Part shown: in pieces, positions 1-64,000 of the stretch
Layout: every line of letters starts with the position of its first letter
Numbering within the stretch: the stretch's first letter is position 1
Source of the DNA: Alphaproteobacteria bacterium
GTDB lineage: Bacteria > Pseudomonadota > Alphaproteobacteria > Rs-D84
Length of the DNA stretch: 64,000 nt
Assembly: GCA_017524525.1 (NCBI GenBank)
Contig: JAFXVM010000005.1
Location: 1-64,000, forward strand
Direction of reading: 5' to 3'
The notes under the pieces: generated by a model
The model's input: the letters and a program-made list of their open reading frames with translations, nothing else
Told to the model about the DNA's origin: nothing
The model's database searches: none
Made by a program: the position numbers and the translations under genes

Positions 1-431
1 GCCGGCACAGTAATAACTGCATCAGTAATTGTTTCGCCCAAATAACTTTCTGCGTCTTTTTTCAATTTAGACAAAATCATCGCAGAAATTTGAGATGGTG
101 CATATTTTTTACCATCAACTTCAACCCATGCATCGCCATTATCGCCCGCAACGATTTTATAAGGAACGCGTTTTTCAATTTCTTTGACCGCAGGACTGTC
201 AAAACGCAACCCCATTAAACGTTTGATTTCATAAATAGTATTTTCTGGATTGGTCACCGCTTGGTTCTTGGCAGTAATACCAACCAATTGTTCGCCGTTG
301 TTTGTAATCGCAACCACAGATGGTGTGGTACGTTGACCCTCAGCATTTTCAATAATTTTTGGATCTGTTCCGTCCATAAACGCCATGGCGGAATTTGTTG
401 TTCCTAAATCAATACCTAATACTTTTGCCAT
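1..431 (-). CDS. dnaK: Molecular chaperone DnaK (Hsp70), N-terminal part
   Basis: This is the first 143 or so codons of the Hsp70 chaperone, an ATP-driven cytoplasmic folding machine that works with DnaJ and GrpE. The protein begins [14 protein letters not shown], which contains the phosphate-1 loop of the actin-like ATPase domain, and continues with [11 protein letters not shown] and the AVITVPA stretch that leads into the rest of the nucleotide-binding domain. The gene runs off the left edge, so the substrate-binding domain is not visible. The start at 431 is supported by a strong GGAGG seven bases upstream. It is transcribed away from rplY, behind its own promoter and after the rplY terminator. 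Identification is firm. Confidence 0.97.
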
Positions 432-466
432 ATTTAAAGCCTCCTTAGAAAGTTTTGCTTAACCGA

Positions 467-495
467 AATATAGTTATAAACAATTGCTTTTCAAG
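467..495 (-). promoter_or_regulatory. dnaK promoter, possible heat-shock type
   Basis: On the minus strand CTTGAAA is followed by CTATATTT. It can be read as sigma-70 (TTGAAA, 16 bases, TATATT) or as a sigma-32/RpoH promoter (CTTGAAA with a C-rich -10). Position directly before dnaK favours heat-shock control, but the two readings cannot be separated by sequence alone. Confidence 0.55.
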
Positions 496-534
496 GGGTG
501 TGAAACAAAAATATTACACGGTTTTTATTCATAC

Positions 535-558
535 AAAAAACCGCCCGTTTGGGCGGTT
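535..558 (-). terminator. Intrinsic terminator after rplY
   Basis: A perfect CCGCCC/GGGCGG stem with a four-base loop is followed, on the minus strand, by a run of six T. It lies 23 bases after the rplY stop and separates rplY from dnaK. Confidence 0.9.
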
Positions 559-580
559 AATCTTATGTTCAACAAAGATA

Positions 581-1222
581 TTATTTCTTTGCTGGGGCTG
601 CCTTTGCAGGCGCAGCGGCAGGTGCAGCAGCAGCGGCTGCTTTTTTTGCATCTGCTTCTTCTGGCATTTTACCACCGATAGTAGCAAAAGCCAAATCTGC
701 CATATGCAGACCCAATGTAATACCTTTTGGCAACACCAAATCAGAACCGTGGATTGTATCACCGATATTTACATCTGCCAAATCAATTGTAATTTTTTCT
801 GGCATATCGTGAACCAAACCAACAAGACCGACTTTACGAACAGCAAAGTTCAAAACACCGCCCAATTTGATACCTTTGGAAACATCAGCATTGATAACTT
901 CCACAGGAACAACAACACGGACAGGTTCTTTGACATTGATGCGTTTAAAATCAACGTGAACAACTTTGTCAGACACTGGATGATATTGAATATCCATCAA
1001 CATAGCATCTTCTTTGCCGTTTGGTGTATCAATTTCAAACAATTTTGTTCGCAGAGAAGGTTGTCCCAACAACATATTAAAATCGCGTCCGTTCAATTCA
1101 ATGGACACAGGTTCTTTCTTTTCGCCATAAATCACAGCAGGGATGTTAGCGTTCTTGCGAACTGCACGTGCGGCCCCCTTGCCAGCAACTTTGCGAATTT
1201 CAGCATTTAATTTAATAGCCAT
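581..1222 (-). CDS. rplY: 50S ribosomal protein L25 (CTC family)
   Basis: L25 binds 5S rRNA in the large ribosomal subunit. At 213 aa this is the long, two-domain CTC form: an N-terminal 5S-binding domain (about residues 1-95, with IPAVIYG and the basic KGAARAVRK stretch) and a C-terminal beta domain (about 100-190). The last 20 residues are a low-complexity Ala/Pro/Lys tail ending PAKAAPAKK. The start at 1222 has AAAGGA six bases upstream. The gene follows rsmD, has its own promoter in the gap, and ends at a strong terminator. The Lys/Ala tail resembles the N-terminal extension of S9 (rpsI) elsewhere in the window. Confidence 0.95.
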   Translation of the reverse strand: MAIKLNAEIRKVAGKGAARAVRKNANIPAVIYGEKKEPVSIELNGRDFNMLLGQPSLRTKLFEIDTPNGKEDAMLMDIQYHPVSDKVVHVDFKRINVKEPVRVVVPVEVINADVSKGIKLGGVLNFAVRKVGLVGLVHDMPEKITIDLADVNIGDTIHGSDLVLPKGITLGLHMADLAFATIGGKMPEEADAKKAAAAAAPAAAPAKAAPAKK

Positions 1223-1287
1223 TTTTAATCCTTTTATGGTTTTTATTTTTACTCTTGCGCGACCTCCAAGGGTGTCGTGCGGGGCAT

Positions 1288-1316
1288 ATTATGTAATAAA
1301 TTTATCGAAAAATCAA
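1288..1316 (-). promoter_or_regulatory. rplY promoter
   Basis: TTGATT, 17 bases, CATAAT on the minus strand, in the gap immediately after the rsmD stop. The -10 context ACATAATATGC is the same as in the rplM promoter of this window. Confidence 0.6.
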
Positions 1317-1317
1317 G

Positions 1318-1869
1318 TCAAATCTTGCGCAAAATCAGGAATCTGGCGCGCCCATATGTTTTATCTTTGGCAATTGTCCAAACATCATCAATTTTCGGTG
1401 TTTGTTGATTTGATTCGAATTCCCAAATTAAAACAGTGCCATTTTTTGCGACTTTACCCAACTTTTTGACAAACAACGCGCCCAAACCAAAATCGGCATA
1501 GGGCGGGTCTATAAAAATCAAATCTGCATTTGCACCATATTTAGATAACATCGATACAGAATCTGTCATTTCTACGGTTGCAAATTCATTTAAAGAGGCT
1601 AAATTTTTTTTGATTGTATCAATCGAACTTTTGGAATTGTCTGTAAAAATAACTTTTGCATTATTAAAACGCGATAGACACTCCAATCCAAACGCCCCAG
1701 AACCCGCAAACGCATCCCATACAACAAAAGGCTCTGTTGTGTCTAATACATCATTTAACATATTAAACAGTGCGCCACGCGCCATATTTTGTGTTGGACG
1801 TGCATCCGCCGGCAAATTAAGTTTTTTGCCACGATATTTACCAGAAATAATTTGCAAATTCGATTTCAT
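1318..1869 (-). CDS. rsmD: 16S rRNA (guanine966-N2)-methyltransferase RsmD
   Basis: RsmD transfers a methyl group from SAM to N2 of G966 of 16S rRNA during small-subunit assembly. The 183-aa length is normal. Visible features are the N-terminal GKYRGKKLNLP typical of the family, RPTQNMARGALFNML (the RPT...RE/LFN signature), the SAM-binding DAFAGSGAFGLE loop at about residues 51-62, and the catalytic IDPPY motif at about 118-122 that handles an exocyclic amino group. It is divergent from tadA with only 17 bases between the two start codons, and I see no Shine-Dalgarno sequence, so a short-leader or leaderless mRNA is possible. Function is secure. Confidence 0.93.
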   Translation of the reverse strand: MKSNLQIISGKYRGKKLNLPADARPTQNMARGALFNMLNDVLDTTEPFVVWDAFAGSGAFGLECLSRFNNAKVIFTDNSKSSIDTIKKNLASLNEFATVEMTDSVSMLSKYGANADLIFIDPPYADFGLGALFVKKLGKVAKNGTVLIWEFESNQQTPKIDDVWTIAKDKTYGRARFLILRKI

Positions 1870-1886
1870 AGTATAAACTTTACATT
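1870..1886. promoter_or_regulatory. Very short rsmD/tadA divergent intergenic region
   Basis: Only 17 bases separate the two divergent ATG codons. The sequence TATAAA at 1872-1877 could be a -10 for tadA, which would place the transcription start three or four bases before the tadA ATG. Neither gene has a visible ribosome-binding site. The promoter reading is tentative. Confidence 0.3.
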
Positions 1887-2348
1887 ATGAATTTTATGAA
1901 TCAAGCATTTTTATCTGCAAAACGCGCATTATCACATGACGATGTGCCTATTGGTGCTGTTATTATCAAAGACAACAAAATCATAGCACGCGGTGAAAAC
2001 CGTGTTCAAACAGACAAAAACCCAACTAAACACGCTGAAATAGTCGCAATAAACAAAGCCTGTAAAAAATTAGACACTAAATTTTTAGATGGCTGTGATT
2101 TGTATGTGACATTAGAACCGTGTGCCATGTGTGCCACAGCAATTTCTTTTGCACGAATAAAAAATATTTATTTTGCAGCAACAGATGAAAAGGGCGGTGG
2201 CATAACCACAAACGCAAAAATATTTGAAACAGATAAACATTTATGGAAACCAAACATTATTCAAATGCCAGAATATGCTGATAAATCGGCTGAAATGTTG
2301 CGCGAATTTTTTAAGCAACAACGAAACAATAAAAAGAAAACACTGTAA
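1887..2348 (+). CDS. tadA: tRNA-specific adenosine deaminase TadA
   Basis: TadA deaminates the wobble adenosine (A34) of tRNA-Arg(ACG) to inosine and is essential in most bacteria. The 153-aa protein carries the zinc-dependent deaminase signature: HAE (about residues 49-51, zinc ligand and catalytic Glu) and PCAMC (about 77-81, two zinc-binding Cys). The early DVPIGAVI segment and FLDGCDLYVTLEP are also family-typical. The ATG at 1887 is used here; a second in-frame ATG lies three codons in, and neither has a clear ribosome-binding site. It converges on gpmI, whose stop is ten bases away, with only a weak CTGT/ACAG hairpin between them. Confidence 0.94.
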   Translation: MNFMNQAFLSAKRALSHDDVPIGAVIIKDNKIIARGENRVQTDKNPTKHAEIVAINKACKKLDTKFLDGCDLYVTLEPCAMCATAISFARIKNIYFAATDEKGGGITTNAKIFETDKHLWKPNIIQMPEYADKSAEMLREFFKQQRNNKKKTL

Positions 2349-2358
2349 TCACAGTTTT

Positions 2359-3825
2359 TTATACTAAACTTTCGCCGGTCATTTCTTTTGGTTTTTCTAT
2401 ATCCGCCAATTTTAATATTGTTGGCGCAATATCACTTAATCCGCCATCGTGAACCGTAAATTTTTCATTTGATACCATTATAAAATTCACAGGATTAGTT
2501 GTATGCGAAGTAAGCGGGACATCGTGAACATCATCCCACATTTGTTCGCAATTTCCGTGGTCTGCAATAATTAAAACACAACCGTTTAATTCTAGTACTG
2601 CTGGTACAATGCGTTGTAATTGTGTGTCTAAAAATTCCATTGCTGTGATGGCGGCTTTTTCGTTTCCAGTATGACCGACCATGTCACCGTTTGCAAAATT
2701 TAATAAAACAACATCAAATTTAGACAATCTTGGCAACAATTCGTCAGTAATTTCTTTGGCTGACATTTCTGGTTTCATATCAAAAGTCGCGACCGCAGGA
2801 GATGCAACCAAAACCTTTTCTTCGTTTTCATAATCAATATTGCGTTCTGCATCCATAAAGTAAGTCACATGGTTATACTTTTCTGTTTCTGCAATACGCA
2901 ATTGTGATTTTCCGTTTGCCGCCAATACATCGCCCAAAGTATTTTCTGTTTTCAAATCTGGCAACAGTGCAGGGCAAACTTCGTTTAATCCTTCGCCATA
3001 TTGTGAAAAACAAAGTATATGACAGCCGTTTTCAACAACTTTGCGCATAATTTGGCGTGCACGATCAGACCGATAATTACAGAACAAAAATCCATCGCGC
3101 GTTGTTAATTTTGTTTCTTGAATAACAGTTGGTTTAATAAATTCATCTGTTTCACCACGCGCATAAGCGTTTGCCAATGCTTCATCGATTGTTTTTGCAC
3201 GATATTCTGCTTCGCCTTTGGCAATAGCATCAAACGCCAATTGCGTTCTTTCCATGTTTTTATTTCTGTCCATAGTATAATACCGTCCAGACAAAGTCCC
3301 AAAAAACACAGAACCTTTGTCCAAGGTGCCACGCAATTCAGTCTTTATCAAATCAATATATTTTTGTGCAGACTGCGGAGGTGTATCACGACCATCTGCG
3401 ATAAAATGAATACAAACACGCAACCCTTTTTCGATAATATATTTCGTCGCCTTTAAAGTATCATCAATATTCGCATGAACACGCCCATCAGACATTAATC
3501 CTGCAATATGCACAGTACCACCATCATGTTGAACAGATAAAACAAAATCTTTCAATGGTTTGTTTTTACTTAAATCTTCAATTTCAAATCTGCGCAAAAA
3601 TTGGTTTACTATACGCCCAGAACCGATTGTTATGTGTCCAACTTCGGAATTTCCCATAACCCCCCCAGGTAACCCCACGGCATTACCACTGGCATCTAAC
3701 CTAGAGTGTGGGTATTTCTTAAGCAAATCATTAAAATAGGGCATGCGTGCCAAAGCAACAGCATTGTGTTCTTTCTTTGGGTTGATTCCAACGCCATCTA
3801 AAATGCATAAAACAATTGGTTTCAT
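2359..3825 (-). CDS. gpmI: 2,3-bisphosphoglycerate-independent phosphoglycerate mutase
   Basis: GpmI interconverts 3- and 2-phosphoglycerate in glycolysis and gluconeogenesis using two Mn ions. The 488-aa protein starts MKPIVLCILDGVG, where the Asp is a metal ligand, and has the catalytic-serine motif GNSEVGH near residue 60. HFIADGRDTPP, NFANGDMVGHTGN and ADHGNCE supply further metal ligands in the alkaline-phosphatase-like domain. I placed the start at 3825, with AAAGGA upstream, because an eight-residue upstream extension lacks a ribosome-binding site and family similarity. The length is slightly below the usual 510 or so, and all key residues are present. Confidence 0.95.
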   Translation of the reverse strand: MKPIVLCILDGVGINPKKEHNAVALARMPYFNDLLKKYPHSRLDASGNAVGLPGGVMGNSEVGHITIGSGRIVNQFLRRFEIEDLSKNKPLKDFVLSVQHDGGTVHIAGLMSDGRVHANIDDTLKATKYIIEKGLRVCIHFIADGRDTPPQSAQKYIDLIKTELRGTLDKGSVFFGTLSGRYYTMDRNKNMERTQLAFDAIAKGEAEYRAKTIDEALANAYARGETDEFIKPTVIQETKLTTRDGFLFCNYRSDRARQIMRKVVENGCHILCFSQYGEGLNEVCPALLPDLKTENTLGDVLAANGKSQLRIAETEKYNHVTYFMDAERNIDYENEEKVLVASPAVATFDMKPEMSAKEITDELLPRLSKFDVVLLNFANGDMVGHTGNEKAAITAMEFLDTQLQRIVPAVLELNGCVLIIADHGNCEQMWDDVHDVPLTSHTTNPVNFIMVSNEKFTVHDGGLSDIAPTILKLADIEKPKEMTGESLV

Positions 3826-3872
3826 AATATTAAATCCTTTTTCTGCCAAATATTATCATATATGTTTTTTGA

Positions 3873-3901
3873 TTGCAAAACAAAAAGAAAAATTGTATAT
3901 A
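3873..3901 (+). promoter_or_regulatory. Promoter of the XRE regulator gene
   Basis: TTGCAA, 17 bases, TATATA, about 40 bases before the start codon of the XRE regulator gene. Confidence 0.55.
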
Positions 3902-3943
3902 TATATTAACAAGGAAACATTTCATATAACACAGGGGATTACT

Positions 3944-4360
3944 ATGGTTCGCAAAGCAGGTCTTATCAACGAAGTTGACCATCACATTGCTCAACGATTA
4001 CAGTTACGCCGTGTTATGCTGGGAATGTCTCAAACAGACTTGGCGCAGCGTTGTGGTATCAGCTTTCAACAAATTCAAAAATACGAAACTGCTGGCAACC
4101 GTATTCCCGCTGCGCGTCTTTTTGATTTAAGTCAGGCTCTTGAAACACCTGTTGCGTTTTTCTTTTCTGGACTGCCTGGTAATTTTCCGCCAGAAACCAA
4201 AGCAACCAGATCAATGCGTGTTTCTGAACCAAAAGAAGATGATCCTTTGGCAAAAAATGAAACATTACAGTTGATAAATCTGTACTGGAATCTTCCAAAC
4301 GATTCGCAACGTGAAGTAGTAATGAAAATGTTGCAAACACTTAACGGAATAAAAAACTAG
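3944..4360 (+). CDS. XRE-family transcriptional regulator (PraR-like)
   Basis: A 138-aa DNA-binding protein. A helix-turn-helix of the Cro/C1 type occupies about residues 14-70: RRVMLGMSQTDLAQRCGISF, then QQIQKYE, then ANRIPAARLFDLSQAL (here GNRIPA). This follows the pattern of a widely conserved alphaproteobacterial XRE group that includes PraR of rhizobia. The C-terminal part (about 95-138), ending in a predicted helix near REVVMKMLQTLNG, is probably for dimerisation. The start at 3944 has AGGGGA upstream; the reading frame is open further upstream, but that part overlaps the promoter and gpmI start. The target genes cannot be told from this window. Confidence 0.85.
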   Translation: MVRKAGLINEVDHHIAQRLQLRRVMLGMSQTDLAQRCGISFQQIQKYETAGNRIPAARLFDLSQALETPVAFFFSGLPGNFPPETKATRSMRVSEPKEDDPLAKNETLQLINLYWNLPNDSQREVVMKMLQTLNGIKN

Positions 4361-4413
4361 CCACGTTTTTTAATATCTCCATTAAAAATTGATTGAACTT
4401 TCTTTGTATAGAA

Positions 4414-6795
4414 TTAATCAGCAGAAACTGTTGCATGAGTATAGTCTATGTGGCACTGATTGTTTTCCATATGACCGCCCAGCGCCATCTGACACATATC
4501 AGTATACCAAATATCGTTAAGCGTACAAGTATCAGTGTCATTAACATATCCCATACCCAATAATACTTCACACGATGCATTGCTCGAAGCATCAACACAC
4601 CAACCAACTTCAGCCAAATTGAAATCGTTTATTTGATTTATGTTTGTGATTTCAACACCGTAATATTTTTTATAAAAACTCTGTTTCAAAGTGGCTATAT
4701 TTGGATTAGATATCTCGTTTGCAGAAACCCACTTTCCTTTAATTTCCTCATCATCTTCGCAGCCAGCCGTAAACGCGATTCCCAATTCATCATAGATGCT
4801 TTTAATAACCTGATTCATCGTATCAAGATTAAATGCAGTCGCATCACCTTGGATAGTTCTAGACGCATCGTTGTCTACCAAATCTTTCGCACAAAATGTA
4901 TTCATACGCAAATCCATAGCAGCACGCAATTCAGATTTTGGCATTGTAGCACACCCCATAGGATAAACTATATCAGCATCAGAACCAATTTTTGGATCAC
5001 ATAATTCGTGTGCATATTTTGTTAACGCAACTTCGCACCCTTCGGCAACCTTTGCAGCATCAACGGTATCAACAAATGTTAACAATGCCTTTAAACCACA
5101 TTTCTTTTCGCCACCGGCATCTTCTAATTTTTTCGTATTATCATCATATTTGCACCCGTTTGGGTCACCATAAAGCGCTGCACATGCTTGAACTCTGTCA
5201 TAACACATACCACGCGCAGTCGCCGCAGCAATAGCACCCGTTGAACTGATTTCTGTAGAATCTATCCCTTTTAATGCGCCAGTTTGAGTGTCATAACATT
5301 CTTTGATTGTCGTCACACAAGAATCTTTAATCTGTTGAATTCTTTCGTCTTGAGCCTGAGCAATTTGAATTAACGCGGAACGTTTAAATTCGTACCACAC
5401 CGTGTCCGCTATATCACGACAAGAATTCAAAGCAGTTTCAGCAAAAACACGTTTCCCATCAAGATATTTATTAAAATCAGCATTGCCCCCCAACACATCA
5501 GCAGAACCATTTAAAACAATCAATTTGTTTAATCCAAACAATGCCTGACTAAATATAGGTTCTCCGGTGGTCACATTGATGTATTGACCCGTATAATCCA
5601 TACATTTTTCATAATTTTCACCACACGTCACAGGTTGTCTCATGGCTTTTTCTACATTAGCCAAACATTCATTTACATCCGCAGAATTATGTGAACGATA
5701 TTCTTCAAGTCGCGCATCCCGTAAATATTTTTCAGCCGTTCTAATTGTATCTTCAACAGAAGCCTTTTTGGCGTTTATATTTTTTTCATACGCATTACAA
5801 TCTTGGCTAATTAATATAGAATAAGAACTGCGTGCCAAATTAAACATAGCATCACTGCCACAGGCTTCGCGTGTTATTTCCGCACATTGTTTTGTGACAT
5901 TGTTATAAAGTGCCTTGCCTTCTAATTCTGCCAAATTGGTTGTGCTGTCGCCACCAAAAACAGAAGATGAATCACCACCCCAAATATCATCACTGCCACC
6001 AAAACCGCTAAAATCTAATATGCCCAACGAATTTAATCCGGTGTTTTGTTTTTGAATATTTTGTTTGCCTGATAATACACTGCTGATACTATCTAACAGT
6101 CTCTGTGATGCAGACGTGTCTTTTTTTATTGCTGCTTCCCCAGCGGTTGCAGTATACATCGCGCTAACTTCAGCAGCAGTTTTATCAACAGCATTCAAAT
6201 TATTGTTTTGAAATTCAGTCAACATTTTCAATGCAGTGTCCAATCTGTCTGATGTATCGCGAAAATCTTGGAATCTATCGCTGCAATAGCATCTTCTGTA
6301 AGTATCGTTGGCATTAGCACAAAATTGATCCATGCATGTAGCATATGCATCACGACAAGCAGCATAACCGGTACCAATCTTTGTCACATCATTAAACACA
6401 GCCGTTGCACGCGCCATCCCTGCACGAGATCCGGTATTTGTTGTCTTCTTTACAGGAACAGCAGAACGAACCACACCACCATTATTCGCAGCACGAGATT
6501 TAACACCATTACTTACGACCGAACGCGCACCACGAGCCTTAACATCCTGAACAGTTGCAGGACGAGCAGTCACAACGGGGCGTTTTTTACGGTTGTTCGC
6601 TGAAACATTTCGAGCAATAACAGATGTTGCAGATCGTCTTATTTGAGCATTGTTTTGAGATTCTTGAGAATAAGCATTATTGCGAGCACTTACCGCAGAG
6701 CCACGCGGATTTCTTTGTTGCACTGCAAAAACCGCCATCGGCACAAGAATTGCCACCATAGTCGATTTTAAAATCTTTTTAATAGCCCCCGCCAC
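4414..6795 (-). CDS. Large Cys-rich exported protein, paralogue of the protein at 59.7 kb
   Basis: Function unknown. The 793-aa product begins with a signal peptide (basic AIKKILK, then a hydrophobic stretch ending AVFA). Residues 25-130 are a basic, Arg/Ser/Ala/Asn-rich low-complexity region. From about 145 there is a Cys-rich helical region with YAACRDAYATCMDQFC and RRCYCSDR, followed by many spaced Cys residues to the C terminus. The same layout and the CMDQFC...RRCxCS[DE]R signature occur in the 862-aa protein at 59705-62293. The start is GTG at 6795 with AGAGAG upstream. The many Cys pairs suggest a disulfide-stabilised periplasmic or surface protein. It ends convergent with the XRE gene. 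Confidence 0.85.
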   Translation of the reverse strand: MAGAIKKILKSTMVAILVPMAVFAVQQRNPRGSAVSARNNAYSQESQNNAQIRRSATSVIARNVSANNRKKRPVVTARPATVQDVKARGARSVVSNGVKSRAANNGGVVRSAVPVKKTTNTGSRAGMARATAVFNDVTKIGTGYAACRDAYATCMDQFCANANDTYRRCYCSDRFQDFRDTSDRLDTALKMLTEFQNNNLNAVDKTAAEVSAMYTATAGEAAIKKDTSASQRLLDSISSVLSGKQNIQKQNTGLNSLGILDFSGFGGSDDIWGGDSSSVFGGDSTTNLAELEGKALYNNVTKQCAEITREACGSDAMFNLARSSYSILISQDCNAYEKNINAKKASVEDTIRTAEKYLRDARLEEYRSHNSADVNECLANVEKAMRQPVTCGENYEKCMDYTGQYINVTTGEPIFSQALFGLNKLIVLNGSADVLGGNADFNKYLDGKRVFAETALNSCRDIADTVWYEFKRSALIQIAQAQDERIQQIKDSCVTTIKECYDTQTGALKGIDSTEISSTGAIAAATARGMCYDRVQACAALYGDPNGCKYDDNTKKLEDAGGEKKCGLKALLTFVDTVDAAKVAEGCEVALTKYAHELCDPKIGSDADIVYPMGCATMPKSELRAAMDLRMNTFCAKDLVDNDASRTIQGDATAFNLDTMNQVIKSIYDELGIAFTAGCEDDEEIKGKWVSANEISNPNIATLKQSFYKKYYGVEITNINQINDFNLAEVGWCVDASSNASCEVLLGMGYVNDTDTCTLNDIWYTDMCQMALGGHMENNQCHIDYTHATVSAD

Positions 6796-6849
6796 TTTGT
6801 TCTCTCTTTTGTCCTATTTTAACATTTTTTGCCATATCAATGCAAGAAT

Positions 6850-7452
6850 TTATTCAATACAACAATTAACAGCATTTTTTACCCATTGTCCCAGTCTTTT
6901 TACACCTGTCGCTTTTTCTTCCTTTTTTTGAACTTTTTTTACATTTTTTTTATCTTCGTGATTTGTCGCACATGCTTCTGCTGCGCCGTCATAGAAAGAC
7001 GGAACAGATTCATGAACGCCATCCAAATCAATTAAATGCATATTTAATCCCCAAAATAACGAATATAAATCATAGGCACGCGTAAACATTTCTATAGCAT
7101 CTTTTTTGCGTCCAGCCCCCATTGCTTTGGTTCCAACTTCGTATAAACGCATAGACGCAGCCAATAAATGTTTTGAAATACACCAAACTTCACCATCTTC
7201 TGGACCAGATTTTTTAACAATACGTTCCATTAATTCTTTGCGCATATTGCGTACAGTGTTGATTAAATCATAAAAGCCTGTTTTTCCTGTCTTTGCACCA
7301 CTAAAGAAAAAATGTTCTTCCAAAGAAACCAAATTCATCAACGCAATAGACAAATCTTGGTCAGAAGACAAATCCAAAGGATTTGCTTTTTTAGCGGCGT
7401 CCAATTTTTCAATCATTTCTTCCATAGATAATTTTTTATCAGTTTTTTTCAT
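6850..7452 (-). CDS. Conserved soluble protein of unknown function, partner of the CPVC membrane protein
   Basis: A 200-aa protein without signal peptide or membrane segment. The N-terminal half is helical (MEEMIEKLDAAKK, then SIALMNLVSLEEHFFF). The centre has GEVWCISKHLLAASMRLYEVG and KKDAIEMFTRAYDLYSLFWGLN, the latter resembling a TPR-like helix pair. The end is Lys-rich (KKNVKKVQKKEEK) followed by CCIE. It lies 18 bases downstream of the membrane-protein gene at 7471-8019, so the two are probably co-transcribed. From memory, similar pairs occur in Patescibacteria/CPR genomes; I could not check this. Function is not assigned. Confidence 0.75.
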   Translation of the reverse strand: MKKTDKKLSMEEMIEKLDAAKKANPLDLSSDQDLSIALMNLVSLEEHFFFSGAKTGKTGFYDLINTVRNMRKELMERIVKKSGPEDGEVWCISKHLLAASMRLYEVGTKAMGAGRKKDAIEMFTRAYDLYSLFWGLNMHLIDLDGVHESVPSFYDGAAEACATNHEDKKNVKKVQKKEEKATGVKRLGQWVKNAVNCCIE

Positions 7453-7470
7453 CTTTTTAACTCCATTAAA

Positions 7471-8019
7471 TTAACACAAAACGATTCCCATTGTTGGAAA
7501 CCATTTAATAATTGCCCAAAACAAACCAGTCATTACCAACAAACCTAAGAATGGCATAACAACCTTTTGAAAAGGGAACAGCGCGTGTCCGCCATTGTTT
7601 TTTTTGATACGCATATACCATAATTCCATTAGAACAAAAGTAATTGAACCCACTAATATGCCCAATAAAAATTGATCTATGCCCCACATACAATTTTCCC
7701 ACCATTGCACGAAAGGATGTCCAAAAGGCACAAAATAAACACTGGCCAGCAACGAACAATACACCAAAATATTTAAACCATACCACAAAGGATTCTTTAC
7801 ATTATGCTTATGCATATAATTTGCAGTCCAACCAATCAAAGATATCGTTAAACCGCCAGCCCAAATACCAGTTAAGATATCTTTAACACCCAGCATACGC
7901 ATACCTTCCAAACCGGCACCGATTGCAATAGTACACACAGGACACACTGCCTGTGCCACAGATTCAAACAAAAACACTGCTGTAAATACTAACAACAAAT
8001 TCAACGATAATTTTTTCAT
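7471..8019 (-). CDS. Membrane protein with CPVC motif after the signal sequence
   Basis: A 182-aa inner-membrane protein of unknown function. A signal-like segment (LLLVFTAVFLFESVAQA) is followed at once by VCPVCTIAIGAGLEG, a CxxC motif on the likely outer side of the membrane, and then four hydrophobic segments at about 47-70, 78-101, 111-137 and 150-172. The CxxC could be a redox or metal site. Such a site would fit a cell that exports many Cys-rich proteins, but that link is speculation. The start at 8019 has GAAGGA upstream. It forms a gene pair with the soluble protein downstream. Confidence 0.75.
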   Translation of the reverse strand: MKKLSLNLLLVFTAVFLFESVAQAVCPVCTIAIGAGLEGMRMLGVKDILTGIWAGGLTISLIGWTANYMHKHNVKNPLWYGLNILVYCSLLASVYFVPFGHPFVQWWENCMWGIDQFLLGILVGSITFVLMELWYMRIKKNNGGHALFPFQKVVMPFLGLLVMTGLFWAIIKWFPTMGIVLC

Positions 8020-8087
8020 ATTTTTCCTTCCTTGTTTTCGTTTCTAGTCATTTTATCAAAAAACAGCAAATCAGGTCAACAAGATTA

Positions 8088-8939
8088 TTATACTTTTTCA
8101 ACGCCACGCATATGTGCAGACCTTGCACGAGGATTAACCTCTAACTCTTTGTCAGACGGCACAGCAGGGCGCAACAATTTATATTCTGGCATTACAAGTA
8201 CAGGCAATCTTGGATCGCCTTGGGGCTGCGTCCATTTACGAAAAGCGTTTTTTACAACTCTATCTTCCAAAGAATGGAAAGTCACACAAATACACTTCCC
8301 ACCACTTCCTAGCAATCCATGAACACTTTCAAGCGCTGATTTTATTTGTCCCATTTCATCGTTAACTGCAATACGTAATGCCTGAAAAACAGGTGCAACA
8401 TCATTTGGGTTTTTAATTAAATCACGTAATTGGAAAGTCGTAATTGGCATTTTTTCTTTTAAAAGTTTTGCCATAAAACGAGATTTTTTTATATCGCCAT
8501 ATTCATACAAAATATCTGCCAATGTGGCTTCTGTTGATTCTCTTATTAAATCAGCCGCAGTAATTCCACCGCGCGTATCCATACGCATATCAAGTGGCGC
8601 ATCAAACCTAAAAGAAAAACCACGATTTCCATTATCTATTTGCATAGAAGAAATTCCTAAATCAAAAATTACATCATCGAAATCATCTCCAGACAATTTA
8701 TTTATGTTTGTAAACTGAGAATTTATAAATTTAAATCTATTGCCAAACTGTTTTTCTAGATTTAATGCATCTTCTAATACATTTGTATCTCTGTCAAAAG
8801 CGATGACTTTGGCACCCGCGTCTAAAAAAGCGCGACTATATCCACCCGCACCAAAAGTACAATCAACCACCGTGCGCCCGCGCACATCACCAAGCGCTTT
8901 CATTACAGCATCCAAAAGTACTGGTATATGTTTTGTCAT
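8088..8939 (-). CDS. rsmH: 16S rRNA (cytosine1402-N4)-methyltransferase RsmH
   Basis: RsmH (MraW) methylates N4 of C1402 in 16S rRNA. The 283-aa protein starts MTKHIPVLLDAVMKAL and shows the SAM-binding DCTFGAGGYSRAFL loop (about 26-39), FDLGISSMQID (about 89-99), and the late motifs ALRIAVNDE and CVTFHSLEDRVVK. In most bacteria it heads the dcw cell-division cluster; here it instead follows dnaE, sharing the ATGA overlap with the dnaE stop, so the two are translationally coupled. No ftsL or ftsI follows; the next gene downstream is the CPVC membrane protein. Length is a little below the usual 300-315. Confidence 0.95.
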   Translation of the reverse strand: MTKHIPVLLDAVMKALGDVRGRTVVDCTFGAGGYSRAFLDAGAKVIAFDRDTNVLEDALNLEKQFGNRFKFINSQFTNINKLSGDDFDDVIFDLGISSMQIDNGNRGFSFRFDAPLDMRMDTRGGITAADLIRESTEATLADILYEYGDIKKSRFMAKLLKEKMPITTFQLRDLIKNPNDVAPVFQALRIAVNDEMGQIKSALESVHGLLGSGGKCICVTFHSLEDRVVKNAFRKWTQPQGDPRLPVLVMPEYKLLRPAVPSDKELEVNPRARSAHMRGVEKV

Positions 8940-11900
8940 TCTATATCTACCTTTATACCCAGTGCCACCAAATCTTTTGCTGTTGTTGCCCCCAGTTCGA
9001 CCATGTTTTTAAGCACCAATGTAGTCTTTTGGTTGTTTGAATATAAATTCAACACTATTTTTGTGTTGCCAGATGGCAAAACAGCCAATGCTTTTTTTAC
9101 ATTCGGCAACACAGATTTATCTCGAATATCTATAGTCACACATTTTGCAATCTTTGCCACCCATTGTGCCAACGGCACAATGGAATCAACAAACACAGAA
9201 ACCCTGTCATCACGAACAGAAGATTTTCCAGAAATTACCACCTCTGTTTCCGTGTTTAACACCGCAGATAATTCTATTGACGCTTCTCCAAACGCAACAC
9301 ACTCTATGTTGCCAAAACTGTCAGAAGCATTTATTGTTAACATATCTTTACCGGTCTTGGTTTTGCGTCTTGAAAAAGAATTAACATTAGCCGCAATTCG
9401 AACGGGTTTTCTGTCAGCAATATTTATCAACGATTGACTGGTCACCATTTTTTCACGCATTATCAAATGTTTGTATTGATCCAAAGGATGTGCTGAAATA
9501 TAAAAACCTAACGCAGACAATTCGTTTTCTAATCTTTGTGCAAAAGTCCATGGTTTTGTCTTGGGCAAATCTTTTAACAATCTGTCTTCGTTTTCATCGT
9601 CTTGTGTTGTGTTAGCAAACAAAGACAAAGAATTTGCAGTTTCACGAGATTTAGAAGCGTATGCCAATATCGCATCAGCATTCATAAATATCAGCGCCCG
9701 ATTCGGTTCCAAAGAATCTAAAACACCAACTTTTGCGAACGCTTCCAATATTCTTTTATTAATGATTGGCGAACATCTTTTTGCAAAATCAGTAAGATTT
9801 TTAAACTTACCATTTTTTTCGCGTTCTGCGACAATTGCATCTGTTGCAATTGTTCCTACTCCTTTAATTGCAGCCAAAGCATAAATTATTTTTCCATCCT
9901 TTACCGTAAAACTAGATTCGCTTTCATTGATATCTGGTGCAACAATTTGAATATTAAAGTTGGCTTTGGCATCATCAACAAATATCGCCAATTGATCTGT
10001 ATCGTTCATATTACTAGACATAGACGCCGCTAAAAATTCCGCTGGGAAATGCGCTTTTAAATACGCACATTGATTCGCCACAATAGAATAGGCGATAGCA
10101 TGAGATTTATTAAAAGCATATTTTGCAAACTCTTTAAATTTTTCCCACAAATCTTTTGCGGTCACTTCGTCCAAAGTTTCTTCTTTTTTACATCCTTCCA
10201 AAAACAGAATTTCTAATTCCGCCAACAAATCTGCTTTCTTTTTACCCATCGCTTTTCGCACAGTATCAGATTGTCCGCGTGTAAAGCCTGCCAATGCACG
10301 CGTCAAAAGCATAACTTGTTCTTGATAAACAATAATACCATATGTTTCTTTTAATATAGGTTCTGCTTTTGGATGTACGTATTCAATTGGTTCTTCACCA
10401 TGCATACGCGCAATAAATTGAGGAATAAATGCAATAGGACCAGGACGATTTAACGCATTCAAAGCCGATATTTCCAAGAAACTTGTAGGATGCATTTTCT
10501 TCAAAGTTTGTTGCACAAACGCAGCATCGAATTGAAATATACCTTCGGTTAAACCAGATTGCCAAAGTTCCATAGTTTTTTCATCATCGGTCGGTATTTG
10601 ATCTAAATCAATATTTATACCTCGGGTTTTTTGAATTAATTTAGTCGCATATTTCAACACAACCAAAGTTTCCAATCCTAAAAAGTCAAATTTAATTAAA
10701 CCAGCCGATTCCAAATAATGTCCATCAAACTGACACGAAGGCAACGGGTTCGCAGGATCTCGATACACTGGCGCGATTTTCGTAGTAGGTCTATCACCAA
10801 TAACAACTCCGCACGCATGTTGTCCCAGGTTTCTTATTGAACCTTCTAAATCTTCCGCAACAGAAACAACCTTTTTCATATCAGGGTCATTATCTAAAAT
10901 TTCTTTAATTTCGTTTGAAGAGTTTACTGCTTCGCGCAATGTTTTTGCATCAGCCGGTATCAATTTAGACAGTCTATCTGATTTAGAATAAGGCATACCA
11001 TAAACACGTCCAATATCACGTACCGCGCCGCGCGCCTGCAGACTGCCAAAAGTTATTATTCGACACACAGAGTCGCGTCCATATTTTTCACCAACATAAT
11101 CTAACACTCGCTCAATACCCGTAGGTTCAAAATCAACATCAAAATCAGGCATTGAAATACGATCTGGATTCAAAAATCTTTCAAACAACAAACCATACTT
11201 TAATGGATTAACATGCGTGATACCAAGCGCCCACGCAACAATAGACCCCGCACCAGAACCACGCCCCGGCCCAGTTAAAATATCATTATTACGACACCAG
11301 TTTATATAATCTGCAACAATCAAAAAATACCCAGGAAAACCCATACCAATAATAACACCTAATTCATATTCTGCTTGTTCATAATAAGGTGCCGTATCAG
11401 TAATATTATGTTGTTCCAAACGCGCTTTTAATCCATTCATCGTTGCGTCACGCAACATTTGACATTCTGTTTCTAAATCTCCACCAAAACGCGGCAACAG
11501 CGGTTTTTCGTGTACATTGACATAGAAAGCACAACGTTTGGCTATATTCACAGTGTTTTCTATTGCTTCTGGCAAATCTGAAAAAAGTTCTGTCATTTCT
11601 TCTGCAGATTTAAAATATTGTTCCGAAGATTTGCGCGGTCTGTCCGGATCAATCACTTTTGTTTGTCCCAGAACACATCCCAAAGCATCTGTGGCTTCGT
11701 AATCAGCACGTGTTGCAAAGCACACATCATTAGTTGCAACAATTGGAATATTTAAATCGCGAGCAATCTGTAAAAATACTGGTTCTGTTTTTATTTCATC
11801 TTGTAAACCATGACGTTGAATTTCTATGTAAAAATTGTTTCCAAACATATCAAACAATTTTTTAGCCATATCAACAGCAGCATCATTTTGATTGTTTAAT

Positions 11901-12370
11901 ATTGCCATACCAATTGGACCTGTATGCGCACCAGACAAACAAATTAAATCATTTTTGTATTTGTCTAATTCTGCCAAAGTAATATGCGGTCCAAGATGAT
12001 GATTTTCTTGTCGCATATACATTATTCGACTTATTTCACACAGATTTAAATAACCTTCATGATGTTTAGCCAGCAACACTATCTTAGACAGCGAAGATTG
12101 GCGTAATATTTTTGGATCAGCAGTATGATGATTCAAAGACAATTCAACACCAATAACAGGTTGTTTTTTATTAGAAGGCATAACATCTGAAAATTCTGCG
12201 CACCCAGACATCATATTTGTATCAGTCAATGCACACGCAAACATATTATTATCTGCACACAGTTCTGGAATTCCTTTCAAGATTCCCAATTTTTTATTGC
12301 TAGCAACGGGCAGGGTGCTTGCCCCGACAGATATTTTTGAATGAACACGAAGATGTACAAAATCTGCCAT
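8936..12370 (-). CDS. dnaE: DNA polymerase III subunit alpha
   Basis: The catalytic subunit of the replicative polymerase. At 1144 aa it has an N-terminal PHP domain starting FVHLRVHSKIS, the polymerase core with GPGRGSGAGSIVAWALGIT and the catalytic Asp motif PDFDVDF (about residues 405-411), the tau/beta-binding region (QFIARMHGEEPIEY, YQEQVMLL), tandem HhH motifs (AIKGVG), and a C-terminal OB-fold (about 960-1050). The start at 12370 has AAGGAAGGAA upstream. It follows secA by 31 bases and overlaps rsmH by four. The early PHP region (SKISVGASTLPVASNK) departs from the common SxYSLLxGA wording, so proofreading by PHP is uncertain. Confidence 0.97.
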   Translation of the reverse strand: MADFVHLRVHSKISVGASTLPVASNKKLGILKGIPELCADNNMFACALTDTNMMSGCAEFSDVMPSNKKQPVIGVELSLNHHTADPKILRQSSLSKIVLLAKHHEGYLNLCEISRIMYMRQENHHLGPHITLAELDKYKNDLICLSGAHTGPIGMAILNNQNDAAVDMAKKLFDMFGNNFYIEIQRHGLQDEIKTEPVFLQIARDLNIPIVATNDVCFATRADYEATDALGCVLGQTKVIDPDRPRKSSEQYFKSAEEMTELFSDLPEAIENTVNIAKRCAFYVNVHEKPLLPRFGGDLETECQMLRDATMNGLKARLEQHNITDTAPYYEQAEYELGVIIGMGFPGYFLIVADYINWCRNNDILTGPGRGSGAGSIVAWALGITHVNPLKYGLLFERFLNPDRISMPDFDVDFEPTGIERVLDYVGEKYGRDSVCRIITFGSLQARGAVRDIGRVYGMPYSKSDRLSKLIPADAKTLREAVNSSNEIKEILDNDPDMKKVVSVAEDLEGSIRNLGQHACGVVIGDRPTTKIAPVYRDPANPLPSCQFDGHYLESAGLIKFDFLGLETLVVLKYATKLIQKTRGINIDLDQIPTDDEKTMELWQSGLTEGIFQFDAAFVQQTLKKMHPTSFLEISALNALNRPGPIAFIPQFIARMHGEEPIEYVHPKAEPILKETYGIIVYQEQVMLLTRALAGFTRGQSDTVRKAMGKKKADLLAELEILFLEGCKKEETLDEVTAKDLWEKFKEFAKYAFNKSHAIAYSIVANQCAYLKAHFPAEFLAASMSSNMNDTDQLAIFVDDAKANFNIQIVAPDINESESSFTVKDGKIIYALAAIKGVGTIATDAIVAEREKNGKFKNLTDFAKRCSPIINKRILEAFAKVGVLDSLEPNRALIFMNADAILAYASKSRETANSLSLFANTTQDDENEDRLLKDLPKTKPWTFAQRLENELSALGFYISAHPLDQYKHLIMREKMVTSQSLINIADRKPVRIAANVNSFSRRKTKTGKDMLTINASDSFGNIECVAFGEASIELSAVLNTETEVVISGKSSVRDDRVSVFVDSIVPLAQWVAKIAKCVTIDIRDKSVLPNVKKALAVLPSGNTKIVLNLYSNNQKTTLVLKNMVELGATTAKDLVALGIKVDIE

Positions 12371-12401
12371 AATAAGAAATTCCTTCCTTTTGTCTGTTGT
12401 A

Positions 12402-15032
12402 CTAATTCAATTTACCATGACAGTGTTTATACTTTAACCCAGAACCACATGGACACAAAGCATTACGGCTTATGTTCATATTCGCCATATTACCTTCTGA
12501 TGCAGTTTGATTCAAAGCAGAATCGTGTTGTGCTTGCTGTTTTGCTGTTTCATCAACATCTGCACGCGTTAATTCCATACGACAAATATAAGCAACCGAC
12601 ATAGTCTTAAAGTTTTGAATTGTGTTTTTAAACAATTCCAAGGCTTCGTTTTTATATTCGTACAAAGGATTTTTTTGAGCATATCCACGCAAACCAATTG
12701 CACCCTGTAAATAATCCATTTGTTGCAAATGACGTTTCCATACAGCGTCCAAAGCACCCAGCATCATCTGTTTTTGTGCCATTTGCATCAGTTCGAAACC
12801 ATATTTTTCTTTTTGCTGTTTGTATCGGCGCATACCCAAATTAAACAACGCTTCATAAGCACCGCGTTCAGATATAGTTTCATCTGTTTTCCAATTGTCT
12901 ATATCAGTAATGTCTAATGCAAAAATACGCATCATATCATCATGTATTCCCTTAGTATTCCAATCATCTGGGCGCACTTTTTCAGGAATATTCTTTTCAC
13001 AAATCAATTCAACAACATCACCTATTAATTCAGTAGCCAAAGGTTCCAAATCTGTAGCTGTCATTAAATCATTACGCTGTTTGTATATAACAGTTCGTTG
13101 ATCGTTCATAACATTATCGTATTTTAACAATTCTTTACGTGCTTCAAAATTTCGTGCTTCTACACGCTTTTGGGCTTTTTCCAAAGCCTTTGTTATCCAC
13201 GGATGTGTAATCGCTTCACCTGGTTTTAATCCAAGTGTGGTCAACATACTTTCTAACCTTGCTGCACCAAAAATACGCATTAAATCATCATCCAATGCCA
13301 AGAAGAATTTAGAATCTCCAGGATCACCCTGACGACCGGAACGGCCACGCAACTGATTATCTATGCGGCGCGATTCATGACGTTCTGTCCCAATAACATA
13401 TAAACCACCAGCAGCCAAAACAATTTTTTTATTGGCTTCTATAGTATTAATAATTTCTTTTTTCTTTTTTTCAAAATCGGGTGCATTTTCATCAAGTTCT
13501 GCTATCAAATCTTCTGCATTACCACCCAACTTGATATCCGTTCCGCGTCCAGCCATATTCGTAGCAATCGTCACAGCACCTGGTGCTCCTGCTTGCGAAA
13601 CAATTTTTGCTTCTGATTCATGGTGCTTAGCATTAAGCACGGCAGGTTTAATTCCTAATTTATCTTGAACAATTTTTGCTAATTCTTCTGATTTTTCAAT
13701 AGAAACAGTACCAACCAACACAGGCTGTTTACGTTCAACGCATTCTGCAATTTGTTTGATAATCGCGTCATATTTTTCCTGTTTGTTACGATATATTTCA
13801 TCATGATGATCAACACGCGCCACAGGTTTATTTGTTGGAATAGACACAACACGCAACTTATAAATTTCTTCGAACTCTGCAGCCTCAGTCATTGCTGTTC
13901 CTGTCATACCAGCAAGAACAGGGTACATTCTAAATAAATTTTGATACGAAATGCTGGACACAGTTTGATTTTCTGGTTGTACTGCTACATGTTCTTTGGC
14001 TTCGATTGCTTGGTGCAAACCTTTGCCAAAACGACGTCCGCTCATCACACGCCCAGTAAATTCGTCTACAATTAAAACCTCACCATTACGAACAACATAA
14101 TTAACATTTTTTTCGTATAAATGATGCGCCAACAAAGATTGCTGAACATGCATCACGACCAATGCATTTTCCGCAGCATATAAATTATCCCCGATTAAAA
14201 TATCCGCTTGTTTCAAAAGATTAGTAGCATGATCTATACCAATTTCTGTCAAAGTCACATGTCTATCTTTTTCGTCTTTCTTGTAATCTTCTGGCACTAA
14301 CTGCGCAACAACAGCGTCCACCTTGTTATACAATTCGCTTGTATCTTCTGATGGTCCAGAAATAATCAACGGCGTTCTTGCTTCGTCAATTAAAATACTA
14401 TCAACTTCGTCAACAATAGCAAAAAAGAAAGGGCGCAAAACTTGCTGTTCTTTTGTGAATTTCATATTATCGCGCAAATAATCAAAACCCAATTCAGAAT
14501 TAGTCACATAAGTAATATCACAATTATATGCATTGCGTCTTTCTTCATCAGACATATCATGTTGGATAATACCAACGGTCATACCCAAAAACCTATAAAC
14601 CTGTCCCATCCAGCCTGCATCGCGCGACGCCAAATAATCATTAACAGTAATCAAATGCGCACCTTTGCCATGCAAAGCCTTTAAATAAAGAGCAAGGGTA
14701 GCAACCAAAGTTTTTCCTTCACCTGTCTTCATTTCAGAGATTTGCCCGTTATTCAACACCATGCCGCCAATCAATTGTGTATCAAAATGACGCAATCCAA
14801 TCGAACGCTTAGATGCTTCGCGCACAGCAGCAAAAACTTCTGGTAAAATATCTTTTTCTTTTTCGCCATTTTTCAATCTTTCGCGAAAAACATTAGTTAA
14901 ATTATGAATTTCATCATCACTTAACGCAGCATATTTTGATTCTAAACCATTTATTACAGAAACCGTTTTTTCATAAGATTTTACAAGTCTATCGTTTGCA
15001 GACCCCAGCAACATTTTTAATATATTTTTCAT
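12402..15032 (-). CDS. secA: Preprotein translocase ATPase SecA
   Basis: SecA drives unfolded preproteins through SecYEG, the route needed by the many exported proteins encoded here. The 876-aa protein has the Walker A motif TGEGKT (about residue 105), the VDEVDSILIDEARTPL DEAD-like box, a second NBD with ATNMAGRGTDIKLGG and QLRGRSGRQGDPG, and a C-terminal zinc-binding tail CPCGSGLKYKHCHG that contacts SecB and lipids. I chose the ATG at 15032, preceded by AAGGAA. The frame stays open 31 codons upstream, but that stretch covers the promoter. Probably the first gene of secA-dnaE-rsmH. Confidence 0.96.
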   Translation of the reverse strand: MKNILKMLLGSANDRLVKSYEKTVSVINGLESKYAALSDDEIHNLTNVFRERLKNGEKEKDILPEVFAAVREASKRSIGLRHFDTQLIGGMVLNNGQISEMKTGEGKTLVATLALYLKALHGKGAHLITVNDYLASRDAGWMGQVYRFLGMTVGIIQHDMSDEERRNAYNCDITYVTNSELGFDYLRDNMKFTKEQQVLRPFFFAIVDEVDSILIDEARTPLIISGPSEDTSELYNKVDAVVAQLVPEDYKKDEKDRHVTLTEIGIDHATNLLKQADILIGDNLYAAENALVVMHVQQSLLAHHLYEKNVNYVVRNGEVLIVDEFTGRVMSGRRFGKGLHQAIEAKEHVAVQPENQTVSSISYQNLFRMYPVLAGMTGTAMTEAAEFEEIYKLRVVSIPTNKPVARVDHHDEIYRNKQEKYDAIIKQIAECVERKQPVLVGTVSIEKSEELAKIVQDKLGIKPAVLNAKHHESEAKIVSQAGAPGAVTIATNMAGRGTDIKLGGNAEDLIAELDENAPDFEKKKKEIINTIEANKKIVLAAGGLYVIGTERHESRRIDNQLRGRSGRQGDPGDSKFFLALDDDLMRIFGAARLESMLTTLGLKPGEAITHPWITKALEKAQKRVEARNFEARKELLKYDNVMNDQRTVIYKQRNDLMTATDLEPLATELIGDVVELICEKNIPEKVRPDDWNTKGIHDDMMRIFALDITDIDNWKTDETISERGAYEALFNLGMRRYKQQKEKYGFELMQMAQKQMMLGALDAVWKRHLQQMDYLQGAIGLRGYAQKNPLYEYKNEALELFKNTIQNFKTMSVAYICRMELTRADVDETAKQQAQHDSALNQTASEGNMANMNISRNALCPCGSGLKYKHCHGKLN

Positions 15033-15078
15033 TTCTTTTTTCCTTACCATTCTTTCGAGACTTTGACCAAGCCCAAAA

Positions 15079-15116
15079 ACACTTAAATCTCTACTTTTTA
15101 TAGCAATTTTAAGTGT
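15079..15116. repeat. 9-bp inverted repeat flanking the secA -10 box
   Basis: ACACTTAAA at 15079-15087 and TTTAAGTGT at 15108-15116 are perfect inverted copies around the secA -10 element. One arm lies in the promoter spacer, the other around the expected transcription start. It could be an operator; no regulator is identified. Confidence 0.45.
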
Positions 15117-15125
15117 CTGGGTCAA
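15097..15125 (-). promoter_or_regulatory. secA promoter
   Basis: TTGACC, 17 bases, TATAAA on the minus strand, giving an expected leader of nearly 60 bases before the secA ATG. Confidence 0.7.
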
Positions 15126-15200
15126 GATACTTTATCTATATAATTAATATTTTTGAAGAAACAAGTCATAAACAAAGAAAAACAGTATTTTTAAAACATT

Positions 15201-18200
15201 TTACCATTTTTCCACAGACTTATCATAGGCATTATACAACGTATTTGCATCTTTTTGGACGTGGAATTTCTTTTGTGACCGGCTATTAATCGGCAAATCT
15301 GCATCTTCTTTAAGCAACATATAACTCGTACCCTTAGCGGTTTCAATTCTTATCGCAGGCAAATCGGCTTCTTTTTTGTCATACAGACAGATTTTATCTT
15401 CGCCAGCATGCAACCATTTACCAGATTCACATACAAATTCCCATGTCGCATAGAATACCTTGTCGCCTGTATCATCTGCAGCAACAGATGTCGCACCACA
15501 GCCAGAATATTCACCTGTTTCTTCATTATAACCTGTGCACCAACCGGCAAACTTATAACTGTCATGTGTCACACCTGGGTTGTCTGGTAAAGTTGCGCCT
15601 TCGCCATAGACATAACTTTCCGGCGACAAACCAGTCAATATATTATTTTGATATTTGTATGTAATAGACCATCCGTCTGGTACACACAAAGTATTTTCAG
15701 CGTTCCAATGATAATTTTCTGTACAATTCCATTGAGCAAAGAATGTCAATTTACCATGCTTTCCTCCTGCTATCCAACCAGAAATATCTTCATCCGCGGT
15801 ATCTTTCCAACCAATGAATTCATAACCAGGTTTCGCTACTTTTCTTTCTACATCTGTCTTTGTTGGTAACGAAACATTTTCTACCATCGTATATTTAACT
15901 GGTTCAAGCCCAAAGATTTCGCTTGTGCTGTCCATATATGTGATAGTATACGGGGCAGCCTTTGGAACAGCATAACAATTCACATCGTCCAAGATATTCC
16001 ATTTGTTAACACTGTCACCATCAACATTAAATGTATTGTTATCATATTTGCATTCCCACTTATCAAATTCATAACCATCATCAAAATCGCACCAATCAGC
16101 ACCATTTGTCTTGGTTGCATATGTATATGATTCATCAAAGGCTACTGAATCATTGGCCTTATACTCGTCATCGTTTTCGTTACAATAATATTTTACATTG
16201 TATGTGTATGCTTCCAAATCGGCATAAACCGTCACTGTGCCATTTGTATCAGCGGGCGCTTCACCAGCAGACCATCCAGTAATATAGTTATTATCAACAG
16301 TCTTCCAACCATGGAACACATAACCTGTTTTTGCGTATGTTTCTGGCAGCGACACATTTTCTGTAACCTTGTAAGTATAATAATGTGTATCGAAAGTATC
16401 TATTCTTTGGTTGCCGTCCATGTAAACAATATTAAAGTCTCTTGGTGTTAGTTGTGCATACAAAGTTTTATTACCAGACCAATTCTTTTGTGCAACACGC
16501 ACATTTAACGGTGTTTCACAAGTTTGAACGCCTTCGCACCAACCAAGGAATTTATAACCAGGTACAGAATAATCCATCAAACTTACATCTTCACCATAAG
16601 AATACGTTGCGCTGCCAACCAAATTCGCGTCTTCATCGTCGCCACGCGTCACCGTATCTCTATAGTTTATTGAATAAGATTCTGGTTCATACTTACAATA
16701 ATAATCTTCCCCGTTATAGTTAATAAGAGCTTTATTTCTGTAATAAAGTTTGCCTGGTTCCTGTGTGATATATCCAAATTGTTCTGCACACGGTCTATAG
16801 CAATCACCCATTGATGTTGCATCGTCATCAGCATGTGGATAGTTTGTTGGACACGGATAACAATTATTACCAACTGTATATTCTGTATCTGAACAGCCAT
16901 CTCTCAAATAAGCATACACTACTTGATCTTGTGCCCTCTGCGGTGTTTGTGTCACCTTGTTTGCTGGCACAAAGTCGCTTCTTTCACAAACATCATTATT
17001 ACAATTATACCATCCAAAGAACCTATAGCCATCAAACTGCGGATTTGTTGGATATGTTTCAGGATGTCCTGGTCTAAATGTTGTTGGTGTCAAAGTACTT
17101 GTATCACGACTTTCTCCCTGTGGTGTTATCGCTACATAGGTAATACTAAACGGCACTTCGCTCATATCTATTATCGCTTTGCAATATTTACCACCTGCTG
17201 GTATTTCAAACGGAAGCGTCCGTGCACCGTTAAGCGGATATTGTTCTCCCACAGTAGATAATTCACTATGACCATCCCAGCATCTCCATCCCCAGAATAC
17301 GCCTTTGTCTTCTTCTGTTCTGTTACAAGATTCTTCATCACCGCTTTCCTCTGGGCTTTGAACGATTTCGCCAATTTCGCCATACTTTGTATATTCCTGG
17401 TTGTTACAATAGAAAGTCACATATTCTGCAGGTTCCCACTTTGCCCACAAAGTGAAATCACCCGTACGCCCAGCTGGCACATAAGTCACTGCTTCACCAG
17501 AATAGTTTGCATTATCATACCAACCCTTAAAGTTGTAATGATCTTTCTTAGGCTCTTTTAATATTTGCATGTTTCTCACTTCAGTATCATTAACATCTTC
17601 AATAGTATACGTACTTGGGTTGGTTTCGCCGTTTCGCAACGCACCACCGTCCATTTCATAGGTTATACGCCATACGATTGGTTCACAATTATCTGGACTT
17701 TCTTCAGTGTATCCAAACTGACAAGGGTTCCATTTTGCATACAAATTGATTGTGCCACCTTCTGGTTTATTTGGCAGGCTAGTTACTTTTTGAGTAAAGC
17801 CACTATCCAAATACCATCCTTCAAAAGAATATGTTGTTTCTGTTGGTCTTGGCACCATACGAACGAGTTTTCCGGTGGTATTAAGACTATTTCTTTCTGC
17901 CCAAGTATATGATGTTTTGTTTGGATTTTCCGTTGCACCATCTGGCCACATACCATGTCCGTTATCATTATACACAATTTGATACGTATAAACACATGTA
18001 TTGCTGTCTTGATAATGTTTGCCACTAATCTCTTTTGCTTGAGGTTTTTGTTCACACTTTTTATAGCATTTCTGTACTTCCATATCAAACAGAGGAAACG
18101 CAGCAGAGCAGGTTCTAACATCTGCGTAAAGTTTCACATCGCCATAAGTTGGTTCTACTGTTTCTCCTAAACCTATGGTACGTCTAGCATAAGGCACCAC

Positions 18201-21200
18201 AGGATTGCTGCCCAAATTACTCTTTTGATAATACCACCCAAGGAATACACCAGTTGGTATTTCAATAGTTTGCGTTGACGTATTTTGCGCATAATATGTC
18301 TTTGTTCCATAGGTGTATTTTGACGGTGTCAAACCAGTCAATTCTTGTTCTTGGTTATTGGCATCAATATAATAATATTTAATCTGATATTTCTTTGCTG
18401 CAAAACGTGCCCAGAATTCCAAATCACCTGTTGTTCCTTGGGCCACAGTCTGTGTTTGCGAACAACTCGCATTATTTTCATCAAAATCAACATCAGCCGT
18501 ACACCACCCAAGGAATTCATATCCTGTTTTGGTTGGATTATTTAACGTGAATGTTTCTGTATTAATAGTATATGTTGTCGGGTTTTGCGGTGACACTGTT
18601 CCATTGTCTAAATGGTATATTATTCTATATTCGTCTTCACCCCAGTCCGCTGTACATGTAACTGTTCTAGCATCATCAGTGTTCGGCGCATCTGGCATAA
18701 GGAAAGTCGCGGTTCCATTGACACCTTTTAATCCTACACCATTGTCACAATTCCACTTTTTGATATCGTATCCATAGCGCACACACTTCGCTTCGCCATT
18801 TTCAACATTTGGTTTCACTGTCACACGTTCACCATACAAATATTCATTTTCATCAGTTGGTGGTGTACCTTCTGCGTCATTACCACAGCTATATACAACC
18901 GTATATTTATTATCTGTCCAATTTGCCGTACAAGTTGTTGTATCATCGTCCAAAGTAATTAGATCCTCAGCACCATATGTTTCTCCTTTGCAAGCCCATG
19001 TGCCAGCAAAAGTTTTTCCAGTCACAGCACAACTTCCAGCACCACCAGCTACCGTGGTTGTATAAGGATACACAACAGACACTGAAGCAGGGGCATTACC
19101 GGTCGCATCATCACCACATTCATATTGCAAGGTTCTTGTAACACCTTCACAAACCGCAGTACAGTTCAAATCAGCATTGAAATTATAATTTTCAATACTA
19201 CCTTCGTCTTCATAGAAATTTGATTTGACACTATTGCTGTTGGCACCACCAACTGAACAATTCCACCCAGCAAACTCTGTATATTGTGGACATGCACATA
19301 CTTTATTTACCGGCGCAAATTGATAACTGTCACCAGAAATAACCCCTATAAAGAAATCTTTATATTTTTGGTCTGCTGGTCCACCAGCAACAGCCGTACC
19401 ACCATCACAGTCAAAGTTTACATGATATTCAGGTTCAACACATTTTTCTTTGGCAGAGAACAAGCTGTCAAGGAACCGATTCTTGTTTAGCATTGATTGT
19501 GTTGTTTCTGTGGCACACGATGATGCACAATCTCTTTCACACAAATCATATGTATTATAAGAGTTACCTGTTTCAACAAAATTTGTATTGCGTACATGAT
19601 TCATAGCACTGTTTTCTGCCTTATAACCAACGGCTTTACATTCGCAACTATATTCACTTGAATTGGAAACACTTGTTTTTGATTGTACACACTGTGATAT
19701 CCCCTTTACATAACCTTGGTTTTCATACCATAACAACCAATTGTTTGCTACAAATTCACTATAAGTTATATTTAAAGTCCCATCAGTATGGTCTTTGCTA
19801 TCCTGTGCTTTATAACTAGTATATGATTGACGTTTCAAAGACTTCAAAGGATTTGCGCCAAAAACTTCACCTTCAGCACAACCTTTTTGCGTCATGTTTG
19901 CTAACAATGTAATATCACGCAAATCAAAATCTTCCGCTGTTGCATTAATCGTATAATTAAGCTGTGCAGATGTTCCCACTGGACAACTTAATGTCGTTCC
20001 CGACTCTTCTACATCTTCAATTTCGCACCAACCAGCAAACGTATAATCACCCTCTGGATTCACAGCTGCAACGCTAATAATATCTGTAATGTTGTATGTT
20101 GCAGGATGCGACTTACCCGTTGTTTCACGGAATGAGGTTATAGCATCACCTTCTTCATCAACATATGTGATGTTGTATTCTATTGGAACACATTGATCAT
20201 GGTTAGTATTATTCCAATTATAACCTTTTGCAGCACAATTCCATATTGCCGTACATTCGACATTACCCGCAGGCATTGTGATTTCGTCGCCTGCATCTTT
20301 GTTTCCTAATTCGTTATCACACTCCCAATTTTGGAAAACAAAACCTGTGTCTGGCGATATACTTACTTCTGTATTAGATTTTACAGCATAAGTAGACTTA
20401 TATTCAATATTCGCATCTTCGTAATTTAGAGCATTTTCCGCAGCATGGTCACCAGGTTTATATGTCACAGAATATTTCAGTTTGCTCCACACAGCAGAAC
20501 ATTTAACACCATTTGCATTATGCATCGAGAATTGGTCACCAAAATTAAATATATGTTCAGCATTTGCTTCGTCACCATCTACACCATTCTCACGAATAGT
20601 AAGGCCAGGGCAAGACCAACCTTGGAAGTCATATCCCGCCACCCCACAAGTTTCGCCGTCACCGTTTAAAGTAGCCTGACCATCCATATCAACAGATTGT
20701 GCATTTGGTGTGGAACCCGACGACATACTAGTGTCATCTGGCACATTACAATCATATGTGATATTAATCTTGTTTGGTGTATATATCGCATATACTTCCA
20801 GATTATTAGTACTTGTCCACAGTATTTCACCAGAGAAATTAGCAACTGTCGCATCTGGCTCCGTGCTCCAACCAACAAAGGTATACCCACCCGCAGCATA
20901 GATGTTTGGATCAGCCGTTGCAACACCACCTTGCAAAACCGTGTAATTTTCACCGTACGTTGCACCACCAATCCCTGTATCAGCATTATACTGATCAACG
21001 TAATCTTGAACTCCGTCCGCAGCATTGGCACCCCTGTGATATGTGACCTTGTAATGCTTTGGCGTCCATTGGGCAGTGCAGATGACATTGCTATCATAAC
21101 TGTATGTACCTGTTGCGTGTTCCGCAAAATAAATTTTTTCATCAGCATCCGCAGGCAAAGTCGGTTCACCTGGCAAACCTGGGCAAGACCATCCTGCAAA

Positions 21201-22724
21201 ATCATAACCATCTAAGTTACAAGCATTGTCACTAAGTGTATAGCTGCCATCCGTATATACCGTTGTATCTGCTATCACCGTGTTATCTGTAGCCGTAATA
21301 TATTCTTCTCCGTCAAAGAAGGTCTTTTCACCACATTCGTACGAAATCGTATGGTCATCAGGTGTATATATTGCATACAAAGTCAACCCGGCATCCGTTG
21401 CCCATGCACTTTGTGACACACCAGCAGAATATGTTGTTCCACTATCATCTGCCATAGTATTCCAATGGTCAAACGTATAACCCGCATCAGCAGTAATACC
21501 TGTCTCGTTCAAAGTTGCGGTTGTCCAATTTTGACCAAAAGTCAAAGCGTTTGCCGCAACATATGGATCTGGATCAGCAGTACCATGTGCACCCGACCAA
21601 TAGTTAATATTATATTTACTTGTTTCCCAATCGCCATAACATGTGACACCGTTTGCATTGTGAATGTACACCGTAGTCCCATTTGAGATAGGCAAAGTTC
21701 TGCCTTCTGTTAATGTATATGCAGTATCTGTCGAATCGCTTAAACCACTTGTACATTTCCAACCATTAAATGTATACCCCGGCAAAGTACAACTTGAATT
21801 AAGCACCCCAGAAGCACCCATGTTTATTGTCTGGCTATCCGGGCTAGGTCCTGTTCTGTCCGCCATCGTAGATGCATCTTGTGGATAATTGCAATCGAAT
21901 CTAATAGTAACTGGATTTGAAACATACACGGCATACAAGGTTAAATCGCTAAGCCCTGTCCAAGCAGATTGTTGTGCATTTGCCACATAACTTGTTCCCG
22001 TACCATCAGGAGATGTATTCCAACCATTAAAAGTATACCCAGACTGCGCTTCAACATGTGCCGCCGTTGCAGATTGCGTTGTCCACACAGCATCATATAC
22101 AGCACCACCGACACTTGTACCCGGTCCAAACACAGTCGGCGCATTGTAACCAGAAGCATAAGCACCACCATTTGCCGTATTCGCATCATAAGTCACACTA
22201 TACTGATTTGGCATCCACTGTGCAGTTAAAGTTACCGTATTTGCAGGGGTTGCACTCGAAGAATCATAACCATAACTCGCCAATGTTCCACCAGTATAAT
22301 CACCGTTTGGCAAAGAAGATTGACTTCCTTGGTATAAAACATAAGTAGCAGGAGAAGCTGGCAAATCGCCATTTGTCAAATTAACAGGAGATTCCCAACC
22401 TGTAAAATGATAACCTGGTGCAGAAAAATCGCAATTCTGCAAACTAATATTAATATCATCAAATGTTACAGTTTGCGAATTTGTATTTCCCGATACAGAA
22501 CTTGTTCCACCAGTAGTTCCACCGTCATAGGCGATAATATACTGATTCGCTTCCCATTGGGCTTTGTAAGCAACTCTATCACCAGGCTCCACATTGTTAA
22601 TAGTAGCACCAGAACAATCTGCACTTTGGTCTTCTGCATCTATTGTATAGCCGACACTCTCGGCGACAACAGTCGCCGAAAACAGCACAAATGCCATAAA
22701 AAATGTCAGCAATCTTTTATACAT
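15201..22724 (-). CDS. Giant secreted InlB-B repeat protein (2507 aa)
   Basis: Last and largest gene of a five-gene tandem array. A signal peptide ends near ATVVA. The body is about 23 copies of a 65-80 residue beta-grasp-like unit with the InlB-B / Listeria-Bacteroides core: an I-x-Y strand, then GYxFxGW, then a LYAxW or CTAxW end. Examples are GYTFNGWNTSPDG, GYDFAGWSCPG and HYNFKGWYDNAN. One CxC-rich module (module A, DNA about 19510-19780) and shorter CPxxY...C..C stretches interrupt the array. The last 75 residues (from about KWLHAGEDKICL to the end) are repeat-free and unlike the siblings. There is no LPXTG or autotransporter barrel. The start at 22724 has only a weak ribosome-binding site. 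Likely a surface or secreted adhesin-like fibre; this role is inference. Confidence 0.88.
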   Translation of the reverse strand: MYKRLLTFFMAFVLFSATVVAESVGYTIDAEDQSADCSGATINNVEPGDRVAYKAQWEANQYIIAYDGGTTGGTSSVSGNTNSQTVTFDDINISLQNCDFSAPGYHFTGWESPVNLTNGDLPASPATYVLYQGSQSSLPNGDYTGGTLASYGYDSSSATPANTVTLTAQWMPNQYSVTYDANTANGGAYASGYNAPTVFGPGTSVGGAVYDAVWTTQSATAAHVEAQSGYTFNGWNTSPDGTGTSYVANAQQSAWTGLSDLTLYAVYVSNPVTIRFDCNYPQDASTMADRTGPSPDSQTINMGASGVLNSSCTLPGYTFNGWKCTSGLSDSTDTAYTLTEGRTLPISNGTTVYIHNANGVTCYGDWETSKYNINYWSGAHGTADPDPYVAANALTFGQNWTTATLNETGITADAGYTFDHWNTMADDSGTTYSAGVSQSAWATDAGLTLYAIYTPDDHTISYECGEKTFFDGEEYITATDNTVIADTTVYTDGSYTLSDNACNLDGYDFAGWSCPGLPGEPTLPADADEKIYFAEHATGTYSYDSNVICTAQWTPKHYKVTYHRGANAADGVQDYVDQYNADTGIGGATYGENYTVLQGGVATADPNIYAAGGYTFVGWSTEPDATVANFSGEILWTSTNNLEVYAIYTPNKINITYDCNVPDDTSMSSGSTPNAQSVDMDGQATLNGDGETCGVAGYDFQGWSCPGLTIRENGVDGDEANAEHIFNFGDQFSMHNANGVKCSAVWSKLKYSVTYKPGDHAAENALNYEDANIEYKSTYAVKSNTEVSISPDTGFVFQNWECDNELGNKDAGDEITMPAGNVECTAIWNCAAKGYNWNNTNHDQCVPIEYNITYVDEEGDAITSFRETTGKSHPATYNITDIISVAAVNPEGDYTFAGWCEIEDVEESGTTLSCPVGTSAQLNYTINATAEDFDLRDITLLANMTQKGCAEGEVFGANPLKSLKRQSYTSYKAQDSKDHTDGTLNITYSEFVANNWLLWYENQGYVKGISQCVQSKTSVSNSSEYSCECKAVGYKAENSAMNHVRNTNFVETGNSYNTYDLCERDCASSCATETTQSMLNKNRFLDSLFSAKEKCVEPEYHVNFDCDGGTAVAGGPADQKYKDFFIGVISGDSYQFAPVNKVCACPQYTEFAGWNCSVGGANSNSVKSNFYEDEGSIENYNFNADLNCTAVCEGVTRTLQYECGDDATGNAPASVSVVYPYTTTVAGGAGSCAVTGKTFAGTWACKGETYGAEDLITLDDDTTTCTANWTDNKYTVVYSCGNDAEGTPPTDENEYLYGERVTVKPNVENGEAKCVRYGYDIKKWNCDNGVGLKGVNGTATFLMPDAPNTDDARTVTCTADWGEDEYRIIYHLDNGTVSPQNPTTYTINTETFTLNNPTKTGYEFLGWCTADVDFDENNASCSQTQTVAQGTTGDLEFWARFAAKKYQIKYYYIDANNQEQELTGLTPSKYTYGTKTYYAQNTSTQTIEIPTGVFLGWYYQKSNLGSNPVVPYARRTIGLGETVEPTYGDVKLYADVRTCSAAFPLFDMEVQKCYKKCEQKPQAKEISGKHYQDSNTCVYTYQIVYNDNGHGMWPDGATENPNKTSYTWAERNSLNTTGKLVRMVPRPTETTYSFEGWYLDSGFTQKVTSLPNKPEGGTINLYAKWNPCQFGYTEESPDNCEPIVWRITYEMDGGALRNGETNPSTYTIEDVNDTEVRNMQILKEPKKDHYNFKGWYDNANYSGEAVTYVPAGRTGDFTLWAKWEPAEYVTFYCNNQEYTKYGEIGEIVQSPEESGDEESCNRTEEDKGVFWGWRCWDGHSELSTVGEQYPLNGARTLPFEIPAGGKYCKAIIDMSEVPFSITYVAITPQGESRDTSTLTPTTFRPGHPETYPTNPQFDGYRFFGWYNCNNDVCERSDFVPANKVTQTPQRAQDQVVYAYLRDGCSDTEYTVGNNCYPCPTNYPHADDDATSMGDCYRPCAEQFGYITQEPGKLYYRNKALINYNGEDYYCKYEPESYSINYRDTVTRGDDEDANLVGSATYSYGEDVSLMDYSVPGYKFLGWCEGVQTCETPLNVRVAQKNWSGNKTLYAQLTPRDFNIVYMDGNQRIDTFDTHYYTYKVTENVSLPETYAKTGYVFHGWKTVDNNYITGWSAGEAPADTNGTVTVYADLEAYTYNVKYYCNENDDEYKANDSVAFDESYTYATKTNGADWCDFDDGYEFDKWECKYDNNTFNVDGDSVNKWNILDDVNCYAVPKAAPYTITYMDSTSEIFGLEPVKYTMVENVSLPTKTDVERKVAKPGYEFIGWKDTADEDISGWIAGGKHGKLTFFAQWNCTENYHWNAENTLCVPDGWSITYKYQNNILTGLSPESYVYGEGATLPDNPGVTHDSYKFAGWCTGYNEETGEYSGCGATSVAADDTGDKVFYATWEFVCESGKWLHAGEDKICLYDKKEADLPAIRIETAKGTSYMLLKEDADLPINSRSQKKFHVQKDANTLYNAYDKSVEKW

Positions 22725-22763
22725 TTATTTTTTTATTCTTACTTTTTTTATATCTCCCAATTA

Positions 22764-23984
22764 CTATTGAATATTCCATCCTTTGAATGTATAACCTGTC
22801 TTTGTTGGGTGCGGAATAGTGGTTATGCTGCCGACATTCCATTCACAGGTTGACTGTCCACCAGAAACCTCATCTTCGCCATCATACCATTCCAAATAGA
22901 CAGGATCTGCATTCCATTGTGCATCACATGTTATCGTTAAATTATTCGTTGTCGCTGCATACGTTCCACTGCCATTAGTAATAGCATTATTTGCCCAAGC
23001 ATAGACGGTTGTCCCCGCTACACCAGTTGCCACAGTATGAGTACAAGACCATCCTGTAAACGTATAACCATTCTTAGTACAATTAGCATCAACTATCGAT
23101 TTTCCTTCAAGTGAGAAAGGCTGATCATACTCTAATGCTGTTGTTGCTGATATAATTCCTGTCGCACCTGTACCACAAGTATATGTGACCGTTCCTGTAT
23201 ATGCAGTCCATTTTGCATGCACTGTTCTATCGACCACAACACACGTACCTGTCGCACTCGTTTCATATGCAGAATCTGTATACCAACCGTCAAATGTATA
23301 ACCGGTCAACGTCAAGTTTGGCAAAGGACTGTCAACACAATCCCACTGAGCAAACCACGTGGTAGGGGTACATGTTGTTCCATTACCATTTGGATCAGCA
23401 ACAATACTTGACGCTTCTGTATTACCAGCTGTTGTTATATAGTATGGCGTATAAGGTGAGGTTCCACCAATATAAGCTGTTCCATTTGTTGGAGCACTAT
23501 AATAACCCTTTAACGCTCTGCTACCACTTTTTGTTGTTGCAGGAGCTGTCACAGGCCAAGAACCAACCTCGGACAACGTATGTGAACCTGGCAAATTAGC
23601 CGTATAGGTTGTTGTCACAGTTGCACCAGTAGGCAGAGTTAAATTCCCAGGAGTAGTATTCAACCCATAATCATTTGTCGTCATTTTGTTTGAACTATTA
23701 GTTCTATCAGTTGACGAACGATACGCACCATCCGCATATCTTGCATACAAAGTTAACGAAGATTGTGTCGCAGCACCATTGGCAAGATTTGAATCCAATG
23801 TAATCTCGCATTCAAGCGGACTAAAATCAGCGACATAAGTGACAGTATCACCAGGATTTACATTGTTAATAGTATCACCAGAACAATCAGCCTCATTTTG
23901 ATTTGGCCCGATTACTGGATCTGCAAAAGCAGGGCAGACTGCCGCCACAGCCAGCATACTCGTTAAAAACAGTCTTATACGCAT
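22764..23984 (-). CDS. Secreted InlB-B repeat protein (406 aa)
   Basis: A short member of the array. The signal peptide ends VCPAFA. The mature N terminus (EADCSGDTINNVNPGDTVTY) is close to that of the giant protein (SADCSGATINNVEPGDRVAY). A long middle region contains LYARYADGAYRSS and RALKGYYSAP, matched by LYTRYDEGAYLES and RAFEGYWDAA in the 433-aa sibling. Then three GYTFxGW repeats follow, and the protein stops just after the last one (GYTFKGWNIQ). AAGGAG precedes the ATG. The gap to the giant gene is 39 bases, so co-transcription is likely. No enzyme motif is seen. Confidence 0.87.
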   Translation of the reverse strand: MRIRLFLTSMLAVAAVCPAFADPVIGPNQNEADCSGDTINNVNPGDTVTYVADFSPLECEITLDSNLANGAATQSSLTLYARYADGAYRSSTDRTNSSNKMTTNDYGLNTTPGNLTLPTGATVTTTYTANLPGSHTLSEVGSWPVTAPATTKSGSRALKGYYSAPTNGTAYIGGTSPYTPYYITTAGNTEASSIVADPNGNGTTCTPTTWFAQWDCVDSPLPNLTLTGYTFDGWYTDSAYETSATGTCVVVDRTVHAKWTAYTGTVTYTCGTGATGIISATTALEYDQPFSLEGKSIVDANCTKNGYTFTGWSCTHTVATGVAGTTVYAWANNAITNGSGTYAATTNNLTITCDAQWNADPVYLEWYDGEDEVSGGQSTCEWNVGSITTIPHPTKTGYTFKGWNIQ

Positions 23985-24064
23985 GATTTTTCTCCTTCAT
24001 TTTTCTCATTTTAGAATATTTTTGTTTTCTATGTCAACCAAGATTCCATCCTTTTTTACTTGAC

Positions 24065-27000
24065 CTATGGCGACGCCACATTGTTTCCAACCAAAGCGGT
24101 TCTAAACCCAACATCATAACCACTCATTGAATTAGTGCACGCTCTGTCACACGCAACCTTGCATCCGGCTGTATTACCATACGAATACCCATTGTGCACC
24201 CATATTGTAGGCATAACATCACATTGTTCAGCATTATTTGACGTATAACTTGTCAATCTGCACCAACAGTTTACCCCTTCAGTCATTTCAATAACGCTTG
24301 CAGTTGAACCTGGAGTGCCACTTGTGGTAGAGCAAAACGCTTCACCCAACACTTTGTCACCAGAATTCCAAGATGCCCCCCATTGTCCTGGCTGTGTTAT
24401 CCCATATGTTGAAGCAGTTGCTCCTCCCCACGAATGCACAATATTATTGTCCAATCCTCTTCCTGCCCAAGCATTAGCCCTTTCACTAACAATTGTATCA
24501 GGAAGCCAACATTTCAAAACCCACCCAGAAAAAGAATATCCTGTTTTTGTCGGTTGAAGAATATTTTCTATAGTTCCACCAAATTCGCAGCTATCTGGTG
24601 TATTAATTTCGGTACCGCCATTTGAATCCCAAACTAAATTTACGTTATGTGGTATCCATACTGCATAAAGGTCTATATCGCCAAAATCTGTTGTGGTAAT
24701 AGTATACCCATTTTCGGTACCAGCATAATTATAGCATAATACAGTGCCACGGCACCAACCAGCAAACGTATAATTGGTTCGTGACGGCACACCAACCGTT
24801 GCCCCAGTTCCATAAGTATATGTAGACGGATTATCATTCTGGTTCGCCCAAGACACACCATCTGCCACATCTGTATTGTAATAGTTTATATTATATGTAT
24901 TTGGCGTCCATTGAGCATATAAATCAACATCACCAGTTTGTGTCGTTGTAACCGTGTAACCACTTACATTATTAGCATAATCATTACAATTATCTGTACC
25001 CACACACCAACCAGCGAACGTATAATTGGTTCGTAACGGCACACCAATCGTTGCACCTGTTCCATAAGTATATGTAGATGGATTATCATTCTGGTTCGCC
25101 CAAGACATACCATCTGCCACATCTGTATTGTGATAGTTTATATTATATGTATTTGGCGTCCATTTTGCATACAAAGTCACCGTATCACTCGACGTCCATG
25201 TGTTATTCGGGAATGTATAAGATACGCCTTCGGCATACGATGTTCCACCAGTCCCAGCGGCATTTGTATACCATGTATCAAAATCATAATCTGTTTTTGT
25301 AAAGCCATTGTTTGCAAGCGTACAGGTTGGATAATTTGTTACACCGCTTCCAGTATAATTATATTGATCTTGAGTACAAGCAGTATCCAGGGTATTCCCG
25401 CCCGTATTCGTATTGCCATCATACGAAATTTTAACATCTCTTTTATAAACTCCCAAATATCGATCAGGATCTGTTATACCAAGCGACATACTGTGCGCAC
25501 TTGAATTTGAATCTACTATAGTCATACTTCCATTTACGTACCAGCCTTGTGGTTCCCAGCCGTTTGTTGCAGAAACAAAAGTCGGCATATTTGGAGCACC
25601 AACAACAGTAACACCAGATGTACTAGCATCAGTATTTTTATAACTTTGATGAACACTATCACTAATTTGATTTGAAGAACTAGCACGATAAACAAATCTA
25701 ATGTTTCTCCCCCATTTACCATACAATGTCACATCAGCATCACATTCAACACTGTTAATCACAGTATCATATCTAAGCGCATCATTAGTCGTCACAGACG
25801 GTGTCCAACCATCAAAATCCCATCCATACGCAGAATCAACAGGCATAGTAGCACCTGGGAAAGTTGTAGTCGTAGCAGGTATCGTTGCCGCACTTACATC
25901 TACAGTTGTCCCATGGTTACAAGTCCGTGTTCCCATTACTGTACTGCCAGTTTTGAATGTTATCGTGTGTGTTGTTAGACTGCAACTGCCAGCCGTTACA
26001 TTTGGGTTACCAGCAGTTGCCGTGGCAGGACCACCAGACGCACCATTATAATTATAACCTGTATCACAGACAAAATTGTAATCGCATGTATTATTTACAA
26101 CAGACGGATTATTTGCCGAACAACTCACAACATGGCTTCCCTGTTGTATTGTGCATGAACACTCTGCCCATTGTGCCGTCACTGTTGTATCTGCATCGCA
26201 CGTAAATGTTGATGTATCCCAACCAGTAAATACATAACCAGTTTTAGTTAACGAATTAGCAGAACCAAGTAGCATATGCATATCTCCCCAATCAGGGAAG
26301 GTCACTGTATCCCCATCATTACATGTAAATGTAGAACCAGACACTGTTTCTGCGGTTCCACCATTATTTACAATTATATCCCCACTTCCATCATCACGAA
26401 CAACCGTTATTGTATGAGTAATGGGTGAACAATCAGGTGCCTGTACAGTTCCAACACCTGCGGCACTCGCCGGAACAGTTCCACCAGACGCATTATTATA
26501 GTTATAATGCGTATCACATGTAAAATCGTAACTGCATGTATTATTAGAAACCGATGCTGTGTTTCCACATGTTGAATGATTTCCATCCGTACATGTACAC
26601 TGCGCCCATTGTGCCGTCACTGTTGTATCTGCATCACACGTAAATGTTGATGTATCCCAACCAGTAAACACATAACCCGTTTTAGTTAACGAATTATCAG
26701 CACCCCAACCAGGGAAAGTCACCGTATCACCTTCATTACATGTAAATGTAGTACTATTAGCAGATACTGTTTCTAAGGTTCCGCCATTGTTTACAACTAT
26801 CGCTCCGTTTCCGCCATCACGATTAACTGTTATTGTATGAGTAATCGGTGTCCACTGGGCAGTGCAAGTCACAGCAGAATTATTCCCAGACACTTGATAG
26901 GTAAAAGACGGGGCATTCGCGGCAGTCCCATCAAAAGAATAAGTATACCCACCTTGCGGTGCTGTACCAGCATCAAGATTATGAGAACAATTCCAACCAA

Positions 27001-28081
27001 TAAAATGGTAGCCCGCATAAGCACAACTATTTGCTGCTAAATCATATCCCCCACCAAATTCAACAGACTGTGGCGAAGGGACGGTTCCTGTTTGTGTCGT
27101 AGAACCAGGCTGTTGCCCACAATTATAGGTAATAGTACCAGCATCTGGGACACACGAATCGTTGGCAGCATTGAATAACTGTCTTGCAAAACCAGGATGG
27201 TCTGCGTTATTTGACACATATTCCGCACAACCATCCGCACAATCTTGACGACAACTTCCAGGAGTAATATACATACGTTGTTTCACCCATAATTGATCCG
27301 ATGGATTTATTGTTGTGTTATTGTTATCAGTGTAACTGGTTAACTTACACCAACATACATCAGCCTGTTGGGGATTTGCACCTGCTTGTATCTGTGCTTC
27401 TGTTGCCGGTTCATTACCATTATATGTACTACATAGTGCGCTGCCACCAAGCGTAAATTCAGGGTTTTCATCACCAAAAAACACTTCCCAAGTATTAGTA
27501 TTAGAATCATAATTTGAACTTGTCCCATCGGTTGTAATATTCAAATCAAAATCAAAATTTTGACGATGATAACCAGTATCACAACTCCATTTCGCATAAT
27601 ACGCACGGTCTCCCGTTGAACCAGTTGTAATTGTTTTTGTCTGTGAACAATTGGTTGTCAAAGCCGCATCTTCACACCAACCAGCAAAAACATAACCTGT
27701 TTTCGTTGGCGTGCTTATCGTGAACGTCTGTGTTTCAACATTATACGTACTTGGGTTCGTAGGGTTATTAGAAGACCACGAACCGCCGTTCAAATGATAT
27801 TCTATGCCATAATCTAGCAGGTCACATGTTGCTGTGTACGAGGTTTCAGACGTCTGTGTTGTTGTCGGATAAGTATAATACCCATTTTGACAAGACCAGT
27901 TATATATACAATTCTCAGCGCCCGTAGGGTCTTTAACAGGGGTTCCATAGCAACCAGAGGCCCCATTTCCATTAGTACAATTACAGGATATATCACCAAA
28001 CGAAACCGATGTCACAAAGCACAACACCATGGCAACGAATGCCATTTTCAAAATACGCTGAAAACTGCGAAAAATCGACAC
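24065..28081 (-). CDS. Secreted InlB-B repeat / Cys-module protein (1338 aa)
   Basis: A mosaic exported protein. After the signal sequence (ending SVSFG) come an N-terminal Cys module (SCNCTNGNGASGC...), about ten InlB-B repeats (GYVFAGWCEDA, GYHFIGWNCSH, GYVFTGWDTST twice, NYTFAGWC twice), two copies of module B and two copies of module A; the second module A copy forms the C terminus (CWCRLTSYT, then CKVACDRAC). I chose GTG at 28081. An ATG at 28108 is in frame, but it coincides with the predicted transcription start, and its codons 4-6 are the AGGAAGGA ribosome-binding site. The segment after GTG (IFRSFQR) matches the start of the 877-aa sibling (NFRSFRR). Internal DNA duplications show recent expansion. 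Confidence 0.85.
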   Translation of the reverse strand: MSIFRSFQRILKMAFVAMVLCFVTSVSFGDISCNCTNGNGASGCYGTPVKDPTGAENCIYNWSCQNGYYTYPTTTQTSETSYTATCDLLDYGIEYHLNGGSWSSNNPTNPSTYNVETQTFTISTPTKTGYVFAGWCEDAALTTNCSQTKTITTGSTGDRAYYAKWSCDTGYHRQNFDFDLNITTDGTSSNYDSNTNTWEVFFGDENPEFTLGGSALCSTYNGNEPATEAQIQAGANPQQADVCWCKLTSYTDNNNTTINPSDQLWVKQRMYITPGSCRQDCADGCAEYVSNNADHPGFARQLFNAANDSCVPDAGTITYNCGQQPGSTTQTGTVPSPQSVEFGGGYDLAANSCAYAGYHFIGWNCSHNLDAGTAPQGGYTYSFDGTAANAPSFTYQVSGNNSAVTCTAQWTPITHTITVNRDGGNGAIVVNNGGTLETVSANSTTFTCNEGDTVTFPGWGADNSLTKTGYVFTGWDTSTFTCDADTTVTAQWAQCTCTDGNHSTCGNTASVSNNTCSYDFTCDTHYNYNNASGGTVPASAAGVGTVQAPDCSPITHTITVVRDDGSGDIIVNNGGTAETVSGSTFTCNDGDTVTFPDWGDMHMLLGSANSLTKTGYVFTGWDTSTFTCDADTTVTAQWAECSCTIQQGSHVVSCSANNPSVVNNTCDYNFVCDTGYNYNGASGGPATATAGNPNVTAGSCSLTTHTITFKTGSTVMGTRTCNHGTTVDVSAATIPATTTTFPGATMPVDSAYGWDFDGWTPSVTTNDALRYDTVINSVECDADVTLYGKWGRNIRFVYRASSSNQISDSVHQSYKNTDASTSGVTVVGAPNMPTFVSATNGWEPQGWYVNGSMTIVDSNSSAHSMSLGITDPDRYLGVYKRDVKISYDGNTNTGGNTLDTACTQDQYNYTGSGVTNYPTCTLANNGFTKTDYDFDTWYTNAAGTGGTSYAEGVSYTFPNNTWTSSDTVTLYAKWTPNTYNINYHNTDVADGMSWANQNDNPSTYTYGTGATIGVPLRTNYTFAGWCVGTDNCNDYANNVSGYTVTTTQTGDVDLYAQWTPNTYNINYYNTDVADGVSWANQNDNPSTYTYGTGATVGVPSRTNYTFAGWCRGTVLCYNYAGTENGYTITTTDFGDIDLYAVWIPHNVNLVWDSNGGTEINTPDSCEFGGTIENILQPTKTGYSFSGWVLKCWLPDTIVSERANAWAGRGLDNNIVHSWGGATASTYGITQPGQWGASWNSGDKVLGEAFCSTTSGTPGSTASVIEMTEGVNCWCRLTSYTSNNAEQCDVMPTIWVHNGYSYGNTAGCKVACDRACTNSMSGYDVGFRTALVGNNVASP
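24753..25164 (-). repeat. Recent in-frame 252-bp tandem duplication in the 1338-aa gene
   Basis: Positions 24753-24912 and 25005-25164 are nearly identical over 160 bases and are offset by exactly 252 bases (84 codons). Both encode a TNYTFAGWC repeat preceded by NDNPSTYTYGTGAT. Few differences are seen, mostly single bases, so the event looks recent. Confidence 0.85.
25979..26842 (-). repeat. Composite repeat unit in the 1338-aa gene, two copies
   Basis: A unit of about 423 bases occurs at 26429-26842 and 25979-26422. Each encodes THTITV, NNGG, a GYVFTGWDTSTFTCDADTTV repeat and then module B. The downstream copy carries a nine-residue insertion (DMHMLLGSA). A third, more diverged copy lies in the 877-aa gene near 29858-30200. 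Confidence 0.8.
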
Positions 28082-28112
28082 TTTCCTGTTATCCTTCCTA
28101 TTATTCATACAA

Positions 28113-28142
28113 AGTGTAGAACAATTTTAGGCATTGCGTCAA
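28113..28142 (-). promoter_or_regulatory. Internal promoter before the 1338-aa gene
   Basis: TTGACG, 18 bases, TACACT on the minus strand. Transcription would begin near 28106, just ahead of the AGGAAGG ribosome-binding site at 28093-28099, which supports the GTG start at 28081. Confidence 0.5.
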
Positions 28143-28179
28143 TCAAAAAGACATTAAATTTATAAAAAAAATACCACAC

Positions 28180-28223
28180 AAAAAAATCAGCGCCAATCGC
28201 ACAATTTATCATACGATTGACGC
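28180..28223 (-). terminator. Terminator between the 433-aa and 1338-aa genes
   Basis: A ten-base stem with one mismatch (28190-28199 and 28214-28223) followed on the minus strand by ATTTTTTT. It lies 31 bases after the 433-aa stop codon and divides the array into at least two transcription units. Confidence 0.7.
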
Positions 28224-28253
28224 CGAAAACGCCAATAATTTTTCGTCTTAATT

Positions 28254-29555
28254 TTATTGACGTTGTGTGGTCACTGTCCATCCATGGAATGTATAACCAG
28301 TTCTTTGGTCTGGTTGTACCAATGGTCCCATTGTACCGCCGTACACACAAGTATTTGGGTTTTCGCCAGTACCATTAAATGTTTCCGTTCCTGTTTCGTT
28401 CAAATACCACACCAAATTCACAGAAGCGTTCTGTGTCCATCGAGCATAACAAGTCACACTAACAGCTGTTGGGTAATTTGGCGCCGGTACTTTGAAGGTG
28501 CCAGTAGCGCCCGCTTGATAATGGGTAAAGGTAGCGGCGTTTCCCACTTGATAAGGGGTAGAATTGTGCGTACCTGTTTCAAGATTGTAATCACAATCCC
28601 ATCCGCCAAAACTATATTCACCCGCGGTATCACCCGATAACGCACACGTATTGGCTGTGCTTGCAAGTTGAAAACCATCGTCGTATTCAACAGAATTTGG
28701 ACCTGGGGCTGACCCGCCAACTGTGATATTGTTTGCTGGCGCTGTACCACAATTATACATGATTGTTCCAGTATGTGGTGTCCATTTTGCATACAACGTC
28801 TCGTTAGAAGTTGTGCAAGTTGTATTCACCGGACTGTCATTAGTCCCAAGCGTGGACGATGTATACCAACCATCGAAATTATAACCTGTTATTTCTGGAT
28901 CCGCCGGGAACGTTCTTGTTGCGCATCCCCACTTAGCATACCAAGTTGTAGACGGGCATGTAGTTCCGCTGGTATACGCGATACTTTTTGCTGCATTCGT
29001 TCCCGCAGTACTTATGATATAATACGGCGAAGTCGAATTAATATACTGCACAGTAGGATTGGTTGCAGCATCCCAATACCCTTCAAACGCCCTGGTCGGT
29101 GTAGAGTTTGAAATCGCAGTTAAAGAATACGCCTGGTTTGTTACAGGATTAGTTGGAACATTTGTTGAAATATCCCATGTCGTTGTCACAGTTGGTCCCG
29201 TTGGTATACCACTGGCACTCAAACCATTTGTGGCTGGTCCCATTAAATTTGTTCTAGCAGATTCAAGATAAGCACCTTCGTCATATCTTGTATACAAAGT
29301 TTGCAAACTGCTGGCAGTATGACTTCCACCATTAGCACTCAAACTGATTGAACATTCATCAGCCACCCAATTTGGCGCATAATAAACTGGACCAGTAGTA
29401 TTTTCGGTATTGTTATAAGTTAATGTATCGCCAGAACAGGGTTCAGAAGTACTGTCATAAGCGATAGTTCCGTTACCATTGGTATCAGTCGTAGCAAGTG
29501 CAGGGCACGCCACCACCATCACCAACATGCTTGTTAAAAAGATTTTACTTTTCAT
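28254..29555 (-). CDS. Secreted InlB-B repeat protein (433 aa)
   Basis: Second gene of the array, closest to the 406-aa protein. The signal peptide MKSKIFLTSMLVMVVACPALA matches the LFLTSMLAVAAVCPAFA of the 406-aa sibling. The mature part carries EPCSGDTLTY, LYTRYDEGAYLES and RAFEGYWDAA, then GYNFDGWYT, EYSFGGWDC and a final GYTFHGWTVTTQRQ. The last ten residues are almost the same as those of the 877-aa protein, and their DNA is nearly identical too. AAAGGA lies six bases before the ATG. A terminator follows. No catalytic motif is visible; a surface or secreted role is inferred. Confidence 0.87.
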   Translation of the reverse strand: MKSKIFLTSMLVMVVACPALATTDTNGNGTIAYDSTSEPCSGDTLTYNNTENTTGPVYYAPNWVADECSISLSANGGSHTASSLQTLYTRYDEGAYLESARTNLMGPATNGLSASGIPTGPTVTTTWDISTNVPTNPVTNQAYSLTAISNSTPTRAFEGYWDAATNPTVQYINSTSPYYIISTAGTNAAKSIAYTSGTTCPSTTWYAKWGCATRTFPADPEITGYNFDGWYTSSTLGTNDSPVNTTCTTSNETLYAKWTPHTGTIMYNCGTAPANNITVGGSAPGPNSVEYDDGFQLASTANTCALSGDTAGEYSFGGWDCDYNLETGTHNSTPYQVGNAATFTHYQAGATGTFKVPAPNYPTAVSVTCYARWTQNASVNLVWYLNETGTETFNGTGENPNTCVYGGTMGPLVQPDQRTGYTFHGWTVTTQRQ

Positions 29556-29635
29556 TTTTCATCCTTTCCTTATGTTTTGTTATTTTGTTTTCTTCATTCT
29601 TTATTTATCTCAACTTCGTTCCAGCAATCAATTTG

Positions 29636-32269
29636 TTATTGACGCTGTGTGGTCACCGTCCATCCATTAAATGTATAACCAGTCTTGGTTGGAGGCACCA
29701 ATGGCGACATGTCTCCGCCATATGTACACGTCGATGGGTTTGGGTTTTGATACAACGGCGTTGCACCAGTTGTTTCCTTGTACCATACTAAGTCTAACAC
29801 ATTTCCACTGCACGATGGGCTGGTGCCTGCACAAGCATCAAACGAACCAGAACCAGACGCAGAACCATTATAATTATACCCACTGCCACAACTAAAATTA
29901 TAATTACACTGATTGTTTGTCACCGTACCAGTCATACTGCAACTGCTAACATTACTGCCAGCCGTACAAGTTCCACACGTACACCACTGTGCATTCACTG
30001 TTCTGTTTTGATTGCAAGTGAAAGAAGAGATTGACCAACCAGAAAATCTTTTTCCAGAACGCGTCATCATATTATCCGCCGTTCCCCAAGTCGGCATAGT
30101 CACACTGCTTCCACATGTGCACGTTGCCGTATTAGAATTTGTTAAATTTTGACCGTTTACAACCAAAGTTCCGCTTCCGCTGTTTTTGTTAACTGTTATA
30201 TTGTACACAGTTTGCTCCCAATTCGCATAAAAGTCTTTGTTACCCGTGCTTCCCATTGCAACAACCTTTGGCCATGCACAACCTAAATTCAAAGCGTTGT
30301 TTTCACACCAATTTGTCATACTATAACAATCGTCGCGTTCTGGTCTGCTTATTGCAAAAGAGGGCGAATTCACAGTATAAACATTCGGCCTTACTGGATC
30401 ACTTTGCGGCCACCTAACATGCGAACCATACGTGGCGTTTTCTTCTACATTGTGATAATTTATATTGTATACAATTTGCAAACACACATCGCTGGAATTG
30501 TTATACGGCTTTCGCAAATCTCGCGTAGATCCGTACATTTTTATACACTCAATTGGACATTCACCCAAACATTCTGAATTATCAGTATAAACATGCGTAC
30601 TCTTATACCATACCGGTTCCAGACCATAAAATGCCGTACCGCCTGCTGCCGCAAACATTGTAGGAATACACCAACAATTTTTTCCGCCGTTGTTCAACGC
30701 TGGCGTTGTTCCAGACGAAGAAGTACTGCAAATCGCCGTGCCACGTACAGTTCCATAACTAAATTCAGCCCACCATTCACCAGGTGCAAAATAACGCGCT
30801 GGTACAGCAGATGCATTATTGCTAGTTGTGGCAGTTCCATCCAACGAAACATCTATTTTTACGCCATCGCCACCAGTTGAATTAAGGCTATCGTCTTTTC
30901 CATTAAGCGGTGACACACCCGGTGTAAGTCCGGTCGCTGCACAACCCCAACGCGCTGTAAATGTCACAGTTCCAGATGTCGCGCGTAAATTTTGAAACCA
31001 TGTACGCGTTATGTTTAACAACGAAGTTGCTGTTGTATGTTGTGTTAAACTGTTTTGCGCACTTCCATAATCGTGCGTTGTAGAATCCATACCTGTTATA
31101 TCCCAACCCAAAAACACAAAACCTGTTTTTGTGGGGTTCGTCACATTAAACGGCGTATTATATGTAGCCGTAGTTGGCTGGCTGCCACCACTAGTGCCAC
31201 CGTTCATGACGTAATTTATATTATAAGTATTCGCATTACATACTGTGTCAAACACCGGTTTACCATCGCTGTCTTTAAGCATAGCAGTACGTGTAGTTTG
31301 ATTTGTTTTTACCTGTTCCGCACAATAATTCGGGCACACTTGTTCGCAACTACTGTACGAACCAACACGTCTCCATATTGCGTCCGAAACAACGTATTTA
31401 GAATTAGCTCTGCCCAACAAACCTTCCATTTTTTCTGTCGCATGACACCAACAATTGTTTCCACTGGTACTATTACTATAACTAGACAAACTGGCGTTGC
31501 ATTTTGATTCTCCATATATATATTTGTATTTATACGTTATCGCATTACCCATTGTGGTTGAATAAGTAAAATACACCATCCATTCGCCATAATCCATACC
31601 AGCAAAAGCACTTCTGTTGTTATCACAATTGTCCCCGCTGGCAGAACCGTTAATATAACATGTCAAATCCCGCCAATTATTATCAGCAGTGGGTGTTACC
31701 CGACCGATGGCATACGAATTCGTTCCGGCTTTACTATAATCAATGTCTGTTCCCAAAGTATAGCCCGGAGTAGAGCAAGTAGAAATTTCACACAACCCAA
31801 CAACACGTCCAATATTACAATAATAACCATAATCGTTATCCGGATTACACCACCACTTTGGTTCCGCATACGACATATCTGGGTGTTGCGCCTGAAATGT
31901 TTTACGAACAAAACTATTAGATTTCCAAGTTGCCACACCGGCACTATTATAACACGCCGTACATGAACTTGACGCACTTTGCCCAACAGATGTTGTATAA
32001 GACCCCGCACCACACAATGTACACACAGTTGGTCTAATATTAGAATTCGTATTAGCATTATACGACCCAATTGGACATTGTTCACATTCTTGATTAGTAT
32101 TACTAATACCAGGCGTAAAAATATCCGCTATACCAAAATTTCCAGCACTACACCAATTATGCACTTCTTCAGCAACCGCCAATTGCACCATACAAACGAC
32201 CGCCAATGGCGCACAAAGCGCCCATACAAAAAACCTTCGAAAACTGCGAAAATTCAGTGTTTTCTTCAC
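29636..32269 (-). CDS. Secreted Cys-module / InlB-B repeat protein (877 aa)
   Basis: First gene of the array and the richest in Cys. After a signal sequence ending QLAVA come CxxCPxGxY-type motifs (ECEQCPIGSY, CTLCGAGSY, CTAC; about residues 60-106) that recall TNFR/ephrin-receptor-like Cys repeats. Then follow module A at about 228-316 and 497-576, InlB-B repeats (GFVFLGWD, KRFSGWSISS), module B at about 763-804, and a final GYTFNGWTVTTQRQ. The start is taken as GTG at 32269; AGGAAGG is only three bases upstream, which is tight, so a slightly later start is possible. Promoter-like boxes lie directly upstream. Confidence 0.86.
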   Translation of the reverse strand: MKKTLNFRSFRRFFVWALCAPLAVVCMVQLAVAEEVHNWCSAGNFGIADIFTPGISNTNQECEQCPIGSYNANTNSNIRPTVCTLCGAGSYTTSVGQSASSSCTACYNSAGVATWKSNSFVRKTFQAQHPDMSYAEPKWWCNPDNDYGYYCNIGRVVGLCEISTCSTPGYTLGTDIDYSKAGTNSYAIGRVTPTADNNWRDLTCYINGSASGDNCDNNRSAFAGMDYGEWMVYFTYSTTMGNAITYKYKYIYGESKCNASLSSYSNSTSGNNCWCHATEKMEGLLGRANSKYVVSDAIWRRVGSYSSCEQVCPNYCAEQVKTNQTTRTAMLKDSDGKPVFDTVCNANTYNINYVMNGGTSGGSQPTTATYNTPFNVTNPTKTGFVFLGWDITGMDSTTHDYGSAQNSLTQHTTATSLLNITRTWFQNLRATSGTVTFTARWGCAATGLTPGVSPLNGKDDSLNSTGGDGVKIDVSLDGTATTSNNASAVPARYFAPGEWWAEFSYGTVRGTAICSTSSSGTTPALNNGGKNCWCIPTMFAAAGGTAFYGLEPVWYKSTHVYTDNSECLGECPIECIKMYGSTRDLRKPYNNSSDVCLQIVYNINYHNVEENATYGSHVRWPQSDPVRPNVYTVNSPSFAISRPERDDCYSMTNWCENNALNLGCAWPKVVAMGSTGNKDFYANWEQTVYNITVNKNSGSGTLVVNGQNLTNSNTATCTCGSSVTMPTWGTADNMMTRSGKRFSGWSISSFTCNQNRTVNAQWCTCGTCTAGSNVSSCSMTGTVTNNQCNYNFSCGSGYNYNGSASGSGSFDACAGTSPSCSGNVLDLVWYKETTGATPLYQNPNPSTCTYGGDMSPLVPPTKTGYTFNGWTVTTQRQ

Positions 32270-32292
32270 AATCCTTCCTATTTATAAAGAAA

Positions 32293-32322
32293 ATTGTATA
32301 AAATTTTGGGGTTTTATGTCCA
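32293..32322 (-). promoter_or_regulatory. Promoter of the secreted-protein array
   Basis: TGGACA, 18 bases, TACAAT on the minus strand, with the expected start of transcription about 15 bases before the 877-aa gene. Confidence 0.5.
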
Positions 32323-32404
32323 GTAAAAAAAACTATAAAAAAACATTTTTATTTTATGACTTTTATGATATGATATTCATGACAAAAAAAAGAGAGAATA
32401 AATC

Positions 32405-32614
32405 ATGAAAACAAATATACAAACACTTAAACCCGAACAAATTACCAGCGATGTTTTTATTATCGCACCAACTCAAATTGAAATGATTTCGAACAATTTT
32501 GGTGACGCAGTTGCAGAAGCAATGAATGTTCGCCCACTGTCTCCAAAAATTCGTCAAATCGCGGCTGAAATTTTGACACGCGTTTTACGCGATGCAAAAA
32601 CAATGGGCGAATAA
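32405..32614 (+). CDS. Small hypothetical protein (69 aa)
   Basis: A short soluble protein I do not recognise. It begins MKTNIQTLKPEQ, is rich in helix-forming residues in the second half (KIRQIAAEILTRVLRDA), and has no signal peptide, Cys or membrane segment. AGAGAGA lies seven bases before the ATG. It is divergent from the secreted-protein array and sits 46 bases ahead of rnpB. The opposite strand is also open here, but without a ribosome-binding site. It could be a small regulator; there is no direct evidence for that. Confidence 0.65.
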   Translation: MKTNIQTLKPEQITSDVFIIAPTQIEMISNNFGDAVAEAMNVRPLSPKIRQIAAEILTRVLRDAKTMGE

Positions 32615-32627
32615 ATAATAAAACCAA

Positions 32628-32655
32628 TTGAAAAATCAAAATAAAATACTATACT
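32628..32655 (+). promoter_or_regulatory. rnpB promoter
   Basis: TTGAAA, 16 bases, TATACT, placing transcription start at about 32661, exactly where the 5' strand of RNase P helix P1 begins. Confidence 0.75.
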
Positions 32656-32660
32656 CCAAA

Positions 32661-33013
32661 TTGTTGGGCGCGAAAAAGCATAGCTGAATTGGACTTGAAA
32701 TTTCATATGACCACAATTCAGAGGAAAGTCCGGACTGCAGCGGGACAACATAGCGGCTAATTACCGCGCAGGGCAACCTGACGATTAGAGCAGCAGAGAC
32801 GAGCGTATTAAATTACGGTGAAACGGGCAATCTCTATGTGCAGCAACCTCAAAAAGGATTCCATGATTGTCCCCATCGCTACGGAATCGGGTAGAGGGCT
32901 TGACATTTTGCGGCAACGCAATTTGCAGATTAATTATGCTTGCAACCTTTTTTGTGTTATGTGTGGACACGAATTAGGCTGAACAGAATCCGGCTTATTG
33001 AACGCCCAGCAAA
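32661..33013 (+). ncRNA. rnpB: RNase P RNA (class A)
   Basis: The catalytic RNA that removes 5' leaders from pre-tRNAs. The conserved core AGAGGAAAGTCCGGACT appears near the 5' side, the GGTGAAACGG segment in the middle, and ACAGAATCCGGCTTA near the 3' end. The ends pair to form helix P1 (TGTTGGGCG with CGCCCAGCA), which fixes the boundaries at about 350 nt. A sigma-70 promoter stands immediately before it and a hairpin terminator immediately after. The internal domain is AU-rich compared with well-known alphaproteobacterial versions. Confidence 0.93.
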
Positions 33014-33046
33014 TTAAAAATCGCCATCGCGGCGATTTTTTTATTT
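33014..33046 (+). terminator. Bidirectional terminator between rnpB and tolA
   Basis: TCGCC/GGCGA stem with A-rich sequence before and a T run after; it can serve rnpB on the plus strand and tolA on the minus strand, whose stop is at 33047. Confidence 0.85.
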
Positions 33047-33793
33047 TTACATAACTTTTCCATTAATTGGATAAAATGTGACCGAAGTATCACGCCAAGT
33101 ATCATATTCTTTGCGCGGCAACATAGAAAATGGCGAACATGTTTTAATTGCTTCTCGCGCAGTTTCCAAAACATATGCAAAATCAGGATCGGTTTCCGCA
33201 CGACTTTCTGATTCAAACCACAATCTGTCCACTACACCCGTTGGTAAAAATTTTATATGAGCAGTCAAGCGAATATCTTCCAATCCCGGACGAGAAGAAT
33301 CAATATTCCAGCACCTTGTTAACGCGACACGCAAAGCATCAATAACCGATACCGTCATAGTTCTGTCCAAAGACAAGACTTCGCGATTAACACGAACTAC
33401 GGTTTTTTTACGCGGTGCTTCTTTTTCATCTGGTTTTTTATCGTCTTTTTTGTCGGCTTTTTCTTTAGATAAAGTTTTACTTTCGTTTTCAACCATAGTT
33501 GGTTGTTTTAACTGTGTTTTTTCATCAAAGATATTTTTCTTGTCCGGGCTTTTTTTATCATTTTTTTCTTCCTCTTTTTTGTCATCAGCGTTTGTATTAT
33601 AAAGTTTTGTTTCGCTGCCAGATATTTTTACATCTTTTAAATCTATTTCGACAATTTGAACGCGATTTGGTGTCACTAATTTTGCACGCTCAACAACCAC
33701 AGAAAAAGAAAACAGCATTATAGCAATCAAAATCAAATGTCCTAAAATAGACATCATCATATTTTCACTTTTAAATTGCGTACTCTGTTTCAT
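33047..33793 (-). CDS. tolA: TolA-like envelope protein
   Basis: TolA spans the periplasm and links the TolQR motor to TolB/Pal at the outer membrane. The 248-aa protein has one N-terminal membrane segment (about 14-35, ILGHLILIAIMLFSFSVVV), a charged Lys/Glu/Asp linker (about 68-130) and a C-terminal domain (about 145-248) with a Cys pair (TRCWN, KTCSPF) as in TolA/TonB domain III. Its start overlaps the tolR stop by one base (TAATG). The linker is much shorter than in enterobacteria. The terminator follows directly; tolB and pal are not downstream. Confidence 0.82.
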   Translation of the reverse strand: MKQSTQFKSENMMMSILGHLILIAIMLFSFSVVVERAKLVTPNRVQIVEIDLKDVKISGSETKLYNTNADDKKEEEKNDKKSPDKKNIFDEKTQLKQPTMVENESKTLSKEKADKKDDKKPDEKEAPRKKTVVRVNREVLSLDRTMTVSVIDALRVALTRCWNIDSSRPGLEDIRLTAHIKFLPTGVVDRLWFESESRAETDPDFAYVLETAREAIKTCSPFSMLPRKEYDTWRDTSVTFYPINGKVM

Positions 33794-34197
33794 TATTTAT
33801 TATCGATTTGTGTTCGTAATCCCACACGCTGAAATCCAACGTCTTTTAATTTTCCCATCATAGACATAACCGCGCCATAATCAGCATGCGTATCACCGCT
33901 TAAAGTTATTGTTAAATCAGGATTTTCGCCACGCATAGCGATTGCACGTTTAACAACTTCGTCTCGTGATAATTTTTGATTTAACAAATAATAATTTCCA
34001 CGCGCATCAACACTTATTTGTATAGCATGATTGTTTCCCGTCATCGCTGAAGTTCCCGCACGTGGCAATTCAATATCTATACCCGTTGTCATCATAGGCG
34101 TAGTCACCATGAACACCGCCAACAAAGTTGTCATAATATCTATCATTGGCGTCAACGACATATTAGCGTCACTTTTAAAAGAGTGTCTTCTGGACAT
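33793..34197 (-). CDS. tolR: TolR / ExbD family protein
   Basis: TolR is the periplasm-facing part of the proton-driven TolQR motor. The 134-aa protein has the usual N-terminal membrane helix with the essential Asp in SLTPMIDIMTTLLAVFMV (about 14-31), followed by a periplasmic ExbD-like domain with ISVDARGNYYLLNQ and GDTHADYGAVMSMMGKLKDVGF. The gene lies 14 bases downstream of tolQ and overlaps tolA by one base. Confidence 0.9.
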   Translation of the reverse strand: MSRRHSFKSDANMSLTPMIDIMTTLLAVFMVTTPMMTTGIDIELPRAGTSAMTGNNHAIQISVDARGNYYLLNQKLSRDEVVKRAIAMRGENPDLTITLSGDTHADYGAVMSMMGKLKDVGFQRVGLRTQIDNK

Positions 34198-34211
34198 TTT
34201 AATTCCATTTA

Positions 34212-34703
34212 TTATTTATGTTTAAATTCTTTGACTTTTTCATCTAAAACATCATACAAATCGTCTGATTTTTTAGAAAAAACATTATAAGCAATTGCTG
34301 CTGGCACAGCCGCAATCAACCCCAACGCTGTTGTTCCCAACGCCACAGCCAATCCCGGCGCAATTACACCAATACTAACTGATTGATTAACACCAATCGC
34401 CGCAAAAGAATCCATCACGCCCCAAACAGTCCCAAACAATCCAATAAATGGTGCTACATAAGAAACCATCGACAAAAACCACAAATTTTTATCAAAAGGA
34501 CGAATTAATTTATCCACTATCGTATCCATATTATCCGTAGACTTTACAGAAACAGGATGTTGTTTTTGAAAGCGCCAAAGACGGATTTTTTCAATAATCA
34601 CCGCCCAAGACATAATGCTAGCAGCCACTAAAATCAACGACACAGTCAAAGTCATTAAATCGCGCCCTGTGAACAGCGACAAAAACGAAAAACTATTTTC
34701 CAT
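34212..34703 (-). CDS. tolQ: TolQ / ExbB family proton channel, compact form
   Basis: TolQ forms the pentameric channel of the Tol motor in the inner membrane. The 163-aa protein keeps the first helix (about 13-40, ending SWAVIIEKIRLWRF) and the conserved second and third helices (APFIGLFGTVWGVMDSF; IAPGLAVALGTTALGLIAAVPAAIAYN). It is about 65 residues shorter than typical TolQ: the cytoplasmic stretch between the first and second helices is only about 35 residues. The gene sits between ybgC and tolR, so its place in the Tol operon is normal. Confidence 0.88.
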   Translation of the reverse strand: MENSFSFLSLFTGRDLMTLTVSLILVAASIMSWAVIIEKIRLWRFQKQHPVSVKSTDNMDTIVDKLIRPFDKNLWFLSMVSYVAPFIGLFGTVWGVMDSFAAIGVNQSVSIGVIAPGLAVALGTTALGLIAAVPAAIAYNVFSKKSDDLYDVLDEKVKEFKHK

Positions 34704-34725
34704 TTATTTTTCTCCCTTTAATTAA

Positions 34726-35103
34726 TTAATCAAGCATATTTATAACAGATTCTGGCACAGCCTTTGGACGCATATCAGAACCCAAATACGCAATTGTTAT
34801 ATTCATTATAGCACAAATTTTATCATCTTTCACGAATTTTTGTTCAACCGTCATCGAAGCAGCACCCATCTTGACCGGTTTCGTTTCAACAACAAATTCA
34901 TCTCCTAATAACAAAGGTGTTTTATATTTTATGTTTAAATCACGAATTATAAAACCAAAATCGCCATCTGGAAGCACAACTTTTTTTGACCAATTAGAGC
35001 GTGCTCGTTCAGCCACTTCTATATAACGACCATGATACATTATACCCTGGGCATCTGTGTCTGCAAACGCAACCGCAAAATTAAAAATATGTCCTTTTGT
35101 CAT
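34726..35103 (-). CDS. ybgC: YbgC-type acyl-CoA thioesterase
   Basis: A 125-aa hot-dog fold thioesterase, the usual first gene of tol-pal operons. The catalytic Asp lies in FADTDAQGIMYHGRYIEVAERAR (Asp near residue 15). The usual form of the motif has GG or GV where this protein has QGI. The family hydrolyses short- or long-chain acyl-CoA and is linked to phospholipid metabolism at the envelope. It sits between ruvB and tolQ, spaced 23 and 22 bases. Confidence 0.88.
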   Translation of the reverse strand: MTKGHIFNFAVAFADTDAQGIMYHGRYIEVAERARSNWSKKVVLPDGDFGFIIRDLNIKYKTPLLLGDEFVVETKPVKMGAASMTVEQKFVKDDKICAIMNITIAYLGSDMRPKAVPESVINMLD

Positions 35104-35126
35104 AATGTTATCCTGTTAAAATAAAG

Positions 35127-36119
35127 TTATTTATCAAGACCAAGATGTTTATATCCAGCATCTGTAATTATACGCCCACGAGGTGTTCTTTGAACAAATC
35201 CCAATTGCATTAAATACGGTTCAATTACATCTTCGATTGTATCGGCAGGTTCAGATAATATTGCCGACAAATTATCAATTCCAACTGGACCACCAGCATA
35301 ATTTTTTATAATCGCATTCATATATTCTCTATCGATTTCATCTAATCCAACACCATCAATATGTAACTGATACAAAGTTGTTTTAATTGTATCCGAATCG
35401 ATATAATCTTTGCCAATTGCCGCTGCAAAATCACGCGCACGTTTTAACAATCTGTTTGCGATACGCGGTGTTCCGCGTGAAGATTCTGCCAACATTTTTG
35501 CACCATTGTCATCAATCTTGGTTCCTAAAATGTTTGCGCTGCGTGAAATTATTTTTGCCAAATCTAAAGCAGGGTAAAAGGACAATCTTAAATCAATTCC
35601 AAATCTGTCTCGCAAAGGGTTAGACAACAAACCAGTTCTGGTTGTCGCACCAACCAAAGTAAATGGTGGCAAATCTATACGAACAGACTTTGCAGTTGGA
35701 CCTTCGCCCAACATAATATCCAACTTAAAATCTTCCATTGCAGAATACAAAACTTCTTCGATAGCAGTAGGAAGACGATGAATTTCATCGATAAACAATA
35801 CATCCATCGGTTCAAGCGCAGTTAAAATTGCTGCTAAATCACCTTGCTTGGTCAACATAGGAGCAGCAGTTGCACGAAAATTCGTTCCTAATTCGTTTGC
35901 TATAATATGAGCCAACGTAGTTTTACCCAATCCCGGCGGTCCATAAAGCAACACATGATCCATCGCTTCACCACGATTGCGCGCAGCAGATACAAAAACA
36001 GACAAATTCTGCTTTAATGCATCGTGTCCTATAAAATCACCCAAGGTTTTTGGTCGAATAGACGAAGCCATTTCGTCTGGAATATTCGGGTCTAAAAAAC
36101 GTTTATTTTCTTGTATCAT
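35127..36119 (-). CDS. ruvB: Holliday junction branch migration ATPase RuvB
   Basis: RuvB is the hexameric motor that, with RuvA, moves Holliday junctions. The 330-aa protein shows the early [18 protein letters not shown], Walker [10 protein letters not shown] (about 60-68), Walker [11 protein letters not shown] (about 108-117), sensor [18 protein letters not shown], and a C-terminal winged helix ending [17 protein letters not shown]. ruvA and ruvC are not directly upstream as they would be in many alphaproteobacteria; the upstream neighbour is an alpha/beta hydrolase, two bases away. Confidence 0.97.
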
Positions 36120-36121
36120 TT

Positions 36122-36781
36122 TTACAACAACTTATTATCTGCGTTTTCTCGTCCAACGTAAGCCTTTAAATCGTTATACATTTGACGCAAATCGCCAGGC
36201 TGTGAATAACCACCATCTGCATTTTTAACACGAATTGTTTCCAAATCGATTTGCGCTTGTTTTTTTAATACTTGTGTCAAATGGACACCAAAAGCCTCTG
36301 CCTCACCACCTTCGTTTGCGCCTTGTAATAACAGTCCACGATTAGGACGCGGCGACAAAAACCCAAAATCAGACACAGAAACATCTGGCGACACCAGCGC
36401 AAATCCTGATATCTCTGGGCGGCGCATCATCATTTGTAAAACATACCAAGCCCCCAATTGATGACCAGCCAGCCAAATTTTTTCACTATCTTCGTTTTTA
36501 TTTTGAATCCAATCTATGACAGTAGCAATATCCAGCATATTATCTGCTGTTGTACCAATAGCCCCTTCGGAATCATTTACGCCACGATAATTAAATCGAA
36601 CCACTGAAAAACCAATATCCATAAATGCGCGAAACATAGCATAGGACACGCGATCATTCATGTGGCACTTTTGACGTGGACTGCCAGACAAGACCACTGC
36701 CAATGGGGCAGATTCTTGTTCCGACTTATGATATACCGCATGCAATTTGCCAGATTCACCTGTAATAATAACATCTACCAT
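36122..36781 (-). CDS. Alpha/beta-hydrolase-fold protein with altered nucleophile motif
   Basis: A 219-aa protein of the alpha/beta hydrolase fold, of a type common in alphaproteobacteria. Family landmarks are [34 protein letters not shown] and [10 protein letters not shown]. The expected nucleophile elbow GxSxG reads GHQLG (about residue 115), so the catalytic Ser is replaced by Gln. Later landmarks ([17 protein letters not shown]) remain. The change suggests loss of hydrolase activity or a binding role, unless another residue acts. It starts the hydrolase-ruvB-ybgC-tolQRA gene string. Substrate unknown. Confidence 0.8.
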
Positions 36782-36869
36782 TTCTTCACCTTATTTTTCT
36801 CTGTTCATTATAGCATAATTATCTTATAAAACAAAATTGTTATTATTTTCAATAAAAATATTTTTTGCT

Positions 36870-36899
36870 TTGACATAACCCTATAAAATATTCTATCAT
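36870..36899 (+). promoter_or_regulatory. Promoter of the exported-protein / two-component operon
   Basis: TTGACA, 18 bases, TATCAT, 35 bases before the start codon at 36934. The -35 box is a perfect consensus. Confidence 0.65.
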
Positions 36900-36917
36900 C
36901 TCATTATACATAATGAG
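36900..36917. repeat. 18-bp perfect palindrome at the transcription start
   Basis: CTCATTAT-AC-ATAATGAG lies directly after the -10 box, covering the expected +1. The position fits an operator; the two-base centre makes an RNA hairpin role less likely. Confidence 0.55.
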
Positions 36918-36933
36918 AAAAAGGTTAGACACC

Positions 36934-37875
36934 ATGAAAAAATTGGCTTTATTAACAGGAATACTTGCGTTGTGTTCAAACAATGTTTTGGCAGATGACT
37001 ATTATGACGAAGATATATTACAGATAGTCACATCTGAAGAATTTGGGACGGTTTATACAGAAACCCCTGTAAAATCTTATTATGCATATCCAAACGATCC
37101 TAACTTTATTCCTGAAACCGAATTTATGAATATGGATGACGAAATCAACTATGACGAAGTTATCTATCAAACTCGCAGTGAAGAAGCATATTATAATCCA
37201 GGCGTTCAATTTACAGAACGTCCAACTGTTATTTGTCGCGATTTTAATTGCACGCGTTTAAACAACAGAATTACCAGAACTTTTCTGTTCAACAGTTTAT
37301 CTAATATGTTTTTAACGAACGCCCATTCTCGTGTTTATATATGCGAAGCCGATCCTTTCTCGCGCAGTTGTTTACAATCTGGGATTTCTTTCCCAGTTCG
37401 CGCGGGTATTGCTAATGCTTTGGTTAAAATACCAAAGGCCACTATATCTCAGGTTAATTTGTCCACTGGTCTTTCTCGTGCTACAGTGACAATGACATAC
37501 GAATTTCTGGTTAACGGTATAAAACACACTTGTGAACCAACAGTTATGGACATATCTGTCCCCAACAATTCCCAAGCAACATTGACAAATCGCGAATTCG
37601 CCTGCAATTTAACAAACGACGGAATGTCTAATGTATCCTTGTTGTTAAGCGTAGATTATATTGATTTAGATTACGGGCTTATCGGTGCTTATTATTCTTT
37701 GGGATTACAAGGACCAACCACCGGTGGCGCACGCGGATACGCAGTATTCAAAACAGAATTCACAACTAATGGTGGCAAATTTCGCGCTTTGACATACGGC
37801 AACACAGAAAGTATGAACAGTTCTACTAGTTCGCTTAGACCTGGGGAATACGCAGTTGAAGCATTAGAAAAATAA
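36934..37875 (+). CDS. Exported protein of unknown function
   Basis: A 313-aa protein with a signal peptide (MKKLALLTGILALCSNNVLA) and an acidic mature N terminus (DDYYDEDI). The middle has paired Cys (ICRDFNCTR, YICEADPFSRSCLQSG) and the rest looks beta-rich (NALVKIPKATISQVNLSTG, TVTMTYEFLVNG). I do not recognise a family. The start at 36934 is supported by AAGG and the signal peptide; an upstream in-frame ATG at 36913 overlaps the palindrome. It is the first gene before a response regulator and sensor kinase, so it may be an envelope partner or target of that system; this is inferred only from position. Confidence 0.78.
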   Translation: MKKLALLTGILALCSNNVLADDYYDEDILQIVTSEEFGTVYTETPVKSYYAYPNDPNFIPETEFMNMDDEINYDEVIYQTRSEEAYYNPGVQFTERPTVICRDFNCTRLNNRITRTFLFNSLSNMFLTNAHSRVYICEADPFSRSCLQSGISFPVRAGIANALVKIPKATISQVNLSTGLSRATVTMTYEFLVNGIKHTCEPTVMDISVPNNSQATLTNREFACNLTNDGMSNVSLLLSVDYIDLDYGLIGAYYSLGLQGPTTGGARGYAVFKTEFTTNGGKFRALTYGNTESMNSSTSSLRPGEYAVEALEK

Positions 37876-37932
37876 CCTAAGATTGCCTGATCGTTGTGGT
37901 GGAATCAAATAAAGAAAAAATATTCAACACAA

Positions 37933-38577
37933 ATGACCAAATGCATACTAATCATTGATGACGACAAAGTTTTACGCAACACCTTGGCAGTCAGCCTGCG
38001 CAAAGTGGGTTTTGATACTTTGACCGCACAATCTGCAGAAGATGGTCTAGAAATATTGAACAGAGTCTCTGTGGATGCAATCGTTTTGGACAGAATGATG
38101 GAAGGTATGGACGGTTTGAGTTTTTTAAAACAAATCCGTACTACAAACAATGACACTCCTGTGATTATGTTAACTGCGTTATCTGGCGCAGAAAACGCCA
38201 TTGACGGCTTATCTGGTGGTGCAGATGATTACATGGCAAAACCATTTCAATTTCAAGAATTAGTATTACGGTTAAATAATGTCATGAAAAACAGACGCAC
38301 ACCAACAAACACGTATAACGATTCCATAGGATTAGTATTTACAAACAACGATTTTTTTATTGTTGATGACAATCAACAAAAGAAATTACTAAGTTTGTCT
38401 AACGAAGAAAAAAAATTATTACAAAAATTAACAACACCTGTTGGCAATATCGCGACTGCGACACCTATGGTTGCAAAACGCTTGCGGAATAAAATAAAAG
38501 GTGTATTATCTTATATAGATATAATAACAGTTCGCGGAATGGGTTATAAAATAATAAAAACAAAGGGTGAAATATAA
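37933..38577 (+). CDS. OmpR-type response regulator
   Basis: A 214-aa two-component regulator. The receiver domain (about 1-115) has the acidic pair IDDDKVL, the phosphoacceptor Asp in DAIVLDRMMEGMDG, LTALSG and the conserved Lys in DDYMAKPFQ. The C-terminal part (about 150-210) is a shortened winged helix: SNEEKKLLQKL corresponds to the first helix and ITVRGMGYKI to the wing, but part of the middle is missing. The start at 37933 has no strong ribosome-binding site; an upstream TTG at 37894 adds 13 unlikely residues. The kinase gene starts three bases after its stop. Confidence 0.88.
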   Translation: MTKCILIIDDDKVLRNTLAVSLRKVGFDTLTAQSAEDGLEILNRVSVDAIVLDRMMEGMDGLSFLKQIRTTNNDTPVIMLTALSGAENAIDGLSGGADDYMAKPFQFQELVLRLNNVMKNRRTPTNTYNDSIGLVFTNNDFFIVDDNQQKKLLSLSNEEKKLLQKLTTPVGNIATATPMVAKRLRNKIKGVLSYIDIITVRGMGYKIIKTKGEI

Positions 38578-38580
38578 AAC

Positions 38581-39861
38581 ATGAAACTTGTACCTCGCAG
38601 TTTTCTTGGTCGCACCATTTTAATGGTATTAATTCCATTAATTGTTGCATTGTTAATTGTAACCAATGCGTTTTTTGGAAACCACTGGAAAAGGGTTCAC
38701 GCTACTTTGGCGCGAACATTGTCTGGTGAAATTACAACAATGATGCACTTTTTGGATGAAGGTGACACAAAAGCAGTTCAAATGTTGGCTCACGACATTG
38801 GAATAAATGTCACTGTAAACGACACATTAAACAGACCAAAGCACAATGATAATAACGACCGCGAAGCAGGGGAACTTGCATCAAATCTACACAAAAGATT
38901 AAAACAACCAGCGGACATTTATATTGATCGCGGAAAAAGGTTGTTATACGTAGATATTCCAACAAAAAACAATAAGATAGCAACTTTTGGAACATCTATG
39001 CACAGAATTTATTCTACCAGTGCCGAAGTGTTTTTAATTTGGGTTCTGGGTGCTATTATCATAGTATCTATTTTAATTACACCGTTCATAATATTTCATA
39101 CGCGCAGCATAAAACGTATCGCAAAAGCCGCAAATAAGTTTGGACGCGGGATGGATGTTCCTGGGTTTAAACCAAGCGGTTCTTCGGAAATTCGCGAAGC
39201 AGCAGCAGCAATGATTACAATGAAAGAACGTCTTAACCGATATAACAAAACACGAACAGATATGTTAAATGCTGTGGGGCACGATTTAAAAACACCGCTT
39301 ACTCGTATGCGCCTTGCTGTTGAAACAGATTCTGCCACAAAAGAAGATTTATTACACAACATTGACCGAATGACAGAAATGGTCAACGGATATTTGGCGT
39401 TTGCTCGCGGAGAAATGCCAGAAATAGAACAAGCCGTAGAATTGCCAGCCATGCTGACACGCATTGCACGAGATGCCGCACAAAAGAAAAAAATTATTTT
39501 AAATCTTCCTGATAATCCAGTTCAATTTTATGCGCGTCCTAACGCGTTAACCAGTGCGTTCACGAACATAATTGAAAACGCTGCTAGATTTGCAAAAAAG
39601 ACTTTGCAAATCACTGAAATTGATTCCACAGATTCCGTCACCGTTATAATCGAAGATGACGGACCAGGAATTCCAGACGATAAAAAAGCACTGGCTTTGC
39701 AACCATTTGTGCGTCTTGATGAATCACGCAAAGAATCAACCGGTGGCACAGGTCTCGGGCTGTCAATTGCTCAAACAGCCATTGAAAATCATGGCGGTGA
39801 AATATTCTTGGAAAACAGTAAATTAGGTGGATTAAAAGTCCGCGTGGTATTACCTTTATAA
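38581..39861 (+). CDS. Sensor histidine kinase, EnvZ-like
   Basis: A 426-aa membrane kinase paired with the preceding regulator. Two membrane helices (about 10-30 and 150-175) flank a periplasmic sensor of about 115 residues; a HAMP linker follows (KRIAKAANKFGRG). The phospho-His lies in NAVGHDLKTPLTRMRL (about 240). The ATPase domain has the N box FTNIIENAARF, G1 DDGPGIPDDK, F-like PFVRLDESR and G2 GGTGLGLSIAQ. The HDLKTPLTRMRL wording is typical of EnvZ-like kinases of proteobacteria. The signal it senses is unknown. argS follows after 14 bases. Confidence 0.92.
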   Translation: MKLVPRSFLGRTILMVLIPLIVALLIVTNAFFGNHWKRVHATLARTLSGEITTMMHFLDEGDTKAVQMLAHDIGINVTVNDTLNRPKHNDNNDREAGELASNLHKRLKQPADIYIDRGKRLLYVDIPTKNNKIATFGTSMHRIYSTSAEVFLIWVLGAIIIVSILITPFIIFHTRSIKRIAKAANKFGRGMDVPGFKPSGSSEIREAAAAMITMKERLNRYNKTRTDMLNAVGHDLKTPLTRMRLAVETDSATKEDLLHNIDRMTEMVNGYLAFARGEMPEIEQAVELPAMLTRIARDAAQKKKIILNLPDNPVQFYARPNALTSAFTNIIENAARFAKKTLQITEIDSTDSVTVIIEDDGPGIPDDKKALALQPFVRLDESRKESTGGTGLGLSIAQTAIENHGGEIFLENSKLGGLKVRVVLPL

Positions 39862-39875
39862 AAAATGGATTTATT

Positions 39876-41588
39876 ATGAATTTATATAAATATGTATCTG
39901 ACAGTATAAACGAAAAATTGGGTTTTAATGCAAATCTTGAAGTTCCAAAAAATCGTGATTTTGGTGATTTTTCAACAAACGCTGCTATGGTTGGCGCAAA
40001 AACATTACACAAAAACCCACGAGAATTAGCTAACGAATTTATACCAAAATTACAAGAATTAGATTTTGTTAAAGAAGTTTCTATCGCAGGTCCTGGCTTT
40101 ATCAACATAAAAATCAAAGACGATTTTATTTTGAAAAACGCAACCGCACCAAAACCAATAAAGGCGGAAAAACCTTTGGTTATTGATATGGATTACGGTG
40201 CTTATAATGTTGCAAAATCTTTACATATTGGACATCTAAGAACTTCTATTGTTGGCGATACATTAAACCGTATATTTAGATTTGTTGGTCATAAACCCAT
40301 ATCTTATAATCATATGGGAGATTGGGGGCGTTCAATGGGATTAGTTATCGCATGGTTTCAAAAATTGCACCCAGATTGGCCTTTCTTCCAAGAAAATTTT
40401 GATTCAAACGGAGATTATTCAGCTTATACTGTATCAGCCAAAGAATTGAATACATATTATCCATCCGCCGCTGCATTGGCTAAACAAGATGAAACTTTCA
40501 TGGAAAAAGCACGGATTATTACTGCGGAATTGCAACGGGGGCATCCTGGATATACGGCTCTTTATAATATGTATATGCCTATATCTTTGGCCTCTATGAA
40601 CGACACAATTAAAAAGTTGAATATTTTACCGTTTGATAACGATTTGGGCGAAAAAAATGCTGCTAAATACGAAGCGCAAGTAGAAAAGATTTTGCGTGAG
40701 AAAAATTTAATTGAACAAAGCGACGGCGCAGAAGTTATTGTTGTAAAAAAAGAAGACGACACAGCCCCAATGCCACCAATGATGTTTCGTAATTCTCGTG
40801 GGGCTTGCCCATATGACGCAACAGATATTATGGCTATTTATTATCGTAAAATTACCGACAACCCAGATAAAATCATTTATCTAACAGATTCTCGTCAATC
40901 TTTGCATTTTGAACAACTGTTCCGCGTTGCTGAATTGGCAGATTTATTCCCTGCAAAAGATTTAGAACACATCGGGTACGGAACAATAAACGGCAAAGAT
41001 GGCAAACCGTTCAAAACACGTGATGGAAATGCTGCTGAATTAAACGATATTATTGAATTGGTTAACGAAGCAGTTAATACGCGCGTCCAAGAATCTGGCA
41101 AAAAATTAGACAAAGACACAATCGATGCTATCGCTTTGGCGGCACTGAAATTCAACGATTTGATGCACGATTTAAGCTCTGATTACATATTTGAGCCAAA
41201 TTCTGTCACCAGTTTTGAAGGCAAAACCGGACCTTATATATTATACACTGCGGTTCGTTTAAATTCTGTTTTAAAACGTGCAACTGGCAAAATTATGCTA
41301 CCAAACGGGTACACATTGACGCCAGAAGAACGCAATTTATTAATTGAAATTATGGATTTTGAACGCACCGTATTGGCCGCCAGTGAAAACAGAGCGCCAG
41401 ACATGATTGCAAATTATGCCTATGATTTGTGCCAATTAATTAACAATTTTTATCATAATTGTCCTATTTTGCGCGACGATATTGATGACGAAACAAAAGC
41501 AGGGCGCCTTTATATTGCCAAGATGGCGTTTGACACACTGGCAACTGCGATTGATTTAATGGGATTGAAGATTCCTGATGAAATGTAA
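39876..41588 (+). CDS. argS: Arginyl-tRNA synthetase
   Basis: ArgS charges tRNA-Arg. The 570-aa class I enzyme has the N-terminal Add1 domain (about 1-95, FGDFSTNAAM), the HIGH motif in SLHIGHLRTSIVGD (about 110), the KMSKS-equivalent GKDGKPFKTRDG common in ArgS, and a C-terminal helical anticodon-binding domain containing KTGPYILYTAVR. The gene closes the two-component operon and ends at a bidirectional terminator. Confidence 0.96.
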   Translation: MNLYKYVSDSINEKLGFNANLEVPKNRDFGDFSTNAAMVGAKTLHKNPRELANEFIPKLQELDFVKEVSIAGPGFINIKIKDDFILKNATAPKPIKAEKPLVIDMDYGAYNVAKSLHIGHLRTSIVGDTLNRIFRFVGHKPISYNHMGDWGRSMGLVIAWFQKLHPDWPFFQENFDSNGDYSAYTVSAKELNTYYPSAAALAKQDETFMEKARIITAELQRGHPGYTALYNMYMPISLASMNDTIKKLNILPFDNDLGEKNAAKYEAQVEKILREKNLIEQSDGAEVIVVKKEDDTAPMPPMMFRNSRGACPYDATDIMAIYYRKITDNPDKIIYLTDSRQSLHFEQLFRVAELADLFPAKDLEHIGYGTINGKDGKPFKTRDGNAAELNDIIELVNEAVNTRVQESGKKLDKDTIDAIALAALKFNDLMHDLSSDYIFEPNSVTSFEGKTGPYILYTAVRLNSVLKRATGKIMLPNGYTLTPEERNLLIEIMDFERTVLAASENRAPDMIANYAYDLCQLINNFYHNCPILRDDIDDETKAGRLYIAKMAFDTLATAIDLMGLKIPDEM

Positions 41589-41590
41589 AA

Positions 41591-41616
41591 GAAACGCTCA
41601 AAAGAGCGTTTCTTAT
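41591..41616 (+). terminator. Bidirectional terminator after argS
   Basis: GAAACGCTC/GAGCGTTTC stem with AAAA loop, followed by a T-rich stretch. It also lies directly after the stop of the convergent gene at 41613-42629 and can work for it. Confidence 0.85.
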
Positions 41617-42629
41617 TTTCCTTTTCTGTAATAATTCTTCATTAAATCTTGTTTTACAGAACCCACTAGTCTTTTTTTCACATTTACTTTATTTGTCTTT
41701 ACACGTTTTAAATACTCTTTTAGCGACGTCAGTTTTTTTTGTTCTTCTATCAATTTATTAATTTCTTCTTGTGCGTTCTTAAAAGATGCAAATTCTGCTT
41801 TTTTGCCATCCTTGATAACGCTTTCCATTTTTGCTTGAGACGATGTTTTTAAATCATCAACAACTGTCTCTTGTTTTTTTATCTCTTGAAACACCCTTAA
41901 TTCTTCGTTTTTATAATGGTCTGTGCGTTTTTTTAATTCTTTGGAAACCCTTAAAATCTTATTAGTATCTTTGATTTCTTTGGCAAATTCTTTTTCTATT
42001 CCAAGTGCACCTCTGCGTCGTTTATTTTTTTTATCTGTTGCATCATGGTATTTTGTCATTTTTGCCAATTCTTCCAGTTGATTACGCAATGCATTTATAT
42101 CATGATTTTTTTCAGCAATGCTTTCACCAAATTTCGCAACAGCGTTAAAAGATTTTTCTTTCATATTTCTTTCAGGTACAACCCAAAAACACGCAGCATT
42201 ATTAGCCGTAGTACTTTTGTTTATCATAATGCTATCATTATAATTTTTTGTTCCCAATATACCACGATATTTTTTTGGGATTTCGTGTTCTTTGTCAAAT
42301 TGATCTTGTAATAACAACGAAGCAGTCGCTTTCTTTTTACTTTTTCCTTCTTTTGGATGTATATATAAAAATTCTTCAACTTGTTTATTAACATTTGGAT
42401 ACCAAGCATTCAACACAAAAACCATGTCTTTATACATCATATAGAGTTCATTATACAATTCATAAATTTTTTGTGTTTTATACTTTTTAGTACGCATTTC
42501 AAACAAAGGTTTTTTTATGTCAGCCACCATTTTTTGCAATTTTTTTACATTTGACAATTCTGTTTCTTTTTCCAACATTGGTTTTATATTACCAATAACC
42601 GGTTCAACATATTGCGTATAATAAGACAT
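41613..42629 (-). CDS. Hypothetical coiled-coil protein (338 aa)
   Basis: A soluble, strongly Lys/Glu-rich protein without signal peptide or membrane helix. Predicted helices with heptad-like spacing cover about residues 12-75 and 165-320 (for example KNHDINALRNQLEELAKM and NAQEEINKLIEEQKKL). Between them is a less charged segment (SIMINKSTTANNAACFWVVPERN, here shortened: ANNAACFWVVPE). I recognise no family. The start at 42629 is chosen because SYYTQYVEP follows an AGGAGT-like site. It stands alone between argS and rplM, convergent with argS and divergent from rplM. Confidence 0.75.
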   Translation of the reverse strand: MSYYTQYVEPVIGNIKPMLEKETELSNVKKLQKMVADIKKPLFEMRTKKYKTQKIYELYNELYMMYKDMVFVLNAWYPNVNKQVEEFLYIHPKEGKSKKKATASLLLQDQFDKEHEIPKKYRGILGTKNYNDSIMINKSTTANNAACFWVVPERNMKEKSFNAVAKFGESIAEKNHDINALRNQLEELAKMTKYHDATDKKNKRRRGALGIEKEFAKEIKDTNKILRVSKELKKRTDHYKNEELRVFQEIKKQETVVDDLKTSSQAKMESVIKDGKKAEFASFKNAQEEINKLIEEQKKLTSLKEYLKRVKTNKVNVKKRLVGSVKQDLMKNYYRKGK

Positions 42630-42729
42630 AATCGACTCCTGTTTTTACTTTAATACAATTATATCACAAGCAAATTAACAAGGCAAATATTGTTTTTGTT
42701 GTGGTATTATTATACCATATTAATTTTTC

Positions 42730-42758
42730 TTGACTTTTCTGCATATTTGCCACATAAT
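42730..42758 (+). promoter_or_regulatory. rplM-rpsI promoter
   Basis: TTGACT, 17 bases, CATAAT, with the same ACATAATATGC context as the rplY promoter. Confidence 0.65.
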
Positions 42759-42800
42759 ATGCGAGCTATTTTAAACACAATACAAAAAAGGTAAAAAACA

Positions 42801-43274
42801 ATGGCAATGACAAAATCATTAAAAAAGTGTGAATTAGAAGCCAAGTGGTATCTAATTGACGCAACAAATTGCACATTGGGTCGTTTGGCAGCATATACTG
42901 CTAACATCCTGCGTGGCAAAAACAAACCAACATGGACACCAAACATGGACTGCGGCGATCATGTTATCATTATCAATGCAGACAAAGTGGCTTTGACTGG
43001 ACACAAAGATGAAAAAACAAAATTCTTTTGGCATTCTTTGTGGACTGGCAGCACCAAAGAAAGAACTTTGGGACAAATGCGCGCTGAAAAGCCAGAAAAA
43101 TTAATTACAAACGCAGTAAAACGTATGATGGGTCGTCGCACAGCAGTTGCATTGGCAAACAAACGTTTGACTAAATTGCACGTTTATGCTGGCGCAGAAC
43201 ACAAACACGCTGCACAAAACCCAATCGTTATTGATTTTGGTTCATTGAATCGTAAAAACAAAAGGGGCGAATAA
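42801..43274 (+). CDS. rplM: 50S ribosomal protein L13
   Basis: L13 is an early assembly protein of the large subunit. The 157-aa protein carries [24 protein letters not shown] (shortened here: WYLIDAT, LGRLA), [15 protein letters not shown], and the basic [11 protein letters not shown] segment followed by LHVYAG. AAAGG stands nine bases before the ATG; a second ATG two codons in could also serve. The stop overlaps the rpsI start by one base, the usual rplM-rpsI arrangement. Confidence 0.97.
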
Positions 43275-43798
43275 TGACAGAAACAAAGAAAACAGCAGCA
43301 ACAAAAACAACTGCTAAGACAACTACCAAAAAAGCAGCCCCTGCAAAGAAAGCACCTGCAAAAAAGACAGAAACAGCTGCTGCAAAAAAGACTGTTGCAA
43401 CTGCAAAATTAAACGGTTCTATTTATGCAACTGGTAAACGTAAAGATTCTGTTGCCCGTGTATATTTAACACCAGGCAAAGGCAATATCACCATTAACGG
43501 TATTGCTATGAAAGAATATTTCAAACGCCCAGTATTGCAAATGATTTTGGTTCAACCATTTGACGTCACAAAACGTGATGGTGCCTATGACGTAATAGCC
43601 ATGGTCCAAGGTGGCGGTTTATCTGGTCAAGCGGGCGCAGTTAAACACGGTATTTCCAAAGCATTGGAAAAAGCAGAACCAGATTTGCGCAAAGCATTAA
43701 AGGTCGCTGGCTTCTTGACTCGCGATAGTCGTGTTGTTGAACGTAAACACTACGGTTATCACAAGGCACGTCGTTCTACACAGTTCAGCAAACGTTAA
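43274..43798 (+). CDS. rpsI: 30S ribosomal protein S9 with Lys/Ala-rich extension
   Basis: S9 reaches the ribosomal P site with its C-terminal tail, here RRSTQFSKR, matching the family. The S9 core covers about residues 45-174 ([34 protein letters not shown]). The first 45 residues are a low-complexity extension of Lys, Ala, Thr and Pro (for example [13 protein letters not shown]) that resembles histone H1-like tails. Extensions are common in alphaproteobacterial S9, but this composition is unusual. Translation is coupled to rplM by a TAATG overlap. Confidence 0.97.
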
Positions 43799-43822
43799 TT
43801 ATTTGCGAACAAAAACCTATAC

Positions 43823-43851
43823 AAAACCGCCCAATGGGCGGTTTCTTGTTT
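43823..43851 (+). terminator. Terminator after rpsI
   Basis: AAACCGCCC/GGGCGGTTT stem with a three-base loop followed by a T-rich stretch. Confidence 0.88.
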
Positions 43852-43876
43852 TATCCATTTTTTATAAATCTTTATG

Positions 43877-43905
43877 TTGAATTTGAAAAAAAATATGTGT
43901 ATAAT
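43877..43905 (+). promoter_or_regulatory. tig promoter
   Basis: TTGAAT, 17 bases, TATAAT; start of transcription expected near 43912, about 24 bases before the tig ATG. Confidence 0.75.
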
Positions 43906-43935
43906 CACCCCAGTTTAACATCCAAAGGAAATGAT

Positions 43936-45246
43936 ATGTTTACAAAAGAAAAAATTAAAGATTTACATTATTCAGTATCTGGAAAGATTAGCGCCGAAGA
44001 TATGCAGGCCGCTGCTGATAAAATTTTAACAGAATTTGGCAAGAAAGCAAAAATGCGTGGATTTCGTCCTGGGCATATTCCATTATCTATTTTACGTCAA
44101 CAACATAATGCATCTGCTTGGAGCGAAGCCATTGACAAAGCATTAAACAATGATTTACAAGCATTTGTCAAAGAAAAGCAGTTGCGTCTTGCCGCACAAC
44201 CAAAGGTTGATTTCAAAGGTTTTGAAATTGGCAAAGATGTCGAATATTCTATGGAATTTGATATTTTACCAAATATGCCTGAAATTGATTTGTCAAAAAT
44301 TACTGTGACAAAAAAAGTCACTAAATTGGATGAAAAAGAAGTTGAAACTGCTTTGGAAAACATCCGTAAATCTCGCAGTGTTGCTGAAAAACAAGACGAA
44401 AAATACAAAGCACAAAACGGCGATGTCGCAGTGATTGATTTCAAAGGTTTTGTTGGCAAAGAAGCCTTTGAAGGTGGCGAAGCCAAAAAACATCATTTGA
44501 TTTTGGGTTCTGGCGCATTTATTCCTGGATTCGAAGACCAAGTTGTCGGTCACAAATCAGGGGATGAATTTGATGTAAACGTCACTTTTCCAAAAGAATA
44601 TCATGCTGAACACTTGGCTGGCAAAAAAGCAAGATTCGAAGTCAAAGTTCACGAAGTTCGCAAACACATTTTGCCAGAATTAAATGATGATTTGGCAAAA
44701 GAAGTTGGACAAGAATCTGTTGAAAAATTAAAAGAACATATTCGTAATATTCTTAACGCTCAATACGAAGATGCCGCTCAACGCGAAATGCGCAACGAAT
44801 TATTAGAAGTTTTAGGCGAAAAAGTAAAAATGGATTTGCCACAAAGTTTGGTTGACCAAGAATTGAACATGGCAAAACAAGAACACGATGCTCAACACGC
44901 TCATTGTAATGACAAAGATTGCAAAGATCACAAGTGGGATGAAAAGAAAGAAAAGAAAGAAGCCGAACAACGTGTTAAATTAGGCTTAATCTTGGCAGAA
45001 TGGGGTACGCAACACAAAGTCGAAGTGACTCGTGATGACATGCAACAAGCCATTTGGGCCGAAGCATCTCGTTATCCAGATCCAAAACAAATATTTGATT
45101 TCTATAACAAAAATCAAAACGCTGTTGCTATGATGCGCGGCATGCTTTTTGAAAGAAAAGCGTTGGACGCAATGTTGAAACATGTAAAGCACAAAGAAAA
45201 ATCTGTGTCTGCCAAAGAATTGTTTGAACAAGCACCTGTAAAATAG
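43936..45246 (+). CDS. tig: Trigger factor with His/Cys-rich insertion
   Basis: Trigger factor is the ribosome-bound chaperone and prolyl isomerase for nascent chains. The 436-aa protein has the ribosome-binding signature GFRPGHIP (about residues 45-52), an FKBP domain (about 150-235, with GDVAVIDFKGFV and LILGSGAFIPGFEDQVVG), and the helical C-terminal chaperone arms. Near residues 315-335 lies HDAQHAHCNDKDCKDHKWD, a His/Cys/Asp cluster not expected in trigger factors and possibly a metal-binding loop. The start at 43936 follows AAAGGAA; the frame is open upstream but that part overlaps the promoter. Confidence 0.95.
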   Translation: MFTKEKIKDLHYSVSGKISAEDMQAAADKILTEFGKKAKMRGFRPGHIPLSILRQQHNASAWSEAIDKALNNDLQAFVKEKQLRLAAQPKVDFKGFEIGKDVEYSMEFDILPNMPEIDLSKITVTKKVTKLDEKEVETALENIRKSRSVAEKQDEKYKAQNGDVAVIDFKGFVGKEAFEGGEAKKHHLILGSGAFIPGFEDQVVGHKSGDEFDVNVTFPKEYHAEHLAGKKARFEVKVHEVRKHILPELNDDLAKEVGQESVEKLKEHIRNILNAQYEDAAQREMRNELLEVLGEKVKMDLPQSLVDQELNMAKQEHDAQHAHCNDKDCKDHKWDEKKEKKEAEQRVKLGLILAEWGTQHKVEVTRDDMQQAIWAEASRYPDPKQIFDFYNKNQNAVAMMRGMLFERKALDAMLKHVKHKEKSVSAKELFEQAPVK

Positions 45247-45247
45247 C

Positions 45248-45276
45248 AAAAAACCGCCAATATGGCGTTTTTTTTA
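45248..45276 (+). terminator. Terminator after tig
   Basis: CGCCA/TGGCG stem preceded by A6 and followed by eight T. Confidence 0.85.
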
Positions 45277-45305
45277 TTGACTTTTTTTACTTGCTGGCTT
45301 ACAGT
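45277..45305 (+). promoter_or_regulatory. Possible thyA promoter
   Basis: TTGACT, 17 bases, TACAGT directly after the tig terminator. Confidence 0.45.
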
Positions 45306-45359
45306 TTTCCCAAAACAGCAGAAGAGAGAACAGGAAATAAAAAGAAAGGAAATTTTATA

Positions 45360-46310
45360 ATGAAAGCATATCTTGATATTTTAGATAACTGTCTTAGAAA
45401 AGGCACTTTGTCCGATAATCGCACAGGCATTAAAACAATAAGAATTCCATGGGGTGCAACATTTGAACACAATATGGAAGAAGGTTTTCCGCTTGTTACT
45501 ACTAAAAAAATGGGATTAAAAAATATTTCAACAGAATTAGAATTTTTTATCAAAGGTATTACCGACAAACAATGGCTACAAGACAGAAACTGTCATATCT
45601 GGGACGAATGGTCAAACATTGATTGTTGGACACCAATTTACGAACAAAAAAGAAAAGATCTACAAAAAAAAGGCTGTTTATCGCCAGAAACAGACAAACA
45701 AGCTAAAAACGAAGCCATGCTTGAAGGTCGTGATTTAGGTCCAATTTATGGTTGGCAATGGCGTCATTTCGGCGGGGAATATATATGGAAGCCAGAAAAC
45801 CCACTTGAAAATTATAAAACAAGAAAACCTGGTGTTGATCAATTGGCAAAAACTATAGCGACTGCAAAAAAAGATCCAAACAATCGTCGTTTGATTGTTA
45901 GCGCTTGGAATCCAGTCGATCAAAGCAAAATGGCTTTGCCACCATGCCACATTATGCATCAAATTTTAATTCACAATGGCAAATTAAATTTGATTTGGAC
46001 ACAACGCTCTTGCGATATGTTTTTGGGTATTCCTTATAATATCGCCTCATATGCTATGTTGCTGTTGCTTTATGCAAAAGAATTGGGATACAAACCAGGT
46101 GTTCTTCGTGGTGAATTGCACGATGTTCATATTTACGAAAACCATATAAACCAAGTCAAAGAACAACTTTCACGCAAACCAAATAAACTACCAACTGTTG
46201 AAATTCCAGACAACAACTGGAACGGGTTGCTGAATTGGTCCGCCCAAGGTGGTTTTGTATTAAAAGACTATGTGTGCCACGAAAAATTATCTGGCGAAGT
46301 GGCTCGTTAA
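45360..46310 (+). CDS. thyA: Thymidylate synthase ThyA
   Basis: ThyA makes dTMP from dUMP using methylene-tetrahydrofolate. The 316-aa protein has DNRTGIKTIRIPWGATF near the start, the folate/dUMP-binding LGPIYGWQWRHFG, the catalytic Cys in ALPPCHIMHQI, and RSCDMFLGIPYNIASYA. It is of the long type (compare the 316-aa Lactobacillus casei enzyme), with an insertion of about 50 residues around YEQKRKDLQKKGCLSPETDK in the small domain. The start at 45360 follows AAAGGAAA. It is monocistronic with its own promoter and terminator; no folA follows. Confidence 0.95.
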   Translation: MKAYLDILDNCLRKGTLSDNRTGIKTIRIPWGATFEHNMEEGFPLVTTKKMGLKNISTELEFFIKGITDKQWLQDRNCHIWDEWSNIDCWTPIYEQKRKDLQKKGCLSPETDKQAKNEAMLEGRDLGPIYGWQWRHFGGEYIWKPENPLENYKTRKPGVDQLAKTIATAKKDPNNRRLIVSAWNPVDQSKMALPPCHIMHQILIHNGKLNLIWTQRSCDMFLGIPYNIASYAMLLLLYAKELGYKPGVLRGELHDVHIYENHINQVKEQLSRKPNKLPTVEIPDNNWNGLLNWSAQGGFVLKDYVCHEKLSGEVAR

Positions 46311-46314
46311 AATA

Positions 46315-46345
46315 TTACCGCCCACACGGGCGGTTTTTTATTTGT
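46315..46345 (+). terminator. Terminator after thyA
   Basis: CCGCCC/GGGCGG stem with an ACAC loop followed by six T. Confidence 0.9.
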
Positions 46346-46351
46346 TTTTAC

Positions 46352-46380
46352 TTGATTTTCCAAAAAAAAGTCTATATAAT
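46352..46380 (+). promoter_or_regulatory. rpsA promoter
   Basis: TTGATT, 17 bases, TATAAT, directly after the thyA terminator. Confidence 0.78.
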
Positions 46381-46386
46381 GTGCCT

Positions 46387-46483
46387 GATTTCGCGGGTGG
46401 GCGTGATTTCAATCCGATTAACCCCACAAGACCTCGTCTTTTTATAAAGTTAATGACGACGGCAAACTTTGTTATAAATTCTC
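46387..46483 (+). promoter_or_regulatory. rpsA mRNA leader without Shine-Dalgarno
   Basis: About 97 bases between the expected transcription start and the rpsA ATG. The 20 bases before the ATG are AU-rich and contain no purine-rich ribosome-binding site. In E. coli the rpsA leader likewise lacks a canonical site and S1 regulates its own translation, so autoregulation is plausible here. Partial complementarity (CGTC/GACG) is seen in the leader but no convincing fold. Confidence 0.5.
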
Positions 46484-48172
46484 ATGAAAGATTTATCCAA
46501 AGATTTATTTAACCCATTGTCAGGCGAAGATTTCGTCCAGATGTTTGATAAAAACTATGGAACCCAAGAAACTTTGCAGGGCTATGCTACAAAAGGAACA
46601 GTTAAAGACATCCGTGGCGATTTCGCTATGGTTGACGTAGGCTTAAAATCAGAAGGTCGTATCCCATTAAAAGAATTCGGTGCATCCGTACCATCTGTTG
46701 GTGATATTATCGATGTTTTTGTCGAAAGATACGAATCTCGCGAAGGTACAGCCGTATTGTCTTACAGCAAAGCACGTGCTGAAAAAGCATGGAAAGATTT
46801 GGAAAAAGCAGTTGCAGAAGGCATCGATCCAGAAGGAACGATTATCGATGTTGTTCGCGGTGGTTACACAGTCGATATCAACGGTGTATTTGCATTTATG
46901 CCATCCAGCCAAGTCGATCATAAACCGGTACGTGATGCCAAATCTTTAATTGGTTTAAAAGACAAATTCCGCGTACTTAAAATGGATGCTTTGCGTACAA
47001 ACGCAATTGTATCTCGTCGTGCTATCCAAGCTGACACAATCGCAGCGGCACAAAAAGAAGCGATGAAAAACATCTCGTTGGGTGCAGTTGTCGAAGGTAC
47101 AGTTAAAAACATCACTGATTACGGTGTGTTTGTTGATTTGGGCGGTGTCGATGGTTTGTTGCACGTTACAGATTTGTCTTGGAAACGTATCAATCACCCA
47201 CGCGAATTGGTTCATGTTGGTGAAAAAATCAAAGTCAAAGTTATTCAATTTGACCCAGAATCTCATCGTATTTCTTTGGGTGCAAAACAATTGGAAGAAG
47301 ATCCTTGGGAAACCGCTTCCAAAGCATTCAATGTTGGCGATACAGTGACCGGCAAAGTATCTTCTTTGACAGATTATGGTGCATTTATTGACCTTGGCAA
47401 TAACATCGAAGGTTTGGTCCATATGTCTGAATTGTCTTGGACAAACAAGAACATTCACCCAAGCAAAGTGTTGCAAAACGGCCAAGAAATCAATGTTGTC
47501 GTTTTGGACATAGACCAAGAAAAACGTCGTATTTCTTTGGGTTATAAGCAATTACAACCAAATCCTTGGAAAGAATTTGCTGAAAACCACAAAGTTGGCG
47601 ATGTTATTACTGGGCCAATCAAGAACACGACTGAATTCGGTTTGTTTGTTGCTTTAACACCTGAATTAGATGGTATGATTCACATTTCTGATTTGTCTTG
47701 GAACAAACTGGACGAAGAAGAATTGAAAAAATTCGTTCGTGGACAAGAAGTCACAGCAAAAATCTTGGACATCAATCCAGAAAAAGAACGTATCACATTG
47801 GGTATTAAACAATTGACAGAAAACGCTGAAAACAATGCAACTACATTGAAAAAAGGCGCTGTTGTATGTGGAACAGTTTCCGAAATTACACCAGACGAAT
47901 TGATTTTGGCTTTGCCAGGTGATGTTCGTGGCACAATCCGCAGAACAGATTTGTCTCGTGAAAAGAACGAACAAGACACATCTAAATACAACATCGGTGA
48001 TTCAGTCGAAGCATCTGTTGTTTCTGTTGATGGCAACAATGTGAAATTGTCCATCCGCGCATTACAAGTGACACTTGAAAAACAAGCGGTCAAAGAATTT
48101 GCAAACGAAGCAGATTCTGGCTCTGTTTTGGGTGACATCTTGGGCGCAGCAATTGAAAACAGCAAAAAATAA
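46484..48172 (+). CDS. rpsA: 30S ribosomal protein S1
   Basis: S1 binds and unfolds mRNA on the small subunit. The 562-aa protein contains about six S1 (OB-fold) domains: two diverged N-terminal ones that anchor to the ribosome, then repeats such as GAVVEGTVKNITDYGVFVDLGG, GDTVTGKVSSLTDYGAFIDLG and GDVITGPIKNTTEFGLFVAL (each here abbreviated as the GxVxxxVxxxTxxGxFV pattern). The repeat ends HRISLGAKQLEEDPW, RRISLGYKQLQPNPW and ERITLGIKQL confirm the array. The length is usual for alphaproteobacteria. Confidence 0.97.
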   Translation: MKDLSKDLFNPLSGEDFVQMFDKNYGTQETLQGYATKGTVKDIRGDFAMVDVGLKSEGRIPLKEFGASVPSVGDIIDVFVERYESREGTAVLSYSKARAEKAWKDLEKAVAEGIDPEGTIIDVVRGGYTVDINGVFAFMPSSQVDHKPVRDAKSLIGLKDKFRVLKMDALRTNAIVSRRAIQADTIAAAQKEAMKNISLGAVVEGTVKNITDYGVFVDLGGVDGLLHVTDLSWKRINHPRELVHVGEKIKVKVIQFDPESHRISLGAKQLEEDPWETASKAFNVGDTVTGKVSSLTDYGAFIDLGNNIEGLVHMSELSWTNKNIHPSKVLQNGQEINVVVLDIDQEKRRISLGYKQLQPNPWKEFAENHKVGDVITGPIKNTTEFGLFVALTPELDGMIHISDLSWNKLDEEELKKFVRGQEVTAKILDINPEKERITLGIKQLTENAENNATTLKKGAVVCGTVSEITPDELILALPGDVRGTIRRTDLSREKNEQDTSKYNIGDSVEASVVSVDGNNVKLSIRALQVTLEKQAVKEFANEADSGSVLGDILGAAIENSKK

Positions 48173-48189
48173 TTTTGTTGATTTTAATT

Positions 48190-48223
48190 AAAAAAATCCC
48201 ACTTTTTTGTGGGATTTTTTTTT
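48190..48223 (+). terminator. Terminator after rpsA
   Basis: AAATCCCAC/GTGGGATTT stem with T6 loop and nine T after. Confidence 0.92.
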
Positions 48224-48269
48224 AGTTATGTTAAGATAGCATCGCAGAAAAACAAAAAGGATGAAAAAT

Positions 48270-48857
48270 ATGACTTATAAAATGATTGTTTTAATGGGTG
48301 GCCAAGGCGTAGGTAAGGGCACACAAGCCAAAAGATTGATTGCTGATAATGGTTTTAAATATGTAGAAGCAGGGGCCATTTTACGCGCATTACCACCTGA
48401 ATCACCTGTGGCAAAAATCATGGCTCGTGGGGAATTGGTGCCTGATGAAGATTTGTTTAAAATTATCGGTGCAGACATTCAAAAAGTCGCCAATAACGAT
48501 ATGATTGTTGACGGTTTTCCACGTACTATCGGTCAAGCACAATGGTTGGTTAAACAATATGCTGCAAAATACAATATTCATGTTATTTATTTGACCGTTC
48601 CAAAACAAATTATGTTGGACCGTATTCAAAACCGCATCAAAGAAAATATGGCTAATGGTGGTACAGCACGCGCGGACGATTTAGATGTCAAAGTTGTAGA
48701 ACGCCGCATTAACAATTTCTTTTCCGTGACAGGTCCTGCAATCGAATGGTTACGCACCGCACCAGGAATTAAATTTTCTGAAGTAGACGTCAGCGAATTC
48801 GAATTCGAAAAAAATTATGCAAAAGTATGTAATGCATTACAAACCAGACAAAAATAA
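48270..48857 (+). CDS. adk: Adenylate kinase, short-LID form
   Basis: Adk balances ATP, ADP and AMP. The 195-aa protein has the P-loop GGQGVGKGTQ (about 8-17; usually GxPGxGKGTQ), the AMP-binding YVEAGAILRA, the signature DGFPRT (about 80-85), and a short LID with ARADDLDVKVVERRI in place of the long zinc-type LID. Gln in the P-loop is less usual and other NMP kinases cannot be fully excluded, but DGFPRT and GRADD-like wording favour Adk. The start at 48270 has AAGG nine bases before; the ATG at 48261 would be too close to it. Confidence 0.85.
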   Translation: MTYKMIVLMGGQGVGKGTQAKRLIADNGFKYVEAGAILRALPPESPVAKIMARGELVPDEDLFKIIGADIQKVANNDMIVDGFPRTIGQAQWLVKQYAAKYNIHVIYLTVPKQIMLDRIQNRIKENMANGGTARADDLDVKVVERRINNFFSVTGPAIEWLRTAPGIKFSEVDVSEFEFEKNYAKVCNALQTRQK

Positions 48858-48884
48858 AAAAATCGCCAAACGGCGATTTTTTTA
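48855..48884 (+). terminator. Bidirectional terminator after adk
   Basis: ATCGCC/GGCGAT stem with A7 on one side and T7 on the other. It can also end transcripts from the minus strand (the transporter and the small ORF). Confidence 0.88.
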
Positions 48885-48971
48885 TTTTGTTATACCTCTA
48901 GCATACCCCAGACAATACATACCTGCACCCACAAATGCCAAACCAGCGACAATACTCCATGACTTAAACAC
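48882..48971 (-). CDS. Possible 29-aa membrane peptide after the CorA-type gene
   Basis: A short frame between the transporter stop (48988) and the terminator. From GTG at 48971 it encodes FKSWSIVAGLAFVGAGMYC and then LGYARGITK, one membrane-spanning helix with Gly/Ala spacing and a basic end. The stop sits directly at the terminator, as expected for a last gene. There is no clear ribosome-binding site. It might be a small membrane protein co-transcribed with the transporter, or chance. Confidence 0.35.
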   Translation of the reverse strand: MFKSWSIVAGLAFVGAGMYCLGYARGITK

Positions 48972-48987
48972 AAATTATCAAGAAAAT

Positions 48988-49872
48988 TCAAAACACACGA
49001 CGACGGGCCAGGGTATATAAACCATACCCCGTCAGCAATATCATAATAGATATAAATATCACCAACGCAGTGTGTGCATAACCAGCATACGGCAATTCTA
49101 CATTCATACCGTAATAGCCCACAATAACACTGGGGACCATCAAAATAATATTCCATATAGTCAAACGATTAATGTAAGTATTAGAATCTATATTAATCAC
49201 ACTTTCAAATGTTTCCTTGATAGATTTTAACATCTTGCTATAACTGGTCACAACTTCAACAGCCTGATTAAATTCAATACGTGCATCTTCTGCTAATTCT
49301 TGATTATCTTCGTCCTTTACAAAATCGCGCATTTTATCAATTTTGTCCATTACAGTTAAATTGCCTTTTAGTGATGCCATATATAAAGTATAAGCATTTT
49401 CTACTTCCAATAACTGCATTAATTCTTGTTTACGAATGCGTTCTTGCAAAGTTTTTTTAGAAGCAACAACTTTCTTGTTCAATTCTTTAAGTGCGCGCAA
49501 ATAAGATTCAGCAATATAGTAAATAACATTCAAAATAAAAGTTTCACGCGACACCATTTCATCGTCTTTGATTTTATCCAACAAATCGCATCTTTTGCGA
49601 CATACCGTAATAACATGCTTATTCGAATAAATGATAGACAACGGTTCTGTATGCCAAGTTGTGTCCATTTCACGATTAGCAATAGGAAAACGCACAATTA
49701 TAACCTTGTAATCATCTTCGATTTCAATACGCGGCTGTTCGTCCATATCCAAAATATCAAATATTGTATCTTCGTCTATTTTATATTCAGTCAACAAGCG
49801 TTCAAAATCTTCATGATCTGGGTTTCCAACATTAACCCACGAGAATGTTTTTAATTTTCTTGTATCAAACAT
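48988..49872 (-). CDS. CorA-family divalent metal transporter
   Basis: A 294-aa pentameric channel-type transporter, probably for Mg2+ or another divalent ion. A soluble N-terminal domain (about 1-230, with NVGNPDHEDFERLL and a long helix YTLYMASLKGNLTVMDKI) is followed by two membrane helices (about 236-254 and 268-288). The selectivity motif YGMN is at about 255-258 (VIVGYYGMNVELP). The protein is shorter than classical CorA, and the ion (Mg, Co or Zn as in ZntB relatives) cannot be decided. AAGGAGA precedes the ATG. Confidence 0.88.
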   Translation of the reverse strand: MFDTRKLKTFSWVNVGNPDHEDFERLLTEYKIDEDTIFDILDMDEQPRIEIEDDYKVIIVRFPIANREMDTTWHTEPLSIIYSNKHVITVCRKRCDLLDKIKDDEMVSRETFILNVIYYIAESYLRALKELNKKVVASKKTLQERIRKQELMQLLEVENAYTLYMASLKGNLTVMDKIDKMRDFVKDEDNQELAEDARIEFNQAVEVVTSYSKMLKSIKETFESVINIDSNTYINRLTIWNIILMVPSVIVGYYGMNVELPYAGYAHTALVIFISIMILLTGYGLYTLARRRVF

Positions 49873-50043
49873 AATACATTCTCCTTTTGTTAAAAGCTTA
49901 TCTTTTGCAAAGGAATTCTATCATAAACAGCTTAAAAATCAACTTTTTTCAAAAGGCTATTTGATATATATTTTTTGCTTGCACGAATCGGTGAAATATT
50001 ACTAGAGTATGCGCATACAGAAAGAAACCAAAGGAAGGATTAA

Positions 50044-50418
50044 ATGATAGTTGGAATTGGAATCGATTTAGTCGAAAGCGACAGATTCTTGGACTGGTCT
50101 GCTTTCAAAAAACAACGCATTTTCACAAAAAAAGAATTAGAATATGCAAATGACGATAACGCGCGCAGCGAAAAACATCTCGCTAATTTTTGGGCTGCCC
50201 GTGAAGCCGCATTAAAAGCACTTGGCACAGGTTTTGGCGAAGACATATCTTTTTCTGACATATCTGTTTCCCACGACGATAACGGTCGCCCTGAATTAAT
50301 AATCGCAGGTGGTGCAAAAACATTATTAAAAGAATTAGCAGGTCCAGACGCACGGGTTTTATTGTCTATCACAGACCAGGCGGATTATTCTGCTGCTGTC
50401 GTTGTAATTGAAAAATAA
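50044..50418 (+). CDS. acpS: Holo-[acyl-carrier-protein] synthase
   Basis: AcpS attaches 4'-phosphopantetheine from CoA to apo-ACP for fatty-acid synthesis. The 124-aa protein begins MIVGIGIDLVESDRF, with the Mg-binding Asp, and has FTKKELEYA and the second metal/active site FWAAREAALKALGTGF. The length is standard. GGAAGG stands before the ATG. It stands alone, not next to rnc/era or pdxJ as in many other genomes. Confidence 0.95.
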   Translation: MIVGIGIDLVESDRFLDWSAFKKQRIFTKKELEYANDDNARSEKHLANFWAAREAALKALGTGFGEDISFSDISVSHDDNGRPELIIAGGAKTLLKELAGPDARVLLSITDQADYSAAVVVIEK

Positions 50419-50430
50419 AACAAAATTATT

Positions 50431-50462
50431 AAAAAAAACCGCCATAATGGCGGTTTTTTTTA
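50431..50462 (+). terminator. Terminator after acpS
   Basis: CCGCCAT/ATGGCGG hairpin with A8 before and T8 after. The T run overlaps the stop codon of the convergent gene at 50460. Confidence 0.88.
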
Positions 50463-52772
50463 TTCTTCGTATTCCATATTTGCTTGTTCTGCCTGATATT
50501 GAGCTTCTTCTTCATCGTATTCAAGACTATCAGGATCTATCATCATATCTTCTTCTGGATTTTGATACACTGTATCGTCTTGATATTCTTCTTGATATTC
50601 GTTTGCAACATCGGCATCTTCTGGCATTTCGACAAAATCAACTTCATCTTCTGTTTGTTCTGTTTCTTCTGTCAAATTTCCTATATCTTTGCCAGCAGGT
50701 TCATACACAGGTTTTCTAGCCAAGATTTCTTCTTCGGTCAAACCTGTTTCTTCTTCGTCTGTCATCATCCCAGACGTTGTCAAATGCGCTGGCACTGCAT
50801 CTTCTACCACCGGAACAACATCTTCTTCCATTTCTTCAGGTTCTGCCGCTGGTTCTTCTATAACCGATTCAACTTCTTCTTGTTCTTCTTCTGCCGGTTT
50901 TTGTTCTGGCTCTTCATCCAAAAAGATTGTTTCTACCGGTTGTTCAGGTGTTTTCTCTGTTTTCTTAGCCTTTGGCTTCAGCACAGAAGTCGTTTCAGTT
51001 GTTGCAGTCAAAGTAGGGTTGCTGGGTTCAACATTTCTTTGATACAGCCACAGTGTGAACACAGACAAAACAATTAACAAAATCAACAATATATAATAAA
51101 GCAAACTTGGTTTGCGCCCTTTGTTTTCAACATAATCTACAGTTGTTTGTACACTTTGATTCATTGACGCCACAGGTGTATTAGATAATTGCGGAGACAC
51201 AGGTCTTGGTCTTTGTGTTTCTTCCATTACAGGTTGCCGCACCATTGGCTCTTCTGTTTTTTGTTCAACAACAGTTTCTTCAACTGATTCTTCCGTTTCC
51301 ACGGGCGTAAACGATACAGGTTCCTGCAGTTGAGGCAACTCTTCTTCTGTTTCAACAATAGATTGAAGATTTATTTCTTGATCTTGTTTTTCGCTGGGCA
51401 ACGGAACATTTTCAACTGGCGTAATAATATCAACCACGTCTTTTTGCTTTGGCTGCTCTTCCGGTTCTTGTATTGGCTTCATCATATCAATAACAGGTTT
51501 TGATTCTTCTGTGACAACTTTTTGTTCTTCTGTTTCCGAGACAGTTTCAACAGGTGTCATTGATTCCAACACTGGTTTGTTTTCAAGATTTTCATTTGAC
51601 ATTTGTTCTTCTCGTTCTGGTGGGACAAAATCTTCTTGTTCAGCATCATCAACAGGCGCTAAAACTTCTTCTTCTGTTGAATCTGGCGTATCAAGTAAAA
51701 CAGGCTTGAACGCAATTTTTTCGTCCATTATTTGTGGATCTTCGTCAAACAAAGGTTTGACTTCGGTATTTTCATCTTCTTCGTTTTCTTCTGTCTCGTT
51801 TTCTTCCGTTTTTGCATCAACTTCCAATTCTTTTGTTTCATCTTCTTCTTTGTCTTCTAACAAAGGTACCGAAATATTGCCTTCTTCGTCATCTGGTATT
51901 TGCAATTCTTCGTTTTCCTGTACAAATTCTTCTGTTTCTTCGGTGTCTTCTACCACAGGAACAACTTCTTTGTGTTCTGGTTTCACAGGCAAAGCCGTCA
52001 CGTTATCTTTTTTATCTGCGGGCATGTTTTTTACCTTTTTTGTATTTTTATTTTCAAGAGGTTGACGATTTAATAAATCACTAGCCAATTCAGCATCCAC
52101 AGTAGCAATCTCTAAACGTCGTTGAGCGGAATTTAAACGAGATTTTGCCCGATTTAATTTTTCGGTCACCGCTTCTATCTGAGATTCTATTTTTAAAATT
52201 TTCGAAGCCGATTGCTTAGTAGAAACTTTGCCTATTTCCTTTTTGGTTGCGACCAATTTTGCACGTAAAGTTTTTAATCGTTCTTGCAATCTTACGATAG
52301 TTTCTTTGGTTTTTACTATTGTCACATTAGTCTTTGCAATCATTTCATTTGCTGCATTTAAACGCACCACCGCACTATGCCGCGCAGCAGAATCACGTAA
52401 TATTGCCAACTGATTTAAATTTTCTTCTAATGATTCCCCGGCATTATATGCGTTTATAAGATTATCATAAACACCCAACCCGGAATATTCGATGTCTAAT
52501 TTTTGATATTTATTATCTTGCTTTGGTCGAATAGTTTCCAAATCAACCCCGTATTCACCAGATAAAATTTCATCCCATTTTTTATCACCATCAGGATTTA
52601 TAACCAATAAAACATTAGGTTTTGATTCATTAATAGTGCTATCAAGTACAAAAATCAAATCATCAGCCGAATCATAAAAAGCCTTGATATCATTACCATC
52701 GATATCATAAGGGCGCATAATCAAAGTGCCATAATCTGTTTCTTGTTGAAAATCTTCTCTCTCTCCAATCAT
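50460..52772 (-). CDS. Large acidic single-TM protein with coiled coil
   Basis: A 770-aa protein I cannot assign. From the start at 52772 (CAGGGG upstream) there is a globular N-terminal part (about 1-130, with DLIFVLDSTINE and NVLLVINPDGDKKW), a coiled coil (about 145-235), a very long Glu/Pro/Val/Thr-rich disordered stretch (about 250-550) with imprecise repeats such as KPVLESMTPVETV and KPVIDMMKPIQE, one membrane helix (about 555-577, SLLYYILLILLIVLSVFTLWLY) and a second acidic tail. No signal peptide, so most of it is probably cytoplasmic. It begins 17 bases after gcrA and is likely co-transcribed. A scaffold or polar organiser is possible but unproven. Confidence 0.8.
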   Translation of the reverse strand: MIGEREDFQQETDYGTLIMRPYDIDGNDIKAFYDSADDLIFVLDSTINESKPNVLLVINPDGDKKWDEILSGEYGVDLETIRPKQDNKYQKLDIEYSGLGVYDNLINAYNAGESLEENLNQLAILRDSAARHSAVVRLNAANEMIAKTNVTIVKTKETIVRLQERLKTLRAKLVATKKEIGKVSTKQSASKILKIESQIEAVTEKLNRAKSRLNSAQRRLEIATVDAELASDLLNRQPLENKNTKKVKNMPADKKDNVTALPVKPEHKEVVPVVEDTEETEEFVQENEELQIPDDEEGNISVPLLEDKEEDETKELEVDAKTEENETEENEEDENTEVKPLFDEDPQIMDEKIAFKPVLLDTPDSTEEEVLAPVDDAEQEDFVPPEREEQMSNENLENKPVLESMTPVETVSETEEQKVVTEESKPVIDMMKPIQEPEEQPKQKDVVDIITPVENVPLPSEKQDQEINLQSIVETEEELPQLQEPVSFTPVETEESVEETVVEQKTEEPMVRQPVMEETQRPRPVSPQLSNTPVASMNQSVQTTVDYVENKGRKPSLLYYILLILLIVLSVFTLWLYQRNVEPSNPTLTATTETTSVLKPKAKKTEKTPEQPVETIFLDEEPEQKPAEEEQEEVESVIEEPAAEPEEMEEDVVPVVEDAVPAHLTTSGMMTDEEETGLTEEEILARKPVYEPAGKDIGNLTEETEQTEDEVDFVEMPEDADVANEYQEEYQDDTVYQNPEEDMMIDPDSLEYDEEEAQYQAEQANMEYEE

Positions 52773-52789
52773 TGATTGCCCCTGTTTTT

Positions 52790-53389
52790 TTATTTTTTCT
52801 TTGGTGGAGTAAACTGATAAGCCTGACGACAATGTTCATAACAATATGGCTTTCCAGCAAATACCTGTTCTCCACAGAAATGGAAATTTTCAGAATCCGG
52901 GTCACCAATTGGCCAACGACACTGATTCGGTTTTAAATTAGCCATCTGCAAAGCATGTTGAATCAATAATTCATGCAACGCCATATCTTTTTTAGTTTTC
53001 TTGGACGCAGTCTTAATAACTGGCGTTTCTTTTTTTGGCGCTTTAGACTGTGATACTTTGGTTGCAACCTTGGCTGTATCCTTAGACTTTTTGTCTTCTT
53101 TTTTTGCCACTTCTTTTTTTGTGCTTTTCTTTTCAACCTTGGCCACAGTTTTCTTTAAAACCACCGGTTTAGCAGGCTTTTTAACAGATGTTTTTATTTC
53201 TTTTTTCGGTTTTGCAACAGATTTTTTTTCTTCACCGCTTGCCTTGGCATTCCAGCCCAAACGATTCAGTTTACCAACAACGGCATTTTTGGACATCCCC
53301 AATTTTTTACCCATTTCAGCAGTTGATAACCCTTTGCCAATCAACGATTTTAATTTTTTCAGCATACCGCTGTCCCAGCCTTTGCTCAT
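52790..53389 (-). CDS. gcrA: Cell-cycle regulator GcrA
   Basis: GcrA is an alphaproteobacterial factor that binds sigma-70 RNA polymerase at promoters methylated by CcrM (GANTC). The 199-aa protein starts with a helix-turn-helix (WDSGMLKKLKSLIGKG, then AEMGKKLGMSKNAVVGKLNRLG, about 5-45), followed by a Lys-rich linker (about 50-140) and the zinc-like C-terminal domain QCRWPIGDPDSENFHFCG with YCYEHCRQAY. It is strong evidence for the taxon. The linker is longer and more basic than in Caulobacter. Confidence 0.95.
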   Translation of the reverse strand: MSKGWDSGMLKKLKSLIGKGLSTAEMGKKLGMSKNAVVGKLNRLGWNAKASGEEKKSVAKPKKEIKTSVKKPAKPVVLKKTVAKVEKKSTKKEVAKKEDKKSKDTAKVATKVSQSKAPKKETPVIKTASKKTKKDMALHELLIQHALQMANLKPNQCRWPIGDPDSENFHFCGEQVFAGKPYCYEHCRQAYQFTPPKKK

Positions 53390-53414
53390 AATAAAAAATC
53401 CCTTGTTTTTATAC

Positions 53415-53444
53415 TTGTTTTTATATTCAATATAATTGTATCAT
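53415..53444 (+). promoter_or_regulatory. Possible promoter of the prepilin-peptidase-like operon
   Basis: TTGTTT, 18 bases, TATCAT, about 30 bases before the start codon at 53475, in the divergent gap from gcrA. Confidence 0.45.
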
Positions 53445-53474
53445 AAAAACGAATCGAAAGGCAAGAGAGAAAAC

Positions 53475-53936
53475 ATGATTTATTATATATTTTTTTCATT
53501 GGTCTTAATCGGCGCGATTTTTTGCGCCTATCGTATGGCAACAGCGGATTTTTCGCGAAGAATAATACCAGATGCATATCTGTTTCCATTCCTTTTTGCA
53601 GGATTATTAACTGCAACTTTCTTTCCATGGCCGATTACCATAGCTGATTCGGTTGTAGGCGGCGCAATGGGTTATTGCTTAGGTTTAATCGTTGGTTTTG
53701 TATTTGAACACATAAAAAAACACGAAAAATATCCCCCAATTGGACTTGGCGATATTAAATTACTGGGGGCAGGTGGCATATGGCTTGGCACTTTTGGGTT
53801 ATCTATAGCAATGATTATTTCGTGCGTTTTGGCGTGTATCTGGCACATTGGCAAGAAAGACAAATATGTTCCATTTGCACCTTTCTTTTTGATTGGCGGA
53901 TTTTTGTCTTTGCTTATAATCCAATTTTTGATATAA
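53475..53936 (+). CDS. Prepilin-peptidase-like (A24) membrane protease, short form
   Basis: A 153-aa membrane protein of the type IV prepilin peptidase family, lacking the N-terminal Cys-rich and methylase part, like CpaA/TadV or archaeal-type enzymes. The two catalytic Asp are in ADFSRRIIPDAYLF (about 21-33) and the GxGD motif IGLGDIKLLGAGG (about 93-105). About five to six membrane helices are visible. Such enzymes cut class III signal peptides of pilin-like proteins, but none of the four exported proteins downstream has a G/FxxxE pilin start. The start follows AAGAGAG. It heads an operon, with the next gene 16 bases away. Confidence 0.85.
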   Translation: MIYYIFFSLVLIGAIFCAYRMATADFSRRIIPDAYLFPFLFAGLLTATFFPWPITIADSVVGGAMGYCLGLIVGFVFEHIKKHEKYPPIGLGDIKLLGAGGIWLGTFGLSIAMIISCVLACIWHIGKKDKYVPFAPFFLIGGFLSLLIIQFLI

Positions 53937-53952
53937 TGAGAAAATAGAAAGG

Positions 53953-54852
53953 ATGAAAAAGAGAGTATTTAAATTTTTATTAATCTCTGTTTTCTGCGGT
54001 TTTTACGCATTTGTTGCGACCGCTGCTACATCGTTATTTTCTGATTACGGACAAATTCAAAACGTTCAAAATTATTCCAGCAATCCATTTTGGTCACCTA
54101 ATTCCCCGTATAATCAGCGGTTACCACAACCTGTATATGTTCAAGGCGCAGATTTAAATACGGATGATTGTGTCAAGGTTGTTCAGCCATTGGTTGCGGT
54201 TCAATGCGCTGCACGCGATAATTGTAAAAACACAACGTTGGCTGATATTCGTCCAGTAATAATGGTCCAATTATCTAATCTGCCGGGGCATAATTACGTA
54301 TCGGCATGTTCAGGTTTTATTGACGGTATATTTGATTCATATGTTGCCCAATATGGAAACAGTATACCGAATCGTCAGATAGCATTTCCAGATGCAACCG
54401 TTCCAAATCCAACTGTGAACAATGTGCCAATGCCAACAGCAAATGCACCATCGCCTACACCGCAAATACAAAACCCCTATAAACAAACCACGCCCCAATG
54501 GCAACAAGAGATGGATGAACGAAGTAGGGAACTTGAAGAATTACAAAGGGAAAATAGCGCGGGCAACAATGAATTGTCCGCGACTGCTTTTCCTAAGACC
54601 TATGATGATTTATCATTCAGCGCCAAAATGGGCTTACTCCAAGATAGTTATGAACCATATAAAGATTTAGATGCCTATGTAGAATTAGGAGACGTTTTAA
54701 GCGAAGACGAATATTGTTCTTCCCACATTAACGCACAAGGTTGCGAAAAATATAAAGCCCGCGTAGAACAAGCAAAAACAGACACAAGCAAGCCTGCCGA
54801 AGAATCTAAGCCAGATTCATCAACTTCGAAAAGGAAAGTTTTCAAAATATGA
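53953..54852 (+). CDS. Exported protein of unknown function (299 aa)
   Basis: A signal peptide (KFLLISVFCGFYAFVATA) leads into a 275-aa mature protein. Its first half has four Cys in DDCVKVVQPLVAVQCAARDNC and YVSACSGFIDG; the middle is Pro/Asn-rich and probably unstructured (PNPTVNNVPMPTANAPSPTP); the last part is charged, with SAKMGLLQDSYEPYKDLD and CSSHINAQGCEKY. No family is recognised. AAAGGATG lies at the start, and the stop overlaps the next gene by four bases. Likely periplasmic or secreted. Confidence 0.78.
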   Translation: MKKRVFKFLLISVFCGFYAFVATAATSLFSDYGQIQNVQNYSSNPFWSPNSPYNQRLPQPVYVQGADLNTDDCVKVVQPLVAVQCAARDNCKNTTLADIRPVIMVQLSNLPGHNYVSACSGFIDGIFDSYVAQYGNSIPNRQIAFPDATVPNPTVNNVPMPTANAPSPTPQIQNPYKQTTPQWQQEMDERSRELEELQRENSAGNNELSATAFPKTYDDLSFSAKMGLLQDSYEPYKDLDAYVELGDVLSEDEYCSSHINAQGCEKYKARVEQAKTDTSKPAEESKPDSSTSKRKVFKI

Positions 54853-55862
54853 AAAAAATATTATTCTTTTTTTGCGCTCTATTAATATCGACAGCTCATG
54901 CCGATGTACTTGATGATTGTTTAAACAAAATTGTAAAACAAGACAAGATATGGCAAGATATATTGTTTAATAAAAGCAATGGTATTTTTGGGTTTCTTGG
55001 CGACAACGATGAAATGAAAGACGAAGATGTTCAAAATAACAAGGCTAAAATATACAATCTATTGGCAAAAGATATTGAAGCCATCTGTTCCGACAAAGTT
55101 GTACAAATTGCAAAAATAAGCGGAAGAAGAGAAATTCCTTTTACCTACAACAACCAGGAATACGCTTTTGATTTTGACATCTCGCGGGTATTTGATTACA
55201 CAGACAATATAAGAACGGGTATTTTGGTCATAAACAAACGTAATTTGTCGCCTGGCAACGTCTTACAATTATCAAGCATTACAAAAAAACAAAAATTCTT
55301 TTCTGACGCGTGTTCTGATTGGAATATTTGGGACAATCTTGACGATGATGCTGCCATTAATGTTGCAGGTCAGGCTGTATTTAACGAATTTGGTGGTTCT
55401 AAAAATGAATTCTTTCTTGATTTTGCCGAAGGCGACAATAGACGCGCCTTCCCAGGGCTTGTATTAATGGATGAAACAGGTTCTACAAAAGAACATATCG
55501 TCACTTATCTTAATCCAAGTGTTGCTATGAAAAAAACTCAACAATTTGCTGAGAAATTGAAAGGTAGCACTTGTTCAAACCAAGGGCTAGCGGTATATCT
55601 GGTTGCGCTAAATGTAAAAAAAGATACCACAAGTGGGGCAAAAGATGGTTGGGCCATAGGTCTTGCTTCTGGTGGTGCAGCTGGTGCAGCAACCGCAGGT
55701 GTCGCACTTTGGGCAGGTGCGGCAGCAACCGCCACAGTCCCAGTAGTAGGTTGGATTACAGCAGGTGTTCTGGCCACTGCTGCTACTGTTGTGACACTGG
55801 TGCCAGCAACTATAGAGAAAATTAATCAAGTTATGATATTAGATGGACCTTATATTTTATAA
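54849..55862 (+). CDS. Exported protein with Gly/Ala-rich hydrophobic C terminus (337 aa)
   Basis: A signal peptide (KILFFFCALLISTAHA) precedes a mixed domain with spaced Cys (DDCLNKIV, AICSDKVV, DACSDWNIWD). Residues about 265-320 form a Gly/Ala-rich hydrophobic stretch (GWAIGLASGGAAGAATAGV, VPVVGWITAGVLATAATVV) able to form two membrane-inserted helices with glycine-zipper spacing, as in pore-forming or phage-like proteins. No known family. It overlaps the upstream gene by ATGA and the next gene is 20 bases away. Confidence 0.78.
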   Translation: MKKILFFFCALLISTAHADVLDDCLNKIVKQDKIWQDILFNKSNGIFGFLGDNDEMKDEDVQNNKAKIYNLLAKDIEAICSDKVVQIAKISGRREIPFTYNNQEYAFDFDISRVFDYTDNIRTGILVINKRNLSPGNVLQLSSITKKQKFFSDACSDWNIWDNLDDDAAINVAGQAVFNEFGGSKNEFFLDFAEGDNRRAFPGLVLMDETGSTKEHIVTYLNPSVAMKKTQQFAEKLKGSTCSNQGLAVYLVALNVKKDTTSGAKDGWAIGLASGGAAGAATAGVALWAGAAATATVPVVGWITAGVLATAATVVTLVPATIEKINQVMILDGPYIL

Positions 55863-55882
55863 AAACCAGTGAGGATGCGTTT

Positions 55883-58441
55883 ATGCCATCAAAATGTTTA
55901 ATCGTACTTTTTACATGGTGTATTTTTGCTGTACCTGCTGTGGCACGAGATTCAATTGAAGACAATCCCGATTTCAAAACGACCGAAGAGATTATTGCTT
56001 TGGCACATAATGAAAAACCTACTGAATGTGCATCCAGAATTTTTTCAAATGCTTTACATGAACACAGCAGCGAAGTAGAAGATTCCATGGAGGAATACAA
56101 AGTTCGTGCATGGGCACGCGAAACCATGCAATCACCAGAAATTCTTCAACGCATTATGCAATGCCCAGAAATTCAATCTGTAAACGAAACCACAACTATA
56201 AATTTTTCACCTATTGTTTTTGAATTTCCATCTGGCAATCGAACAATTACTATTAATTACAGCACCCAACCAAAAGTATTAAAACAAAAATTATCACTGG
56301 CGAACAAACCGAGTCTGCCAGACGGTTCACCAAACCCAAAATTATTTGACCCCGATGATCCAGCTAAATATATAAACACAGATCCTGCATGGTATGCGAT
56401 TATGGTCGTTCAACATGATTCTTTGAAAGATTTTGTGGGGCCAGATAAAAACAACACTATTTCCGTCAAATATCTCGAAGAAAACATAGATTCTTTTTAT
56501 CCGCATGGTTATTTGTGCACCAGCAAAAGCGCACTTGCCAATGACAACGACACTATAAACCAAGTTGTCCGCAAAGTTGTTGATATCGAAAAAGATTCTA
56601 ATGATTATTATGTTGCTGGCGATGTAAATCTTGAATGGATTATGTATGCTGAAATTGCCGCTGAAATTATTATCACTATTGTCACAGTTGGCATAGGCGA
56701 AGGTGTGATGATTGGTGCCAAGGGCGCACGTGCAACAAATACTGCAAACAAACTATCCAAAGAAGTAAGAACTTTAAGTAAAATGGACGATGTCAAAGAT
56801 TATATAAAACTTGCAAAAAACACTGATAACGCCGCCGACGTGGCAAAAGCCGAAAAATTAGCAAAAGAAAGCAAAAATGTTCAAAGATATATAGAAACAG
56901 CAAAAACTTTTGAAGAGGTTATGAAATACAGACGCGCGCTACGTGCTTTTAAACGACCCCAAACCGGCAACATAATCGCCAAGGCTTTTAAACGCATCAA
57001 GGCCGCCGGAAAAACTCTCAAAGCCGCCAACGGTGGCACAAAAATGTTAAATCAATCAGCCAAAGTTGTTCGTGGTGGGTTAAGTAAAACTTCTGCAAAA
57101 ATAGGGCAAAGATTGTTTGATTCGACATTAAAAAACGGTGCTCGAATTGGACGTTTTCAACGCGATGCAGGATTAATTTATGGTGCCTTTACTTTGTTGG
57201 GGGAAATGTATGACAAAACTTCTTCTACATCCAAAGAATTTTCAAATGGAATCGAATTTAAACCTTTGTGTTTATTGTCTGCCGACGATTTAAAGGGTCA
57301 AGAAAATGTTGTAAATTACGGTATGTGGTTAATGTGGCTTGGAAATTCTGTTGACCCTGCAGACGATGATGCGGCTTATTTACAAGCCAGTGATTTTGCA
57401 GAAAAATTTGCCTATGAATTGGAAAATTTTCAAGAAGAAACAAACCCTTCAAACTGGTGCAATGTTGATATTTACGTTGTGCGACCCATAATTCGCCTTG
57501 ATGAAACTAATCCTGCCGACACCAAAGGTGAAATGTTTTATCTGTTTATGAACGACACTCCTTGGTCTTCGCACGACCAATTCAAAAGTGCCGTCAAAAA
57601 CGAAGCTGAATGGGAACAACAACAACAATCTCTTTTTACAACAGACCCGTCTGGAAAATTCAAAAAACCAGGTGAAGACGAAATTTCTCAACCAGACACA
57701 AATACTTCAACACCGAACAATGAAAATCCAGACAACACACAAAACAACTATTCAACAGAATCAAATTATAATACCACACCTGAAAATTTATATGCTTCTA
57801 CATATAAAAGCAACCCAGAAAACCAACAGGACTTTCCAGACGACACATTTTGTAAAAAACATACAAATAACGATTCGAATATTTACAGAAAAAGTGACGA
57901 ATGTAATAAATTGTCTGGCAACGACCAAAGTCGTTGTAAAAAATGTGTCGCACACGCAGGAACCTATGAAAATGGACATTGTTATATAGAAATTTTACAT
58001 TGGGTCTGTCGAGAAAAGGGCTGGGACGAAACTGAAACCAGAAGTTGCAACCAAAACAATCAATATAAAAAATGCGGCTTAATTCGCAGATACGCAGACG
58101 CCGAACAACCATTTACTTGTCCAAAAGACGGTGTGCTAAGCGGTTGCTGTCAACACGGGAACAGTTCTGGGGCAAAACACCCGCCATTTAATATCGAAGG
58201 AAAGAAATTTACTCACATGAATTGCAAAGTGCCACTTTCTTCTAATCTCGATTGGCGCGTCGCATACGATAATGGTTCTGCCATTGGCATCAAAGGCTTA
58301 AACAAAGCCACGCGTGCTTGGTGTATGCCAAGCGAAAGTTCGCATCCATGGAACGATAAAAATCAAAGCGGTGGCGCGAAACATTGTGCCAGAACAATTT
58401 CTGGCGGAACCAGTTTAAACTATTGGCATTCTTTAAACTAA
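55883..58441 (+). CDS. Exported multidomain protein with Cys-rich C terminus (852 aa)
   Basis: Function unknown. A signal peptide ends VPAVA. Residues 20-235 are mixed, with paired Cys. A hydrophobic segment at about 250-280 (AEIAAEIIITIVTVGIGEG) is followed by a Lys/Ala-rich helical region (about 285-430, for example AFKRIKAAGKTLKAANGG), then a compact region (about 450-570, MLWLGNSVDPADDD-like and FAEKFAYELENF). A Thr/Asn-rich linker (about 590-650) leads to a C-terminal domain (about 655-852) with some 15 Cys (SRCKKCVAHAG, GHCYIEILHWVCREKGW, SGCCQHG). GAGG is eight bases before the ATG. The layout recalls polymorphic toxins or surface effectors, but no known toxin domain is seen. Confidence 0.78.
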   Translation: MPSKCLIVLFTWCIFAVPAVARDSIEDNPDFKTTEEIIALAHNEKPTECASRIFSNALHEHSSEVEDSMEEYKVRAWARETMQSPEILQRIMQCPEIQSVNETTTINFSPIVFEFPSGNRTITINYSTQPKVLKQKLSLANKPSLPDGSPNPKLFDPDDPAKYINTDPAWYAIMVVQHDSLKDFVGPDKNNTISVKYLEENIDSFYPHGYLCTSKSALANDNDTINQVVRKVVDIEKDSNDYYVAGDVNLEWIMYAEIAAEIIITIVTVGIGEGVMIGAKGARATNTANKLSKEVRTLSKMDDVKDYIKLAKNTDNAADVAKAEKLAKESKNVQRYIETAKTFEEVMKYRRALRAFKRPQTGNIIAKAFKRIKAAGKTLKAANGGTKMLNQSAKVVRGGLSKTSAKIGQRLFDSTLKNGARIGRFQRDAGLIYGAFTLLGEMYDKTSSTSKEFSNGIEFKPLCLLSADDLKGQENVVNYGMWLMWLGNSVDPADDDAAYLQASDFAEKFAYELENFQEETNPSNWCNVDIYVVRPIIRLDETNPADTKGEMFYLFMNDTPWSSHDQFKSAVKNEAEWEQQQQSLFTTDPSGKFKKPGEDEISQPDTNTSTPNNENPDNTQNNYSTESNYNTTPENLYASTYKSNPENQQDFPDDTFCKKHTNNDSNIYRKSDECNKLSGNDQSRCKKCVAHAGTYENGHCYIEILHWVCREKGWDETETRSCNQNNQYKKCGLIRRYADAEQPFTCPKDGVLSGCCQHGNSSGAKHPPFNIEGKKFTHMNCKVPLSSNLDWRVAYDNGSAIGIKGLNKATRAWCMPSESSHPWNDKNQSGGAKHCARTISGGTSLNYWHSLN

Positions 58442-58453
58442 CATTTTATCTCA

Positions 58454-58483
58454 TTGCGTTTTTTATAAAAAATATGCTATAAT
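58454..58483 (+). promoter_or_regulatory. Promoter of the 105-aa exported protein
   Basis: TTGCGT, 18 bases, TATAAT, 26 bases before the start codon at 58509. Confidence 0.6.
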
Positions 58484-58508
58484 AAAATCAAGAAAGCAGG
58501 GGGCGAAT

Positions 58509-58826
58509 ATGAAAAAGATATTTATCGCATTTATTATGGTTGTTGCAACTATCGGCAATACGTTCGCGTATCAGGTATTATCTACCAAGGAAATTGGCAA
58601 AGATGACGCACGAAACCAAAACGTTATTGTCAAATGCACAACTGATACAGGCAAAATGTCCGAAGAAGTATGTTCTCTGCGCAGATATGTAAAATGTACT
58701 GGCAAAGATAAAAAAACTAATTGTAATTCCTGGCAACCTTGGCGCGATTTACGTGATACAACAAATTCTTATTTTGATTGGAAATCCGCCGCATCCGCAT
58801 GTTGTAAGAAAAAAGGATTAAGATAA
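58509..58826 (+). CDS. Small Cys-rich exported protein (105 aa)
   Basis: A signal peptide (KKIFIAFIMVVATIGNTFA) gives a mature protein of about 85 residues with seven Cys, including KCTTDTGKMSEEVCSLRRYVKC and a terminal ACCKKKG. Its basic charge and disulfide-rich character are clear, but no known family is seen. AGGGGG precedes the ATG. It has its own TATAAT promoter, so it may be made separately from the upstream operon. The stop is directly followed by the tRNA-linked direct repeat. Confidence 0.75.
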   Translation: MKKIFIAFIMVVATIGNTFAYQVLSTKEIGKDDARNQNVIVKCTTDTGKMSEEVCSLRRYVKCTGKDKKTNCNSWQPWRDLRDTTNSYFDWKSAASACCKKKGLR

Positions 58827-58828
58827 AT

Positions 58829-58915
58829 CTGGCTTTCGCTGGTAATCGAACCGCCACCCGCCGTTTCTTCGTCACGCCCACAAAAATAAAAATAGGGCAA
58901 AACGCCCATTTTTAA
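58829..58915. repeat. Direct repeat near tRNA genes, copy 1
   Basis: Some 87 bases beginning CTGGCTTTCGCTGGTA, nearly identical to 59000-59090. It contains a T-arm-like TCGAACCGCC and ends in a GGGC/GCCC hairpin. Between the copies (58916-58999) lies GC-richer sequence without a gene. Confidence 0.75.
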
Positions 58916-58999
58916 TAATTAGTGATACCAAAGCGGACTGGTCTCGTTAAAACTCGACCTCACTGCGCTCATCGGCTTTGCCGACCGCCATACTGCCGT

Positions 59000-59090
59000 C
59001 TGGCTTTCGCTGGTAGAGTCGAACCGCCACCTGCCGTTTCTTCGTCACGCCCACAAAAATAAAAATAGGGCGAAAAAACGCCCATTTTTA
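59000..59090. repeat. Direct repeat near tRNA genes, copy 2
   Basis: Second copy, carrying GAGTCGAACCGCC (in reverse GGCGGTTCGACTC, like a tRNA T arm) and a hairpin that acts as the terminator of the tRNA operon. The stretch 58827-59094 otherwise holds no gene. Confidence 0.75.
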
Positions 59091-59091
59091 T
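59061..59091 (-). terminator. Terminator of the tRNA operon
   Basis: GGGCG/CGCCC stem (59068-59072 and 59079-59083) followed on the minus strand by TATTTTTATTTTT; it begins a few bases after the last tRNA. Confidence 0.75.
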
Positions 59092-59094
59092 TTT

Positions 59095-59172
59095 TGGTGG
59101 ATGTGGGCGGACTCGAACCGCCGACCCCTACGATGTGAACGTAGTGCTCTAACCAACTGAGCCACACATCCA
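59095..59172 (-). tRNA. tRNA-Val(CAC)
   Basis: Cloverleaf with acceptor TGGATGT/ACATCCA and encoded CCA. Anticodon stem CTACG/CGTAG encloses TTCACAT, giving anticodon CAC for GUG. The T arm is GGCGGTTCGAGTCCGCC. Last of four tRNA genes in the operon. Confidence 0.95.
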
Positions 59173-59214
59173 AAAACTTTCAATAAAAAATCCGCCGCTG
59201 CGGAAATCAAGTTT

Positions 59215-59301
59215 TGGTGGGGATAGTGGGACTTGAACCCACACGATCGCAATGATCAAAGGATTTTAAGTCCTCAGCGTCTACCATTCCGCCATATCCC
59301 C
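59215..59301 (-). tRNA. tRNA-Leu(TAA)
   Basis: Acceptor GGGGATA/TATCCCC with encoded CCA. The anticodon loop CTTAAAA gives TAA. A long variable arm (TGATCATTGCGATCG) identifies the class II type. Confidence 0.95.
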
Positions 59302-59381
59302 AGGACTTTTGCTTCTACCAACACATCTTTGCTATTGCAAATCTGTGGCTTGCCACCCGAAGCATCTATTAATGCGAAGGG

Positions 59382-59457
59382 TGGTGGAGCTGATGAGATT
59401 CGAACTCACGACCTCTGCATTGCGAACGCAGCGCTCTACCAACTGAGCTACAACCCC
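59382..59457 (-). tRNA. tRNA-Ala(CGC)
   Basis: Acceptor GGGGTTG/CAGCTCC with two wobble pairs and encoded CCA; loop TTCGCAA gives anticodon CGC for GCG. Confidence 0.94.
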
Positions 59458-59478
59458 AAAAACTCTTCTTCAAACATA

Positions 59479-59565
59479 TGGTGGGCATAAGAAGACTCGA
59501 ACTTCCAAGGTATCGCTACCACTAGTACCTGAAACTAGCGCGTCTACCAATTCCGCCATATGCCC
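59479..59565 (-). tRNA. tRNA-Leu(CAG)
   Basis: Acceptor GGGCATA/TATGCCC with encoded CCA; loop TTCAGGT gives anticodon CAG; long variable arm GGTAGCGATACC. First gene of the tRNA operon. Confidence 0.95.
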
Positions 59566-59581
59566 GTTCAAAGCACGATGA

Positions 59582-59610
59582 ATAATAAACTATATCAACC
59601 GATTTTGCAA
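59582..59610 (-). promoter_or_regulatory. tRNA operon promoter
   Basis: TTGCAA, 17 bases, TATTAT on the minus strand, about 17 bases before tRNA-Leu(CAG). Confidence 0.7.
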
Positions 59611-59664
59611 CAAGAAAAATTTGATTTTTATTAAAAATTTTATAAAAAAATCATGTGATTTTGC

Positions 59665-59694
59665 TTGCTCTACATTTTATAAATTTGCTAAAAT
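59665..59694 (+). promoter_or_regulatory. Possible promoter of the 862-aa exported protein
   Basis: TTGCTC, 18 bases, TAAAAT, ending ten bases before the ATG at 59705; the leader would be very short. Confidence 0.4.
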
Positions 59695-59704
59695 TACAGA
59701 AGAG

Positions 59705-62293
59705 ATGAAGAAAATTCTGCTTTTTGTTTTATCGGGTCTGTTCTGCATGTTCAATGCGGACGCTGCATCACGTGGCGAAAAAACTGTGGTTCGCAACAAA
59801 TATGCCCAGGGCGCAACAGCCATGCGTGCGACACGATCTGTGACATCCAGAACCCCTGTAAAAACGGTTGTTGCGCCCCGCGCAACAAAACCTGTTTCTG
59901 TTTTATTGCCGCGATCTGAAAATAAAACCACAGCAACCCGGACATCTGTACGTTCTGCAACGAAACAAAACCGCACTGTATCTGCACGCGCAGCGACAAC
60001 AACCGATGAAAAGCCTGCGGCAACCGAAACTCGTACAGGCACAGAATACGAACAATGCAAAACCGCTTTTTTCGATTGTATGGATCAATTTTGTCAATTA
60101 AAAAACGACAACTTTAGAAGATGCTCTTGCAGTGAGAGAGTGTTTGATTTTCAAGACACATCTGAAAACTATCAAACAATCAGCACAAAATTAAACGAAT
60201 TCAATGAAAACCTTGATGTTGTGGGCATGACAAAAGAACAAGCCACAGCAATCAAAACAGCATCCGAAGGCGAAGACGCATTAACCGAAGATAAATCAGC
60301 ATCTAAACAATTATTACAAGCCATTATGAATTCTATCAAAGGCGAAGATGCCACAGTTGGTGGAAAACACAGCAATTTGAACAGCATAAACCTTTCTGCT
60401 GATTTCACTAACGTTTTCAACACAGATGATTCTGCCCAAATTATCGCATCATACAATGGCGCAACTTTATACAAAGCGGTTTACCAAAAATGTCGTAATG
60501 CCGTCAAAGATGATTGTAATAACGCTTCTTTGCAACGGGCAATTAACGCTTATTTGATGGCCATAGAACAAGATTGCAACACGGTCGAAGCAGCACTTAA
60601 AAAGCAACAAAAAACTCTTAAGGCAGCAACCCACGAAAGTGGTGCATTGCTTGATTTGGCACGCGTTGAAAATCGTAAAAAACACAATTCTGATGATATC
60701 GCAACATGCTTGACCAACGTTGAAACAGCAATACAAAGCGAAGAGGTTTGTGGTGCAAATTACCATAAATGTCTTGATTACGGGCAATTTATTGATGTTA
60801 ATACTGGCGCGCCTTTGACTGGGGTCACAAATTTTTATGAATTGGGTAATTTGTTGACTTTTAAAACCGGTACAGAACTGAAAGATCAGCAATTATCTAA
60901 AATTCAAAACAACAAAACCTTTGTTCAATTTTTTGAAAACAAAACAAAGAAATTTGCCAAAAATTCTTTAGACAAATGCACAGAAGACGCAGATTTTGTA
61001 TGGCAACAATATCTAGACAGGGCTTTAATAGATATTTATTATGCACAACAATCCAAAGTAAAAACAATAAAACAAAGTTGTCTTGATTTGGTTGCAAGTT
61101 GTTATGACAACCAAAATACCGCTGTAGCCACAGCAATCGCAAATTTAACCGGCAATACAACAGTATTATTAAAACCAACAACTATTTCTTTGACGACTGA
61201 ATTATGTAATGATTACATAGAATCTTGTAACGGCATGTTTAACAAGAATTCTAATGACGACATAATAAAACAATACATTGCAACAAAAGATAAAAATGAT
61301 GCCCTGAACGCATGTCGCGCAATTGCCCAACAATGCTTTGACAGTTTCGGTGGTTCCGCGTACAACAATTTTTATTACACACAAAGTGGATTATTTAGAC
61401 CAGGTCAGGCAATGGATTGGTTTACTCTCTATACACACGATACTGCTTCTCCAGATAACGTGGTAATACTTTCGCCATGTGCACAACAAGTTGCCAACAC
61501 CAATGGCTGTGCCGAAGTATTAGAAGAAGCATTTGGCGGATTTGATAAATATATAGATTCAACAAACAACTATACTTTTTCTTATTTTTATTCCCCAGAT
61601 AACTCTTCAGACATTGCAGTTAATGCAACATATTTAACAAGGAAAATTCGACCAACAGGGGTTGCCACAGAAATATATTATAAAATCATAGACAACTTGA
61701 AAAATCATTGTGCTGGGCTGGGTGGTTATTTTGTAGAATACAAATATGCCAAAGAATACGGCTATAAGACAAACGATTTTTGTAAAATAGATTCCGCCAA
61801 TCCTTCAAGTGTATTTTATATCAGTCCTGGTTCGTCCCCGAACACTACTTTGGTGTATTGGTACCATTTCATGAGCGAAGAAAACATGTGTCCGTCTCAA
61901 TACGCCTATGATGTGGATGTTCAATCATGGGGCATGTGTTCTTGCTGGGAAAATGGCGGATACAGAAGTAAAAACGGAACATTATCAACATGCAGACCTT
62001 TGTTGCCGTCAATATCTGGTCAAAACGATCCTTTGTGTTCTGCCACAATGCTGTGTTCTGCGTCAACAACAAACGAAGCCCTGTGTCAAAGTTCTCGTTC
62101 TGTCGACAATGTTCAACATTGGTGCAACCAGTCAGTGTTTTCAACCAATGGACAACTTTGCCCGACAATGCACATAACAACAGACCCAAACGACCAAGAT
62201 TCTCCTAAGGCTTTTTGTGCCGATGAAAACAACAATATAATAGACACAGTCAAATATAACGTCTATAAGCGTATGATAACGGAACAATATTAA
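59705..62293 (+). CDS. Large Cys-rich exported protein, paralogue of the protein at 4.4-6.8 kb
   Basis: Function unknown. The 862-aa product starts with a signal peptide (MKKILLFVLSGLFCMFNADA), followed by a basic Arg/Thr/Ser/Ala-rich linker (about 22-115). The signature YEQCKTAFFDCMDQFC and RRCSCSER (about 119-148) matches the 793-aa protein at 4414-6795, as do CGANYHKCLDYGQFIDVNTG, SADDIATCL-like HNSDDIATCLTNVE and a row of Cys to the end. The C-terminal third is longer here (CSCWENGGYRSKNGTL, HWCNQSVFS). I start it at 59705; 28 upstream in-frame codons have no support. Its stop codon overlaps that of lpxB. Confidence 0.86.
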   Translation: MKKILLFVLSGLFCMFNADAASRGEKTVVRNKYAQGATAMRATRSVTSRTPVKTVVAPRATKPVSVLLPRSENKTTATRTSVRSATKQNRTVSARAATTTDEKPAATETRTGTEYEQCKTAFFDCMDQFCQLKNDNFRRCSCSERVFDFQDTSENYQTISTKLNEFNENLDVVGMTKEQATAIKTASEGEDALTEDKSASKQLLQAIMNSIKGEDATVGGKHSNLNSINLSADFTNVFNTDDSAQIIASYNGATLYKAVYQKCRNAVKDDCNNASLQRAINAYLMAIEQDCNTVEAALKKQQKTLKAATHESGALLDLARVENRKKHNSDDIATCLTNVETAIQSEEVCGANYHKCLDYGQFIDVNTGAPLTGVTNFYELGNLLTFKTGTELKDQQLSKIQNNKTFVQFFENKTKKFAKNSLDKCTEDADFVWQQYLDRALIDIYYAQQSKVKTIKQSCLDLVASCYDNQNTAVATAIANLTGNTTVLLKPTTISLTTELCNDYIESCNGMFNKNSNDDIIKQYIATKDKNDALNACRAIAQQCFDSFGGSAYNNFYYTQSGLFRPGQAMDWFTLYTHDTASPDNVVILSPCAQQVANTNGCAEVLEEAFGGFDKYIDSTNNYTFSYFYSPDNSSDIAVNATYLTRKIRPTGVATEIYYKIIDNLKNHCAGLGGYFVEYKYAKEYGYKTNDFCKIDSANPSSVFYISPGSSPNTTLVYWYHFMSEENMCPSQYAYDVDVQSWGMCSCWENGGYRSKNGTLSTCRPLLPSISGQNDPLCSATMLCSASTTNEALCQSSRSVDNVQHWCNQSVFSTNGQLCPTMHITTDPNDQDSPKAFCADENNNIIDTVKYNVYKRMITEQY

Positions 62294-63408
62294 AAATTTA
62301 AAATATCATTTGCGATTAATTTAGCAGGTTTTTGATGAGAAATTTTCCATTTATCATCTGCAGATTTTAACTCTTGTATCATAAACTTTCTATTATTTTC
62401 CAAAGTCAATTTTTTTACCCATTTTACAATTTCTTGGGGATTTGCTGCATTTCCTAATAATTCTGGATATATCGTTTTATTCATCAAAATATTTACCAAC
62501 GAAGCCCATTTTACTTTCAATAAAATATGCGCCAAACCCCAAGTCAAAGGATTCATTTTATACACAACTATCGCAGGAATATGCATCATTGCCAATTCAG
62601 CAGAAACAGTCCCACTAGCAACAATCGCGATAAAAGTATTCGCGTACACATTATATCTTTCGGTTGCTTTGACCAATTTTGGTTTTGTTTTCCAATTCTT
62701 CACTTCGTTTTTCACAAAAGATTCAGTTGTTTCAACAGTCGGTATTATAAATTTATAATTTTCATAGCCGTCTTGAACCAGCATATCCACAGTTTTATGA
62801 AAAACCGGTAATAATTTTTTTACTTCGCTCATACGGCTTCCTGGAACCAAAGTTATAATTTTTTCCTTTGATTTAACAGATTGATATTTTTCGATACCGT
62901 CTGCCACAGGATGCCCCACAGCAACAGTGGTTAAACCATATTTTTCAAAATAGGGCTTTTCAAATTCAAAAAAAGAATATAGTTTATCAAATATTTTGGC
63001 ATATTTACGGGCACGCTTTGCCCCCCAAGCCCAAACCTGTGGCGCAACAACATGATAAAATTTTATTGCCTTTGTCTGCGGGTATTTTTTTACACCCTTA
63101 ACAACCGCTTTTGCAAAACCAGGCGAATCTATAGTCAAAACAATATCTGGATTTTCCTTTATTATGGCAGCAACAGTTTGCTTTATACGCAAAGACAAAG
63201 TTTTGGCATGTCCCAAAACTTCAAAAACCCCCATAACCGATAAATCAGACATTGGAAACAACGGTTTTAAGCCCGCGGCAATCATATTTTGACCACCAAT
63301 TCCAACAAATTCAACATTTTCAGGCATTTCGCCCATTATTTTTCCACCCAAAACATCACCGGAAACTTCGCCTGCAATAACAAAAATTTTTTTCTTAGTG
63401 GTTTTCAT
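62290..63408 (-). CDS. lpxB: Lipid-A-disaccharide synthase
   Basis: LpxB joins UDP-2,3-diacylglucosamine and lipid X to form the lipid A disaccharide at the inner membrane. The 372-aa GT19-family protein has FVIAGEVSGDVLGG, FVGIGGQNMIAAGLKPLF, DLSVMGVFEVL, ITLVPGSRMSEVKKLLP and AIVASGTVSAELAMMHIPAIVVYKMNPL (given in parts). The ATG at 63408 overlaps lpxA by 14 bases; a TTG at 63423 is less likely. It converges on the exported-protein gene with overlapping stop codons and no terminator. Confidence 0.95.
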   Translation of the reverse strand: MKTTKKKIFVIAGEVSGDVLGGKIMGEMPENVEFVGIGGQNMIAAGLKPLFPMSDLSVMGVFEVLGHAKTLSLRIKQTVAAIIKENPDIVLTIDSPGFAKAVVKGVKKYPQTKAIKFYHVVAPQVWAWGAKRARKYAKIFDKLYSFFEFEKPYFEKYGLTTVAVGHPVADGIEKYQSVKSKEKIITLVPGSRMSEVKKLLPVFHKTVDMLVQDGYENYKFIIPTVETTESFVKNEVKNWKTKPKLVKATERYNVYANTFIAIVASGTVSAELAMMHIPAIVVYKMNPLTWGLAHILLKVKWASLVNILMNKTIYPELLGNAANPQEIVKWVKKLTLENNRKFMIQELKSADDKWKISHQKPAKLIANDILNF

Positions 63409-64000
63409 TTTTAGCTGTTCCAATTCCGCGTTTAGAACGATTTTCGATAAAATCTATGGCATCCATAGCATATTTATTATTTTTCACATCTTTGCGAACT
63501 TTGTTTATTCTGTCTGAAACAGTTCCTTCACTGTCACCAAATACAGCCGAATACACAGTATGTATTGCATGCAAGTCTTCATTTGTAAAACCATGTCGCA
63601 TCAAACCAACACGATTAATCGTACGATATACTGCACGCGCACCATCATAAATAGCATAAGGCAACACGTCATTACCGACACCACTCATTCCACCAATAAA
63701 TGCATTACGCCCAATACGCGCAAACTGTAAAACCATAACACCACCAGATAGTATAGCAAAATCTTCAACTTCTACATGACCTGCAACCTGAACCAAATTA
63801 GACATCACTACACTGTTTCCAATTTTACAATCATGTCCTACATGCGCGTTTACCATTATTTGACAATCGTCCCCAATCTCAGTTCCATCTGATGCAGGTG
63901 TTCCAGAATGGATAGTCACATATTCACGAATTTTACAGCGTTTACCAATACGCAAACCCGTCATCGTTGATTCATCCTGCCATTTTAAATCCTGACTCAT
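63395..64000 (-). CDS. lpxA: UDP-N-acetylglucosamine acyltransferase LpxA, 3' part
   Basis: LpxA starts lipid A synthesis by acylating UDP-GlcNAc with a hydroxyacyl-ACP. The window ends inside the gene, so only about 201 C-terminal residues are present; the Met at 64000 is internal. Visible are CKIREYVTIHSGT, the catalytic-His region MVNAHVGHDCKIGN, hexapeptide turns (VAGHVEVEDFAILSGG, ARIGRNAFIGGMSGV) and the helical tail from GLMRHGFTNEDL. It is followed by the overlapping lpxB, the common order. Confidence 0.94.
   Translation of the reverse strand: MSQDLKWQDESTMTGLRIGKRCKIREYVTIHSGTPASDGTEIGDDCQIMVNAHVGHDCKIGNSVVMSNLVQVAGHVEVEDFAILSGGVMVLQFARIGRNAFIGGMSGVGNDVLPYAIYDGARAVYRTINRVGLMRHGFTNEDLHAIHTVYSAVFGDSEGTVSDRINKVRKDVKNNKYAMDAIDFIENRSKRGIGTAKNENH

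Follow-up and report, generated by a model that had tools for sequence, protein, structure and literature searches.

Disulfides in the chlamydial OmcB complex, which is cross-linked between proteins, are thought to give the envelope its rigidity, and Chlamydia trachomatis has both DsbA and DsbB. In twin-CX9C (CHCH) hairpins and GLG1-type Cys-rich repeats, disulfides that join two CXnC motifs staple one helix to another. TraN is likewise Cys-rich. F-type TraN is a large exported mating-pair protein with a role in outer-membrane contact, made by a cell that bears a type IV secretion system (T4SS) (PMC9246713).

The proteins that we compare with these systems come from a Candidatus Enterousia-like lineage of the GTDB order Rs-D84, and homologous contigs include those of Candidatus Enterousia excrementavium and Ca. 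E. scatequi as well as many rumen and gut MAGs. Bacteria of this order are gut inhabitants of farm animals; their genomes are of about 1 Mb or less, and they appear to rely on other cells (PMC12306168). Enterousia itself, also placed in Rs-D84, has genomes mostly below 1 Mb and no respiratory chain; its members are probably obligate symbionts or parasites and encode 'hypothetical membrane-bound proteins' of unknown use (PMC12306168). The window (the whole stretch of DNA analysed, 64,000 nucleotides) covers the opening 64 kb of contig C15, one of the 18 contigs that make up a 965-kb genome. Its relevant features are as follows:

4414-6795, minus strand: P0002, an exported Cys-rich protein of 793 aa with a GTG start and 28 Cys counted from the first domain Cys
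6724-6795, minus strand: signal-peptide-like N terminus of P0002, assigned by eye
6373-6720, minus strand: basic low-complexity linker of P0002, 116 aa with 22 K+R, 3 D+E and 0 Cys
4999-6372, minus strand: Cys domain core of P0002, used in the nine-paralogue profile and in AlphaFold2 modelling
6274-6336, minus strand: signature CMDQFC...RRCYCSDR of P0002, read in translation
6850-7452, minus strand: 200-aa partner of the CPVC protein; its homologues adjoin CPVC homologues in other small-genome alphaproteobacteria
7471-8019, minus strand: CPVC protein, conserved beside P0002; small and multi-transmembrane (by eye), with CPVC after an N-terminal hydrophobic segment
59705-62293, plus strand: P0001, an exported Cys-rich protein of 862 aa whose Cys domain holds 32 Cys
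59705-59770, plus strand: signal-peptide-like N terminus of P0001, assigned by eye
59771-60040, plus strand: basic low-complexity linker of P0001, 87 aa counted, with 18 K+R, 4 D+E and 0 Cys
60041-61339, plus strand: Cys domain core of P0001, containing the 16-Cys scaffold common to nine paralogue groups
60077-60139, plus strand: signature CMDQFC...RRCSCSER of P0001, read in translation
61340-62290, plus strand: C-terminal Cys region of P0001, kept among orthologues, with paired losses at residues 778/807 and 819/838
62290-63408, minus strand: lpxB, the convergent neighbour of P0001 with conserved synteny, used as a cytosolic control for Cys parity

A sequence-only reading of this DNA had described two Cys-rich exported paralogues 53 kb apart, leaving the strand of the first unsaid. 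Both open reading frames lie at the coordinates it gave, approximately 52.9 kb apart, with P0001 on the plus strand; because the plus strand of 4414-6795 contains many stops, this region codes for protein on the minus strand only. The shared CMDQFC...RRCxCS[DE]R signature is exact in both proteins, CGxNYxKCxDY is present as CGANYHKCLDY and CGENYEKCMDY, and the signal peptides (by eye) and basic linkers that it described are recovered with the composition listed above. P0001 and P0002 share 31% identity over 491 aligned columns with a BLASTP E value of 2e-64, and their likeness is therefore not due to chance.

Like the chlamydial complex, these would be large, exported, Cys-rich envelope proteins of a dependent bacterium with a reduced genome, and the kind itself, a Cys-rich exported protein stabilised by disulfides in a host-dependent cell of reduced genome, would resemble the chlamydial case. 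In contrast to that complex, our proteins have no sequence-family match (no OmcB/OmcA-type family appears among the Pfam and NCBIfam matches), are modelled as all-helical and have even Cys numbers in most groups, a parity that implies internal bonds; furthermore, DsbB was not found in 26 genomes here. The proteins share with TraN their size, their export and a T4SS-bearing cell. However, no TraN family is among the Pfam and NCBIfam matches, and approximately ten copies are fixed away from recognised T4SS genes. No F-type transfer operon surrounds the family genes, whose neighbours are lpxB and mraZ-, infA-, clpX-, dnaQ- and rpmA-like genes (the last five named by eye), and the VirB4 of this order matches VirB4-type models better than TraC-F-type ones. 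Compared with twin-CX9C and GLG1-type proteins, the spacing here is CX6C, there is no Pfam match, and the proteins are far larger, bacterial, exported and equipped with a basic linker.

The description of P0001 and P0002 as a duplicated pair proved to be an undercount, as the same genome encodes at least ten members in fixed orthologue groups. We searched the genome with each protein and afterwards with a profile of the members so obtained, which placed two on C15, four on C14 (including one truncated where the contig stops), one on C13, two on C5 (one divergent) and one on C3. Protein length runs from 591 aa (the truncated member) to 963 aa, and each Cys domain contains 24 to 42 Cys. All ten have a signal-peptide-like start (by eye), followed by the linker and then the Cys domain; their C-terminal parts vary.

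We compared 26 members taken from the relatives G003, G010 and G021 with the ten paralogues; every one has a single clear best match, and for most of them the neighbours are unchanged. At the P0001 orthologue loci (n = 80), lpxB is present in 72, lies within 300 bases in 70 and is on the opposite strand in 70. The P0002 orthologues of three relatives adjoin the CPVC membrane protein, accompanied in two of the three by the 200-aa protein, adjacent or one gene off. Other paralogues adjoin mraZ-, infA/clpX- or dnaQ/rpmA-like genes (names by eye). The paralogues are thus old, syntenic orthologue groups, and their one-to-one orthology and conserved neighbours point to a stable toolkit rather than a variable surface family. 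We rejected antigenic variation and recent tandem expansion on the basis of the one-to-one best paralogues of these 26 members and their mostly conserved neighbours; the three relatives likewise carry the tandem pair found on C14.

Several other genes lie near members of the family or elsewhere in the genome. Upstream of P0001, four consecutive exported proteins of 105 to 852 aa with no family assigned occupy 53953-58826 (plus strand), and a gene similar to the last of these is found near the P0001 orthologue of G010. This exported cluster adjoins a GcrA-like regulator and a prepilin-peptidase-like protein (52790-53936, by eye). At 33047-34703 (minus strand) are three genes resembling TolA/TolR/TolQ or ExbBD-type energy-coupling proteins (by eye). 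Outside the window, the genome has its own VirB4-type T4SS ATPase (L110:8829-11249, G000:C12), and contig C5 encodes several multi-transmembrane proteins without a family match, a number of which have a CXXC close to their N terminus.

The taxonomic range of the family agrees with the earlier suggestion that it is lineage-specific. The nine-paralogue profile matches 39 of 40 relatives and, with at most 8 candidates scored per genome, 200 of the 201 genomes of order Rs-D84. Across the class, 5 of 385 genomes match, and because all five fall within the order, the count outside it is 0/380. Only two of 398 phylum genomes match, both from the same genus (the window's own and one other), leaving 0 of the remaining 396. 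Genomes of the window's genus contain 6 to 21 matching segments, and those of other families of the order 0 to 12, mostly weak; these numbers count segments rather than genes, the window's genome having 15 segments for ten genes.

Searches of Pfam-A and NCBIfam with P0001, P0002 and the nine profile members, the family-level Pfam scan being made with the nine-member paralogue alignment, returned weak scattered matches, none over a curated cut-off and none common to two members. A match of P0002 to a PHROGs family whose function is unknown (E 0.0093) was judged to be chance. With no convincing match in Pfam, NCBIfam, PHROG or PDB, the earlier statement that the proteins have no recognised domain stands. 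Lineage restriction holds as well, and so does conservation in close relatives, such that the earlier reading passes the test it had set for itself; of that interpretation, the pair is what gives way, to a family of at least ten. Its description of the proteins as important is borne out indirectly, by their near-universal presence in the order, their synteny and their retention in reduced genomes. Literature searches on Enterousia, Rs-D84 and Cys-rich or disulfide proteins gave no sign of this family among the results. The sequence family, the CX6C helical design, the basic linker, the fixed set of about ten and the missing oxidase appear to be new.

The Cys residues of these proteins follow a strict parity. 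We aligned P0001 with 72 orthologues (73 rows, with two very long orthologues, L094 and L103, and six partial ones left out) and found 30 columns with at least 97% Cys among rows with a letter, 24 of them Cys in 73/73. The mature Cys number is even in all 73 proteins, ranging from 24 to 38, and changes at least 17 times on a FastTree tree of these rows only; because every count is even, each change is an even step. In the cytosolic control LpxB, encoded at the same loci, the Cys number is even in 40 of 70 rows. Additional Cys arise two at a time: 14 rows share one such pair, and several more pairs are each confined to one or two rows. Cys are also lost in twos, at residues 778/807 and 819/838, and a single row is mixed.

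The other orthologue groups, with one contig-truncated paralogue left out, comprise 44 even rows and 4 odd rows. The four odd rows make up the entire L010_7448 group (29, 39, 29 and 29 Cys), in which one Cys may stay unpaired within the protein and be available for bonding to a second chain. Its member in the window's genome is:

L010:7448-9736 (G000:C14): member of the L010_7448 group, the only group odd in all four rows

Across 46 rows from nine groups (the divergent C5 group left out), 16 Cys are invariant. Positions 342 and 418 are each Cys in 18 of the 46 rows, in full agreement row by row, as are residues 471 and 490 in 9 rows each. Some rows in the parity, pairing and linker counts are duplicates or close relatives (for example, P0002 is the same as L015, and L026 as the L114 member), so these counts are not independent and the tree count is the fairer measure. 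CX6C accounts for 68 of 300 consecutive Cys spacings, compared with 10.7 (s.d. 3.1, largest 21) in 500 shuffles, an approximately 6-fold enrichment; residue 342 forms CX6C with both 335 and 349, and 418 with 425. Together, these sequence patterns strongly imply that the Cys domains are disulfide-bonded, and we regard our statements on disulfides and on the family as strong.

Cys content also varies across the window as a whole. Its 12 exported proteins contain 3.30% Cys and its 23 cytosolic proteins 0.91% (classes assigned by eye), with even numbers in 9 of the 12 exported. Five adjacent exported proteins with Listeria-Bacteroides (InlB B-type) repeats, 406 to 2507 aa in length, lie at 15201-32269 (minus strand) and are themselves Cys-rich, with 74 Cys in the longest.

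Ahead of the Cys domain, the linker has a consistent charge and composition. In 121 of 123 rows, the 60 residues preceding the domain carry a net positive charge (mean over the rows +5.9), and 82% of the linker segment is A, V, S, T, N, R, K or G; the Cys domain carries a mean charge of -2.7 per 60 residues. Judged by this composition, the basic unstructured linker could bind peptidoglycan or lipid A. AlphaFold2 models of both domain cores are all-helical, with a pLDDT of 54.9 and pTM of 0.35 for P0001, and a pLDDT of 67.3 and pTM of 0.44 for P0002, whose conserved blocks reach 88-93. Neither core model has a Foldseek match in the PDB at an E value of 0.001 or better. Among middling VIA-align rows, the best Z score was 6.5, in the range of common helical arrangements, and the lack of a family in that comparison does not speak for a new fold. 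With pTM values of just 0.35 and 0.44, the stapled-hairpin geometry is not seen directly in the models; stapled antiparallel helices would instead be suggested by the way the Cys are spaced (CX6C), by the predicted helicity and by the co-variation of residues 342 and 418.

We propose that these proteins form an order-specific, non-redundant set of exported, linker-tethered, disulfide-stapled envelope proteins with a structural or tethering role. Each member would be made with a signal peptide and then exported. Its basic, nearly Cys-free linker would probably lie against anionic peptidoglycan or lipid A and lead into the acidic helical domain. There, the Cys would be joined in disulfides, with part of the domain forming antiparallel helices whose CX6C motifs staple helix pairs, and the bonds would probably be introduced by a membrane-anchored, DsbA-like CPYC thioredoxin. 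Most likely, the set would serve as structural elements or tethers within an envelope layer that is rigid and resists proteases, in a gut bacterium that depends on its host. Homology, copy number, restriction to the order, synteny, Cys parity and pairing, linker charge and the helical model are computed. The earlier term 'envelope component' would follow from the signal for export together with the evidence for disulfides and the basic character of the linker, and we infer the cell location, the disulfide chemistry in the cell, the connectivity and the structural role. Because location and role are among these, we give the reading as a whole about an even chance. The L010_7448 group, odd in 4/4 rows, the count of 0/26 genomes for DsbB and VKOR and the low pTM values of the models count against it.

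The main rival is use as surface adhesins or receptors, with the Cys domain as binding head, the linker as stalk and different partner or host targets for each paralogue. We consider this possible, if on the unlikely side: the host-dependent lifestyle proposed for these bacteria (PMC12306168), the varied C-terminal parts of the paralogues and the other large exported Cys-rich repeat proteins of the window would all suit it, whereas the conserved, mostly syntenic orthologue groups are unlike the quickly diversifying sets usual for adhesins, and no known adhesin domain is present. The proteins might also be accessory parts or cargo of the order's T4SS, comparable to TraN of the F plasmid, a Cys-rich protein by which mating pairs are stabilised. 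VirB4 is indeed present in 22 of 26 genomes (TIGR00929 match at 1.8e-112, though under the cut-off), and the C5 paralogue lies approximately 3 kb from multi-transmembrane genes that look VirB6-like by eye. However, those genes match no family, and other paralogues adjoin unrelated genes or each other. No member has a Pfam T4SS match, the sole NCBIfam match being to TraW at an E value of 0.097, and in three families of the order (f2, f4 and f6) most genomes encode VirB4, yet copies of the Cys-rich family are few. We therefore judge a role in secretion to be improbable.

Exported metal- or thiol-storage or redox-buffer proteins, in which the Cys serve as metal ligands or sacrificial thiols, would account for the very high Cys content (26-47 in full-length homologues) and for the lack of a recognised disulfide oxidase. 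Paired metal ligands could also produce even counts, although exported proteins show this less commonly. One-to-one bonding better fits a Cys number that stays strictly even across at least 17 changes, with distant Cys gained and lost in pairs, and the dominant spacing is CX6C, not the CXXC expected of most metal sites. This explanation seems very improbable to us.

The structural or tethering reading leaves the question of how the bonds are made. Neither DsbB nor VKOR was found in any of the 26 genomes, and hence there is no recognised source of oxidising power, while a DsbA-like Thioredoxin_4 protein is present in 24 of 26. The window's genome encodes its own:

L011:8047-8865 (G000:C13): DsbA-like thioredoxin, 272 aa, N-terminally hydrophobic (membrane-anchored), with CPYC, approximately 5 kb from the C13 paralogue

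The genes at 6850-8019 (minus strand) beside P0002 form a conserved two-gene module, a CPVC/CAVC multi-transmembrane protein and a partner of about 190-200 aa, that also occurs outside the order. Homologues of the CPVC protein occur in 17 of 289 class genomes, of which 14 lie outside the order, and a homologue of the 200-aa partner is often adjacent. At one locus, L168, a small CLFC thioredoxin-like protein is a further neighbour. In the homologues inspected from outside the order, the motif is CAVC wherever visible. As G028, of the same order, lacks a match, the CPVC protein is not universal. Speculatively, it could be the missing thiol-redox partner. More broadly, Rs-D84 may carry out heavy extracytoplasmic oxidative folding without DsbB, VKOR or a respiratory chain (PMC12306168), its DsbA-like thioredoxin being recharged by an unrecognised membrane oxidase, for which the CPVC protein is a candidate, with the ten-member family as a main client and one reason that the pathway is kept. 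We offer this proposal tentatively, as one that is unlikely to hold.

These findings raise a sharp question, namely what oxidises approximately 310 Cys (the sum over ten Cys domains) in a fermenting anaerobe in which neither DsbB nor VKOR was found. Because Cys come and go in pairs, specific bonds can be predicted and put to the test by expression in a heterologous host. An order-specific stapled set would provide a handle on how these bacteria hold their envelope together or make contact with their partners.

Follow-up and report, generated by a model that had tools for sequence, protein, structure and literature searches.

Expanded families of surface proteins are carried by host-dependent bacteria (for example, Mycoplasma and Anaplasma), and PEP-CTERM, T9SS CTD and GlyGly-CTERM are families of secreted proteins tagged at the C terminus. 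The B repeat of InlB has a beta-grasp-like fold in which the chain runs from beta1 to a last strand that follows the GYxFxGW loop (PMC8900821), and it is from this fold that we infer the strand assignments used below. The corresponding Pfam domain, Flg_new, is counted among the stalk domains of fibrillar adhesins (PMC9210967), and our literature search found no account of InlB repeats in Alphaproteobacteria. Within that class, Rs-D84 and the genus Enterousia (described in PMC8035907) have genomes of approximately 1 Mb or less, lack most biosynthesis and have been proposed to depend on a partner cell (PMC12306168).

The DNA analysed here (that is, a window of 64,000 nucleotides in all) belongs to an alphaproteobacterium, as the original prediction had assumed, and carries five consecutive genes of one strand (15201–32269, minus strand), all far longer than chance open reading frames (ORFs) in the region (178 aa at the longest among 20 shuffles). 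In the direction of transcription, they encode proteins of 877 aa (29636–32269; GTG start; a Cys stretch, two CWC modules, two Flg_new repeats and a half-repeat tail), 433 aa (28254–29555; an N-terminal orphan beta4 strand, Flg_new repeats and a terminal half-repeat tail), 1347 aa (24065–28108; Flg_new repeats and a half repeat, then a C-terminal CWC module), 406 aa (22764–23984; laid out like the 433-aa protein) and 2507 aa (15201–22724; approximately ten Flg_new repeats, one Flg_new_2 and a C-terminal YD tail), the last being a giant whose gene adjoins secA. The length of 1347 aa counts from the first ATG; an inner start gives the 1338 aa reported before. All five N termini, read directly, are hydrophobic and signal-peptide-like, in keeping with the signal peptide originally assigned to each gene, and suggest Sec-type export, which makes the five proteins putatively secreted. 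Purine-rich, ribosome-binding-like sequences precede the genes, and a pattern scan placed a terminator-like hairpin (28187–28226, minus strand; 18 pairs and a T run) between those for the 433-aa and 1347-aa proteins. Elsewhere in the window, ORFs without a Pfam match lie at 4414–6795 (793 aa), 55883–58441 (852 aa) and 59621–62293 (890 aa), the last of which is rich in Cys towards its C-terminal end and adjoins four clustered tRNA genes.

Profile searches bore out the presence of InlB-type repeats, with Flg_new above its cut-off in all five array proteins (E = 2e-8 to 1e-50) and TIGR02543 of NCBIfam likewise above its own. In BLASTP comparisons among the five, each protein recovers at least one other: the 433-aa and 406-aa proteins align end to end at 34–35% identity, the C termini of the 433-aa and 877-aa proteins are 58% identical over 55 aa, and 598 aa of the 1347-aa and 877-aa proteins align at 28% identity. 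Duplication is also visible in the DNA, as a tandem pair of 252 nt (80% identical) inside the 1347-aa gene, a 116-nt pair (92% identical) in the array, a 92% identical last 48 nt at the 3' ends of the 433-aa and 877-aa genes, and 56 nt in common (84% identical) at the 5' ends of the 406-aa and 2507-aa genes. Between in-frame duplicates within the 1347-aa gene, dN/dS is 0.22–0.55 (0.166/0.529, 0.047/0.216 and 0.240/0.441). Taken together, these sequence relationships show that the five proteins are related by duplication and module shuffling, as had been proposed. The motifs cited earlier as common to the array do exist, although they are less widely shared than was claimed: GYTFxGWTVTTQRQ is exact only in the 433-aa and 877-aa proteins, with a shorter variant in the 406-aa protein, and at the N termini CSG[DA]T occurs in three of the five and LYxRYxxGAY in two.

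The CWC module is an undescribed domain of approximately 110 residues with, in alignment, invariant W, G, CS, CWC and W followed by three late Cys; its Cys and Trp are invariant across species. It occurs at the C terminus of the 1347-aa protein (24086–24412, minus strand), again in that protein as a second, divergent CWC-type module (27173–27502, minus strand; E = 2.7e-17), and in the 877-aa protein (30503–30796, minus strand; E = 7.2e-28). That unknown Cys domains accompany the repeats was thus a sound prediction: the module has no match in Pfam or NCBIfam, and a sequence search of the PDB gave nothing credible. An AlphaFold model of the C-terminal copy in the 1347-aa protein, built from 66 alignment rows (pLDDT 81, pTM 0.77), places strands before two helices, and structure searches with it found no known fold, the best hits being E = 0.46 in the PDB and 0.19 among viral models with Foldseek, and Z = 4.0 over 57 residues (rmsd 3.7) with VIA. 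Polo-box and HasA-like structures were considered as relatives and rejected, their Z reaching only approximately 4. Stand-alone secreted CWC proteins of approximately 150 aa also occur in congeners, often as adjacent pairs or runs (L073–L140; for example, L115, L116 and L117). Other Cys-rich stretches, as in the 877-aa protein, are GCC2/ephrin-receptor-like at sub-threshold level in Pfam. Chains of the family end in one of three ways: with a half repeat, with a half repeat and then CWC, or, in the giants, with a YD tail (15210–15431, minus strand, in the 2507-aa protein; E = 1.1e-24). In agreement with the original reading, a Pfam scan of the five proteins gave no LRR family at E ≤ 0.1, no domain for LPXTG or GW-type attachment and no beta-barrel family, and the C termini, read directly, are half repeats, CWC or YD tails. 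Nor did any described family match over the full length of the proteins.

The half-repeat tail comprises beta1, beta2 and the GW loop, stopping 3–18 residues after GYxFxGW. It ends the 877-aa (29639–29803), 433-aa (28257–28424) and 406-aa (22764–22901) proteins and stands immediately before CWC in the 1347-aa protein (24506–24649), all on the minus strand and all with a Cys in beta2. At the other end, chains of the family start with a Cys followed by the last-strand motif (V/L)x(L/Y)xAx(W/F). This Cys-beta4 motif was found within the first 85 residues in 16 of 21 members from the same genome (two of these matches fall in the signal region of proteins that repeat the motif just downstream), compared with an average of 3.4 (at most 9) over 500 shuffles and 1.2 per 20 internal windows; it was scored by a motif test on the group, an HMM test being too weak for each sequence. 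By script, the beta2 Cys is present in 18 of 20 terminal half repeats and 2 of 31 internal repeats (Fisher P = 1e-9, which is indicative only because the members are paralogs). Four repeats had been misassigned, two Cys-less 'terminal' ones being internal repeats near CWC and two Cys-positive 'internal' ones being terminal, and after reassignment the Cys is found in 20 of 20 terminal half repeats and no internal repeat. As the tail lacks a last strand and the N terminus supplies one, the two ends of the chain probably form one composite B repeat. The two parts adjoin in small CWC-tailed proteins, with the half repeat following straight after the N-terminal strand, and the simplest interpretation there is a permuted repeat that closes in cis; in the longer proteins, whole repeats lie between the N-terminal strand and the C-terminal half repeat. 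The only repeat-protein model made, an AlphaFold model of the 406-aa protein from four window rows in the alignment, has a pLDDT of 40. Despite the many Cys-rich secreted proteins, a search of the genome for the disulphide oxidant DsbB found none, and disulphides in the family are therefore uncertain.

One congener with a 0.9-Mb genome (G117) has 62 Flg_new matches, which are mostly half repeats in short ORFs spread over many contigs. Approximately 60 dispersed copies of a gene for a secreted, Cys-rich protein of approximately 155 aa were observed there, each with a near-constant half-repeat tail, and the 20 stretches read (L176–L195) have a signal peptide, a Cys-rich body and a nearly constant tail of 50 aa. 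Among 15 copies, which are paralogs and not independent, median dN/dS (Nei–Gojobori) was low in the signal (0.11) and the tail (0.13) and higher in the body (0.40). As the tail has a pS of 0.54 (that is, synonymous sites near saturation) alongside this low dN/dS, its conservation looks like the work of selection and not merely of recent copying. A further 35 half-repeat matches were counted in a second congener (G079), and the amplified family differs from species to species.

The array had been put forward as a possible surface-display system; it is not self-contained, being one occupied site of a genome-wide and genus-wide family. The source genome (965 kb in 18 contigs) has 58 Flg_new matches, against none in 14 control genomes, and at least 27 family ORFs, counted as Flg_new matches plus matches of CWC and YD-tail alignments, all read; they amount to approximately 21,500 aa, or approximately 6.7% of the assembly, and include a 3980-aa protein. 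Four contigs (L027, L030, L031 and L072) end inside family genes, and the count is thus a lower bound. The YD tail is found in 43 of 46 relatives of the same genus and 0 of 32 other genomes, CWC in 36 of 46 and 1 of 32, and Flg_new in 51 of 55 genomes of the genus, three of five others of the family and none of 18 from other families of the order. A search of contigs with an alignment of short CWC proteins, whose single peptide pattern limits its reach, returned only uncultured gut-type proteobacteria, some in records labelled Rickettsiales; the relatives so found are gut alphaproteobacterial metagenome-assembled genomes, including Candidatus Enterousia species. The source genus is most likely Candidatus Enterousia, of the order Rs-D84, and the distribution shows a lineage-specific expansion of the family in a gut bacterium with a reduced genome.

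The array lies between two conserved flanks, secA (12402–15125, minus strand) and a tolA-like gene (33047–33793, minus strand), the latter named by its position beside tolR/tolQ and by its sequence, with no Pfam match. In congeners, the order at the site is tolA, slot a, rnpB, slot b, a small conserved gene, slot c and secA, in which rnpB (RNase P RNA; 32665–33012, plus strand, in the window) divides slots a and b and the small gene (69 aa; 32405–32614, plus strand) divides slots b and c. The content of the interval varies from approximately 0.8 kb to 27 kb between genomes. The site is empty of family genes, with its four landmarks in place, in six genomes (G041, G019, G004, G021, G037 and G035). 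Slot a is occupied in G002, G028, G013 and G015, slot b in G003, G010, G039, G081, G044, G020, G040 and G029, slot c in the window array and in G043 (a single 5087-aa gene), and slots b and c together in G001 (4353, 2594 and 1703 aa); certain other congeners have unrelated genes or a rearranged interval. Occupied congener sites hold one to three giant relatives, and the family genes point the same way as tolA and secA in the cases read. The 2507-aa protein and its slot-c relatives align at approximately 25–45% identity, compared with 87–89% for secA and 69–75% for tolA. The tolA–secA interval is a hotspot for fast-diverging family genes; the locus recurs in congeners in variable form and with no visible decay. 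Family genes also occupy a second conserved site, flanked by an RNase J-like gene and rpsD (rpsD/trpS in the stretches L022:2765-10004 and L209:1-12388), where the source genome has a member of 1060 aa and G002 a giant of 3533 aa. In another stretch (L026:2719-3111), an ORF with a C terminus that by eye resembles a phage-integrase fragment lies approximately 80 bases from a half-repeat-tailed gene, a possible trace of mobility.

No secretion-system gene other than secA was seen beside the array, and no dedicated exporter adjoins it. Elsewhere in the genome there are three TolC-like proteins and a type IVb-pilus-like set made up of PilO, T2SSE and T2SSF genes (L203:10851-15548) and a lipoprotein secretin beside TcpQ (L200:6327-8920); one of these sets runs up to the end of its contig, and no pilin was found. 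This secretin machinery is a candidate outer-membrane route, and its link to the array proteins is conjecture.

On balance, we lean towards secreted, fibrillar-adhesin-like contact proteins of a partner-dependent gut symbiont, with a putative surface role, and suggest that the family probably serves to grip partner or host cells. The Sec-secreted, Cys-rich modular chains would act outside the cell, B-repeat chains would form stalks, CWC and other Cys modules would present or stabilize binding surfaces, and the C-terminal tails (half repeat, half repeat with CWC, or YD) would sort, anchor or assemble the proteins. The composite repeat of a small protein would be a circularly permuted B repeat, closed in cis; that of a longer one could be closed either within the chain or by another subunit joined head to tail. 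Taken further, the half-repeat tail could serve to sort or assemble the proteins of a hitherto undescribed system, at the outer membrane or outside the cell, in which subunits complete each other's repeat, perhaps locked by disulphides, with bodies that diversify and are amplified species by species, although we think this unlikely. Alternatively, the proteins may be periplasmic.

Paralogs with 5' and 3' ends in common and divergent middles, their dispersal in up to approximately 60 copies in G117 and a chromosomal hotspot between tolA and secA would all suit a reservoir for antigenic or phase variation, in which paralogs recombine or switch and so alter what host immunity or phages encounter at the cell surface. 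However, simple-sequence tracts were searched for and none was found, there are no long inverted repeats, and no silent cassettes were seen, members keeping their signal peptides and array genes their ribosome-binding-like sequences; as tail conservation with near-saturated synonymous sites also resembles selection rather than recent gene conversion, we hold such a reservoir to be improbable. A structural matrix (that is, an S-layer-like envelope layer or a filament polymerized head to tail) in place of ligand-binding adhesins is quite improbable: end-to-end assembly would be in keeping with permuted repeat ends, a Cys confined to terminal halves and many near-identical tails in one genome, yet empty tolA–secA sites and very uneven copy numbers among congeners are unlike an essential layer, and the giants bear a different tail. 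Largely neutral bloat by duplication of a non-essential secreted protein could account for the rapid divergence and for the absence of the family from the site in some congeners, but long intact ORFs in a reduced genome, the dN/dS of 0.22–0.55 within the 1347-aa gene, the invariant Cys and Trp of CWC and the strong constraint on the tail had already disfavoured it, and we consider it very improbable.

Rs-D84/Enterousia are widespread uncultured gut bacteria, proposed to be partner-dependent and with no known contact apparatus, and a fast-evolving secreted family that takes up approximately 7% of one such genome, together with its undescribed domain, mapped hotspot and constrained tails, offers concrete candidate molecules for the attachment partner and mode, as well as the testable idea of a common repeat permuted into an end-to-end joining element. 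Among known systems, the InlB B repeat proteins of Listeria and other gut bacteria (PF09479, TIGR02543) have the same repeat family, above curated cut-offs, whereas the array proteins have no LRR or GW domain, belong to a Gram-negative host and combine end-permuted repeats, Cys in terminal halves only and an admixture of CWC. Mycoplasma and Anaplasma families resemble this one as lineage-specific expansions in small genomes; their sequences are, to our knowledge, unrelated to it, and no switching mechanism is seen in the array family. The likeness to C-terminally tagged families lies in dissimilar secreted proteins that have in common a signal peptide and, at the C terminus, a module under constraint, but the tails of the array proteins match no sorting-tag profile of the T9SS or PEP-CTERM type in NCBIfam or Pfam, and no cognate processing or secretion enzyme was identified here. 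Fibrillar adhesins and 'periscope' proteins are likewise secreted chains of great length in which the number of stalk repeats varies, and the stalk by which fibrillar adhesins are recognized, one of repeated domains within a large secreted chain, is present here, secretion being judged from N termini. In contrast to them, the array family has several small paralogs and dispersed amplification, and a Pfam scan of its array proteins gave no known adhesive domain or known surface anchor, CWC being the candidate for the former. The underlying repeat is thus already known, and what is new is the combination of modules and the CWC domain.
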